Below, piece by piece: positions 1 through 64,000 of a stretch of DNA of 64,000 nucleotides. Under the pieces are notes generated by a model. That model saw only the letters and a program-made list of their open reading frames with translations. It did no database searches and had not been told where the DNA came from. The translations under genes were made by a program, and so were the position numbers. Source of the stretch: Camellia lanceoleosa (lineage: Eukaryota > Streptophyta > Magnoliopsida > Ericales > Theaceae); the NCBI GenBank assembly GCA_025200525.1, contig CM045761.1:97378182-97442181 (forward strand), read 5' to 3'. How positions within the stretch are numbered: position 1 is the stretch's first letter; the number at the start of each line of letters is the position of its first letter.

Positions 1-1190
1 GGGGTCGATAGAAAGGGAAAGGAATTGTCTGCAACGAGTAGTAATCGTCGAAGTTGTAGAGGGAGTGGAAGAGGAAGATGAGAAGATGGTATTTTTATCT
101 CATTAAGCTATTGACTCCATGTTTTTGCAAATAATTTTAAAGATTTTATCTCCATATAAATTTTGGGAAACATCCCATTGATTTGCAATTTTTTTTTTAA
201 TTTTTCCAAAAGTATTTTTTTTTTTTTGTTATATTTACTTTTTTCAAATTAATTTATAACTTTCTAATTTTTGTTTGAGTCTCAAGATGGATTTTGCTTT
301 TCATGTCCTATTCTAACCCGCTCTTCCCTGTATTATATTTATTAAATATATTTATATGTAAATAATATATATTATTTAATTTTTTCAATATAATAAGATT
401 AAACCACTAAAATAATACACTTACCATTCATGTACACTTATTTATTTTTCATCTTACATATTTGAACTTTCATTCATTATAAATTGTGGGAAATGATTTT
501 GAAATACTCCTTTAATCCAAATAAGTTTTTGAAAGATTCTTGAAATGTCACATGAAACAAAAGAAAAATTCTAGTTGATGGTACCAAAATTAGCACTCCG
601 ACGAGAAAGTTAGTTCCTTTAAGAAGAATAGTCTTTTGTTTCTTAGAATGCAATTTTTTTATAACCTACCTTCTCCTTCAGCCTCTCTCTTTTTTTATAG
701 AGTCATTTCCCTTCATATTTTATCCATGTAGTTTAGCCTTTCATTATCACTCTATCAGAATCCATCTCCCTACTATACTTTTTAGAAAAAGATAGTTGGT
801 CTTATCTAATGGGACCATGCCAACTTACTTTATATACTCGGCTTAGACGCATGGCACAAGCGCCCTTAACTCGGCATACTCTTCCATCCATTTGTACTTA
901 CTCGGCCATAACTTGTTCGAATCCAATGGACCTTGGCTAAATTGGGCCCATCAAAAATGGACTTCGATGCTTTGTTTGTCGATTAGAGGTTATTTTTACT
1001 CGGCCCCCACATAAATTATTATTCATAATATACTATATTATCTCTAATTATTATTATTATTTTTATTTAAATTACAAAATTAATTTACCTTATTTTGACA
1101 CCAACTCATTTTGCCTCGCTTCTAGTATGATGAGACATGAGTAGGGGATTACAAATTTGTTCCAAACCCGTACCGTGACCATCACTAATT
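1..1190. other. AT-rich spacer, no gene seen
   Basis: Long A and T runs with no supported reading frame. A slightly more GC-rich patch near 820-1000 repeats ACTCGG several times and could be a worn transposon remnant, but I cannot assign it. Confidence 0.6.
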
Positions 1191-1388
1191 ATGCATTATA
1201 TATAGATTGAATTCTAGGTAAAATTTTTAGGATTTTTTTGTCAATACATGTATTTAATCAGAAGGAAAAAATGTAAGACTAGTGTGTAATGCATTATATA
1301 TAGAATGAATTCTAGGTAAAATTTTTAGGATTTTTTTGTCAATACATGTATTTAATCAGAAGGAAAAAATGTAAGACTAGTGTGTAAT
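1191..1388. repeat. 98-bp tandem duplication, two copies
   Basis: The segment starting near 1193 recurs exactly 98 bases later from 1291 to 1388 with almost no change (one visible difference, GATTGAATT versus GAATGAATT). The near identity means the duplication is recent. It lies about 640 bases upstream of the RNA-binding protein gene. Confidence 0.93.
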
Positions 1389-1421
1389 GTACCATGCTAT
1401 TACCACGGCATGGAATTCCAC

Positions 1422-1904
1422 GGTTAACGTGTGGTATCCAATATCCAGAACCAAACAGGGCGGAACCGCCAACAAAACTTCACCCTAACCCCGGTTAACC
1501 CATAAAAAGCACATGCTGTAGCTGCAGCCAAACAACACTGAACTATGAGTTTGTTTAGTGATTATTTAAGATGATTTAAATAAATATATTTCTTAATTTT
1601 TATGTAAAAATATATAAAAAAATAGAAAGATAATATGATAAAAAAAGGATAAAATAATAAAAAAATATGTTTATATAACACACCGCAAACAAACTCTTAA
1701 TATTTCTTAAATAAGTGTATCTATTTAATTTACATTATTTTTTATATTTATATATATATTTTTTATAAAAAATTAAAAAATATATTTATTTAAATTATTC
1801 TAAATAATTCCTAATAAGCTCCAAGCTTAACCTTAATCACGGTTAACCATAAATGCCAAGAGTGCAGCGCGCACACGGATTAACTTAACTTAACCCTGGT
1901 TAAC
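1422..1904 (+). promoter_or_regulatory. Four GGTTAAC boxes in the GRP promoter
   Basis: GGTTAAC occurs at 1422-1428, 1493-1499, 1841-1847 and 1898-1904, two of them extended to the palindrome GGTTAACC. GGTTAA is the core of plant GT-1-type light-response boxes, so these are plausible trans-factor sites for the downstream gene. The foldback element at 1547-1821 separates the two pairs and has pushed the distal pair away from the start. Function is inference. Confidence 0.45.
1547..1821. mobile_element. Foldback MITE in the GRP promoter
   Basis: The first about 75 bases (GAGTTTGTTTAG, then GATTTAAATAAATATATTT) return as an imperfect reverse complement at 1740-1821, giving long terminal inverted repeats around a short AT-rich centre. 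No coding capacity. No clean target duplication was found, so family and exact ends are uncertain. Confidence 0.6.
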
Positions 1905-1920
1905 TCTACCACATCTCAGT

Positions 1921-1928
1921 TATAAAAG
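1921..1928 (+). promoter_or_regulatory. TATA box of the GRP gene
   Basis: TATAAAAG lies 100 bases upstream of the ATG at 2028, so transcription probably starts near 1950-1960. The leader is CT-rich (TTTCTCTCTCTATATCTC), as is common for highly expressed plant genes. Confidence 0.7.
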
Positions 1929-2027
1929 CATGGTATGGGGCGACCTGAGTTTCTTGTGCTCTCTAGGCCTCTTCTGTATCAATCTCTTTTTAGGGTTTTT
2001 CTCTCTCTATATCTCTTTCTCTCTCAT

Positions 2028-2780
2028 ATGGCTGCGGAGGTAGAGTACAGATGTTTCGTCGGAGGTCTCGCCTGGGCCACCGACGGCCAGTCCCTAGAAA
2101 GGGCATTCTCTCAGTTTGGTGAAGTCGTCGACTCGAAGGTCCGTCAGATACACGTCGCAGAGATCGGATCCGACTCGATTCGGCTTTGTTGACCCCTGAT
2201 CTGTTCTCTGTTACTCTTCTCTGGTTTTACTGTTCTGTTAACTCTATATGTTACTTTTATTGATACCCTGAAACGGTACGTTCATCTTCCTCTTTTCTTA
2301 AAAGACGGAGATCGATCGATTCATTTTCAGTTTCGGTTCAATACTGTGTTTGTAGGTGCTTGTATGTTGTAGATCTAATCGATTTGTTTGGTTTGTTTGT
2401 TTGTTGTTTAGATCATCAACGATCGCGAGACTGGCAGATCGAGGGGTTTCGGATTCGTGACATTCAAGGATGAGCAATCGATGAAGGACGCCATCGAGGG
2501 GATGAACGGCCAGGATCTTGACGGGCGTAACATCACCGTCAACGAGGCTCAGTCTCGCGGAAGCGGCGGCGGCGGCGGCGGTGGAGGGTTCCGTAGTGGT
2601 GGTGGAGGTGGCCGACGTGAAGGTGGTGGCCGTCGTGAAGGAGGTGGATATGGTGGTGGCGGCGGTGGGTACGGCGGTGGTGGTGGCGGTGGGTACGGCG
2701 GTGGCCGTGACCGTGGTGACGGTGGTGGGTCCCGCTACTCGAGGGGCGGCGGTGATTCTGATGGAAGCTGGAGGTATTAG
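2028..2780 (+). CDS. Glycine-rich RNA-binding protein (GRP7/GRP8 type), two exons
   Basis: Encoded by exons 2028-2138 and 2412-2780 (GT donor at 2139, AG acceptor ending 2411), giving 159 residues. Residues 1-85 form one RNA-recognition motif with RNP2-like CFVGGLAW (9-16) and RNP1 RGFGFVTF (48-55). The rest is a flexible tail rich in GGY, GGGG and RREGG repeats ending SWRY, with RGG-like arginines. The family binds RNA in nucleus and cytoplasm and acts in splicing, the clock and cold and stress responses. The intron interrupts the RRM after VDSK, the position known for Arabidopsis GRP7 and GRP8. An upstream in-frame ATG at 1935 lies at or before the likely transcription start, so the ATG at 2028, which opens [13 protein letters not shown], is preferred. 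No frameshift or stop; it looks functional. Confidence 0.95.
2139..2411 (+). promoter_or_regulatory. GRP intron with possible second 5' splice site
   Basis: The 273-base intron starts AAG|GTCCGT, a weak donor. A better donor-like site, ACG|GTACGT, sits at 2276, about midway. Reading from exon 1 into the intron meets a TGA at 2190-2192, so use of the internal donor would give a truncated message open to nonsense-mediated decay. GRP7 and GRP8 of Arabidopsis control themselves in this way. The sites are visible; the regulation is inferred. Confidence 0.5.
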
Positions 2781-3868
2781 GTTTTAGGGTTATATGGATT
2801 TCGAGTGTGATTGTACTCTAATATTTGCTGATCGTTGGCGTAGATCTGTAATGGGTTAGGGTTTTAATGTTTTCGTTTTGTTACTTTTGGTACTGTTTTG
2901 TTTTGATCGCGTGCTCGCTATTTATCCTTGCTGTTTTGATTTCCCGAATGTGAAAATGAAGTTACAATGAATGAAAAACGAATTTAAACTTCAATTTTGT
3001 TGTTTTGGTGGTTCTTATTTTATCATTCTGAAGCTTGGATGGGGATTTTTGTTGCATTTGTCAAATTTTATAATTATGCATTTTAATGGGATGTTATCAT
3101 TTCAATTTGTAATTTTAGTGATATGAGTTGGAACAAAGAGCAAAAAAAACCGAAATGTAGTCTAAAGTCAGAAGGGTTTAATGTCGTTTGTGATGTTTGT
3201 GATATATGGATCAGCATCTGTTTTTTACATTGGGTTTGTAATTTTTTAATTTTTGGGCGGTTCTTACTATAGTTTTGACATATTTATATTTACCTTCTTA
3301 AGTAGGGGAAATATCAAGGAAAGTGGTGTATGTTTTGAAAAAAATTTAGGGCGAATTACACTCTCATCTTCTGATAATTACAGGAACTTTCATTTAGTTT
3401 TAATATTTACACTAATTTTTTTAATATTTTTAAAGTTATTATTAAGATTCTCCCTTTTGGTTATTTAACAAAAATATTCATTAATAATTTTTGTCTATTT
3501 AACTAAAAAAATTTCACTCATTCTCTCTTCCTTGAGGTTTTAGATATATATTAGTATTAGGTAAATAATAGTAAGATTAAAATATTGTTATAAAAATATA
3601 TTAAAATACTTTTTCTTCTTAGAGAAATTGTAATAATTTTGCTTGTATTACATGTTTCACAAAACTCAAATAAGATAATAACTCTTCTAATTTTAATGCA
3701 AATTAAGAAATAAACATATTAAATTTATAATGCTCACTAATATTACAAATTAAAATATAAGAGCAAGTAAAAAAAAAAATTGTAAACATTGAACAAAAAA
3801 TATAATTAAAGTTATTGTATAATAAAAATAAAAAAAAAATACTAAATCTATAGAATAAAGCACATCAG
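2781..3868. other. GRP 3' UTR, then AT-rich spacer
   Basis: The first about 200 bases are T-rich with repeated TAGGGTT and no clear AATAAA; the transcript probably ends around 2960-2990. Beyond that the DNA is AT-rich without recognisable coding. Confidence 0.5.
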
Positions 3869-3869
3869 T

Positions 3870-4300
3870 AAGAACAACAAAAGAGTAATTCCAATTTGTA
3901 AACATAAGAAATTGGTTAGATCAACTCCTCAAAGCTATTTGAAATGAAAAATGTCACATGAATCATCCAAAAAAACACAATATAGAAGAACCAAAGTAAT
4001 GAAACCTAAGATCTCAAACCTCTAAAAAACATGTTCTAATTGCTTCTTTGGAGTCCTTTGATGTTCCTGAAATGCAGAAAAATTTGTAGAGCATTATTGC
4101 AATAAGAACAACAAAAGAGTAATTCCAATTTCAAGTGTAAACATAACAAGTTGGTTAGACCAACTCCCTAAAGTTATTTGAAATGAAAAATGTTAAATGA
4201 ATCATCTAAAAGCACACAATATAGAAGAATCAAAATAATGAAATCCAAGGATCTCAAACCTCAAAAATAGGTTGTAATTGCATATTTGGAGTCCTTTAGT
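3870..4300. repeat. Diverged direct repeat, about 195 bp, two copies
   Basis: The block from about 3870 to 4062 returns at about 4104 to 4300 with scattered substitutions and small indels. Both begin AAGAACAACAAAAGAGTAATTCC and end TTTGGAGTCCTTT. The copies are offset by about 233 bases. Non-coding and older than the 98-bp duplication at 1191. Confidence 0.85.
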
Positions 4301-4853
4301 GACAACTTTTTAAAGATGAATTCAAGTTATTAATTAAGAAAATAAACAGACATGTTTGAAGTGGTACACATATGAATAAGTTGATTAGGTCGATTATATG
4401 GATTTTTATATATTAAATTCAATATCTGTCCGAAATAAGAATTAAATTTATCAATCTCAACCACAACCGAGTGGTCAAAACCGCCGCCATCGTATTCTGC
4501 TGATCGGGTCGATTTTTCAAGTAATCCGGATTAATACATTTCCCCTAAAATTATGACGTTTGTAAAACAATAATTAAAAACTATGCTAGCCAGCTGCTCA
4601 TAATAAATTAATACATTCACAAACATTGGAATGTAGCCCATGCATTAATAGAGAGAGAAGACCAGCTAGCCTAATAATAAATAAACTATTAAGTGGCTTG
4701 TATAAGGACACGGAAATAAACTCAAAAAAATAGCAAAAACTGTTGAAAATGACTTCTTGACCTCCACCTTCTCTTGAATATTCTCTTTTAATTTATTAAG
4801 CAAATTTCTTTGTTCACTGATACATTGATGTTAAATTGTAAAATTGTTTATAG
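4301..4853. other. AT-rich spacer before the NEK fragment
   Basis: No gene seen. The last part probably derives from an intron of the ancestral NEK gene, because the exon at 4854 follows a TAG acceptor. Confidence 0.45.
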
Positions 4854-5370
4854 AAGCTGTGTAAATGGCTTGTTCAATTGCTTATGGCTCTTGACTACTT
4901 ACATGTGAATCATATTCTTCATTGAGATGTTAAGGTAAGTTGGATCTATCTGTATACCTACGGATTTATGAATTATCTTTCTGAAATTTCTGAAATTGCA
5001 TGTTACTGACAGTCTTGTTCTTGCAGTGTTCAAATATATTCTTGGCAAAAGATCGAGGCATAGGTCTTGGTAAGTGATATGTTTTCTTTCTTTAATATTC
5101 TTGAGAGGTGTCAGTATTTTACTGAATCACCATTGATTAATCCTGTTGCAGGTGATTTTGGACTTGCAAAGATGTTAACATCAGATGATCTTGCATCCTC
5201 TATAAGTCTTGTGCTTAACGTAATTGGTTCATTTTTCAAATTTCAACTTTTGCATTAATTTTATTGCTCAAGATTTCTTTTTTGTAACTCAGGTTGTAGG
5301 AACTCCAAGTTATATGTGCCCTGAGCTTCTTGCTGACATACCTTATGGCTCTAAGTCAGACATTTGGTCT
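4854..5370 (+). pseudogene. NEK (NIMA-related) protein kinase fragment
   Basis: Four exons of a plant NEK kinase domain remain in order with introns: 4854-4934 (KLCKWLVQLLMALDYLH...), 5027-5069 (CSNIFLAKD), 5152-5201 (DFGLAKMLTSDDLASS) and 5293-5370 ([19 protein letters not shown], ending SKSDIWS). It covers the catalytic loop, DFG motif and activation segment only. It is dead: the HRD arginine codon is a TGA stop (4923-4925), and the donor after the third exon reads ATAAGT instead of GTAAGT (5202). ATP-binding lobe and C-terminal region are absent. Retained introns mean a DNA-level copy, such as transposon capture or segmental duplication, not retroposition. Confidence 0.88.
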
Positions 5371-6660
5371 AGTGTATGCCCGTGCCTTTAGGCATGGTGT
5401 AAATAAACATTTCTCTCATTCTCCTCCTTATTATTACATGCCAAAAGGAACTCACCTCTCATCCCACCATCATTGACCACCTATCTCAAACTGTCTGAAA
5501 CTCTCCTATTCTCCATACCAATAATTGCAACAAAGCTATAAAAAAATTCAATTCAAGATTGCAATTAGAGAAAAGCAATCAACATCATTAAGCATATCAC
5601 AGAATCATAATAATTTCATTCCACCGAGGCAATACAACCAAATATTAACATAATTACCATACATGTAAAACAACTGCAGTTTTCACTACCCAACTAATCA
5701 ATCAGCAAAAATTAACAAATAAAACACAACAAAACAAAACCAAATCAACACAACCGACTGAACAAAAATCGAATTTACCTAGCTAAAGCCGGTCGCTTTC
5801 ACTCCGTTTGGTCATCGTCACTGCCCTCCAAATTCCACTTCCCTCTACTCATAGAGTTCATCCTCTCCATGTACCTGGTCTGCATTACCTTCAATTTGCA
5901 GAACCCCTCAAAATTCACAGATCTGCAACACAAATTCTCCCAAAAAAAACCTCAAAAATCCTAACAATCAAACACACAAGTTTCCTGTTCACGGATCTAC
6001 AAATTCAGCTAGAAAACGAAGGAAAGTGAGAGTGAATAATAGTAATTGAGGGATTGGTGATGATCCAAACAAATACCTGTATATACGTGATTTTAAAAAA
6101 AAATTGAAACCAAAATGAAATTAAAAAAATAAAATAAAATTATTCAACAACAAAGAATAAAGCATTATTAGCGTATGCATATTACCTTCATGAAATCTTC
6201 AATCACATCCGCAAGTAACCAAACTATAGATTAGCTCTAAAACAGAGGCATCCAAAGCAACCACTTGTTCACCAATGTTTGATTATACAAAACACTTTTA
6301 TGGCTGTACAGTTTTATATGTGATCAAAACAATTATGCAAGTGCTTGCAACATCAATTTTTCAAATTCTAACAACACGGATGCAAAAGAAAATGCATGCA
6401 TAGATACATACACACACAGAGAGTGGCGAGGTTGGCGAGGTTGCCAACATCAATTTTTGATCTTCTGGGTATTTATTTAATTGAGTGATAGCTCTTCGAT
6501 TGATTGAAAATTCCTAAAATTTCAATAAGGATTGAGGATAGATTTTAAAGATTTTAGAGTCTTTATGCTACTGTTTGGGTTGGATCATTTGGGTTCTGGG
6601 AATTAGTTTTTTTTTTTTTTTTTTTTTTTTGGTGGGGTGGGGGTTGGGTTTAGGGTTTAG
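5371..6660. other. Spacer with CA-rich patch and poly-T
   Basis: No recognised gene. A C-rich stretch at 5440-6000 resembles a transcribed leader on one strand but gives no identifiable protein. A run of more than 20 T lies near 6607-6630. Confidence 0.4.
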
Positions 6661-6968
6661 ATGGAGGGGTTGAAGAAGGTAATAGAGCAGGAGTAGAGTG
6701 TAGCCATAGAGTTCTTAGGTTGTTTTCTCAGCCCCATGATCAGAATCAGTTTAGAAATGTAGTGGTAGAAATAGAGGAGACTGTAAATAGGTTTAATAGA
6801 GTTGTTTCTATTCTTAATACTAGATTGGGTCCTGTAAGAGTAAGAAAGATGATGAATTTTCAAGCCCCTTTTACCCAAAACATCTTGCTAGACAACTTAT
6901 GGAGTAAAACAGATCGTCACCCCAAACCTATTCAGCTTCTGCAGACTAATTTTCTTGAACTCAATCTT
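6661..6968 (+). pseudogene. 5' fragment of a group IId WRKY transcription factor
   Basis: From the ATG at 6661 the sequence matches the N-terminal part of WRKY39/74/21-like proteins: HRVLRLFSQPHDQNQFRN, then VNRFNRVVSILNT (leucine-rich segment), the HARF-like VRVRK, and NFQAPFTQNILLDN with SKTDRHPKPIQLLQTNF. A missing base right after the seventh codon shifts the frame and creates an early TAG; the remaining frame then stays open to 6995. The basic region and the WRKYGQK zinc-finger domain are absent, so it cannot be a functional factor. It lies 1.3 kb from the NEK fragment on the same strand; together they suggest gene capture by a mobile element. Confidence 0.8.
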
Positions 6969-7111
6969 AAAAAAAAGAGATGGAAAACTAAATAATCTTA
7001 TCAAATAGACGAGCAAACTAAAATAAAATCTGGATATATCCAAAAATAAATTTCAATGTTTTTCACTTTTTTTTTTTAAAGTTCAGATTACCTAAAATGA
7101 AAGAGAATTAT

Positions 7112-7419
7112 AAAATACCGACAGATGAAAAATCTGAAAAGAAATCGTTTGTGAGATCAATTGAAAGCAAGAACAAAGTGATAGCAAGAATTAATCAGTT
7201 TGTAAATGAAAAGGAGATAAATAATCAGAAAATACCGACAGAGGGAAAATCTGAAAAGAAATCGCAAGAAAGTAAAGTGAGATCTGTTTGTGAGATCAAT
7301 TGAAAGTAAAGTGATAGCAATCAAACAACAGAGTGATCATGAAGATCATTGTTTTGAAAGCCCTAGATCGAATTCAACAAAGTGATCTTGAAGATCATTG
7401 TTTCAAAAGCCCTAGATCG
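7112..7419. repeat. Two pairs of short direct repeats
   Basis: AAAATACCGACAGA with following AAAATCTGAAAAGAAATCG occurs at 7112 and 7229. GTGATC(A/T)TGAAGATCATTG with CCCTAGATCGA occurs at 7332 and 7381. They look like local duplications in a non-coding leader-like stretch that runs into a GA-rich block (7420-7570). Confidence 0.65.
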
Positions 7420-7559
7420 AAAAGAGAGAGAGAGAGAGATAGAGAGAAAGGGAACTCAACGGGTCTCTTTTATGACAGAGTGATCTTACCTGGAGAGCAG
7501 CAGTTTCAGGAGCGATGTATAGAGGAAGAAGAAGAACAGGGAGGGAGAGAGAGATAAAG

Positions 7560-8880
7560 AGAGAATGAGGTGGGTGAGAACAAAGAAAGGAGGAGATAAA
7601 GATAGAATAACATAGTGATCTTAAAGATAGAATGAAGATGAGACGTGGGGTGAGTATGAGGGAAGTGTAGTGTTTGGGCGGGAAGTAAATTGATATATAT
7701 TTAAAGGGACTCATTTCATCCGTCTATAGAAATATACAATTGAATCATGACCATTAAAATGTTCTAGTAGGACAATTGTCTCTAACATATTTTCAAAAAC
7801 CTTTGTGCCTTATTATATAGATGATTTATACTAATGGTTGGAATTTATGTTTAAATTGTAATACATATGATATTTTGAAATTTGGGACTTGTATTTTAAT
7901 TGTGATATATTTGATATTTAATATTTTAAAATTGAAGTTATTATTATTTTATTTTAAGAATAAAATCTTTAATTATATAAAATATAAATTAATTTGTCAA
8001 AAAAATATTTTTAATTTTTTAAAAATTATTTTTATAATAAAATTATATAAAAATGATAATTTTTTGATTTATATTTATATTTTTAGTTTTTTAATTTTTT
8101 GTCAAATTAATTTTTAATGCGTTTAGATGATTATTATGTAATAGGTGGTGGTTTTTTTTATTGTTATCATGTAATAAATAGTTGTATATGTTTTAACAGA
8201 TATGTTTTGATGGGTTATCATTTAATGAATAATTATTAAACTTTTAATGTATAATCAATATGTTTAATATATGAAATATTTGTAGTTTTAATTTTTTTTG
8301 ATTTAATAGGTTGATTTAATAATGATATTAAAGCTGTTATATTTGACTTTTGAAAAAATAAAAACCGACTTAACGAAAATAAATATTAAAAAAAATTATT
8401 TAAAAAAATCATTTCTACCCTTCCAAAAGATTAAAATATATATATAAATGATATGTTTTAAATTTTTTTTTCCACCTATTTAACATTTAGTTTCTTAGAA
8501 AAAAAAAATGAAAATATATTTTGAAAACCAAAACAACTAGAATTTTATAACCAAAAAAAATTCTAACATTATTTATTAAAAAAAACATTATATTTTAAAC
8601 AAAATATAAGGTAATCAATACAAATTGTATGACGACTTTACCTTTCAAATAGAGTAACAATATATTTAATTATTTTTATTTAGAATGCAATATAAAATTT
8701 AAAATCAAATATATTACAATTAAAAATTTCAAAACTAAAATAATACAAAGTCTAAATTATAAAGACTAATAATATAAAGCCCTATATATAGTATCAAAAG
8801 CTCATACATACTTTATCCTGGTGATAGAAGTTGCTTTTGCCACATCATGGGCAGCTTGCACAGCTAGTTTAGTTACTTTA
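7560..8880. other. Very AT-rich spacer
   Basis: About 80 percent A+T by eye with long homopolymer runs. Open frames here are composition artefacts. No gene, RNA or element could be recognised. Confidence 0.6.
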
Positions 8881-9550
8881 AAGCATGACAATGAAATAGT
8901 TAAAATTATTTGTTAAAATATGTGTTATATGACAAAAAATAATAAAAATAAGGTTAAAAAATATGTGTTAAAGTGTGTTAAGAGTTTGTTAATTTTAAAG
9001 AGTGAGTGATGGTATAATGAATGTGTTAAGGTGTGTGTTAAGATGTGTGTTAAATGTGTATATATATATAAATAATAAATAAAATAGTATAAATAATATG
9101 TGTATTATATATATATATAGATAATATGTGTTAAAGGTGTGTGTATTTTATATATATAAATAATATGTGTTAAGATGCAATGAATGAAGATAGGAAAGTT
9201 GGTCAAGACATTCGGCGGGTCAACCGGCTGGTTGACCGGTCAAAGGCAATTTTTTTTTAATTTATTTTTTATTTTTTTGTGAAGGGTTAGGACGTCCGGG
9301 AGGATGACCGGCCGGACATCCGGTCAGATGACCCCAAGGCACTTTTCCACGTTCTCTGCCTCTTCTTACTCTCTCTCGCTAGCTAAAATGTTAGTCACAG
9401 TTAACAAAGAAGTTAACAACTGACACTAACAAAACTCATTAACACACTACTTAACACTTTTATTGTGAGATCCAAACGTTACTGTAACTAACTAAAATTT
9501 GATCGCTGACACAACACAATCACTAACACATCCATTGTGAATGCTCTTAG
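8881..9550. mobile_element. MITE-like element with GTGTTAA repeats
   Basis: The right end reads CATTGTGAATGCTCTTAG, whose complement (GAGCATTCACAATG) is a common plant MITE end. The left end near 8881 (AAGCATGACAATGAAATAG) is a degenerate match. Inside, GTGTTAA-type repeats at 8925-9180 are mirrored by TTAACAC repeats at 9400-9460. Two GC-rich palindromes sit in the centre (separate entry). Non-coding. Confidence 0.5.
9218..9326. repeat. Two GC-rich palindromes in AT-rich DNA
   Basis: GGTCAACC at 9218-9225 and GGTTGACC at 9230-9237 form a perfect 8-bp stem with a 4-base loop. TGACCGG at 9305-9311 and CCGGTCA at 9320-9326 form a 7-bp stem with an 8-base loop. Both carry the same GGTCA/TGACC core and stand out in otherwise AT-rich DNA. 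Confidence 0.8.
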
Positions 9551-10143
9551 AGACAAACATTCGTAGCTTTTTTTTATGATAAGAGTCCACATAGTAAACT
9601 TTTTAATAAGAAAGAGAAAAATATATGAAAGGTTAATTGGAGTTATCATCAGAAAGTGCAGATAGGCCTGTGAGTATTTTTGGTCAGAAACGAATTTTTG
9701 TATCAAATATTATCTAATTTTTTAATAATATGGTGATAATTTATTATTGGATATTGTTTGTCATAACAATTGTCTTATAATAGTATTAATAATATATTAT
9801 TAGGTATTGTTTTTTAATAATGTATTTTTATAGTAGTATTAATTTTTTTTTAATCAACATGTTACTCAATCATAATATATTATCTTATATTCCAAATTAT
9901 TGAGTAATATTTCGATAAAAAAGGGCATAGTATTATCATAAAAATTACATAATTATATCATCAATTTTTTTAACACAATAATTTCACTTTAGAAATTGAG
10001 CTATACGTATGAAGTAGTGGCCAGGATAACTGCAAAGTGTGAGGAGAAATAAGCAATAGTCGGTGAAAGAAAAGAGATAAAAAAAAGAAAAGAAAAAAAG
10101 AAGCAAATAGAGAGTATTTTTGGCATTTCATATAAAAATATTA
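9551..10143. other. AT-rich spacer
   Basis: TTATTA-rich sequence with no gene or element that I can name. Confidence 0.5.
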
Positions 10144-10762
10144 GGGCAAATTACACTAACAGTACCTATAGTTTAAGGCTTGTGTTACTTTAGTTCTTGA
10201 CTTTTCAATTGTGACACATTTAACCATGAATTTTGAATCTTGTTCCAAATAAGGGCAATTAACATACCATTGCTTAATTTTAAAGGCAAAATAGTCAATT
10301 TGATAAAATATAAACTAATTTGACAAAAATAAATGTCAAAAAAATATTTTAAAATTTTTAAAAATTATTTTTACCTACTAAAAAATTATGTAAAATTGAT
10401 AAAAATTAATAAAAATTACATGATTAATTTTTAAAAATTAATTTTACATGATTATCATCCAAATACATAATAAAAATTAATTTGGTAAAAAAAAAAGAAA
10501 TAAATGTCTAAAAGATTTATCAATTTTATATAATTTTATCTTTAGTAGGTAGAAATAAATAATTTTTTAATATTTATTTTTGTCAAATTAATTTATATTT
10601 TATCAAATTGACAATTTTGCCCTTGAAAAATCCAATAATATATTCAATTGTCCTTATTTGAAACAAGATTCAAAATTCAGAGTCAAATGTGTCACAATTG
10701 AAAAGTCAGGGACCAAAATGACACAAGCCCCAAACTATAGGGACTGTTAGTGTAATTCACCC
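10144..10762. mobile_element. 619-bp foldback element
   Basis: The left end GGGCAAATTACACTAACAG returns as CTGTTAGTGTAATTCACCC at the right end. The inverted match continues inward for most of the element (AAGTC, TGTGACACATTT, AACAAGATTCAAAATTC and the flanking AT-rich parts), so the whole unit can fold into one long hairpin. No coding. A target duplication is not evident. Confidence 0.85.
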
Positions 10763-10920
10763 AAAAAAATTAACAGTGTTTGGGACAAAGTTAACAAAAG
10801 GGGGTATAAAATAAGAGAGGTTAGTGTAATTTCCAAAATCTTAGGAGAAGTCGCTGTAATTGTTAGAAATCTCAAGGGTAGTAACCGTAATTTATCCTAA
10901 AAAAAAAAGAAAAAAAAAGC

Positions 10921-11035
10921 AATGTTAGATATTCTAAGAAAATTATCAAATTTTTTAGGACAAATTACCTACACCCCCTTGAGGTGTAACTAAATTATAA
11001 ATTCCTTCCTGATGTTTCAGAAATTACACACCCCA
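10921..11035. repeat. Left arm of a 15.7-kb-spaced inverted repeat
   Basis: ATTATCAAATTTTTTAGGAC followed by AAATTACCTACACCCCC and a degenerate tail (CTAAATTATAAATTC..., TTTCAGAAATTACA) is matched in reverse complement at 26512-26700. Both arms start with the same AT-rich 35 bases. It may be the terminal repeat of a large, Mutator-like element later filled by other insertions. Confidence 0.5.
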
Positions 11036-11197
11036 ACACAATTAACGCCGTTAATGGAGATAGTAAATTGACTAAACTGCCCCTGGGTAAATCACACTGA
11101 CACCTCTTGAGGTTTTTGTTTAATAGAGATCCCTCCCTCACATGTGAAAAATTACATTCCCCTTTACAAGGTTTGTAATCTCATTACAGATTGCCCC

Positions 11198-11430
11198 CAC
11201 TACTACAAAAACAATTAAAGATTACATTTTAACAAATGAAAATATCTCACTTTTATTAGAAGTGTGATAAAAAAAAATAAAAATTAGATTAATATTTTAA
11301 TCACACTTAATATGATTAAGTGTGATAATATTTATTTTTAATCTCACTTTCTATATAAGTGTGATTATATATAATTTTTTTAATCACAACTTATAAATAA
11401 GTGTGATCAAAAGTTTTTAAGGGGAATATT
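11198..11430. mobile_element. Orphan CACTA-element left end
   Basis: Begins CACTACTACAAAAAC, the canonical CACTA terminus. It is followed by subterminal copies of AAGTGTGAT and ATCACACTT in both orientations at about 11255, 11310, 11325, 11342, 11360, 11385 and 11400. No matching GTAGTG end with these repeats was found to the right. The element is either truncated or its right end was lost with the later Tat insertion. Confidence 0.65.
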
Positions 11431-11672
11431 TAAAGCCGAATTTTATTTTATGTTTAGTTTATTATTATTATTATTATTATCATTTCTCTGTGTGTGTATT
11501 GAATGATACATACACCAAAGAGATATCAATCAACACTCAGTCTCTTGCTCTCACTCTCATGAACTGCCCATCGGTCTCCTTTCATCGATTAACCAACGGC
11601 CACCGTCGCTCACCGTCTCATCGCCACGATCGGTATACCGTCTCAGGCCCATTGATTTTGAATCAGGTTTGT

Positions 11673-11678
<6 letters not shown>

Positions 11679-11709
<31 letters not shown>
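11679..11709. repeat. (CT)n microsatellite
   Basis: About 15 CT units directly after the exon-like segment ending at 11665. It makes spurious SLSLSL reading frames. Confidence 0.95.
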
Positions 11710-11713
<4 letters not shown>

Positions 11714-12123
11714 CCTCTATTTCCTTATTTGGCTCTAGCTCTAGGATTTGTTTGTTTTTGTGTTTTGATGTTGTATGGGTTTGATTTATGGAAAACGAGT
11801 AAATGGGTTATGATTTTTGATCTACATTTAGGGTTTTTTCCCCCTCTTCTTTTGATACAAAGGCTTTCAAGACTCAATCAAGTTTTTGTGGTTAAAATGA
11901 TACATGGTTGAGATCATTTACACTTTTGGAGTATTGGGTACCTGCAGATTGGTGTTATACTGCTTGCTTCTCGTGCTTGGGCTTTTTTGTCTTTCTTTTG
12001 GTAGAATTTCTAAAATGGATTTCTCTGTATATTTGTGGTGGGCAAAAACAAAATTGATTTGGGTTATCTATTGGTTAGTTGTTTGAATTTTTCGGTTGAT
12101 TGTGTTGAGATGTTGGGAAATTT

Positions 12124-12453
12124 GGGGCTTGTTTGGTTTGTTTTTGGGAGAGTTATTTTTGAAAAAAATTTAGAAGAATTGTTTTAGAATTTTTTTTGAT
12201 TTGTTTGGTTATATATTTTGAGAAATTTTTTTTTTGTGGGAGTTTGGGATGATTTGATATTTTGAAAGAATTGAGTAGATATGTGTGAGAGAAAAAGTGA
12301 TTGAGAAGGAGAGAGGAGAGAGAAAAAGTGATTGATTGATGTCTAAGAGAGAGAAGTGATTTTGAAAATTGTTTGAGAAAAATCTCAAACCAAACAAATT
12401 TTGGGGGATTTTTTTCTAAAATTCATCTTCCAAATTCAAACCAAACAAGCCCT
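12124..12453. mobile_element. hAT-like MITE, 330 bp
   Basis: GGGGCTTGTTTGGTTTG at the left is mirrored by CAAACCAAACAAGCCC at the right, with the inverted match continuing through the AAAATTT-rich subterminal parts. GCTTGTTTGG ends are common in small plant hAT derivatives. Target duplication not clear. Confidence 0.7.
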
Positions 12454-12711
12454 TGGTTTTTGGGAGTCTCAGTTTTCAGGCATGCTAAATTTGTGGTTTT
12501 TGTTGGCTTTCTTGGAATGAGTCGCTACAAGGTTTTGTTATTGTTTAGATTTCGACTTTCTTCTTGACAATTCATGTTTTCCCTCAGACTTGTTTGCATG
12601 TTTGTTTGATTATTCAGGAATGGAAATTAGTTAGTATAAACATTTTCAAATATGAGTCTTTTAGTTATGGCAAAGTGCGCCCCTTAAAGAATTAATCTTA
12701 TTAAAACATTT

Positions 12712-13267
12712 GGCTCGTTTGATAACACCATTAAGTGCTTAAATATGGAAAATTTTCAGTGGATCTTCTATTAAGTTAGTTTGATAAAGCACGATAAATC
12801 ACCATTTAAAAGTAAGAACCCATGTTAAAAGGAATCCAAGTTTTATGTCATAGAGATGTAACTCAGCACATAATGCTTAACATGATTACTCAGTGGTGGT
12901 TTTATGATCTTAATAAAATTATATTTGAATTTCTATTGTTACTAATTATAAACAACAAAGTCACCTTTTACATGATGAGAACTTTTACGTAATTTTATAT
13001 ATTTAATCCCAACTAACGAATACCATCATACCACTCACAAACAAACACAATCTATCTTATATTTCTAACTTAATACCGCTACACTAGTAATCTCCTCATT
13101 TAATTTCACCGTACTAATAATCTCATTCAACCAAGTTCGGTAAACAAATGGGGCAAGGTAGAAATAGCGTCAATAAACTAAACAAAGTTCATTATTGAGA
13201 CGCAAGGGTAGAGGTCCTTTTCGCTTCTGTTTTCAATAACTTGCAAGAAGCTGAACCAAACAAGCCC
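12712..13267. mobile_element. Probable MITE with GGCTCGTTTG ends
   Basis: GGCTCGTTTGATAAC at the left and AACCAAACAAGCCC-like sequence at the right are imperfect inverted repeats. The inside is AT-rich with small repeats (ATTAAGT, GATAA). No coding. Ends are approximate. Confidence 0.45.
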
Positions 13268-13715
13268 TTAGTTTGGTTTAGCTTAATTAGTTAGAAGAAA
13301 ATAGAAATTGAAAATTTTGTGATGTCATTGGTGGATTGTAATTTTGTTTGGTTGGAAAAAATTGTGTATGAGCCAAAAAGTTTGATGTTCAGTTCATTAA
13401 GTTTAAATCATAATTCTGATTGAGGTGAGGGCTCTTTGTTCTTACTGCAGAAACTCATTGAGGTGTCACTGTGGCAGCAAAAAAAATTGCAGAGCATGTC
13501 TGTTTATGTTCCTTCCCATTTGCCTGAAAGAATGAATGTTATAAATCAGGAATCCAGTAAATGGTAATTCTATTTGTGTTCTTTTTATTGATGTCTGGTT
13601 GGTCTTCTTTTCATTCTTATTTTATGGGTTTCAATTTGCTACCAGAAACATCAAAACAAGAAATTGGTATCCAGTCATTGAATTTTGAGGAGCCTGCAAT
13701 ATTACCGAAAGTCAG

Positions 13716-13718
<3 letters not shown>

Positions 13719-13754
<36 letters not shown>
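13719..13754. repeat. (CT)n microsatellite
   Basis: About 18 CT units following an exon-like segment. Confidence 0.95.
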
Positions 13755-13756
<2 letters not shown>

Positions 13757-14784
13757 GACAAAGACACACATGAACATATTGTTACTCAGAGAAAATGGAT
13801 GCATCACCTGAAAGTAGTAAAAGATTTTGAGGTGAATAGAAGTCTGCAATTTTGCATACCAAAATCAAGTGGAATCCACATAACTGTATTCTCTGTTCAA
13901 CTGTATTCTTGTATGTGTTGGGATTTTGTATCCACGTGACACATATAAAACCACATATGGCATGAACAGAGATTTATACACAAAAATCTTTAGTGAGGAA
14001 GCAAAATTAATTAAGAGAAATGATGATGTATTATTTCTCAAGCATTTAGAGTAATTTGGGTTATTTCAATGATTTGGGATTTGGATACAAGGACTGTCTC
14101 ATTAAAGGAAAACATGTTCCAGACCCAGCATATGAATGACAGGGAGTAAACCCAAAAACAAGCTTCAAGGAAAGAATCGTGTTCTTTTTCACCTTCTTGG
14201 GGTTTACATTTCTATGAATCTGGCTAGAGAGGATAAACTAATGAGTTTATATGTTGTTCAAGACTGTTATGTCCCCATTGCATCGATTTGGTTCACAAAA
14301 TTAATTGCACTTGTTAGGCCTTCATATTGTTCATGATGTCATCTCTTCATATTGTCGTAGCATCATGTTAGCAGTTATGCTTGAGATTTTGAGGTACTGA
14401 AGGTCATGGTTTACTGCCTAGAGGTCCCTTACTCAAACAACAGAGATAATTAAGGAATGCTCATCACATCTCCAACCCTAAAATGATGCAGTAGTGGCAG
14501 TTCTGAATTTAAAATCAACATTAGTTATTCTTTGTCTTATGATGATAAGAAACTAATAAGTTTTATTAGCCTGTGTCTGAAATATATATATATATAAATA
14601 GTATTGCTTTTGTGTTTTTTTTTTAAAATTCTATAGAACTTATGACACTTGCCAAATTCTAAATCAGAGATATTTAGACCATTGGATACTCATTGATGTC
14701 TAATGGCACCACAACCTGATCGCCAATGATCATATGTGCATTCTTCGTGAGTGACTGAATGAGTTACATTTTATTGTAATTCTT

Positions 14785-15345
14785 TGTAGCGAGTTCTAGA
14801 CGGAATGGGTCGGATCAATCCACGTTTCCCCAACTTATGTCCAAGAAGCCAAACCCACAGAGAGACCTGCACAAGAGTTCAATGGGGAATGGAGAGTCCC
14901 CCAGCGAACCCTCCGACGAGCAAGTTAGAATAGAGAGAGATGGGATGTAAAGATAGATTGAAGATAGAAAAGCTTAACCTTTTTCTTGTCTTCGATGCCT
15001 GCTTATATCCTCTGCTAATCATTTCGTTGTCTCGTTCGACCTATCACCTTGGCCAAAAGTCTATGCTCTAGCTTACCTTGTTCATGGTGAGGCTATTATG
15101 TCCCGACAAAGAGGGGTTATCACACTAAATGCTGCAGGAAAACTCATTAATGACTGATGTGTGGTGCAATAACTTTGCAAGATCTTTGTCTGCTGATGTG
15201 GGTGATTCTCTACTTGCCAAGTGTTTAAATGTCATTGGTGTTTGGTATAACGCTGGGTTTCACGAGTGTTAGGCTTTAGTATTTGAATCATGGATTGGAC
15301 CTTAGGTAGTGGGCCATATCCTTTATGGACTTACCCATGTCAATA
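14785..15345 (-). repeat. Tat element LTR (3' in element sense)
   Basis: On the plus strand it runs TGTAGCGAG...CATGTCAATA and matches 24978-25538 over the same 561 bases. In element orientation the adjacent polypurine tract is GGGAACGGAGGAC, the complement of 15346-15358. Confidence 0.93.
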
Positions 15346-15409
15346 GTCCTCCGTTCCCAAGTGCAGCTTTAGTCCAACGAAGGGAATAATGAAGAAAACG
15401 CGGGTTGTG

Positions 15410-15675
15410 AGAGACCGGCAGGGCGAAGACTGACCGAGAGGTGGGCCGACGGCGAGGGGTGACCGAACAGAGGAACCGACCGTAAGGAAGGCCGACTGCG
15501 TAGGGTGGCCGAGTGGAGAGACCGACCATAAAGAGGGCCGACCGTGAAGGGTGACCGAGTGGAGGGACCGACCGTGAGGAGGGCTGACCGCGAAGGGTGA
15601 CCGAGTGAAGGGACTGATCATGAGGAGGACCGACCGTGAGGAGGGCCGACTGCGAAGGGTGATCGAGTGGAGGGA
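15410..15675. repeat. GC-rich tandem array inside the Tat element
   Basis: About five degenerate copies of a unit near 47 bases built from GACCGACCGTGAGGAGGG and CGAAGGGTGACCGAGTGG. It lies between the 3' LTR and the antisense ORF. Tat elements often carry such arrays in this zone. Confidence 0.8.
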
Positions 15676-16083
15676 GAAGTGGCGGTGCGCGGGGCTCGAG
15701 GAGTAACAGGGCACGTGGTGATTTGAAGTGGAAAAGATAGGGTAGGGGAAGCGGGCAGTGGATCGTGGTCGTATACGTGGCGAAATCCCATAATGGGAAA
15801 GGTTAGGCGTTGAGCAAGAAACGAAGGGATAGGTCAATATAGGGTGTTTGAAAATGCGGTTTTGAAATTTTTTTTGAAAATTTTCAAACTGGAAAAATTT
15901 GACCTTGACCCTTGGAATACAGGCAAGCCTTGGGCATTTGTTTTTATCCGTTTTACCTATCTTTGTGCAAAAAACCAGCACATCCCAGAAGTAAACTCGT
16001 TTGTTTCTAGTGATACACCTCTGCAACATTTTGTGAACTTTATTGTGCCCGCATCCAAAGCCATTCGCAGACATACAAGAGAA

Positions 16084-18551
16084 ATGGCCCAAGAGGAAGT
16101 AGCAACCGCAAGGCTTGATTCGTTAGGCGACGACGATGCGGTGGAGTTGGCGGAACAGTATCGTGCGGAGTGAAAGGAGGGGAGGTAGTTAGTCAGGCAG
16201 TACGGGCTCGTCCTATGGCGATGATTGCAGCCGCGAAACCTATTAGTCAAGTGGGGCCGGACCACTGGCACACGAAGACCGATAAATCGACATGTACGGT
16301 GAAGGAGTTGAAGGAGATGCGCAAAAGGTATCAGATTCCCGCGGAGATAGAGTTGAATTTGCCGACGTCAAATGAGAGGCCATCTGACGCTCGACCGAGG
16401 GAGTTTGCCCTCTACGAAGAGGCGTTAAAGGGGGGGTTGAGGTTGCTGCTTCCTCGGATAGCAGTGGACGTGTTAAATCGGCTGGAGGTGGCTCCGGGCC
16501 AACTGATGCCCAATGCGTGGAAGATTTTATTGGCCAGTGCAAGGGCATGGTCGCGGGCGAACGAGGGGGCTGCAATGATGGTAGATGAGTTTTTTGCATG
16601 CTACAAGGCTTCGGGCCAACAAAAGACTTGGGTCACCCTACAAGCAGCAGCATGGAAGGGTCTGGTGGCGGGGTTGCCGTCATCAGTGAAGGGGTGGAGG
16701 CCGCGGTGGTTCTATGTGTCCGCCAACTGGGGAGTAGAAGTGCGCACGGTATGAAAGGTGCTAACCAAGTCAGTTGGGCCAAGGTTAGAGGCGGAAGCAG
16801 ATGAGAGGGTAAAAAATGTGAAGGCATGGAAGGAGAAGGAGGGCGCCAAGTGGGACGACCTCGTTCAGCCCTCAGCCTTGTTTGCCTCAAGGCTGGATCC
16901 TCAGCCGACCGGTGGAGACCTTACACCGGCAAAACTAGAGGTGAGGAGGAAGAGGCAAGAGTTAGAGGACAAAACCACCTTCGCCAAGGCCGATCAGTAC
17001 AAAGAGACGAAGTTAGGCTGCCCACCCAAACCGATCGTGAGGGAACGAGTCTGACCGCGTCCCAAGCCGTTGGGGGAGAAGGACTTGAGCGATTTTGAGC
17101 CATGACCACCTCCAGTGGATCCTCTGAAGGAAAAGAGCAAAAAGGAGGTGGAGGTTGTATTGAAGAAGAAGAAAAGAGTAAATGAAAGAGAGGAGGGGCC
17201 AGCCTTGAAGAGGATGAAGGAGGGGATGTCAGAGGGGACCCCTGAAGTGGATTTGGAGGAAACAGCGAAGGGGATGGAGAATGCCCTGGTCCCCGAAACA
17301 CAAGTGAAAGGTGGGGCGACTGGCCCTAAGCAGGGGACAGAGCAATAGCCCAAGGGGGGTCCTGTGCCCCAAGGAGAAGGAGGGAGGTCCAGGTTGAAGA
17401 CCGCCATTTACCACGCTCCAGCAGTGTCCGGGCGACTGGAGGAAGAATGAGGTAAAGCCAGGACTACTGCAGTTCGGCTCTTGGGAGTAGTGGAGGACGC
17501 AGCCGTGCGTTCAATGGCAAGTTTCACAGAGGCTGAACTGCTAAGGGGGCTGTGCTCAGCCTAGATAGAGGCGATGGCCTTAGCAAGAGCCTTACTGAAC
17601 AAAGCGGCGCGTGCAGAAGGCGATGTTGAGCCACTGAAGGCAAAGTTGGAGGAGGTGAAGGCCTAGCTTAAAAGTTTAAAGAGGGAGACCGGGGGCTGGA
17701 GGAAAGCCGCGCGGAGTGTGTGTGCTAGGGGGCTGGAGTATGCCCAGAACGCCAAGAAGATGGAGGTGTTGGCGATGGTGCAGGGCTATTCAGCAGACCG
17801 TGCTAATACTGAGCTGCTCGCGACCAAGTTAGAGATAGAGACAGAACGCCGCAAGGTGGTGTCACTCGAGTTCCAGTTGGTTGGCTAGCAGAAGAAGATG
17901 GAAGAGGCCCAGAAAGCCTGCACCGTCGCCAACGAAAGGTGGGATGAGGCTATGGTCTGTAATGAAGATCTATGTGCTCAGTCGATCAAAGAAAAGGAAG
18001 AAGCAGATCAGAAGATCACTGAGTTGGAGAGGGCGCTGGCAAACGAGTGGGCTAGACTGGCGGTTGAGAGAGCAGAGATGGAGAAGGCCTTGGCTGGTGA
18101 GAGGGCCAAGTCAGTGGTTGAGAAGGCAGGGTTGGAGAAGACCTTGGAAGAGGAGAGGGCCAAGTTGGCATCTGAGAGGGCAGCGTACCCTAACCTATGT
18201 GTTGCAGCGGTAGAGCAGTTCAAGGGATCCGCCGACTTCCAGATGGCTATTGATGCCGCTATCACCAGCAGCTTGGCGAGAGAGGGGGATAGGGGGGCTG
18301 GCTCGTCGGGAGTGACCGCTGGAAGTAGGAGTGAAAAGGAAGTGATCCAGAGCTTCCAGCGGTCGGACTTCTACAAGCATAAGATGGCTGAGTTCTGGGA
18401 CAGCGGTTGGAAGACTTTTAAACGTAAAGCAGAAGAGTTGTTTCCAGACTTGGACTTCAGCAATGTGAGAATAGATGAAGATGATGTGGCCTAGACCTCC
18501 CTAGATGAGGGGGTTGACGAAGAAGACCTGGCCTCGAGCGAGGATGAATGA
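16084..18551 (+). pseudogene. Antisense extra ORF of the Tat element (gypsy-type transposase-like)
   Basis: Runs opposite to gag-pol. It starts MAQEEVATARLDSLGDDD at 16084 and switches frame near 16170. One frame then continues to a TGA at 18549, about 800 codons in all. Its first half (16280-16740; RYQIPAEIELNLP, GLRLLLPR, LNRLEVAPGQLMPNAWK) resembles the plant 'putative gypsy type transposon' domain. The second half is charged coiled coil with EKALAGERAK-type repeats and an acidic C-terminus. Nine in-frame stops interrupt it: 16752, 17052, 17103, 17346, 17448, 17562, 17664, 17886, 18492. Function of this ORF class is unknown. Confidence 0.82.
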
Positions 18552-18579
18552 TTGATGTAAAATTTTTGCATTTTGTGTA

Positions 18580-18997
18580 TTTGTGTTTGTAAATAAAATT
18601 TTTGTTGTTGTTTTGTTGTTGTTGTTGTTTTTTTTTTTTTTTTTTTGGGTCGTGTAATTTCTGTAATGAATTTATGTGCAAGTTTGTAAACAAAATAATG
18701 AGTTGTGCTTTTTCGTACTGTTGTCTTTATTTCTTGTAGATCTGGATTTTTAGTTAAGTATGGCCACGAATTCTCTATTCGCATTGAGTGTTTATAAATA
18801 AAATTTTTGTTATTGTTTTGTTGTTGTTGTTTTTTTCTTTTTTTCTTTTTTTGGTCGTGTAATTTCTGTAGTGAATTTATATTTAAGTTTGTAAATAAAA
18901 TAATGAGTTGTGCTTTTTCATACTGTTGTCTTTATTTCTTGTAGATCTGGATTTTTAATCAAGTATGGCCACGAATTCTCTATTCGCGTTGAGTGCT
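18580..18997. repeat. About 210-bp tandem duplication in the Tat element
   Basis: Two copies, 18580-18790 and 18791-18997, each beginning with TAAATAAAATTTTTGTT and a (GTT)n/T-run and ending GGCCACGAATTCTCTATTCGC(A/G)TTGAGTG. It lies just after the antisense ORF and may hold its 3' processing signals (AATAAAA). Confidence 0.9.
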
Positions 18998-19004
18998 GGC
19001 TCTA

Positions 19005-19215
19005 TAAGTAACTCAGTCTGGCCGAGCTCTTCAGTTTAGCTGAGGCTTTAAGTAACTCAGTCTGGCTGAGGCTTTAAGTAACTCAGTATGGCTGAGCTCT
19101 TCGTGCTCAGTCTGGCTGAGGCTTTAAGTGACTCAGTCGGGCTGAAGCTTTCAGTAACTCAGTCTGGCTGAGCCCTTCGTGCTCAATCTGGCTGAGGCTT
19201 TAAGTAACTCAATTT
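19005..19215. repeat. Array of CTCAGTCTGGCTGAG hairpin units
   Basis: Near-palindromic CTCAGTCTGGCTGAG and variants recur about eight times, alternating with GCTTTAAGTAA and CTCTTCGTG spacers. Each unit can form a short CTCAG/CTGAG stem. It separates integrase from the antisense ORF. Confidence 0.85.
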
Positions 19216-19339
19216 AGATAACTGAGAGATAAGATCGCTGTCATTTAAGGCGTAGTCTATTGATCGCAAATTTACATCATGTGTGAAAAGGACAAAAACA
19301 ACCATGTGTGTAGATTTCCAAAAAGAATATACAGCAATT

Positions 19340-22300
19340 GATTAATACAGAGATGGGACATGATATTTTACTGAAAATAACGCTTCAAGTGCTCGGTGTT
19401 CCACGGGTGTGGGAGGTCTCGACCTTCCATGTCCTGAAGTCAGTAAGTGCCCGGTCGAGGCCTGGCCTTAACAACGTAAGGTCCTTCCCACTTGGTTGCA
19501 AGCTTGCCTTCAGCTGGGTTTTTGGTGGCAAGAGTGGCTTCGCACAAAACTAGGTCTTCCACGGTGAATTCCCTTGGTTGGACTTTGCGATTTTAGTGCA
19601 TTCGCATTTTCTGCTGATATGAGGCTCGTCTAACGGCAGAGGACTCTCGGAGCTCTTCAATCAGATCTAAGTCAGCCTGACACAATTCTTCTGTTTGTTC
19701 TGGACTCGGGTGCAAAACCTTTGGGGTGGGTAGGCCGATTTCCACTGGGATGACCGCCTTAGCGCTGTATGTTAAGCGAAATGGGGTCTCCCCAGTGGGG
19801 GTTCGGGCTGTAGTGCAGTAGGCCCAGAGTACGTTTGGTAATTCCTCAGCCCAAAGTCCCTTAGCGGCTTCCAACTTAGTTTTGATGATCTTCAGAAGAG
19901 AACGGTTGGTAACCTCAACTTGGCCATTGACTTAAGGATGACTTGGAGAAGAAAAACATGGTTGGATGTGAAGTTCTGCACAAAATTTCTTGAACTTGGC
20001 ATTGTCGAATTGCTTGCCGTTGTCGGAGACGATGGCTTAAGGGATGCCAAATCGGCATACGATTGATTGCCAGATGAATCTGGTTGTGTTCCGCTAGATA
20101 ATTGTGGCGAGGGGTTTCGCCTCCTCCCATTTAGTGAAGTAATCAATGGCGACGATTCTAAACTTGGTTTGGCCGCGACGGGTTGGCAATGGACCAACTA
20201 GGTCGATCCCCCATTTGGCAAATGGGTAGGGACTACAAAGTGTGATCAGTTCTGTAGGAGGAGCATGAGGAATGTTGGCAAAGCGCTGTCACTTATCACA
20301 CTTACATACAAATTTCGTGGCATCTTGGTTGAGAGTAGGCCAAAAGTACCCGATGCGAAGTATTTTATGGGCTAGTGACCTGGCACCCAAGTGATTACCA
20401 CATACACCCTTATGGACTTCCCTCATTACGTAGGTTGCTTGAGCAGGATTGAGGCAACTCAGGTACGAACGCGAAAAGCCACGTTTGTACAATAGGCAGT
20501 TGATAAGAATGTAGTTGGATGACTGGGCCCTGACTTTGGCAGCCTGCTGCTTGTCGTCTGGCAATTCCTCATTTGTCAAAAATAGGAGGATGTCTGCCGC
20601 CCATGAAATAGGTTCATTTTAGAGGAAGTGGACATGCTGTTGGTTTGGGGAAATGGCATGATGGGCCAGGTATTCAAGGCGGACGCCATGGCTGAGGTCT
20701 GACTGGTCGGTAAAAGCTAATTGAGCCATTTCATTTGCCTTGGAGTTTTCTGTCTTGAGGATGTGCTTGATGTGGAAAGTGTTGAAGAGGCGAACAAGGG
20801 GGAGTGCAATATCTTTTTAAGCCCGCATTGTGTCTTCCTTGGCCTCGAATTCCCCTATAATTTGTCCGACGATGAGCTGGGAATTGCTGAACACCTGGAT
20901 ATGGCTTACATCAATGTCTCTGGCTAGACGGAGACCTACTATCAATGCCTCATATTCAGCCTCATTGTTGCTTACGTCAAACAAGAAACAGAGAGCACAC
21001 TTGAAATAACCACCTTCGAGGGCGGTGAGGATGAGACCAGCCCCACTGCCTTCTTTACGGGATGATTCGTCAACATTGAGAGTCCAAGAGTGGGGGTCTT
21101 CTGCCTCAGTGTTGAGTTGCCTGGACCCCGTCGCCCGGGGGGGGGCGTGGTTGGAGTGGGATTAGTGAATTCCAGGATAAAATCAGCGACTGCCTGCCCT
21201 TGATCACCGTTCGAGGTCAGTAGGAGATGTCAAATTGGTTGAGCTTGACTGACCATTGCATAAGTCGGCCAGACAACTCTGGTTGTTGCATTATCTTCTT
21301 CAATGGTTGGTTAGTGAGGACGACAATAGGGTGGGCCTGGAAGTAAGGTCGGAGTCGTCTTGAGGCTATGACCAAGGCCAAGGCCATTTTTTCAAGCAGT
21401 AGGTAGTTCTGTACTGCTCTCTTGAGAGCCCAATTGATGTAGTAGACTGGCCGCTGGACAAAGCCGTCCTTCCTAATGAGGGCTGCATTGACTGGGATGT
21501 TTGATACGGCTATGTAGAGAAAAAGGGGCTCACCCGTGATTGCCTGAGAAAGTAGGGGGGGTTGGCCATGCACTGCTTCAATTGCTGAAAAGCCTTTTCG
21601 GATTCTGTCGTCCACTCAAAAGCCTGCTGAAGGACTTTGAAAAAGGAGAGACACTTGTCTGTTGCGGGGGAAATAAAACGGTTGAGGGCGGCGACTCTTT
21701 CCGTTAGCCTTTGGACCTCTCTAACTGTTCTAGGTGACTGTATTTCTTTCAGAGCCTTGATCTTGTCGGGGTTGGCCTCGATACCCCGTTGACTGACCAT
21801 GAAACCCAAGCATTTCCCCCATCCGACGCTAAAGGCACATTTCTCTGGATTCAACTTCATTTGATACTTACGCAGAGTGTCGAAGGTCTCCCGCAGGTTT
21901 GCCAGATGGTCAGAAGAGAGTTTGCTCTTGACAAGCATGTCGTCGACATAGACTTCCATGTTCCGACCTATCTGGTGATGAAAAACGACATTGACTAGCT
22001 GTTGGTAGGTTGCTCCGGCATTTTTCAGCCCGAATGGCATGACACGATAGTGGTAAGTCCCCTGGTCAGTGATGAAGGAGACGTGTTCCTAGTCCGATGG
22101 GTGCATCAGAATTTGATTGTAGCCAGAGAAAGCGTGCCTGAAGCTGAGCATTTGATGTCCGGCTATGGCATCGACAAGTAGATCTATGCGAGGAAGGGGA
22201 TAGCTATCTTTGGGGCAAGCTCGGTTGAGATCAGAGTAGTCGACACAGAGTCACCACTTACCGTTGTTTTTACGGACAAGGACCATATTTGACAGCCATC

Positions 22301-23240
22301 TGGGGTGGTCCTCATTTTTTATGAACTGTGCCTCAAGGAGCTTATCTACTTTAGAAGTAATATGAGTATTGCATTCCGGGTGAAAGACGCGCTGCTTCTG
22401 GCAAAAGGGTCAGAAATGGGGCTCAATGCTGAGACGATGAGTGATGAAGGAGGGATCAATACTCGGCATGTCGGAGTGGGTCTAGGCAAACACATCATTG
22501 TGCTCAATCAAGAGGGCTGTAAGGTTGGCCTTGGCTTGGGAGGATAGTTGGCTGCCGATCTTGCCAGTTTTTGTTGGGTTAGTACGGTCGATAAGGACCT
22601 CGACAAGCTCTTCCACTGGTTCCCCTTTGACTAGCTCGTCTTCGTCTTTAACGTCAAGTCCTTCAATGATCATAGCCTCCTTCAGCTTGACCTCTTTAAG
22701 TAAAGTGACGTAACATTCTCTGGCCACAGTCTATTCGCCCCTCACAGTGCCGACCCTAAGGTTGGTAGGGAATTTTACGACTAGGTGGAAAGTGGACATG
22801 ACAGCTTGAAAAGCATTTAGGGCAGTGCGGCCGAGGATAATGTTGTAGGCAGAGGGACAGTCGACGACGAGGAAAGTGAGCAACTTTGTGGTCTGCCATG
22901 GGTATTCTCCAATGGTGATGGGAAGATCGATAGAGCCTATAAAGGTACCCGGTCTCCAGTGAAACTAACCAGTGGGGTTTGGAGAGGGGACAAACTTTCT
23001 TCCCCGACCTTGAGCTGACGATAGGCGTTTAAGAAGATGATGTCTGAAGAGCTACCATTGTCAACGAGAACCTGTCTGACTTTGTAATTGGAGAGGAGGG
23101 CAGAGATGACGAGGGGGTTGTCATAGGGGTAACGGATACATGTGCAGTCGGCCTCCGTGAAGGTGATGGGCTCCATCCATTGTTTGGGGTGTTTGAAGAG
23201 GCGATCCAGTGTCGCGACTTCTTTGTCAGAGCCCTACCTA
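19340..23240 (-). pseudogene. Tat element pol: protease, RT, RNase H, second RNase H, integrase
   Basis: Protease at 22937-23176 has VLVDNGSSSDI. RT at 21620-22700 keeps DLNRACPKDSYPLPRID, VMPFGLKNAGATYQ and YVDD (21939-21950). RNase H at 21217-21600 (LFLYIAVSN, RPYFQAHPIVVLT) is offset by a frameshift near 21550. A second, archaeal-type RNase H follows at 20750-21110; LNVDESS and VFSNSQL replace the expected DGSS and TDSQL, so two of its usual key sites are altered. Integrase at 19340-20580 has a zinc-binding-like HHCC region whose last cysteine is a stop (20289), WGIDLVGPLP, VSDNG, and a C-terminal WEGPYVV. Stops at 22251, 22089, 20037 and 19932 each fit one C-to-T change. Not functional. 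Confidence 0.92.
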
Positions 23241-24849
23241 ATTTTTCTGAGTTCTGCCCGTTGGGCTGAACGGGATGGTCCCCCACACGCAAGCCCACCA
23301 GCAATAACTCTAATTTCTCCAACTGGAGCGGGGGGAGGGTTTCCTTGTACTCGGGGTTGTTATGGGGGTCGATCATTGCCATGGTTGGGTTGGGCAGGTT
23401 GTCGAGGAGGAGTGTGGCAGCGGTTATTTCTGGTAGGTTCGGTTCTTGGCCGTTGCTGAGGGCGGGCTGCTGTGAACCGACTGAGGCGCCCCTGGCATAT
23501 CAAGCTCTTAACCTGATCTTTAAGGTTAACACACTCCTCGATATTGTGGTCGTGGTCCTGATGGAAACTGTAGTATTTGGACTAGTCTCGCCAGGTTGGA
23601 AGGAGATTGCGATGGTGGGGGGCCATTTCAGAGGATAATCTCGTTGGATCTGGTTCAAGACTTGTTCCATGGGGGAATTAAGGGGGGTGTATCGCTCGAA
23701 CCGTCCGGGCGATCGAGTAGGTGCCGACCGGTCGGCTTGAGCGGGGCGGTCGGTATACTGTAATGTTTGCTGTGTGTACTAAGTGCTTTTGGTTTCAGGG
23801 TCCTTTCTCTTCTCTCTAGAGGTCGGGTTTTTGGTTGTGGAGTCTTGTCGGATGGCTAGGAAATCTTCGACATTCATGTATTTTTGGACTTTGGAGAGGA
23901 GGGCTGCCATGGAGGTTGGAGGATTTTTAGAGAGAGAGAAAAGGAAATTGGATGATCGAAGACCGGCCATGAAAGCCATGAGGATGACTTTGTCGTTGTT
24001 TTCCGCTACCTGCAAGGCTTCGTTGTTGAAGCGGGTGACAAAATTGCGCAGCGACTCCCCTTCCATCTAACGGATGTTTAGGAGTTGAGTTGCTGGACGC
24101 CGTTGGCGCTGGACACTAATGAAGTGGCTGAGGAATGAGTCACTTAGGTGCTGAAAAGTAGAGACAGAGTCTGGAGGCAACTGATCAAACCACAGTCGGG
24201 CCGATCCCTTAAGTGTGACAGGGAAGGCCTGGCACATGATCTCATCTGGGAATTCATGGAGGATCATAAGGGTCTTGTAAGTCTCCAAGTGGTCAATTGG
24301 GTCTGTTGTACCATCGAAAGAGTCGATTGAGGGCATTTTGAACTTGGGAGGTAGGGGTTTGTCCCTGATGGAGGCAACAAACCGTGAGTTGGCTGTGGTA
24401 GAGGGTTTATTCTGTATGGTCTGCATGACTCCTTGAAGCTGGAGCCTCGTGGCTCGGAGTTCTACATCCCAAAGAGGGACGTTGTCACCACCAGAATGCA
24501 ACGGAGGCTGGACACTATTGGCCTCTCCCTTGAGGGTAGGTGCTTGGAATGATGGGTGTGGGGCTCGGGGTTGCGGGTTCATTTCTGGAGGAGGGGGTCG
24601 CAAGCCGTCCAAGTTGGATGGATAGGACTGTTGAATAGTATGGCTCGGGGCTCGTTCTTAGTTGGGTGGGATATCTGGAGGTGGTGAAGGAGGCATAGGA
24701 AGGTTTCTTTGAAGTAGAGCATTAATTAGGACTTGGTTTTGCTTGGCCAGGCAGTTAATGTTGTTAGTTAGCTCAGTGAAATACTGCGGTGGGTTGTTTG
24801 GGTTAGGGGGGTCGGCTTAGGGATCGGCAACGTTGTATTGAGAAGCCAT
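23241..24849 (-). pseudogene. Tat element gag
   Basis: The start MASQYNVADP at 24849 lies about 100 bases inside the primer site. The capsid-like retrotransposon gag domain spans 23780-24400 (FDGTTDPIDHLETYKTLM, FPVTLKGSARLWFDQLP, LRNFVTRFNNEAL). A nucleocapsid-like stretch near 23500-23580 reads YYSFHQDHDHNIEECVNLK; the usual first cysteine is replaced by tyrosine. Stops at 24817 and 24658 (TAA) and 24067 (TAG) replace glutamine-type codons, and further stops lie before the protease. Gag would form the retrotransposon particle; this copy is dead. Confidence 0.88.
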
Positions 24850-24952
24850 GAATCTAGTTGTGACCATCCACCTTGGTGGGTAGTAGGTAGGGATTATCAG
24901 GAGTGGGTCTCCGGCAACAATGACCACAGTTGCCAGACGGAGCAAAAAGGCT

Positions 24953-24972
24953 TCCCACAGACGGCGCCAACT
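24953..24972 (-). other. Tat element primer-binding region
   Basis: In element sense, GTTGGCGCCGTCTGTGGGAA follows the 5' LTR after six bases (TCATCA). GGCGCCGTCTGTGGGAA is a widely seen leader motif of plant Ty3/gypsy elements of this group. Confidence 0.8.
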
Positions 24973-24977
24973 GATGA

Positions 24978-25538
24978 TGTAGCGAGTTCTAGACGGAACG
25001 GGTCGGATCGATCCACGCTTCCCCAACTGGTGTCTGAGAAGCCAAACCCACAGAGAAACCTGCACAAGAGTTCAACGGGGAATGGGGAGTCCCCCAGCGA
25101 ACCCTCCGACGAGCAAGTTAGAATAGAGAGAGATGGGATGTAGAGATAGATTGAAGATAGAAAAGCTTAACCTTTTTCTTGTCTTCGATGCCTGCTTATA
25201 TCCTCTACTAATCATTTCGTTATCCGTTCCGACCTGTCACCTTGGCCGAAAGTTTATGCTCTAGCTTACCTTGTTCATGGTGAGGCCGTTTTATCTTGAC
25301 GGGGAGGGGTTATCACAATAAACGCTGCAGGAAAACTCATTAATGGCTGATGTGTGGTGCAATAACTTTGCAGGATTTTTGTCTGCTGATGTGGGTGATT
25401 CTCTACTTGCCAAGTATTTAGATGTCATTGGTGTTTGGTGTAACGCTAGGTTTCACGAGTGTTGGGCTTTAGTATTTGAATCATGGATTGGACCTTAGGT
25501 GGTAGGCCATATCCTTTATGGGCTTACCCATGTCAATA
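24978..25538 (-). repeat. Tat element LTR (5' in element sense)
   Basis: 561 bases, TGTAGCGAG...CATGTCAATA on the plus strand, direct repeat of 14785-15345. This copy keeps more CpG-containing positions than its partner (for example AACGGG versus AATGGG, CGATCC versus CAATCC). Confidence 0.93.
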
Positions 25539-26511
25539 TATTTACAACAATATCACTATCACAACATTTTTATGATATTTTTTGCATAATTTTTTTATAT
25601 ATGAATATTATTTTTTATTTTTATTTCCACCATTATATCTAGACTAGATCAATTTAATTTAAATATGTTTAAAAAGTATAAAATTTGTGCAATTTTTTTT
25701 TTTTAAAAAAATCCATTGAATACATCAAAAAAGAAGAAGAAGAAGATAATGTATTAAAATTTTCTAAGCTAATATTTCAATATCAAGCTACTTGAGTGCT
25801 TTTCTTCCTTCCTTCCATGTTGAAGAGGATTCCATGATACTTATTTATTGCCAAAAAAAAAAAAAAACTATTCACCCAAAAAAAACTCAAAAAATAACAA
25901 ATTAACAAAATAAGTTGTGAATACAAAATTAATTCATTGAATAAGTTATGAAATGCAAAATTAAAATGGAAAAACACTTATCAGATAGTGAAAATATCAT
26001 AAAATTAACAAATAATTAAATAAATTACCAACGTAAGAAATAACTTATCAAAAGATTCTTAAGCTATGTTTGGTTTGATTTTTAGATTTTTTTTTTAAAA
26101 AAAAATAAAAATTTAATTTGGTTAAGAAATAAAAAAATAACAAAATTATCATTTTTATATAATTTTATCTTTTGATTGGTTAGAAATAATTTTTACAAAT
26201 TACATATATTTTTTCATATTTATTTTTATTAAATTAGTTTTCAATTTTTCAAAAAAAAAAAAGTTGAAATTTTTTTCTAAACAACAAATCAAACATGGTT
26301 CTAAAAACTTTTTAATTTTTTTTTTCTTTCCATCTAATGTAATTCTTTTGTAAATTTTGTTGATTTATAAAAGGGATTTAAGGTTAAATCAGATTGTTTG
26401 GTGCTTTGGAAAGATACCAGGGGCAATATCGTTCATCAATATATATTTTGGTAATGTCAGCATGCTTCTGTAACCATTCTTAACGATTAGTTCACGACAT
26501 GGATTGCAAAT
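25539..26511. other. AT-rich flank with one MITE
   Basis: No gene. Possible continuation of the region interrupted by the Tat element. Confidence 0.5.
26066..26305. mobile_element. MITE-like foldback, about 240 bp
   Basis: AGCTATGTTTGGTTTGATTTTTAGA at the left is matched in reverse by AACAAATCAAACATGGTTCT at the right, with AT-rich inverted sequence between. Non-coding. Confidence 0.6.
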
Positions 26512-26700
26512 ATAAATATCATGGAGCGGGATGTAATTTTTGAAATCTCAGGGGAGAATTTGTAGTTTAGCTAACTCTCAGAAGGGGTGTAGGTAATTTG
26601 CCCAATGTTTTACCAAACACTCACATGGGTGTTGTGGACTCCACACCCATGTGAGTGTTTAATAAAAAATTTGATAATTTTATTGAAATTTCTAGCATTT
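26512..26700. repeat. Right arm of the 15.7-kb-spaced inverted repeat
   Basis: In reverse complement: AAAATTATCAAATTTTTTA, then an inserted hairpin, then GCAAATTACCTACACCCC and a degenerate tail matching 10921-11035. The hairpin is at 26615-26660. Confidence 0.5.
26615..26660. repeat. Perfect 18-bp hairpin
   Basis: AAACACTCACATGGGTGT (26615-26632) and ACACCCATGTGAGTGTTT (26643-26660) pair perfectly around a 10-base loop. It interrupts the inverted-repeat arm and may be a minimal foldback insertion. Confidence 0.9.
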
Positions 26701-26756
26701 TTGAAAAAAAAAAGAAAAAAGAAAGGTGAATGTACAACATGTTATTATAATATATA

Positions 26757-26787
26757 CTAGCAGCCAAGACACACGCGATGCGTGTGT
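26757..26787 (-). other. Helitron 3' terminus and hairpin
   Basis: On the plus strand: CTAG (26757-26760), 8 bases, then ACACACGC (26769-26776), loop GAT, GCGTGTGT (26780-26787). In element sense this is a perfect 8-bp GC-rich hairpin followed by CTAG and host T, the canonical Helitron end. Confidence 0.9.
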
Positions 26788-26789
26788 AA

Positions 26790-28199
26790 ATTCACAAAAA
26801 AAAAAAAAAAAAATTGTATTATGCGATTCATATTGTTTTCTCTATTAATGTACATATGTATCATGAGCATAATATAGTGTATTGCAATGTAACATTTGTT
26901 TTTAATAAATTTCATAAATAAAATATGTACGACATAATATATATATACAAATCTTAAAAAAAAAAAAACAATATTTACTAATTTTCACAAAAATAAATAA
27001 ATAAATAAAGCTATACATTATGAATTCATAAAACATCTTAAATTGTTGGTGACATGAGATTGAGAATTACAAATCCTACAAACAATATATAAGATACAAG
27101 AAAAATTTAGTATTTTTTTTTATTTTTTATATTTTTTATGTACAAAGATTAAAATAAAATTTTTTGTTATTTTAATAAATAGACGTACTTTAGTTAATAG
27201 GTTACGAGCATAACTTTGTTTGTAATTTGTTGATTGTGTTATGTATGAAGACATAAAATGTAAATATTTTTGAAACTTTTATAAATAAAACTAAAAATTT
27301 TAAACTTACATTTTGACATGGATAAATAACATAGTTCAAATCAAATATTCTCCCAACAATCTATTCAAATTATTTTAATGCATTTTTGGACATAACTCTG
27401 TGACAATATTAAACTACAAATAATAAGATTGAGTTGACAAAAATTGAATTAAGGAAATTTTTGTTTGGATACAAATATATAAGTTGATTACCTTGTAACA
27501 GTTTTGCACGTGTCATTATAAGCTTTCATTTTTTGTATTAGTCGTTGCTTATAAAACTAAAATAAAACATTTCATTTCTTTATAAGCTGATTATTTGACA
27601 AAGTAATTTACAAATTTAGGATATATGAAACAAAGTAGTAAAGTTCATAAGAATACTTTTACAACATATATGCCCATACCTTCTTTACTTTCTATACTTG
27701 CATCATCAACTATTGTCACATGTTAAAATTATGCCTCTAATATGCTCTAAATATGTTACATTTAGACATTATCGTTGCCTCAAAAGCTCTCGCACAATTA
27801 ATTTTCTTAATAAAGTTTTGTCAACTTTAATAAAGATCTTCCATCCAATATTGTATATGAAAAACTATTTGACCTACATTGCATTAAAAGATATATAGTC
27901 AGACCTAAAATGCATGTAAATATTGTTAGATTGAATGTAAATGTACATGGACAAATATGAATAAAAATTGTTATATGAATTATTCAAAGAGAGTTGAAGA
28001 AATGCCTATCTTTAACTTTCCTATCCGCAATCATATTTGCCTCATCTTGAAAATTCTCCCAAAGTTGAAGTAGTTTTTATTTTTTCAAGTAATCCTATAA
28101 TCAACAATTACATATAAAGATATAGTATAAATAAAACCACCAAATTAATTAAAATAAGTGCATGTTTGGTGCATGCTTCATGTATCACTTATTTGGTTA
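26790..28199. other. Helitron 3' non-coding region
   Basis: AT-rich sequence between the helicase C-terminus and the 3' hairpin. No captured gene recognised. Confidence 0.5.
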
Positions 28200-29990
28200 T
28201 AAAACATCTTTGTACATTATATTGCGGGTATACACTCCTTTTTCATTATCAATTAAACCCTTTTTAACCAAGACTTTTGTAATTTGATTTGACACCCCTT
28301 TAGATAAAGTAACATATAATTGTCTATTACTGAATATATGATCCAGAAGATAAATGCCTACAAGTGGATTTGTTTAGCCTTGTGATTTATTTATTGTCAA
28401 AGCAAAACTAAGGCGAATTGGAAACTGTGTGCAAGTCATTTCAAATGGAGTTTTATGTTTTCTGGAGTCTTTAATGGAATATGATGTAGAAAAACTCTTG
28501 TGCCTTTGAAATATCTTGTTAAAATATCTGAACCTATGAAATTATCATTCAAACATTGGCACAGTAGCCTTGTGCCATTGCACAAACCAACAGAAGGGTC
28601 AAGATTCCTCAAAAATATAATTGGAGCACCAATTTTCAAATGCAATACATGTGGGGGCATTACTCCTAGTGCAATGAAATTTAGAAACACTTGTTGATAC
28701 AAATTATTAGTATCATTTTCAACTTCAAATGAGTAATAGACTCTTGATTGTCTCGGACCCTTACCAACCATATACCTTGTGTCAAAAGAATGGTTTTCGA
28801 TATTAGGATAAATTTCTTCTAATAATCGAACGATTGATTCTTTGCCATTCTATGGTATTACCATCGATGTTGGTACTTTAATCATTTCATCTATATTAGT
28901 AGGTTGTACACCATCTCCAACACGTAAAAGAAAATCACCAAATTGTTGATCATTTAAGAAGCACATATTTTGCTTTAAATGAAGAATTTGAATGTAACTC
29001 CATAAAGGCGAGATTTCACAATAGATGCAGCAATAGTGTCACCTTTTGTACCTTTTGAAAATACTTAACGAAAATAACCACCAAACACCATAATCTTTCC
29101 ACCAAAAGGGAATCAACACCAGTAATGTCTATGAATGTTCAGTTCAAAGCTTCAAAAGCATAACGATTTGTCATCATTGCTTCATCCCAAATGATGATTA
29201 CCACACGTTTAATTAGTTCTGCCAAAATCTGATTGTTTGATAATGGAACACAAAGACGAAGACTTTGGATTTAATGGGATTTTAAATCTTGAATGAGCTG
29301 TCCTTTCACTTGGCAAGAGTGTAGCTGTTATTCCTAAAGTTGCTATTGCAATCGATATTGACTTCTTACTAAGGCCAATAAAGCACGATACAAATGTCTT
29401 TTCAGTTACTCCTAGGCCATTCACTCCAAAAAAAAAAAAAAAGCACTTTCATTACTTTTGATAACTCCCATGATTGAATTAAATGTTCCACGTTGATCAC
29501 TATTCAACGTGGCAATGGAATCCAAATCTTCTCAAGGAGTTACAACGGAAAGCTCATCTTGTATGATTTTCAAAACTGTTGAATTATCATCAAAATTCAC
29601 TGCAATTTTAGATCAATCATATTATGATATGTCCTTGTTATGTTGTTGCAGCAGGCAATTTACATCTTGAAGGGTTTTGTTAAGGACATGCGTATTACTC
29701 ATATTGGTTGAAGATGTGTAATCTTGAATACAATAAGGATAGATTTCATCCCACAAGCTTCAGACCTCTGTTGGTACACAATATGTCAAAATTGTAACGA
29801 ACAATCTCCTTAAAGCTGATGCCATGTGCATGGTTACAACTTCTAACAAACATTGTCTTATGCTATCATCGCTCTCCAAAAAACCATGATGTTCAACTGT
29901 TTGTTTGAAAGTTGGGTATGCAATTCCATCAATCATTAACAAATGATCAAATGATTTTGGTCCTCTAATATGATTGAGTAAAATTCTCAA
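28200..29990 (-). pseudogene. Helitron helicase domain (Pif1-like)
   Basis: Reading down the minus strand: HIRGPKSFDHL and GIAYPTFKQ (29760-29990); a degenerate Walker A region NGLGVTEKTF (near 29400; normally GGTGKT); Walker B IIWDEAMM (near 29170); PPHVLHLKIGAPIIFLRNLD and GLCNGTRL (28560-28640); and, after a frame change, SFALTINKSQG and LYVTLSKG in the last 250 bases. Pif1-type helicases unwind the donor strand in rolling-circle transposition. Several frameshifts and stops plus the damaged ATP site make it non-functional. Confidence 0.88.
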
Positions 29991-30870
29991 GTAAATCTCT
30001 CCCCTCTAAATGGTGAAATCGTGTAAATTCTACCAATTACTTCTTAACGGGTCAATCTTTCTTGCCAAATCTTTTCTCTATTGCACCATCTATAGTGTTG
30101 AGGGATCTTCCAATATAAATAATGGTTTGCACTTTTATTATCAATATTTAATTGAAATAATTGGGTAAGCATTGTTCTGGAATAGTACTCATCTCCTAAA
30201 GCATTGGTAATGTCTTGGAATGTAGAAAACCTCACTTGTTGCTTATTTGGTAAGTGTATTTGGAGACGTTCCATGGTAGGAGTCATTTTGGTCATTGGAA
30301 ATTTGAACATTTTCCACAATGCTTTTGGAGCACAAACCTATCTTCCATTTATAAATTGTTATATTTCATCATAATTAAGGCCTTGATGAGCTTCTAATGC
30401 GACATGATGAAGACCCTTATAAACATATTTGTATAAGCACTTGACACTTGTAACACTGTTGCAAATTTCGATATTGATATGCAAACGTATTTTAAGAGCA
30501 ACCATGGGTTGTATAGAATGACTCAACTATTGTTCATCATAACTCTTTCATTACTCTCTAATGAAATTGACTCTCCTTCTCTCATTTGGTAAACATGATA
30601 GCAATCATTTCCAAGTGTAATGATTAAAGAAAATGGCTTTGGAAAACGTCTTTTGCACCAACCATTTATCATATATGGTGATCGTTCATTGTACATTCCA
30701 CATGGGTTATGTATCATGTGTTTTAAAACTACACTGTATAATGCAAGCTCTAATCTCTTGTTTGGAATTTCTGCTCTGACAACGTTATCATAATCATCAG
30801 GAGTATGTAACTTATCATTTTTTTTTATCTAAGATAATAACCATGGGGGCATGTGGTAGGCCTCTGTTTT

Positions 30871-32966
30871 TGTAATGAGTTGAATCAAATTGAATTTATA
30901 CTTTAATCTCAGTTGGGGATTTATTTTAAATTATTAAACTCCATTCATTTTGGACCCAATTGATTGAATCGTGACCGATTAGTAACCATGTAATAGTGTT
31001 GTGGTTTTATTATTATTATTTGACTATCATAAAAGAGTTGTGAATATTTATAGTGTGTACTATTAAACTAAATATATTTTGTGGTGAGAAAATATTATAT
31101 TTACTTTTGTCATTAAAGATGTTAAAATGTATTTTTTAATTTATATATATAGGTGTATATATACATATAGTTAGATATTTATGATTAGATATTTGGTTAG
31201 ATATTTGTTTATACTATATATATATATAAATATAAAAGTGACCAAATAGGATTTTTCTTTCAACCTTTGGGTTCTTGCCGTGAGAAAGAAAAGAAAAAAA
31301 GGGTTCCAATGTTGGTTTTTCATTGGTTTGATCTAGTGTAAGTTATTTTTTATCCCAAGTGCTTTGAATTAAAACATAGAGGGCGAAAAATGTGTCATTT
31401 AGCTCCAAGCAGATTTAATTTATATTGCCGAAAAAATTTGAAAGCTTCTTGGGTTGAAGTAGGGATTTTTCCTATACTTCTTTATGTGCTTTTAATTGAT
31501 TATATGGAGCTTAGAGTTGTATATAATTTAATTAGAATTTTTGAAAAATTTGTGATTTATTTGCTTAAAAGGGAAATTTTGAGAAAAATAAAGAGTTGAT
31601 GCTCAAATTGTAAAAGTGTAAACTTGGAATATGTTTGTAAGGTTATGAAAGAGCTATGTTTTAAATTTGAACAAAAACGGACTTCAATTCGATCGGTTTT
31701 GAAATTTTTACCGGTTTGTGACCAAAGGAGCATTTTTAAAGAAAACAAAGGAATTATGTTTAACTTTTGGGGCTTTTGATCAAAATAGGATGTCATAGTT
31801 GAATAATGCTTGGAGAATGAGTTTGGAAAGAAAATGATGTTTTTTTTGGCATTAATGGTATTATTTTGTTTAATGTATCTGTTGGAATAAACTGACACGG
31901 TTAGAAATGGACCTTGAGAGGCTACCGGACGTGATTGTGATATGAAAACTAGTGCAATTGTTCATATTTAATGAGATGTTCATATTTAATGAGACGTGGA
32001 ATAGATTTTATTTATCGAAATTTTTTAGAATTTAATTGTTTAAATATCTGTTTAGAAATATCTGTTTGGGCTATCGGTGGAGGATAGCCATGATTGTTGT
32101 AGAAATGCATGAGACTTAGGTAAATTGAACTACATTTCCTCATTTGTTGCATTGGACATTGCATTATATTCATTTCATTGGAAATGTATCTATTTTTGAA
32201 AAATGTTTGGAAATGTATGTGTTTGTAAAAAGATGAATACTTGGTGAATCTGGGTAGGGGGTGTAGAACCGTGCGGTTAGGTGTCGAGCCTTCCAGTTTA
32301 CTAGTAAAAATGACAGTGGTAGTGCATTAGGGTCTACTTGCAGACACTCACCTAGAGACTCACAAAGCTTGTATTCATGTAACAGATATGGTTTAAAATG
32401 GAAATGATTTATATCTGTTGTTGCATCTCAGCATTGCATGCTTTATAAAAAGAGAAATAAACTGTTTTATCATGAGCATGGCATGAGCATATTCCTCTTT
32501 AGTCTTGTCATGGTCTATATGTTGTGCAGTATATTTCTACTGGGTTATGACTCATCCTATAAGGAAAACCATTTCAGGTACAGGTGATATGCCTTCGCCA
32601 AGGCACTGACTTGGGAGGACTCAGAGCTGAGACTCCATTTTTGTTTTATGGTTATTTATTAAATGTAAGCCCATGGCTGTATTTGTGTTGAATTGAAACT
32701 CCATTTTGTGTAACCAAGAATGTTCTTGGATAAATTTGTAAGCCTGTAGGGCACTTATTATCTGTTTGGCTTCCATTTCATACTTGTTGCAAAATGCATG
32801 CTTAGGATTGGAATTGGGGTATTGAGATGTGAATATCATGTATTTGACATTTGGGATTAAATGGAAATTGATGTATGGAATAGTTAGCTATATATATATG
32901 TGTTTGTCTATCAGGTGGTTTTGTTGTATAAATAGATATACCCTGCCTAATTTTCGGAGCGTTACA
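30871..32966 (+). mobile_element. Solo LTR, 2.1 kb, inside the Helitron
   Basis: Starts TGTAATGAG and ends GAGCGTTACA, flanked by T runs (TTTT left, TTTTT right) consistent with a short target duplication. It interrupts the Rep reading frame just after YQK. It shares internal blocks with repeats at 38500-40932 and 56821-58782: TATCGGTGGAGGATAGCC with ATTGTTGTAG (32073-32102), and ACTCATCCTATAAG with TTTCAGGTACAGGTGATATG (32548-32590). No coding; no second LTR nearby. Confidence 0.78.
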
Positions 32967-34857
32967 TTTTTGGTACTTAATAACGTGTGCATATATTAAA
33001 ACTTTTCCAAGTACATGTTTTGTCAAAATGTCGGTTTTTATCTCATCAAATTTTAAATGAAATATTCTTGTCAACAAATTAGGGCTATTATGTGGTGATT
33101 GTCTAGGTAACAACTCAACTTTAATTTTAGGCCAAGTTCGATTGCAGGTCATTGTAAGGAAAAAAAATTAGGTTTTTCATACTTTTTGACCAAGGCCATT
33201 GCATCTTGATATCATTAATACATGCCTCATAGGCTACCAATAAATGACGAGGGTAATATTGTTCTACGACCTATATTACCTAAACAATATTTGGATGTAA
33301 CAAAAATGTTATATGAATATAAACAATTATAAACAATTGAAAGTAAGGTAGTTGTATGAAATAATTATAGATTAATAAAAAAGGTTTTTTTTTTTTTTTT
33401 GATATTATGTTTATGTCATCACCTGTAGCATATAAGCATAGAAATCACGACATATTATTTTTCTGCCATCATTACTTCAAGTATTTACATCTTATCCATA
33501 TGAACTGTTGGGTAACAATATAGGATATTGTAATGGATCATAGTATCCAGCAGCATTTGGAATATTTAAAAGGTGACCACTGGTTAATTGAACAATGACA
33601 GCCTTAAATTTTCAGCTTATTCTCCACCTACTAAAACTACACTTCAAGAGCAATCAGAAGGTTATATTGAAGCTTATTACGTGGCTGCTCTTTGACTTGA
33701 AGTCTGCATTCATGTATATTAGGACACTAACCCCATTGGTGAAATGTGTGGACAAATGGATTATAAGTATTTATGATATTATCTATCTTCTCAAGTATAT
33801 CTAAGTGCAAACTTTCATTTTTAGACATTCGATTCTCATTCTCATGATCAGTGTCATAAACATAAACTGCAAATATCTTGGCCTATTGCTAGAATTTGAT
33901 AAGAGACTCCCAATCTTATGATATATGGCTCCTGGTGCACAAAACACGTACACACCTCGAGTTCTTGTTGCTAGGTTTTTTATCAATGTAAACCCTTATT
34001 GCAGTGAATGAGAAAACATGATTGTAGGCCTGAATATTTTGTCTGAAATGGTGACCCTCCACTGTTTAGTCAGAGAAGATGTCAAGCATCTCATGTGGAG
34101 CTATTATTGGTGGCAAAATAATTTTTCCGTTATTACAGCACATGGAAAATGTTTGGTAGTATTCACTTTCATGAAAGTTTCTTGCACAACTGTAATATCT
34201 TCTATAGGTAAATGATCAATTATCTGGAACATCTTCATCACTCAAATCATCATGATTGTGGTCGGTGTGAGGGATATTTTCCATAAAAATACATTTATGA
34301 TGTATTGTTTTGTTATTAACATAATAGTATTTATTTGAAAGTGTTTTGTATTTAGAAGCTCAAAAAAAAATTACATGTCCAATATTAAATGTAATTATAT
34401 TATATATCATATTTGTATGGGCATTTACTTGAATATGTATTGAAGAGGTTGTTAAATCAGTAAAAGTATATGAATTAAAAGATTTTTTTCTTACCTTCCA
34501 TCTAAACTTGGTGAGGACCATCTTGTCTCATAAGTCGAATGAGTAGGTGCACATCGAGGTAAGTCTGTACATATGAGTAGAGTCATTCTACATTCCTGGT
34601 TTAAAACATTAGTTGCAGCTAAATTGCCTTATTTATGAATGGTAGGCGAAAGCATAGGCTATGGCCTACACCATCCTGTTCAATTTCTTCTTAGGATTGC
34701 ATTGAAAAAGTTTAATGTGCATCCTAATAAATAAAATTATATAAATAGTATTAAATGAATGTTAACAGAAAACTTAGTAGTGTAGTTAGGGAAAAAATAA
34801 TATCCTTAAGAAAAATTTCAATACTTACTACTTGTTTGTGCATTTGTCGTATTATGT

Positions 34858-35345
34858 GGGTGTTTGGGAAATGGCTATTTTTTAGGTTTTTTGGCTTTTG
34901 ACTATTTTAGTAGGCGATTTTAGTTTTTATGTTTGGGAAGATGGGATAGATTTTTATTTGAGCTGTTGTATTGAAAAATGTGTTTGAAGTGATAGTGGAA
35001 TGTAAATTGACCAAACTGTCCTTACAAAAATTCATTGAAAAAAAAAAGGCAGATTTCCACATGGCTTGCCTTCACTGCCACCGTCTGTCATGTGTGCAGT
35101 TAGGTTCAAAAAGTTGTTTGTAATAAATTAATTAATGATGTTAGTTGGATGAGAGAGATGAAATGCTATCAATTTTCTTTTGGGTTTGTGGATATGAGCA
35201 ACGAAGGGTAAAAAGGTCTTGTTACCCAGTTCATGACATCCAGCTGGCCTGAACGTCTCTCCCTCAGCTACAGTAAAGGCTGCCTGACTTTTTTTTAATT
35301 TGAGGCTAAAATAGCCTGCCAACCCCGATGCCAAACACCGCCTAT
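34858..35345. mobile_element. MITE with TGTTTGG ends inside the Helitron
   Basis: GGGTGTTTGGGAAATGGC at the left is mirrored by GATGCCAAACACCGCC at the right, and TATTTTAG-type subterminal sequence is inverted too. TATG flanks both ends. Non-coding. Confidence 0.55.
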
Positions 35346-37216
35346 GTACTTGCTCTGTATGAGAGGTTTGTTCAAGATTTTCACTCATTTGCTTTCTTTA
35401 TTGATAATTTGTTCGTCGCCTTGCAAGTTCTTGTTTACGTTGTTCAATAGTCAATGTAGCCCTCATTTGTCTTGCATAATTATGTCTTCTTTCCCTATCA
35501 ATTTCTATTTGATGAACATTAGAGCCCTTGTTTTGTTCGCAAATGAGCAATCTTGGTCTACGTTGAGTAAGACGACGTCGCTCTAAGCTCGCATTTCATC
35601 TACGTTGAGTAAGACGATGTCGCTCCAAGCTCGCATTGCGTTGTTCATGACTCAAGGTTTGAAGGCATAACTATTCCAATTATCTTTCTTGGTCTTGAGT
35701 TTGAGCAACTAATTCCGAAATTGAGTGTTGCCTTCTATAGGTATAAACGCCATCGTTCATGATTTTGTTGTTGGACATGCCTCGCATTTGCTGTACTAGG
35801 GTAATTTCCTAGGATTGTTAGTGAACTCACACTAACAATAATAAATTCTACTCGTGTTTAAAAGTGTTCCTACATTATATAATAGGTACTAATTACATAA
35901 TTAGACATTTAATAGTTACCTATATGAAATTATATAATAGGTACTAATAATAAATTAAGTGATTGTTACTTGTAACATGACTCGTATACTCACACCTACG
36001 ATAATAAATTTTGTATTTTCGTATGAAATTTTGGTCTTTCTTACACTTTAAGAGAAATTTAGAAATCGTTAGACTGATTTAATTATTGTTTTACTATTTT
36101 CATGCCTATTTTCATATATGAAATTATTTTTAATAAGATATTTTCATTAAGCTGCAAGGTATATAATAAATCTAATAATGAAATTCTCCTTCCACCATCA
36201 TATATAGATAATAACAATGCCAAGGGCAAAAAATTCATATACAAAAACACACCAAAGTATTTTTGCGTGTTTTGTGTAATGCTTATTATTTCACATGCTA
36301 ATCTCATCTTGTAGGGAATTAAGTAAAATTGCGACCAATGCATGCAGGAAATTTAAAAACAAACTGCATATAAAATACTTATAGTCAACAAAGAAGTAGA
36401 ATATAGGTACTTATATACATATGCAGTGAATTACATTGTAGTTGGTGAGGTTCACTACAACAAAAACATACTTTAGTGGCACTATACTAGTGGCATATTT
36501 TTAGAAAATGCCACAAAAAATGATATTTAGTGGCACGTTTTTTAAAAATGCCACAAAACGACAAACATAAAAGGCTCTAGTGACATTTCAATGAGCAAGT
36601 GTCACAAAAGTACAACAAAAACATACTTTAGTGGCATTACACTAGTGGCATATTTTTAGAAAATGCCACAAAAATGATATTTAGTGGCACGTTTTTGAAA
36701 AATGCCACAAAACGACAAACATAAAAGGCTCTAGTGACATTTCAATGAACAAGTGTCACAAAACTATAACAAAAACACACTTTAGTGACACTATACTAGT
36801 GCATGTTTTTAGAAAATTCCACAAAAATAATATTTGGTGACACATTTAGATAAATGCCACAAAGCCACAAACATATAAGGCTCTAGTGGCATTGCAATAA
36901 AGAAATGTCACATCAATTTTATGGCATTTTATAAAATAATGACACAAAAAATTATGTTCGTGGCATTTACCAGATGCCACTAAACTTTAGTAGCAATGGT
37001 ATTTTTTAAAAATGTCAGACACTAAGGTGCAAATTACTTTTTATGGCACTTAGGTGAAAAGTTTCATAAACAAATATTTTATAACATTTTGATAAATGCC
37101 ACTAAGTCAAAAACTTTCCAAGCTTATAATGGCATTTTGAAAAACAAAAATGTCAATATATTTTTAAAATTTTTACAATGCAAAATGATTAAAATAAATA
37201 AATTAAACTCAATATA

Positions 37217-37800
37217 CACTACAGGGAAAAGCATATTCTAAATTTCTTGATAAAAAAATTTGGTCATTGAAAAGTATACTTTCAAAAACCAAAAAAAAGA
37301 TTAGTAGCCAAAGTAAAGCTTTTTGGCGACTAAACAATTTTAGTAGCCAAAAGTCTACAATTGGCGACCAAAACTAAGTTTGGTCACTGATTATATGGGT
37401 TTTAGTGACAAAAAAAATTTTAGTAGATCAAAGTAAAGCTTTTTGGCAACTAAAAAATTTAGTAGCCAAAAGTCTACAATTGACGACTAAAAATAAGTTT
37501 TGTCACTGATTATATGGATTTTACCGATAAAAAAATTTTAGTAGTCAAAAGTAAAGCTTTTTGGTGACTAAAAAAATTTTAGTAGCCAAAGTGTATAATT
37601 AAATAAGTTTAGTAGCCAAAAGTGGTTATTTTTAGCGGAGAACTAAAATCCTAAGGGAATTAAATTTTTGACGACCCAAATTTTGGTAAGTGCATCTTCA
37701 AATCCGATTTTAGTTAAGTTTTTAGCAACTAAAAACAATTATTAGTATAGAATTGGCAACCAAAAAATATTTTTAGTCGCCAAAAGTGGTCTTTTTTTAT
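37217..37800. repeat. Nested CACTACAGGG-type repeat, three units of about 120 bp
   Basis: Starts CACTACAGGGAAAAG, itself like a CACTA terminus, then carries three degenerate units with TTTTAGTAGCCAAAGT, AAGCTTTTTGG and ACAATTGGCGAC, near 37300, 37420 and 37541. Its subterminal motif (TAGTAGCCAAAA) differs from the host element, so it is probably a truncated second CACTA inserted in the first. Confidence 0.55.
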
Positions 37801-37921
37801 TTTACTATTAAATAGTTTATTTTACATAAATTATGTTCAATAAAATAATTATGTTTATACATATACTTTTATATTAATATAGATGTATGTACTATATAAA
37901 TAATATATGTTGCATATATAA

Positions 37922-38015
37922 TCATATGGTGCTATAGAGGTGTAGTGGGAAGAGTGTGGTGTATAAGGTTTATGGTGCGGGAGGTTGGCGGTTCAAGTCT
38001 CTGCAAGAGCGGATC
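37922..38015 (+). repeat. Possible tRNA-derived (SINE-like) segment
   Basis: GGTTCAAGTCT (37990-38000) is an exact match to the pol III B-box consensus. Upstream GAGGTGTAGTGGGAAGAG is only weakly like an A box. The T-stem does not pair, so it is not a working tRNA. It could be the head of a SINE inside the CACTA element. Confidence 0.3.
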
Positions 38016-38499
38016 AAATTGTTCTACAACGAATTATCGTCACGAATGACACTTGATAGCGTCACGAATAGTGCCTACCATGACATTAAAGTGTCACTGA
38101 AATGTTTTAGTCTTGATGGTGTAATGACACTTAAAAGTGTCACTAACTCTTTTTTTAATGGAGCTTGATAGTGCCACAAATAATATTTACCATGACATTA
38201 AAATGTCATTGAAAGTTTTTAGCCATGATGGTGCAGTGGCACTTGCAAGTATCTACCGTGGCACCGATAGAAGTGGCACTTGTTCAAAATGCCACAAGAC
38301 CAAAAAATGTCATTAGAAGAATAGTTTTGTGACACTTTCAAATGTCACTAAACTAAGAAAATGTTGTAGTGGTTATATCATTAATGTATGTCATTTTTTA
38401 TGTTGTGAGATTTTAAATTATATTTTATAGCACTCTGTACTTCTTGTTATAATGGAATTATATTTGACTATTTAATTATCTTGATTTTTGATTCTTTTT

Positions 38500-40932
38500 A
38501 GTCGATATTTGAGCCTTGGTTGAGGTGTTACCATAGTGGTTGGATGAGATTGAATCAAAAACTCCAAATTCGAATAATTGTTATTGAGTAGTCTTCACTC
38601 TTTTATCATTTTCTCTCTTCATACTTTGAATTTTGATGTGAGGCTAGAACCATTGGAAATCTTACTTCAGGGGCTTCAATTTGGACACAAGAACGACCCT
38701 AAACGAAGTTCGGACGAGAGAAATATACCTGTTTGAAATTTGTGAATCTGTGCTGTCAGCATAGTGCGCTTGAGCGTAACTTTTGACGCTCGAGCGTACA
38801 GTGCATAATCAGATATTTAAAAGTCACTTCTTAGATCAAACCACTTCACTTTTCACTCCCTTCTCTCTCTCATTCCTCTATTTTTGTTTTCTCAAGCTTT
38901 TTAGGCTTGATTTTATCTATTTTTATACATCTTTGACCCTTAGTTCCATATATTAAAACGTAGAGCATGACGAGGGCTTCAATTTAATCTCAACGGATCG
39001 TTGTTTTGTTGCTGGTGATTTTTCTGACTTGTTTCCTTCTTGTTTCAAGAGGTAGGATCTATTTCTTAAACTCAATATGAGTTCGGTAATGTATTTGTGG
39101 TGTATTTTAAATATATAAATCCGATTGTTCTTGGATTGATTTTTGATAGTTTGTTTGTAAGATATGGTTTGCTCCAAATGAGATTTTTGAGCTATGTAGC
39201 TACAAAGTTTTATTTTCCACTTATAAAGAATGTATATGAGTTTTTACAAGTAAAAAGCCATAATTTGAAGAAACCTTAAAATGATGGTCCTTTTGGGAAA
39301 TTATTGAATTATCAAATTAAAATGTAAAAGAGGGATTTCTAAATGTTTTCTTGAAAAAGGTTGTGATTATGAAATTGGAGTTGATATATGTTGAATTGAG
39401 CTATTTCTTGCATTGAAATGAACTTTCAAAAAGGAAAGGGGTTATGCCCTAAAATGTAATTTTTGAGATTGTAAAGAGGAAATGGATTAAATGTTGAGAA
39501 ATGTAAAATTGAAATGATGATTGATGATGATGGTGGAGTTTGATATGTATTATCACTCTCATTTGAGATTTTGAAAGAGTGTATCTTTAATAGAATTTAT
39601 TTATCTGTTTAGATATATTTGTTTTGGGCTATCGGTGGAAGATAGCTATGATTGTTGTAGGAATTGCATATTGACTAGGCAAACTGGACTGTTTATAAAT
39701 CATGCATATCATGGAACATGCAACGAATTTTGAGGATTTAAACTGTATGTTTTGGAAAGAAATTTTGAAAATTCTTGTGTTATGTTTTAAGAGCATTTGT
39801 TTCATTTTGAAAATCATATTTTGGGTCACGTGTATTGTGCTATTTGGAAAGAGTAAATAAAATGATAAATTTGAGAAATTGTTGTCATTGAATATGATTG
39901 TATGTTTTAATACGTTGTATATGTATAATGTTTGGGAGGAGAAAGGGGATATACTCCATTGTTGGGAGGAGAAAGGGGATGGACTTCATTGAATTAAGTT
40001 GGTCTGTGTATCCAGGATGAAAGTCCCGAAAACCGCTCGTATATATGGGTGCCGATTTTGCAGACAAAATTTTCGTAAAATGGCAATTGTAGTGTTTATA
40101 TAGCCTATGTTTACATGGGTCCCGTTTGACGATTTTTCGTGGACGAAATTTTCGTAAAAGGTTGTGTTGGTTTTGGAGATTTATCCATTTTATTTATTAT
40201 CATTTTGGTTTTGGAAAAAAATGATTTTAAACGGTTTTAGCAATGTATTTGCTGTTGGTTAACGATGTATTCGTATTGAAATTTGCAATGAAATTGCTAG
40301 TTGGTATTGAGATACCTGGATTGACTTGTGGAAATAGATTTTATATCAAACTAATGTATTGAATTCGGAAAACATTTTGAATAAACGAAAGATTTGGAAG
40401 ACTGGAAAGAAAGGGTTTTTATTGAGAAAGCAAGTGAATTTGAAAATGCATTGAGCATATTATATATGTATGTATTGCATTCATGATCATTTAAACTGGA
40501 GGACATATTTAGTTTTTGAAATATTTCCTACTAGACTTTATGCTTACTCTACGTGGCTGAAAATATTTTTCAGGTATACTTATGCGGACGTGGACTGAGA
40601 TGTTGAAGTTGTGTTTGGAACCGTGTAGGGTGGTTTCTTTATTTGTCGGCCAAGGGCCATTTATGTATTTGTTGGCCATGTGCCATTCTTGTAAGAGTTA
40701 CACCCTTTGTATATGATGTAAGCCTTTGGGCATCTAAATTTGATTTATAACATCTTTGTATGTTTTTGTTACAGAGCATCCATTTGACTTAGGTGTTGTA
40801 TCTAAGAATGTATAGAATTGGAATAACACATGTATTGTGTGCTTATATTATATACATCTGCATGAGTGTTGTTAGTAATTGTCTATCGTTGGGTGGTTTA
40901 CTTACGTGGGCCGAACCTCGTAAATCCGGGAC
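38500..40932 (+). mobile_element. TGTAACG-family solo LTR, interrupted at its 3' edge
   Basis: Shares ordered blocks with the LTR at 56821-58782: GCGCTTGAGCG and GACGCTCGAGCG (38768-38795), GGGCTTCAATTTAATCTCAA, CTATCGGTGGAAGATAGCTA (39631), and twin GGGAGGAGAAAGGGGAT blocks (39934 and 39964). The sequence runs to CCGGGAC and resumes after the CACTA element as GGACGTTAC at 62317. The ACGTTAC end was therefore split by that insertion. The 5' edge is not determined and the start is approximate. Confidence 0.6.
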
Positions 40933-41345
40933 CACTACAACAAAATTGAGTTTTTACGGCTCCACATTAACGACATACAGTAAATGCAACCTGTGGTTTC
41001 TCACTTTTACGACTTTACTTTATTTGCATGTCGTAAATAATTTCCCAACCATGACGTGTGTATTACGTATGCCGTGAATGCTAATAACGAATATTTTTTT
41101 ACGGCTTGCAATGTTAGCCGTAAATAATAAAACTTTTTACAGCATGCATATGGCATGTCGTTAATGCATCAACTATACACGACACGTGAACACTAGCCAT
41201 TAAAAATATTGAATATTTCATGACGCACAAAAAAATCAACCGTTAAAAATTACATTTTTTACGATGCACAAAAAATCAACTGTATAAAATATTATACTTT
41301 TCACGACACGCAATTACTGTCGTGAAAGGTACCATACAAAAAAAA
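40933..41345. repeat. CACTA left subterminal repeat zone
   Basis: Units such as TTTTTACGGCTTGC, CATGTCGTTAATGC, ACGACACG and GACGCACAAAAAAATCAAC alternate in both orientations; these would be transposase-binding repeats. The zone ends near ACTGTCGTGAAAGGTACC. Confidence 0.85.
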
Positions 41346-41399
41346 AAAAAAACATAGCGCCTAAATAAAAATTTTGAGCGCCAAACACTAAAATATAAA

Positions 41400-42000
41400 A
41401 AAAAAAAAAAAAAACACTTTGCACAATGGATCTCTGGTTCCCAGTTTTTTTTAAGAGAGAAAAAGGGCGAAACGAAGGAGAAAGAAAGAGGAGAGAATAT
41501 AAAGAGGAGTGGGTTCGATCTATCTGTGCAATCGACACGAAGCTCATTGATTGTTCTCCGGAGTAGATTGATTATTATTGTTGAAGATCGCACATCACCG
41601 ATTCGGCATAAGATCGAAATCGAATCGACTTTCTTATTATGAGGTTTGACAAGCTGTGTTGCCCTTCCAATCTCAGCCGCTTCGTCGCTGGCCTTCTCGT
41701 CTTCATTCTTTATCATTGCTTTCAATTAATCTCCAATTTTTTGATTCCTATACATCCCTAATTCTTCATCTTCTTCTTGTTCTTCTTCATCATCAAACCT
41801 TTGCTTTGCTTACATTCCTTTTTTTCCTTTTTCCTTTATGGATCTCAAAGATTCAATCTCCAATAACTTTCTCGATTGAAGAGATGAAAGGAGCAAAACC
41901 GAGAAGAGATGGAGAAGAGAGAGGGTTCGAATGAGCAAAACCGCAGGAGAAGGGTTTCAATCTCTCTCGATATTGCATTCTCCACCCAATGTTTTCTTTG
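41400..42000 (+). other. Captured leader-like segment with short ORF, unidentified
   Basis: A GA-rich leader (41450-41500) followed by ATG at 41640 opening a 43-codon frame (MRFDKLCCPSNLSRFVAGLL, then a hydrophobic stretch) ending TAA at 41769-41771. It looks like the 5' exon of a membrane-anchored protein gene, directly after the CACTA subterminal repeats. I cannot name the gene. Confidence 0.3.
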
Positions 42001-42002
42001 AC

Positions 42003-42492
42003 GCTATGTTTGGTAACTTAGGAGAGAAAAGAAAAGAAATGATTACTTAAGTAATAAGAGAAAAGAAAAGAAAAGAAATGATTGTAATTTCTCTCCTTTT
42101 TGTTTGGATAAGTAAGAAATAAAAGAAAAGAAATGATTGTGATTTCTCTCCTTCTTGTTTGGTTAGATTTCATTAAGAGAAAAGAAAAGAAATTATTTTA
42201 TGTTATATTACCAAAATAACCTTTTTATATTTTCAATCATTTTATTTCTTTTATTTTTATAGGCGTAAAATTGGTATTATGAAAATATAAACATTTGTGG
42301 GTTTCTTTTCTCTCCCAATCTCTCCACTTTTGGGAAGATTGAAAATAAGGGTTATGAGAGAAATGAGTTTCTCTCCATTTCTTTCTATTTCTCTCCATTT
42401 CTCTCCACTTAAGATAACCAAACAAGGAAGAGAAATACATTTCCCTCTATTTCTTTTCTTTTCTCTCCAAATCCCTCAATCCAAACACAGTG
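42003..42492. mobile_element. MITE with TATGTTTGG ends, GAGAAAAGAAAAGAAAT repeats
   Basis: GCTATGTTTGGT and AGGAGAGAAAAGAAAAGAAAT at the left are mirrored by ATTTCTTTTCTTTTCTCTCC and CCAAACACAGTG at the right. Several direct copies of the GAGAAAAGAAAAGAAAT block lie on the left side. Confidence 0.75.
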
Positions 42493-45400
42493 TGAATTCG
42501 AAGGTTTGTATTCTGACTTTGATTAATTAGATGTTTTGTTGTTTTTGTGAAGTGAAGGTGCACTCTCTGCTTAATGTTTTGATGTTCATTTTTGGGATTC
42601 TTCGTTGAAATGAATGATATGAGTTTTCTGAGGATTCACATTAGGGCTATGGTTCTCAGATCTTTCGGAGCATTTTTATTTTCTGATACTTGTTTGAGTT
42701 TGAGATTTCTTGATGCTTTAGGATGATTAGTTGTTTTTGAATGGGACGCTTGTGTGCCTCATTTTTTCTATTGGGTTTATCACTATGTTGGCATTTTGTG
42801 AATGATTTGTTGGGTATATGCGGTGAAGATTTAATCTGGAGAGTTTCAGGGTTGTGATTTTTAAATTTAGGTTTTAAATGGCCCCTTCTCTGTAAATTTT
42901 TAACTGTTGGCATATTTGGGATTGTGTAAAGTTTGGGTTTTTGTTTGTGTCCATGTATCGATGAGAAATGGAACCCTTATCTAACCTATTCTTAGAATAA
43001 AGTCATGCATCATGTTGCATGAGACATCCAACCACATGATTGGCTTGCACTTTCAAGTTTCAATAGTTTTTATTTTCTCCTTATGACCTTCATGGGTTTT
43101 GAGATGGCCTGAACCATTGAGCTGTGTCTAATTTTCCAAAAGCAATAGACTAATGGAAATTGCTTATGGCAAATTGAGATTGAAGAAAAATGGCACTTTT
43201 AGTTTGTAGAATAAGAAATGTAGGAAATCAGAAAATGAGATTTCATTATTTAATAAAAAAATTAGGTATTAAATCTTGTAAAAAAATTATTTGTAAATTT
43301 TGATTTTAGTTTTTTTTTTTTTTTTTTTGTTCCAGGTGTGATTAGATAATGATGATTGAAGGCCATTGGGCCCAATGGATCTTCATAAGGTAATAATATC
43401 AATTAATCACCAATAATATCAAACTAATTTTTTTAAAAAAATTTTTTAGTGACTTTTGTGATCTTGAATTTCTATATTGCTTCTTTGTATCATTTTTCTG
43501 ATCACAATCAAAATGGAACAGAATATAAGTACTTATTTCGTTTGGTTTGTTTTTTTTTTTTTTCTCATTTGACAATGCCATTGCCTAATAAAAAGATCAA
43601 TTAGTAGAATATGTAGAGAGAAAAAAAAGTGCAATGATGTGAGTAATTTTTTAAATTTTTTGGATACATAACAGTGAATTACTCATTTTGGCTAGTTTAA
43701 TACATTTTAACTAGAAGGACATGGGATACATTGTGTGTTAGGTGGGGTTTCTTCAAGCGTTGTTTGGACTTATACTTGCATTTCTTTTCTTGCATCTTGA
43801 TCTGATAGTGGTGATTGTTGTGAGTTTTACACCAGTTTTCTATGCATTCGGGTAACATTAATTAAGCTCAATTGTATTGTTGTAGCTTGGGGACTACTCA
43901 ACTACTGGTCTGTTTATTTTGGATTGGAACATCATACAAGAACTACTTGTTTTTCTATACTCTAAATTGAGAATTTTTAGTTTGTTTGAATTTTAGGGCA
44001 TTCTTTGGGAAAAGTCTGATGTAACAAGGGAAAGCTACAAATTACAAGAATTATCAGAATATCACCTTATGAGGCAAACTACAAGATAAAGTTGTACCTT
44101 ACTTTCTCTGTTAAGAGTTAATGAATTGGAGATTATTTTTCTTGAAGGGTGATTATGTTGATTATATTGTCTTTTATTTATATAGGAATGCAAACAAATG
44201 GAAAGGGGTAGTACTATGAGTTATTCAAAAATACCAGATTGGGGAATCCCATAATTCTCGATTTTCAGGTTTGTGCTGTTTTGCATGATATGTTTTGCTT
44301 CTATTAATTATAATTTATATAAAGGAAACAAGGTGTTTATATGAGCTTAGTTTGTTTTCCTTATTTGATGAATACCAATATACTCATAGATGGACATTTC
44401 TCATAGTTCACATGGTTAGTTTTGTTTTTTTGTTTAATTAATGACTTTTGTGTGTCTGTATCTATATCATTGATTTTTTTTTTTTGGGGGTGCAATATAT
44501 CATTGATTTCATGTGATAAGATTAGTTTTTTTTTGACATATATATATATATATATTGTAATTCAGATTCTCTCATCAGGCCCAATCTTATGATTATATTG
44601 TCAGTGTTGGTTTGGAGAGAAAAAAAAGGATTTTGGTTCTTTACTTTGTTTTGATAATCTTTCAATCCACTTACGATTGATGTCATTCCTTTTAGGCATC
44701 TTGGAATTTATTCTTAGTGGTGGAAAATGTATTTATACCAAGAATTGGAACAATTTGAGATCAAAGCTTAAAAAGCAAGTACTGACTTATTCAAATGTAT
44801 GCTTCATCTTATGTTTTGATATTGCTATGCCTTGCTTCAAGGCAGCCCATTTGTTATTCTCTCTAAAAATTTTCTCTCCCTTTTCCTCTAAAAGCTAGAG
44901 TTCTATCTTTCCCTCTTAATGCTTAGATGGAGTTCATTATACTATTGTGCCAAAATATAATTAAAGAGATACTTGTTTTGAAAATATTTTACATTGCTTT
45001 GATATTGCTTCATCTAGTCGGATTACATTGAGGGTGGGTATAATTTTTTAGTATCTTCATCTTTTTTAGTGTTTTGAATGTAAAATATTTTTTTTTTCTT
45101 GATGTGCTTTAAGGGCCTCCAATTGCGGGAGCTTTACTATTCTTTTAATTCTTTGTTCTCAATGAATTGAATGTAAAGTATTTCTACCTAGCTTTGCTAA
45201 TCTTGAAGTGCACCCTCATTGTGATTTCATGTATTAAATATCTAAATGTCTCATGGGTGAAAACCAGGTAAAGAGCATTGTTGAGAGATAAAACAGATAA
45301 TCACACAACTTGCTTTGTAGGTATGTTTTTCATAATTTAATTTTCAAATCACTAAGCACTTGACTTAATATATTTGTTGAAACAAACTACTGTTACTGTG

Positions 45401-46492
45401 TTGCTCCTGAGTTGGATGTTGCTTGTGTTGAGTCTTTTCCTTGGGTTTGACCTTGCAGTTTGCTGCCTTGCTTCACCTTGATTGTTGAAAGTTGAACCGG
45501 TTTGGTCCCAATCATCTGTGGGTGATGGTTTGGTCCCAAGATTTTCATTTGTTATTAAAAATAATTAAAATGCAGCATGTTCCTAATACAGATTTGCATC
45601 TATGCATCCATCCAATTCAACTTGGTTTGTTTTGTACCTAAGAAACAAAATCTAAGACAAAAAAACACAACCATAAATGATTAATATTATACATATAAGA
45701 TTAAAATCTGATGATAGTTGCAGTTGTTGCTGCTGTTGCTTGTATAATGCTCATACTTCAGGGTCGTTTGCCTATTTGTCCTCTTATGATTAGGCTTCTT
45801 AAATACGAATCGATATTCTATAGCTATCTTCACTTTATATACCAATTGAAATTGATCATTGTTTTGAGACAAGAAGAAAGGGTACCATAAACTTGATATT
45901 CCCAAACTTCATCATTTTTCATTTTCCTTCTTCTAGTTAAGGAAAAAGTTACTTTTCTCTTGGTGATTATTATGCTAATTCTTTCACTTGAACCTTTGTT
46001 GTAGATCTCAAAATCATATGAATTCTTATTATAGCACAGGATTATTGTTTGAATGCATGCATGGCTTCAAATCCTAAAATTCATGAACTCTTATCAATTA
46101 ATTAAATATTTATAATTTTGGTTTAAAACTTACATAATGATATTCCCAAAGTGACAGTTGAATCTAAGGATGAGACTCCAATTTCATTTTGAGGGGATGC
46201 ATTGATATTTTATCATTTTTTTTAACAAATATAAGTTCGCCTTTAAGGTCTTGTGGATTTCTGGAATTTGTTAGTTCCACAATTTTTGTTTTTTAAATTT
46301 GTTTTGTGTCTTTTATTTATTAGCACCTATGTCTGGTTGTGCCGTTTTAGTGGTTTTTTTGATTGGTGGGTTTGTTGAATTTCGTGTTTCCTTGATTTGG
46401 TTCGAGTGTTTGGATGAAGTGTGATGGATACGATTTTCATAACAAAAAATCTGCTCTCTTCCTCTTGCCCCCACCCAGCTGCTGCTTCTTCT

Positions 46493-46524
<32 letters not shown>

Positions 46525-47215
46525 TCATTTGTCTCTCTGTGCTTCTGCTTCTTTTACCAGACCAGGTTAAAGCTTTTCATCCTCTTCACTTTATTGCCTT
46601 GCTTTTTCTTTTTTCTTTTTTTCTTTTCCTACTTCGATAATTGTTGTTTTGGAAACTTGGATGTTCATATTATATATATATTTGTTTGTTTAATGTTAGT
46701 ATTTTAATGTTGGATGCTCTATTTTTTGGTTTTTGAAATTCTTTAAATTTTTGCATAGTCCATTTCCAATCCTCGCCTATACTTTTACTCAAAATTATGC
46801 TTTTATATATCATTTTGAATTTCTATATTGGTGTGTAAGCTAAAATCAAGACACTGAAGTACATAACTAGAAGAGCAAACGAAGCCTTTTTTTAAAATAT
46901 TAAATTTAAATTTTGTTCATTAATTGATATTTGTGAGGAGCAAATAAACTATCTTCTAAAATCACAAATCAGAGTAGTGGGATTCATGTAAACAGTAACA
47001 CTCTGAACGTACTCTGTAGAAAATGCCAGACTTCTGACATTTTGTACCTGAATTTAAGAATTGTGCAATAAAATGCCATTCCTGTTTGCTTCTTTTACTT
47101 TATTTTTAGACTGCTTTCCTGTGCTGTACTATTTGCCTTTCTGAATTGGTACCATGGTGGTGGTCAACGTGAGTGATTTTGATGTACATTCTTACTGACC
47201 TATGCAAAATGTACA
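42493..47215. other. CACTA interior, intron-like T-rich DNA
   Basis: T-rich sequence resembling plant introns with a few exon-like windows (for example the segment ending CTTCATAAG|GTAATA near 43390). No protein family recognised. (TA)n at 44535-44556; poly-T near 43310-43329. Confidence 0.4.
46496..46524. repeat. (CT)n microsatellite
   Basis: About 14 CT units next to a CTTCTT-rich stretch. Confidence 0.95.
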
Positions 47216-47678
47216 TCATTGTCGAGCATTCCTCATGGTAAATGGTATTGTAAATATTGCCAGAACATGTTCCAAAGGGAGAAGTTTGTGGAGCATAATG
47301 CTAATGCTGTAGCAGCTAGAAGAGTTTTAGGAGTTGATCTTATTGAATAGATAGCGAAGCGCTGCATTTGAATTGTCAAAAATTCAGAAGATGCTGAGGT
47401 CATTGCATGTGTTTTGTGCAGGTACTGGTTACGCTATGCAAGATTAATTGTCAATCCTTATATTTTCTTCATGATTTTTATTGTTGTTCGTTCTGAGTTT
47501 GACATTGTGCTTATATTAAACTTTACCTTTAGTTAATATCATCCTTTTTTTATTTTTTTTAAATGTTCTTCATTTGTTGGTTTATCTAGAGGTTGATGTT
47601 TTTCAATCTGCTTTATGCAGAGGTTATTAGTTTAGAAAATCTGGATTTGGTCCACACACAATAATAGTTTGTGATCAG
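47216..47678 (+). pseudogene. PHD-finger protein fragment captured in the CACTA element
   Basis: Two exons with intron. 47216-47421 reads SIPHGKWYCKYCQNMFQREK, FVEHNANAVAARRVLGVDLI, then AKRCI and VACVLC-like ends. 47621-47678 continues KSGFGPHTIIVCDQ and ends at CAG|GTACGC. This matches the linked PHD region of large plant PHD and acetyltransferase-like chromatin proteins. Two stops in exon 1 (TAG at 47348, TGA about 30 bases later) each fit one C-to-T change of CAG and CGA; another TAG lies in exon 2. Only part of the gene is present, so it is a captured fragment, not a gene. Confidence 0.8.
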
Positions 47679-49880
47679 GTACGCTCTGTTCTTTATGTTA
47701 GTTCCTTCTTTTTTTTAATTTATTTATTTTTTCATCCGAGTTACAAAGTGATTTGAATCATAGTTGTCAAATTATGAATCGAAATTTCCTTTTTGTTGAA
47801 TTGTGAATTGATTTGGGTTGCAAACCGTAAAGATTCTGTTTTAATTTTTGATACATAAAAATATATCTAAACATATAGATATTAAAGATACACTATAAAT
47901 AAATGAATTGCTTCTTTTAAATGATGGACATGAGTGTAATAGGGAAGATGCTTCTGTCTATGTTTAGTTTCATATATTACAAATAACAATCTTTTTAAAT
48001 TAATGGCGTCTGAAATCTAACTCCTTTTTGACCATGCTTTTGCTACTAAGTATAGAATGAAGAGTGTTCCTGTGGTCGATCTAGGAGAAAGGAAGATTGA
48101 TGTCATCATCACAATCTGCTGTTATTCACATGTTGGAGAAATGCGCCGGTCTTTTACTAGTCTAGTGTTATTTAATTTTTCTTGTGCAGTTGGATGAGCA
48201 CTCATCTTGAAGGAATTTGTTTCCATGTTTAAAGAAGGTTCCTTCTGAGGTAGGTACCTATGACCTCCAAATTCCTTTTTTTTTTTTTTTGTTCATCTCA
48301 TTGTGAAATTTTGTGGTATAGATTATGGAGAAACTTGTGGGCCATTCACAACACTGGATGTTCTTGCTAAGAACTATTTTTCTATTTAGTTCACTATCTA
48401 TAGAAAATCCTAAATGGTTGAGAAGTGCTGTGTTGGGTTGTGTTTAATTTGATCTTTTTCTTATGATCAGTAACAATTAATTTGATCTGCTTCTTCCTGC
48501 AGGCTTCACAATGAATTTTTTTTTTTTTTTGTTATGTCCCCTTTTGCTCTCTGCTGTCTATCAAGTCTGTAGACATTTTTTTGGACATCATCACATACTT
48601 AGCTATGTGGCATGTAATCTAGAGCAACTAGATGCAGTAAGTTCATTCTTTATAGGATATGTGCAACGTGTCTAGGATTGCTTGAGAGAATGTAGATTTG
48701 TCCATATGGCCTGAGAATAATTTTTGAGAATTGATATTCACTCTACTTTAAACTTCTTGCACTCCAATTTTTGTCTTTTAGCCTTTCACAAGGGGAGTGT
48801 GAGAAGCTAGATGTGGAATGTTAACAATATCACTCTTAATTTCTAGACACAAGAATCTGGCTACCTATTAATACAAAAGCTGATCACTGCTCAATAGTTG
48901 TTCAATATATCTCCAAAACCATTTTTTTTTTTTGTCATTGATTCAACTTTTAAGCATCACAGTTCCTCAACCCGAGTACCCTAGCTTACAAAAGATCACA
49001 AAGGCACAAGGGAGAAAGGATAAATGCACAAAATTTTTTCATAGAAGAGACATGAAGAGTGGGCCCACATGTGGATCCTACATTTTGTCTCTCTTCTGTT
49101 CTGTGCAAAAATTCTGTTCTGTGCATGTAGCACAAATGGGCACAAGGTCACTATTCATGGGTACTGATCACATTGCCCATGACAACCCTCAAACAGGCAC
49201 TACAACCTTGTGTTCTCAGCCACAAAAGCCAATCAAATTCAGCCAGTGTACCTCACTCATTCTACATCAATTGTAAACTTGCAATTACTCTTTAAGGTTT
49301 TAGTGAACTTTAACTAGTACTCGACTCTTAACACACACAATGCACGCTGGCAATGTCTCTTGGTAGCTGTACCAGACAACTTTTAATTTTCTATATTATC
49401 TTAGAGTGAGTGTTGAATTTTAGTAGAAAAACAATATCATTGCCATTTGTTTTTCTAGATTATCCTCTTCAGGTGTTGTTGGAAACTGTCTCTCAACTCT
49501 TCTAGTTGATATGATTTTATTCTCTTCCTAGAAAACTTCTATTTTGCTGTTGGTGGAACTAAAGTTTTCTTGATTCACCATCACAGCAACACCTAGCTAA
49601 GTCAACTAATTTGTTAATGTTATTCCATTTTTTTTTAATTTATATTAAGAGGCAAGTGCTGAATTGTGTGTTAGTGATGTAAATCAAAATCATAATATCT
49701 CAGTAAGCTACATTTGGTGTTGAAATTCAAAAAAGAAAAGAAAAAACATATCATAGTATATAATAAGGGTTTACCCATGTTTGATTGCTTAGAAAATTGG
49801 CCAAATTCTTTTGAATTATGCTTATTATAGTAGTAATATATATATACCTTTGTTTGGGTTATGAGAAAATGGGCTGAAAT
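47679..49880. other. CACTA interior without recognised gene
   Basis: T-rich intron-like DNA. A short exon-like piece at 48191-48249 lies between TGCAG and GTAGGT and may be a further damaged exon of the PHD source gene. A 114-codon open frame at 48932-49276 has no recognisable domain. Confidence 0.4.
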
Positions 49881-50060
49881 TGTAAGTTTTGTGAATACAA
49901 CTGTATATTAGTCTTGAATTGATTGAACAAAGAATACATACATCATTTATATAGAGTACCACTAATTCCTAATCCTACATGAATACATTACTGAAATATA
50001 TAGAAGTCTAATAGATATAGGATACTTATTCCTAATCCTAGGAGAACACATATTCTCACA
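49881..50060 (-). repeat. Copia LTR (3' in element sense)
   Basis: 180 bases, identical in length to 54663-54842. The polypurine tract in element sense is GAGCAGAGG immediately before it. Confidence 0.95.
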
Positions 50061-50073
50061 CCTCTGCTCAAAC

Positions 50074-53000
50074 TCAAGGTGTTTTAGCAGAAAATACTGA
50101 GGGTTTGTCAAGAAAAAATTGAAATCGAGTAGTGGTGTGAGTCTTAGTGAAGAAGTCAGCAAGTTGCAGAGCTAAAAAGACAAAAGGAAGTGAGATAAAG
50201 CCAGACTGCAAATGTTGACGGACGAAGTGACAATCAATCTCAATATGCTTTGTCCGTTCATGGAAGACAGTGTTATGAGCAATTTGAATAGCACTTCGGT
50301 TGTTACAATAGAGAGAGGTCGGGGAAGATTGAGGGACGCCCAACTCAGATAAGAGATTATGAAGCTAGACAATTTCAGTAGTAGCATGAGCCATAGCACG
50401 ATACTCAGCTTCGGCAGTAAAACGAGCAACAACAGTTTGTTTCTTGCTTTTCCAAGAAATTAGGGAATCGCCAAGAAACATACAGAAACCAGAAGTAGAT
50501 TTATGATCATTAACATCACTAGCCCAATCAGCATCAGTATAAGCCACCAAGTCTGAGGAAGAAGTAGAAGAGAACAGCAAGCCATGAAAGATATTACTGC
50601 GAAGATAGCGAAGAATTCGAAGCAAAGCAGCCCAATGTGTAGAGCGAGGGGCAGAAACAAATTGACTAATCACATGGACATCATAGGCAAGATTAGGACG
50701 AGTAATTGTCAGATAGACTAAGCAACCCACAAGCTCGCGATATAACGTAGGATCATCTAGAGGAACCCCATCAGTAGTGTTGAGCTTTACATTAAGCTCA
50801 ATGGTATCAGACAGCTTAGTGTCAGTAAGTCTGGCATGATGGATAACCTCGTTAGCATACTTAGCCTGAGACAGAAAGTAACCCTTGGGAGAAGAAGCCA
50901 CCTCAATGCCAAGAAAATACCGCAATGGTCCCAAATCCTTTATTTCGAAGGTGCGGAAGAGATGCTGCTTAACCTCAGAGATAGCAGAAGAGTCAGAGCC
51001 AGTGATGATCATATCATCTACATATAGTAAGAGAGCAACAAAACCAGCCGAGGTATATCTTAGAAATAAAGCAGAGTCGGAAGTAGAAGGATGAAACCTA
51101 AGCTCGGTAACAGCAGTTTGAAAGTGATCATACCAAGCACGAGGAGATTGTTTCAGACCATATAGAGCACGCCGAAGACGACAGACTTGGCCAGAGGAAT
51201 GGTGAAGACCAGGAGGAGGACGCATGTAAACCTCCTCAGTGAGATGGCCATTAAGAAAAGCATTCTTAACATCCATTTGAAAAAGAGGCCAAGAACGAAC
51301 AACAGCGACAGAAATCAAAGTACGGACAATAGTCATCTTGGCAACAGGAGCAAATGTCTCCTCATAATCAATACCATACTCCTGGGAGAAACCTTTGGCC
51401 ACCAGATGAGCTTTGTAGCGCTCAAGAGAACCATGAGAATGAGTTTTGACTTTGTAGACCCATTTGCAACCAACTAGATTCTTACCAGCAGGTAAAGAAA
51501 CCAACTCCCAAGTACTAGTTTTCTGTCGAGCAAACAACTCATCCTCCATATCTTGAACCCAATGAGGATCCTGACAGGCCTCCTTGTAAGACTGAGGTTC
51601 TGCAAAAGAGTGAATAGCAAACAAAAAGGTACGATAGGAAGCAGAAAAACAAGTATTAGACCAACCCAACCTTTTTGGAGGATGATGCGCTCGAGGAGGA
51701 TATCGGTGTGCAGCAGGATCAGAGTCGTCAGAAGCAGGGGGATCAGCAGCAGGGGTAGAGACAACTAGTAGAGGAGGAGCCTTGCGACGAGAATAAACTA
51801 ACAACGGAGGAGAAAAAGGAGGAGAAGGCGAATGAGGAGAAGTAGTCAGAGGTGAAGCAGAAGGAGACGATGGAATAAGCTCAAGAGGAACTGTGGAGAT
51901 GTACTCATCAGATGGGACCTAAGAAGGAAATGGATCAATATGAACCAAATCCTCTTTGGAAACTGGGGCGGTGAGAGGAGGAAGCTGAAAGTAAGATAGA
52001 CGTTCGAGAAAGGCAACATGGCGGGAGACATAAAGGTGACAAGAAACAGGGTCATAACAGCGATAACCTTTCTGAGTGAGGCTATATCCCAAAAAAAACA
52101 CATAGGACAGATCGGACACTAAATTTAGTCCTATCTTTACGAGGTAAAAGGACAAAACACGCAGACCCAAACACACGAAGGAGGGAGTAATTAGGAAGTT
52201 GAGAAAAGAGAGCCTCATAAGGAGACCGACCAGAAAAAAGGGGGTAGGCATACAGTTGAGAAGAAAAGCAGTAGTAAGAACTGCCTCACCCCAAAACGGA
52301 GCTGGAACGGAGGCAGAGAGAAGAAGAGACCTAGCTATCTCAAAAAGATGACGATGTTTATGCTCAGCTCGGCCATTTTGGGCAGGTGTATCAGTACAAG
52401 AAGTTTGGTGAATGGTACCCAAGTTGGCCAAATATTCACAGAATTCAGTTTTAAAGTATTCCCCACCCAAGTTAGACCGCAACAATTTAATAGTAGATCC
52501 AAACTGTGTAGTGACCATAGACTGAAAAGTACGATATATCTGATAGAAGTCAGACTTATGAGTCATAAGATAAACCCACGTGTAACGGGAGCAATCATCA
52601 ACAAAAGACACATAGTATACTGAACCCCCTTTAGTAAGAATAAAAGAGGGTCCCCAGACATCAGTATGCACAAGAGAGAAAGGAGAAACAGAAATAAACG
52701 TACTTTTATTAAAAGGTAAAGCTGACATTTAGCAAGTTTACACCCCCGACATTCATCAATTTGACTAGGAGAAACTTCACCCAACAATCCTGACTGAGCT
52801 AAAGACCGTAAGCGGTCAACAGACAAATGATCAAGACGAGAATGCCATAAGTAAAACTGACTCGATTGAGAATCTAATTGAAATGAGGAAAGTGCAGCTG
52901 GAGAGGTGGATAAGGAGAGATGCAAGCTTTCAACCACATAGAGATCTCCAATTCTACGGCTGGTCCCAATCTGCTTCTTGGACACTCGATCCTACACACA

Positions 53001-53560
53001 ACAGACAGAAGAGGAAAATATAACATCAAAACCAGACGCATCGAGTTGACTGATAAATAACAAGCTGATAGATAACTGAGGAACATAAAAAACAGAAAGA
53101 ATAGCAACAGCAGACATGGCAGAGGGTAAGACAGACCCAACAGATAAAACAGACATACCAGATCCATTAGCAGTATTAATAGTAATAGAAACGGGTAGGG
53201 GAATACAATTTTGTAGTAAGAAAAGGTGAGGAGTCATATGATGAGAGGCACCCGAATAAAAAATCCTAACAAAAGAAGGGATACCTGAAGAGGATCTAAG
53301 CAAACCTGAATGAAGAGAGGTAAGAGCAGAGGCAGATGGGGATGACTGAGAGGTGGATAGGATATGCTGAAGTTGTGCAACCTGAGCACTCAGGAAAGCC
53401 AAGTCAGGATTGGGAGCCGGAGTAAATGCAGTGTAAGCAGTAGGAGGTCGGAAAGTACCCGAAGTAGGACCGCAGAACTGTGTCTGAGAAGACGGAGCAA
53501 GTTGACGTCCTTTTTTGGGACAATTGTTCTTCCAATGACCCTCTGATGGCAGAAAGCACA
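50074..53560 (-). pseudogene. Copia pol: protease, integrase, RT, RNase H
   Basis: Protease near 53250 reads FYSGASHHMT; the catalytic aspartate of DSG is tyrosine. GAG-pre-integrase at 52730-52900 has LWHSRLDHLSVDRLRSL and CRGCKLAKC. Integrase at 51919-52728 has LVHTDVWGP, LRSNLGGEYF (second catalytic Asp changed to Asn) and QNGRAEHKHRH, with a frame change downstream. RT at 50365-51804 is open: WVYKVKTHSHGSLERYKA, FQMDVKNAFLNGHL, LYGLKQSPRAWY and YVDDMIITGSD (near 51010). RNase H has AYTDADWAS, STSGFC and AEAEYRAMA; a TAG near 50368 stands where W is usual (EIVWL). Catalytic losses make protein supply in cis unlikely. Confidence 0.93.
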
Positions 53561-54296
53561 CTTATCTGGCCCTAATGGTCCTCTCTTGGGTTTCACAGTG
53601 GCTTGAAGCTGATGAGAAGGAGGGGTCAATAACAAGGGCGGCTTGGCAGGAGCCAAGAACATAGAAGGAGGCAAAGTCTAACTGGTCGTCTTAAGATGGG
53701 TTTCCTCGGAGAGGAGTTCACGAACAATAGCATCCTCAGAGGGAAGAGGAGATCGGTGAAGGATGCCATCTCGAATAGCCTCATGCTGAGGGGAGAGAGC
53801 TGTTAAGAACTGGACTAACGACCTTTTTCCCAAAACTCAATATAAGCGTCTAGTATCTTGAGACTAGGTGGTTCCATAAGAGCCAATTGATCCCAGAGAC
53901 CTGTCATTTCAACATAAAAGTCCTGAATAGTTTGATCCCACTGACGAGCACTCTGAATAGTTGTTTCCAACTCATACCGCTTGGCAAAGTTGGACTGCTG
54001 ATAAACATCGAGTAAATAATCCCACACTTCCTTGGCAGTACTGTACTTGGAAAACATCATTCCAATACGGTCATCCACAGAGTTATGAAACTAGGTTAGA
54101 ACTTGGGTATTATCACAATCCCAAGTGTCACAGGAAGACAGATATCCTTCTACCTTCGGGTCCGAGGGACGAGGAGTAGAACCAGAAACATAGCCCTATT
54201 TTTTTGACCAAGAAGAAAATTCTTCATAACATTGGCCCAATAGGCATAATTGCCACCAATGAGTTTACATTTAATGGCTTGAATTTTAGGGTCCAT
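53561..54296 (-). pseudogene. Copia gag
   Basis: Starts MDPKIQAIKCKLIGGNYAYW at 54296. It continues, after a break, as MDDRIGMMFSKYSTAKEVWD (53815-54078) with SNFAKRYELE and FYVEMTGLWDQL, the usual copia gag helices. The zinc knuckle (CAFCHQ ... GHWKNNCPKKG, 53500-53580) is split by a frameshift. Stops between the blocks show it is not translated as one protein. Confidence 0.88.
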
Positions 54297-54650
54297 TATA
54301 AAGCAAAGTTATAGAATAGTTGGGTCAAAGTATAATAAACGAAACACTGAAGAACCTAACTGAGATGTGAGAACCTGAAGTTGACACACGTGAACCAGAA
54401 TGAGAGAGAGAAGATGGCGAGTCGAACAGATGAGTCGAATAGTTACAAGGAATCAGATAAATCAGACCCAACTAGATGATCGACGAAGCAAGAAGCTTCG
54501 TCCGACAACCAGGGCAGAGAGAGAGAAATCGCGAACCAGACTGTGCCAAGGAGAAGATTCACGACTGACGATTGATGAAGCAAAGGGCTTCGATCAACAA
54601 TCAGGTTTGAGAGAAGGAGAGAGACCGACGGCGCTAGGGTTTCTCAACCT

Positions 54651-54662
54651 GCTCTGATACCA
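54651..54662 (-). other. Copia primer-binding site
   Basis: In element sense, TGGTATCAGAGC directly abuts the 5' LTR. It is complementary to the 3' end of initiator tRNA-Met, the standard copia primer. Confidence 0.93.
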
Positions 54663-54842
54663 TGTAAGTTTTGTGAATACAACTGTATGTTAGTCTTGAA
54701 TTGATTGAACAAAGAATACATACATCATTTATATAGAGTACCACTAATTCCTAATCCTACATGAATACATTATTGAGATATATAGAAGTCTAATAGATAT
54801 AGGACACTCATTCCTAATCCTAGGAGAACACATATTCTCACA
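54663..54842 (-). repeat. Copia LTR (5' in element sense)
   Basis: 180 bases, direct repeat of 49881-50060; followed on the plus strand by the GAAAT duplication. Confidence 0.95.
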
Positions 54843-54847
54843 GAAAT

Positions 54848-55576
54848 ATGAAAACGCGAACTTGATTATAAGTGGAACTGTTCTATCAAACTTAAGTACT
54901 TAGCTGATTTTGGAACTGAAAAACCTGTAAATGCGTCCCTTGTTTGGCTACTGAGAAAATAGGGAAAACTTAAGGAAGCTTAATTTTGAATGAATGCTAT
55001 GTAGATAATAGAAAGAACACAATTGAGAAGTCAATGCTTTCAAATACAAATTGTTTTCCAAAATTTTAGGACTTACATTTTGTCGGGTACAAATCAATTT
55101 ATGAGTAAATTTGCAGTTTTTTATTTTTTATTTTTTGGGTGATTGCAGTTAATTTGCTAAAACCCTTCGCTTGGTTGCTGAGAAATGGGTGAAATAATAA
55201 AAAACAAATGAGTTGCTGAACTATGAAAAATAGAACTTGACATCAAGTACAACAATTCCATTGAAGTTCACTTGGTTGCAAGAAGATATCTATAAAGAAA
55301 GAAAGACTAGAAGTAGAGGAGAGAAAGAGAGAGAGACAGAGACTGAGAGTATAGGTAACATGGTTGCAACCTTGTGCCTTGTACAGGAGAAATTGTGCCC
55401 ATTCAAGGTAAATGGAAGCTGTTATACGACCTATCTATCTTTCTATGCCTTCTTTCCTTCTGTGTTTATTTTCATTCCCAGGATTCTCTCTCCCCTCCCG
55501 CCCAAGCAAAAAAAATAAAAATAAAAATAAAAATCCAATTTGTTGTTTCTTATTGAATTTCAAGATATTTCTTTTT
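54848..55576. other. CACTA interior between copia and the virus-like locus
   Basis: Contains related phrases CCCTTGTTTGGCTACTGAG (54937) and CCCTTCGCTTGGTTGCTGAG (55164), hinting at local duplication, and a GA-rich leader-like stretch (55290-55350). No gene recognised. Confidence 0.4.
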
Positions 55577-57000
55577 TCATCTTGCAACCTTTTTCTTATC
55601 AAAAAAAGGAATATCAATATTTCCTTTTTCTGACCATTTTGCTTGAGTGTTACCACTGTATTGTTCAAACACTCTTGCTAAAAAGAAGTTGAATTTTGAA
55701 AGTTTGTAAATTTCTAGAACAGTAACTTTCTGCATTTTTTCGAATTTTGCTAATTCTTCGTTGGTAAAAGTTTTTTCATCTCCGATTACATTTCCAAGTC
55801 GAATTGCTTGTAATTCTTCTTGAGATATGCTATCTGTTTCTTGAGATATTTGTTGACTATTATTAATCATCATGAAGATTAGTTCTTCATCTGAACTTTC
55901 TTCATTACTAGAAACTTCATATAAGATTTATTCTTCATCAGAAATTTCTTCTCCATATATTATTTCAAAATCTTGTTCTTCAAGAACTTTGATTATTTTC
56001 TTTGCACTTTTTCTCCTTTTTGGGCATTCGGGTGCATAGTGACCTTCTTCGTTACAGATGTAACATTTACAAATTTTCTTTTTTGAAACACTTGTTGGCT
56101 CTTTTTTCGAATATACTTTTTCTTTTTTGAAAAAGTTTTATTCTTTTTCCAAGGTTTCCATTTATATTTTCTATGTTTTTTGGAAAATCCTTTTCTTTTA
56201 GGAAATGTATTACAATCAATTTTTCAATTTTCTTTTAAAATTTTATCCCAACATTTTTGATCGTATTGTGAGTTGGAAATTTGATTTTTTATTTGTTTTT
56301 TCGCCTTTGCTTCTAGACACCGATCTGCTATCAGTCTTAGAACATAATTAATGCGAAAACCAAGATTATCATATTCTTCCTTTCCCATTTTTTTGAGAAA
56401 ATCAGGATATGTTTTAATACATAACTCATCCCATGGATTAGGGAGTTTATGAAAAAATTGATCTAATCAGGGTTGATTTGCTGGTGGATCAATAAGATAA
56501 TAATATTTTTTAAAAGTTTGAACATAATATTCAAAAAGACAAATATTACATAATTCTAATTTAGTCGAAATATAATTTGCATTTGCTTGCAAATTAGTAT
56601 CTCCTGCAAAACTACATAAATTTTCTTTTATGATTTTTGCAAATTCAGCTAAAATTGTGTCAAGTGTAAGAAAATTTGTTAACAAAGCCGTTTTTTGACT
56701 TTCCAATTTCAGATTTTTCCCACTGTCTTAACCATTGCAACACATCTCCCTGGAGAGTTGTTGCAATATAATCAAGGAAGTTTTCCTTTGACCAGCTATT
56801 TTTATAATTGGTAATAATGATATAGCGACCCCGGTCCTTTCCCATTTGGTGGTTGTATCCGGACTTACGTTCCGTAGATTCTGTTTGTTGTTGTCGTCCT
56901 TTAATTCCTTATTCTTGAGTTATAGGATGTATTGGGCAGGTTTGTTACAAGTTGGTTGGGTTTAGAAACCAAGTGTTGCTGTCTAGAATTTTGGACCTTC

Positions 57001-57289
57001 GCTCGAGCGAGCAGTTTGTCGCTCGAGCGAGCCTTATGTTTTTGGTCCTTCGCTCGAGCCAGGGTTTCTTCACTCGAGCGAGAGATTGCGTCTAGTATAG
57101 ACCTGAGAGCTATATTTGTTGGCTCGAGCGAGCTTTCCTTCGCTCGAGCGAGCATTCTGTCGCTCGAGCGTGCTTTTGGGTTGCAGACCTGAAGCATTGC
57201 ATTCTTGGCTTGAGCGAGACTTTCTTAGCTCGAGCGAGTCATTCTTGTGTCTGGTCGCTCGAGTGACCAATTCTTCACTCGAGCGAGCC
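57001..57289. repeat. Array of eleven GCTCGAGCG-type palindromes
   Basis: CTCGAGCG-type motifs start near 57001, 57021, 57051, 57071, 57121, 57141, 57161, 57207, 57228, 57256 and 57276, most with the fuller CGCTCGAGCGAGC context. They lie just upstream of the LTR TATA box, where enhancer repeats would be expected. Spacing is irregular, in clusters near 20 bases. Confidence 0.92.
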
Positions 57290-57296
57290 TATTGGG

Positions 57297-57304
57297 TATA
57301 AATA
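57297..57304 (+). promoter_or_regulatory. LTR TATA box
   Basis: TATAAATA follows the palindrome array by about ten bases. The downstream CT-rich leader supports a plus-strand promoter, directed against the virus-like reading frame. Confidence 0.6.
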
Positions 57305-59985
57305 CGCAGCAGCGGTTTTTAAAACACTTTTTCACCCTCTTTTTGACTTCAAAACCCTAGTTCCGTCTTTTCTCTCCCTCCACTCACCTTCTCTCTTAGA
57401 TTTCATCTCTTTTTAGGGTGTTTCCACCCTAGGTTCTTTATTAAAAAGGTAGAGTGAGTCGAGAGCTTCGTTTTAATTTGAGAGTTTGGCAGTTTGGAGC
57501 ACTTTGGATTTTGGGTCGTCATCTCCATCTTCTCCATTCGGATTATTTACTTCGAGGTAGGGATTTCCTACTCCATGTTATAGGTTTTGTTCTAAGTTCT
57601 AGTATTTTGATATGTTGGGAGTTATTTGGTAATTTTGGGAAAAACCCTAGTAGTTGAAATAAATTAATTTGTATAATTAATTTAGGGAAAAATGTGGAAT
57701 TGAGTTTAATTCATGGAATTGAGGAATTTAGTGATTTAATGGTGTAGTTGGTTAGTTTAATCACTCACCTATGAAAATGTTAAATTTACATTTGTTGGTA
57801 CATTTATTTCTTGTTTAGAAATAATTGTTTTGGGCTATTGGTGGAGGATAGTCGTGATTGTTGTAGACATTGCATGTGGATTAGGGAAAACTGAAACTAA
57901 TCACATTGGTTAAGTCATTGATTTTGACTATTGAATTAATACAGAAAATACGTGTATTGATTGTGTGTTGCATATGTATTTTGTTTGGGAGGAGATATGG
58001 GATGTACTCCACGGTTTAGGGGAAGATAGGGGATGGACCTTTAAACCGGATTTTGTTTGGGAGGAGATAGGGGATGGACTCCATTAGCATCACTATATGT
58101 GTGCTTATTGATTGAAGTGTTTTTACATGTTGTTGATACAGCACTAAAATGTGTATCAATCGAAAAGTATGGAAGTGTTTTGGTATGAGCCTTAGTCTCA
58201 TTTGTTTTGTTGATATTGGAAGAAATGTTAATGTGATATTTAGTTCACTATTATAGTTTGGCCAGGTTCTGAGCCATATTGATATAAATGGGAATAATGG
58301 AAAGTGAAACGTGTCATAGACATTAAGGTCATGAAACTGTATGTTGGTTAAATGAATAGTTGTGTTAACCATCTATTGAATGCTATTGCTTTATTCAATG
58401 CTTATATTTTGTTTAGTATATTTCTACTGGGCTGTGGCTCACCCTATACGGGAACATCATTTTCAGGTCCAGGTGATATGCTACCTCTAAGGACTTAGCT
58501 TGGAAGGATTTAGACTTTGAAGAATTGTCTTTAGTTAGTTGTTTTTATTTGAGATTACATGTAAGCATTCAAGCCAAGGGCTTAATTTGTAATTGAGTTA
58601 GTACTCATTCTTTTGTGTCCAAGTGTTGGCTTGGAAAGATGTAAACCCTTAGGGCATTGACTTTTGATGTTACATGTGATGTCTTTCAATAAAAGTACTC
58701 TAATGGATAATTTGATGATTTTTCTTATTTTATTAATGCCCGTTAATGTTATATATTATGGGTTTATTTTGAGGGCGTTACAAATGATGGATAAGGATTG
58801 TGCCCAATCATCAATTGCTTGTTTCTGATTCTTAAATGAAACATGAGACAAGTCTAAATAAGTATCATTTTGAGCTATTGGATACTTATGATTATTATCT
58901 TTTCTAGATATTACTGGCTTAGGTGTAGGATTGGAGGTACTTCCAATGTTAGTATCATTTTTAACTTCATTTGTTTGAATAAAGTCAAAATTTTCTCCAT
59001 CTCCCCATGTGCCAAATAATTCGGGATCAATTGGCTCTTCTGCCTTTCTTTTTCCTTTATTTATTTCTGATGAAATATCTTGATCTATTGATTCTTCAAA
59101 TGAGGATGATTGGATATCATCATCATTAGTTGACATATTAATATCATAATTAAAATATTGTAAAAGGGTTTCATTTTTTAGATAAGTTTCTCTTATCTGA
59201 TCTAGTAGCCTATTTCTTTCATCAATACCTAAATCTGGATCTTTATATAATTTTCTCTAATAATCCAATATTTCAACAATATTTTCATATTCAGTCCTAT
59301 TATAGGTATTGGTTTGAAGTACCGTAATATCTTCTGTATCATAAAATAGCCTAGGGATGTAACTATCTCCTGGACTATTCATTCCATCATTGTTTATGAA
59401 GGATATAGTTTCTAATTTTGTCACCAAATTGTTTATTTGGTTTTTTGCTTCTTTATTTAAGTCAATATTTATTATAGAACCCAAATTGTCTATTTTAGAT
59501 TCTATAGACTTAACTTTGACCTCTAGATAATTTTGATTTATTTTTTGATTTTTATCTAATTTAGAAAACCAAAAACACATAATATCAGTAATATTATTTA
59601 AACTAGAACACATACTATTTATATTTGCAGACTCTTTAGTAATATGCAAATTATGATCATATTTATTATTAATATTATTTTTTGTATTTTCAAAGCATAT
59701 TATATCGTCAGAATTAATTGCCATTTTAGATTGTTGTTGGTACCTAAGACCCTCCTAGTGTATTATCTGATGCCTAAAACCTCTCTTTATGATCTTGAAG
59801 ACTTAATTTTGGCCAATAGTCAAAAGATCTTAATGAGTATATGGGCTTTGACATACACCAAGCATATAGGTTTTACAACAACTATAAATGAAACAACTAA
59901 TTATGAAGATATAAAATACAAAAGATACACAAAAAATTTAGACGGAAATTTTTAATTTTTTTTTTATATAACATAAAACACACCA

Positions 59986-59986
59986 T

Positions 59987-60018
<32 letters not shown>

Positions 60019-60019
60019 T
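59986..60019. repeat. (CA)n(TA)n microsatellite
   Basis: About eight CA units followed by eight TA units in the leader of the virus-like locus. Confidence 0.95.
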
Positions 60020-60084
60020 AAAAATTTTTACATAGATAGAAATACTTACGTAGCTTGATCTTGCTTTCAAAAGCTCTTCACCAA

Positions 60085-60096
60085 GCTCTGATACTA
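60085..60096 (-). other. tRNA-Met primer-site-like motif of the virus-like locus
   Basis: On the minus strand TAGTATCAGAGC, one base from the TGGTATCAGAGC consensus, lies about 360 bases upstream of the first coding block. Caulimovirids and many retroelements use this primer. No LTR adjoins it. Confidence 0.55.
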
Positions 60097-60099
60097 ATT

Positions 60100-60960
60100 T
60101 CAAAACAAAAAAGGAAAGGAGCTTTTTACTATTTTTATTATAGAATTATGGTGGAGTTATGGAATAAGGAATTATGATAGAGAAATTAGAGACAAAGAAG
60201 GAAGCTCAAAGATGGAGAGGATATGGAGAGAATTTACATTGCCTTATGCATTGGCTTGAATGCCAATTTATAGAATACATATTGCATATACAAACAAAAA
60301 TAAAAAGTTATGGCATATCTACCTCACGTCTAATTTCTACAACTTTTGACAAAACTTTACAACTTTTTGACAAAGTCTACAAACCTAGGCATAGGCTTAT
60401 TAAATACAAAGACAAAAAAAAGTCATAAATGAGAGACTTCAATTATTTGTCATCTTTATACTACAATTATATACATACACTGTATATATATTTGTCATCA
60501 ATATATAAGAATGCAAAAGGATATCTATATATTTGATAGCCGTCAAAGGTTTGTTAGCAGCCACTTGATGTTGGCAATGAATTTACCTTCAATGTAATAT
60601 ATAGGATTCTTTTAGGTAAAATTACCTATTTACTTCTGGATGGAAACTTATTACATTTTCTTTAATGACATCATAAGAAAATAATTAACATTCTTGAAAG
60701 TTTGGATTGAGATCTTCATCATATGCGTTTTAAACTATTATTTGTTAAATATGTAAATCTTAATTAAGATTATATCTTAAGCATAGGATTTTTTTTATCA
60801 CTCAAACACTCTAGTGCCTCTAAATTTCGTTTGATATGCAGAGTTCAAAAAATTTTGCTATTTTGTTTATGATATTTTTATATTGGTACTTTTGAAGCAA
60901 GAGATGATAATGCATTGCTATTCTTTGCTTCTGCTATTGATGGATTAACTTTGACTCTAG
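60100..60960. other. AT-rich CACTA interior
   Basis: No recognised gene. The last 60 bases end TTTGACTCTAG, an acceptor-like junction before the captured exon at 60961. Confidence 0.4.
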
Positions 60961-61365
60961 GGATGCTACTTTAACATACAAAGTTGAGGCTTTGGAATTG
61001 CAGAGACAACTTAGGCAACTGCAAACTCAGTATGATATGTTCTCTGGTCAGGTTTCAACTTTGATCCAAGTAAGAAGGGCACAAGTTGCGACAACATCTA
61101 GTGTGCTTAAGAATACCAATGTGAGGCTTAAAGATACTGTTAATCAGGTGATTGAGCCAGTATTTTCTACAGATTTGAATCAATTTGTGTTCCAAGGGTG
61201 GGGTGTAGGAAATTTCTATCTATATTCAATTGTGCTTTGTTGTAGATCCCTTTACTAAATTTGATGAAGAGTTTTCTTTTTGTTCTAGCTAAGGTCCAGT
61301 CGAAATTTCTTTATTGATGTTATATTGTTGTGCGTAATTCTTGGGATTGCTGCTTATCTGTACAA
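60961..61365 (+). pseudogene. Captured chimera: augmin-3-like exon fused to SYP7-type syntaxin exons
   Basis: 60961 to about 61105 reads [29 protein letters not shown] and [11 protein letters not shown], like the coiled coil of plant augmin subunit 3 (AUG3). Without a stop or frame change it continues [14 protein letters not shown] (to 61147), the end of the SNARE helix of SYP71-type Qc-SNAREs. After an intron (GT at 61148, AG at 61287-61288), exon 61289-61365 gives LRSSRNFFIDVILLCVILGI and AAYLY, the SYP71 tail anchor. The fusion is seamless in frame and keeps splice sites. Both parent domains are partial and no start codon is evident, so a working product is doubtful. The augmin call is less sure than the SYP7 call. 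Confidence 0.75.
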
Positions 61366-61528
61366 GTAAGTTTCACTCTTTCTCAATGGAAAGTATACAC
61401 TTCATCACATTTTGTTAGTATCTGACATGCTTAACAGACTATAGAAAATAATTTCATGCACAGACACAAAAAACTTTACTTGTAAACTAAACTGAGTGCA
61501 TAGTTAATTTGGTTGGATTTTCATGCAG

Positions 61529-61693
61529 ACAAGAAATGTAACAGGGTTAGTTGTTTTAGCTATTGCCGTGGGTTTATGTGCCTTGACACATACATTGGGC
61601 ACCCTCATCCCTGTGATAGGAGCAAGTGGATTTGCTACAGCTACAGCTGCAACTACAACTGCTATCGGAATTGTTGTCGATAGTTTTAGATAA
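61529..61693 (+). pseudogene. Captured DUF726/TMCO4-like membrane-segment exon
   Basis: After a TGCAG acceptor, 54 codons read TRNVTGLVVLAIAVGLCALT, then HTLGTLIPVIGASGFATATA and a hydrophobic tail, ending TAA at 61691. HTLGTLIPVIGASGFA is characteristic of the glycine/alanine-rich transmembrane part of plant DUF726 (TMCO4-like) proteins. If spliced to the SYP7 exon at 61365, the reading phase would not match, so the two captured pieces do not form one protein in that way. Confidence 0.7.
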
Positions 61694-61964
61694 TCTGTTA
61701 ATAGTTGTCAATATGCTTAGAAAGTTAGATATGTATAGTTTTGGATGGTTTAAACTTTTTGTATAGTTTAGAACTTAAGGATATAGTTTTCAAATGTTTG
61801 GAATGTATAGACAATTATTGAATGTTTATAATTTAATAATATAGTTTATTTTTTATGTTTAAAATAGTATTTTGGTGATTGATTGATGTTTTGTGATGCT
61901 TGTTTGTAATATTTGTTAGATTGTGCAAAATTGGTCAAATAGAACTTGCTGAATTTGAAAAAAA

Positions 61965-62316
61965 AAAATGCATATTCTACGGCAGGCATAATAAGTCGTC
62001 GTATTACATATTTTACGGCGCGCAATCAGTGTCGTTATTTGTCTCACCAATTAATGGCATGCAAAAGTAGTCGTAGAAAAAGTAACGGCACACAAAATCT
62101 GCCGTTAAATAGTTTTTAATGGCGTACTATAGCATGTTGTAGAAAAAGTAACGACGCACAAAATTTGTTGTTAAATAGTTTTCAACGGTGTACAAAGCAT
62201 GTCGTTGAAAGTGAATGGCTTTCCATGACTGGTCATAATATGACGCGTGCTGTACGTCGTAGAAAGGTTTTTACGGCATGCATTGTGCGTCATAAAAATT
62301 CTTTTTTGTTGTAGTG
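61965..62316. repeat. CACTA right subterminal repeat zone
   Basis: Units ACGGC(A/G)(C/G)(A/G)CA, GTCGTAGAAAAAGTAACG and CGTCGTAGAAAGG recur about nine times, matching the family at 40933-41345, and lead into TTTTTTGTTGTAGTG. Confidence 0.88.
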
Positions 62317-62320
62317 GGAC

Positions 62321-62778
62321 GTTACTTATTTGGTGCAAAACAAACCAAACACTCATAAAACATTTATAGGTAAAGAAGATTTGTGTTAGAGAACCATTTG
62401 AAAAGTTATTTAGTTAAAGTATTTTAATTTGGGAGACTTATTTATAAGTTATTTTTCAGACACTTATGATAAACTAAGTCCTATGTAATTTCTTATAGAG
62501 TCTTAAGTCTTATTTAGATAGGAATGTATTCCACAAGATCCTACATAAACGTAACGTGACGTGACATGACAATTACATAAACGTAACGTAACGTAACGTG
62601 ACACCTATATAAACGTAACGTAACGAGACACCTACATAAACGTAACGTAACGTGTCACGTTACATTTCGCAAACTTAATGAGCTTTTATTTTTTTAAATT
62701 GAATGTGAAAATGTTGCTGGTTTAGGTTGGTGTCACGTTACGTTTTATATAAATATGATCTATGGTAACATTCAATTT
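62321..62778. other. Flank of the LTR/CACTA insertion
   Basis: AT-rich spacer. The first bases (GTTAC) complete the end of the interrupted LTR at 38500-40932. Confidence 0.5.
62541..62670. repeat. ACGTAACG-rich array
   Basis: ATAAACGTAACGTAACG(T/A)GACACCTA-type units repeat about four times and end in the inverse CGTGTCACGTTAC. The ACGT core and the palindromic end stand out. Confidence 0.85.
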
Positions 62779-64000
62779 TGTGACGCCCCAAAAATTGAGA
62801 ACATCAGATAATATATTAACCATTAAATATAGGGTTTATCTAAGGTTACAAGAGTAGGAAACGTCACTAATGAGTCATTTGGCTAATAACCAAGCAAGAT
62901 CCCAAGAAGGTCGGATGAGTCAAAATAGCCTCCCTTCTAAGTCCAATCACCTTAGATAGCAAAGCTACTTTTTTGACAGATCTTGACAGGGTATTAACAC
63001 AAGGCCTACATGAGTTAACGGAGTATAAGGATAGGTTACAAATGTTATATATATATAAATTACAAAAAATTATGTCTTAAATACAACATGGGATCTATCA
63101 CTTACAATTTCAAAACACGTTTAACATAACTAGTTCCTAACTCTCATAGGATAGCCATACGTCCTCAAATACTTTAGCTTTGCCTTTGACTAGCCTAATA
63201 GTCTTCAATACTTGGCATGAAACACCGTGAGCTTTGAATGCCCAGTAAATGCACACACACCCCGTTCCTTTTTCCCAATTCAATACACCATCACATTTAT
63301 GGCAATTAAGTAGTGAAGCATGATATTCAAGTCAATAACAACAATTTCAATAATAGAGAAAATGAGCATGTCATTCAAATAGATAACGAGGTTATAATGT
63401 TAGTGGTTAGTATTCTAGAAATCCCCCAAAGATATTTCATCCTCCCAATCACAAGAATTGGACACCGGACTATTCGGAACTCCCTATTTTGCTGCTTTGT
63501 TGCAGAACTAACCTCGGATGCCTACCAACGGTTATATATCGTGTAGCGCCAACCGCAGGGCCTCAAAAGGGACAACGAAAAGAAAAGGTTTTATCTCTTG
63601 AATCCAACCTTATCCTTCCAAAAAAGTTTTATCTTCTTGAATGTCCCATCCGGACCCAACCTTATCTCACCAATCAAACCATCGCAAAGAGTCTGAATAC
63701 GTCCGTTCCATTCCAGGGTTTACGCGACAACTGCTTTCGCAAGACTTAAACTTCAATTAGAGAGCACATCCCATCAATCCATACATAACACATTATCATC
63801 TCTTCATTATTCAAGTGATCGAAAACCCAATACCATCCCAATTAAGTTTTCCGTTTGGATCAATGTTTTAAGTCAAGTTAGAACAAACTCAACAAGATAG
63901 TAATATTTACATAAGCATGAGCATCATTAAAATGAAGAAGATAAGGAACATAACCATAACACATGAAATACCATACTAAGACATGATCATAAACTAATAA
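62779..64000. other. TGTGACGCCCC repeat start and unassigned sequence to window end
   Basis: TGTGACGCCCCAAAAATTGAG resembles the reverse of the GGGCGTTACA ends of the solo LTRs, so a related repeat in the opposite orientation probably begins here and leaves the window. No second end, no coding domain seen. Open frames near 63313-63749 have no recognisable family. Confidence 0.4.

Follow-up and report, generated by a model that had tools for sequence, protein, structure and literature searches.

A decayed CACTA element in Camellia lanceoleosa, probably of the Pack-CACTA type, carries a multi-gene exon cassette whose AUG3-SYP71 fusion recurs in Camellia

We analysed a 64,000-nucleotide stretch of the Camellia lanceoleosa genome (hereafter the window) and found in it a locus that is very probably one decayed copy of a Pack-CACTA-type family, which has spread a multi-gene exon cassette in Camellia. 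The core of the cassette is an exon in which AUGMIN subunit 3 (AUG3) sequence runs in frame into sequence of the syntaxin SYP71. The initial annotation had described a single new chimeric locus made from pieces of three host genes. This had to be revised on both counts, as the cassette is common to at least three Camellia species and more pieces contributed to it, namely IDM1-like exons, a piece at 44.7 kb and a coding start at 41.6 kb. The CACTA unit spans 40933-62316 (21.4 kb), and the AUG3, SYP71 and DUF726-like exons lie between its ends:

40933..41330, plus strand: left CACTA end, CACTACAACAAAA terminal inverted repeat with subterminal short repeats
60961..61105, plus strand: AUG3 part of the fusion exon, by homology (frame from 60962)
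61106..61147, plus strand: SYP71 part of the fusion exon, the final 14 residues of the SNARE helix, with the donor GT at 61148
61289..61365, plus strand: SYP71 tail-anchor exon, by homology, with the donor GTAAGT at 61366
61529..61693, plus strand: DUF726-like exon with a stop, in a frame that differs from that of the spliced fusion
61960..62316, minus strand: right CACTA end, subterminal repeats and a complementary terminal repeat ending TTGTTGTAGTG

The fusion exon is an open frame of 62 residues between the AG at 60959-60960 and the donor at 61148 (CAG/GT). Comparison with full-length proteins showed that AUG3 passes into SYP71 in frame and without a stop at 61105/61106, which bears out what had been noticed near 61105. 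The solved chain 9na8_C of AUGMIN subunit 3 matched the frame 60941-61255 over query residues 6-57 (E 2.9e-15). Pfam HAUS-augmin3 matched the same frame with E 2.9e-5, its 24.1 bits being under the curated cut-off of 29.4 bits. The first 48 residues of the fusion frame were identical to the full-length Camellia AUG3 proteins P0166 and P0170 at 37 positions. The AUG3 homology stops at SV, where Camellia AUG3 goes on with NGQ, and the SYP71 homology starts at LKN; the possibility that the whole 60961-61147 frame belongs to one known protein was thus ruled out. At the joint both AUG3 and SYP71 are coding, so it arose at the DNA level rather than through splicing.

The SYP71 helix reported earlier in this exon is of SYP71 origin, but it amounts to the last 14 residues, the upstream part being supplied by AUG3. 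The central layer of the SNARE motif presumably lies upstream of these 14 residues, and the complete motif with its central layer, as in a functional Qc-SNARE of the SYP7 group, is not present in the window fusion. The tail-anchor exon is properly bordered, as first described, by the AG at 61287-61288 and CAA/GTAAGT at 61366. When spliced, the SYP71 tail matched Pfam SNARE slightly under the cut-off (E 9.1e-5), and the full-length syntaxin-71-like protein P0090 of C. sinensis shares 37 of the 39 SYP71-derived residues. The intron position is native to SYP71, with records P0033-P0036 reading through the intron at the same residue.

The third exon follows a CAG at 61526-61528 and translates to TRNVTGLVVLAIAVGLCALTHTLGTLIPVIGASGFATATAATTTAIGIVVDSFR, then a stop. 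Splicing from 61365 to 61529 shifts its frame, so that KQEM followed by a stop would close the spliced fusion. The C. fascicularis protein P0002 finishes with KQQMQQG, as the same SYP71/third-exon joint predicts. Close relatives were found in seven Camellia gene models, all starting at the same TRN residues, and 61529-61693 can therefore be taken as a real exon. Its proposed DUF726/TMCO4-like identity fared less well. DUF726 was not found by Pfam in the window exon itself, and it appeared in two of the seven related Camellia proteins with E 0.09 and 0.12 and in a consensus with E 0.34, all below the cut-off. No full-length DUF726 protein was among the matches returned, one protein search giving the best 120 of 467. 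A DUF726 identity is plausible from these comparisons. The exon was also seen joined to unrelated genes in Camellia models P0062, P0063, P0064, P0135, P0163, P0171 and P0172. A GH127 domain is the partner in P0062, P0064 and P0135 (possibly related loci); P0163 has a reverse transcriptase, P0171 and, weakly, P0063 a P-type ATPase, and P0172 a nucleoporin. This gives the DUF726-like exon the look of a 3' module that recurs in these elements.

A search with the 91-residue spliced fusion gave 38 proteins at E <=0.001 among 42 candidates. The joint is present in at least eight annotated proteins from three Camellia species (one search being the best 120 of 467):

C. sinensis var. sinensis: P0001, P0004
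C. fascicularis: P0002, P0005, P0060
C. lanceoleosa: P0003, P0017, P0038

All fusion matches are from Camellia, and the idea that the fusion is unique to the window was ruled out by these proteins. The breakpoint SV/LKNTN is found in 8/8, and the residue before is S, but F in P0001. Among the other proteins with a readable LKNTN, 121 of 121 have D, E or N before it; the 174 proteins compared include the best 120 of 467 from one search and are not the whole database. Because the eight proteins share this breakpoint, the simplest account would be one fusion event that has since been copied, most simply by transposition. A ninth relative, P0037, contains the AUG3 piece and ends before the joint. 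The tail anchor has FF in three fusion copies and in the Olea SYP71 P0029, FC in 116 proteins and LC in one fusion copy, and FF as a mark of fusion copies is suggestive only. Scanning viral contigs for the fusion turned up 62 pattern matches, none of them a relative. The fusion copies other than that in the window are known from protein models.

Seventeen of the proteins were placed back on the window. Together with the homology searches, this gave five more pieces:

41639..41758, plus strand: captured 5' coding start MRFDKLCCPSNLSRF..., a membrane-protein start resembling that of Datura P0174
44653..44799, plus strand: exon-like piece, also in C. fascicularis P0060 (tblastn E 4.6e-17)
47201..47421, plus strand: IDM1-like exon (increased DNA methylation 1), interrupted by two in-frame stops, 81% to P0040 (E 2.2e-32)
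47621..47678, plus strand: next IDM1-like exon with one in-frame stop, from the mapping of proteins onto the window
60511..60569, plus strand: MQKDIYIFDSRQRFVSSHLM, possibly the first coding exon, which the gene model P0003 of C. lanceoleosa uses

A protein search did not find a donor gene for the 44.7-kb piece, the sole match noticed being Camellia P0060. Pfam gave no IDM1-type domain for the IDM1-like piece, so its identity rests on the full-length relatives. The matches of P0060 follow the order of the window, first 44653-44799, then 47626-47661 (weak by itself, E 0.17) and then 60827-61129. This suggests that the 44.7-kb, IDM1-like and fusion pieces are one unit across later insertions. 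P0003 matches 60502-60570 and, weakly, 55371-55406 (E 0.23). Both P0003 and P0038 match non-coding-looking sequence at 60502-60594 and intron sequence at 61246-61314, indicating that intron-bearing DNA was copied and not a spliced message. P0037 has the IDM1-like exon joined straight to AUG3, in a phase which the window borders would give as well, and P0017 joins the IDM1-like and AUG3 pieces at other points. A longer IDM1-AUG3-SYP71 protein is impossible from the window copy because of the stops in its IDM1-like exons. Two C. sinensis models, P0058 and P0059, combine relatives of the IDM1-like piece with inositol oxygenase, and their IDM1-like part looks nearer to another IDM1-like gene (compare P0050).

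Much of the 21.4-kb element is later nested insertion, and a further CACTA-type element lies upstream:

36453-38371: another CACTA-type element, smaller at 1.9 kb, which starts with the same CACTACAACAAAA and has a clean 3-bp duplication GTT
49881..54842, minus strand: nested copia-type retrotransposon, with 180-base LTRs that are 97% alike and a 5-bp duplication GAAAT
55563-59754, minus strand: nested virus-like frames, themselves interrupted, one with zinc-knuckle-like CNEEGHYAPECP

The copia-type element has an integrase match and is a later insertion, not cargo. Three frames of the virus-like stretch gave no confident Pfam match; by eye the virus-like frames look like remains of an endogenous plant pararetrovirus. 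Two copies of a repeat family, 66-82% alike, were also observed, at 39508-39984 in the left flank of the CACTA element and at 57713-58085 within the virus-like stretch, and both regions carry CTCGAGCG-type short repeats. Elsewhere in the window, 15300-25000 is GC-rich, with minus-strand frames that by eye resemble a Ty3-type retrotransposon (reverse transcriptase, RNase H and integrase). At 2412-2777 a plus-strand frame resembles, again by eye, the last part of a glycine-rich RNA-binding protein.

The exons of the cassette might have been joined by a non-CACTA process, such as a Helitron, a Pack-MULE or segmental rearrangement, with the flanking CACTA ends being unrelated neighbours. A target duplication in CACTA elements is 3 bp according to the part of PMC8978399 used here, and a strict 3-bp duplication was not found at the 40933 and 62316 ends: the 3-bp reading gives GAC on the left and GGA on the right, and 4-bp GGAC, which flanks both ends, alone fits. 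The presence of the element at 36453-38371 just upstream also means that such ends are not rare here. Against this, 21 of the 24 terminal bases match, the first 13 are identical, and subterminal motifs of the ACGAC, GCCGT and CATGC types are similar at both ends (as counted without a shuffle control), with GGAC on both sides. The upstream element has visibly different subterminal repeats, and the right end of the larger element lies just about 620 bases beyond the last captured exon. The right subterminal region also contains a 66-base tandem repeat at 62070-62210. A non-CACTA origin is improbable on this evidence, and the earlier placement of the exons inside a CACTA element, with related ends at 40933 and 62316, holds.

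A different question is whether the fusion has become a functional new gene, that is, a cassette transcribed, spliced (for example through 60511-60569, 60961-61147, 61289-61365 and from 61529 on) into a 66-111 aa coiled-coil and tail-anchored peptide, kept by selection and perhaps interfering with augmin or ER syntaxins. On paper the window copy could encode such a peptide, of 111 aa from the ATG at 60511 or 66 aa from the ATG at 61037. This agrees with the short coiled-coil, SNARE and anchor peptide first envisaged, except that its SNARE piece is without most of the helix, which itself speaks against function. The open fusion frame and intact splice borders in the window favour a gene, as does P0002, with the same exon order and an end through the same SYP71/third-exon joint. 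The SYP71 part is also less changed from the host protein (2/39) than the AUG3 part (11/48), with a Fisher p of 0.03 in one unplanned test. However, the anchor frame is preserved in only three of the eight models with the fusion (P0001, P0002, P0004); three leave it (P0003, P0005, P0038), and the remaining two (P0017, P0060) end before the anchor. In neutral simulations, which began from open sequence and scored stops only, the open frame survived in 77% at 3% divergence and in 30% at 15%, and the open frame alone was rejected as proof of function. In addition, annotated sequence records (ncbi, uniref, nr) are the source of all eight fusion proteins, and the joint is in 0 of 7 ena/lgn records from the search with the spliced fusion. 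Taken together, a selected gene seems very unlikely, and most likely none of the products of the fusion is under selection. An equally unlikely proposal goes further: that a Camellia CACTA family built and spread a stable chimeric small tail-anchored protein (AUG3 coiled coil and SYP71 anchor, some copies with an IDM1-like lead-in), and that its last exon, the DUF726-like one, serves repeatedly as a 3' module spliced onto unrelated genes (nucleoporin, P-type ATPase, GH127 enzyme) where elements land.

We therefore return to the cassette as a decayed copy of a Pack-CACTA-type family. An ancestral CACTA element probably took up stretches of genomic DNA with their introns from several host genes, among them AUG3, SYP71 and genes of the IDM1-like and DUF726-like kinds. 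A joint at the DNA level fell within one exon each of AUG3 and SYP71, and the frame was kept by chance. Hybrid elements are described as arising from neighbouring Pack-CACTAs by aberrant excision in the parts of PMC8616336 and PMC13317346 drawn on here. The cassette would then have multiplied by transposition and reached several Camellia species. No transposase family was found in six-frame read-through Pfam scans of 41330-49881 and 59760-62302 or in three plus-strand frames of 54845-55563. The same scans missed the decayed IDM1-like piece, and a decayed transposase could likewise have gone unnoticed, so the absence of a match is not proof. With none found in it, the element would need transposase in trans, and its terminal and subterminal repeats would be the substrate of that enzyme. 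The capture route, the movement in trans and the copying by transposition are what we infer from these features. The 64-kb window held no empty site, that is, no uninterrupted copy of the joined flanks. The captured splice sites make the cassette a store of exons, and they let gene predictors, and possibly the spliceosome under read-through, join the exons into short chimeric messages.

Our results describe a specific, amplified multi-gene exon-capture cassette in a tea-family genome, common to three Camellia species. Public protein databases list its products under names that are hypothetical or those of host genes (P0003 and P0017 as 'AUGMIN subunit 3'), and the host-gene filing misleads gene-family work. 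The common breakpoint is a clean marker to date and trace one transposon-made fusion across Camellia, and it allows drift of such fusions to be tested directly against retention by selection. In the PMC literature nothing combined AUGMIN and SYP71, and Pack-CACTA and Camellia co-occurred in unrelated passages only. A search on Camellia, CACTA and gene fragments gave none on this subject, judged by the listing, and a looser search gave none on tea among the matches listed.

The element has the terminal inverted repeats beginning CACTA (40933 and 62316) and the closely spaced subterminal short repeats, at both ends, of the CACTA superfamily, and the captured host coding DNA (AUG3, SYP71, IDM1-like) of Pack-CACTA or Pack-TYPE elements. 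As far as the relevant passages of PMC8903248 go, it resembles Arabidopsis Pack-CACTA and plant Pack-TYPE elements in the TIR CACTACAA, in the host coding DNA that the ends enclose, in pieces from several loci per element and in that the stretches scanned yielded no transposase; it differs in that the Camellia target duplication is not strict and the Camellia copies are known at the protein level. Chenopodium CACTA elements, in the passages of PMC8978399 behind our comparison, likewise captured host gene fragments, one of them common to related species. These passages describe transposase domains that are kept, such as were not found in the stretches of the Camellia element that were scanned, and fragments outside the coding region, and they describe no in-frame fusion. 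The closest counterpart is the soybean CACTA element Tgm-Express1, which according to the part of PMC1947982 used here is 5.7 kb long and holds fragments of five unrelated host genes. Both have exons with introns between CACTA-type ends, keep canonical splice sites and allow short chimeric frames. Tgm-Express1 lies within a known gene, and cDNAs contain its captured exons, spliced into a host transcript, whereas the Camellia cassette is known from sequence. The Camellia element, in turn, has 21.4 kb with nested insertions and a fusion common to several species. In conclusion, the cassette is very probably of the Pack-CACTA type, close to Tgm-Express1, and represents a known kind of gene shuffling.
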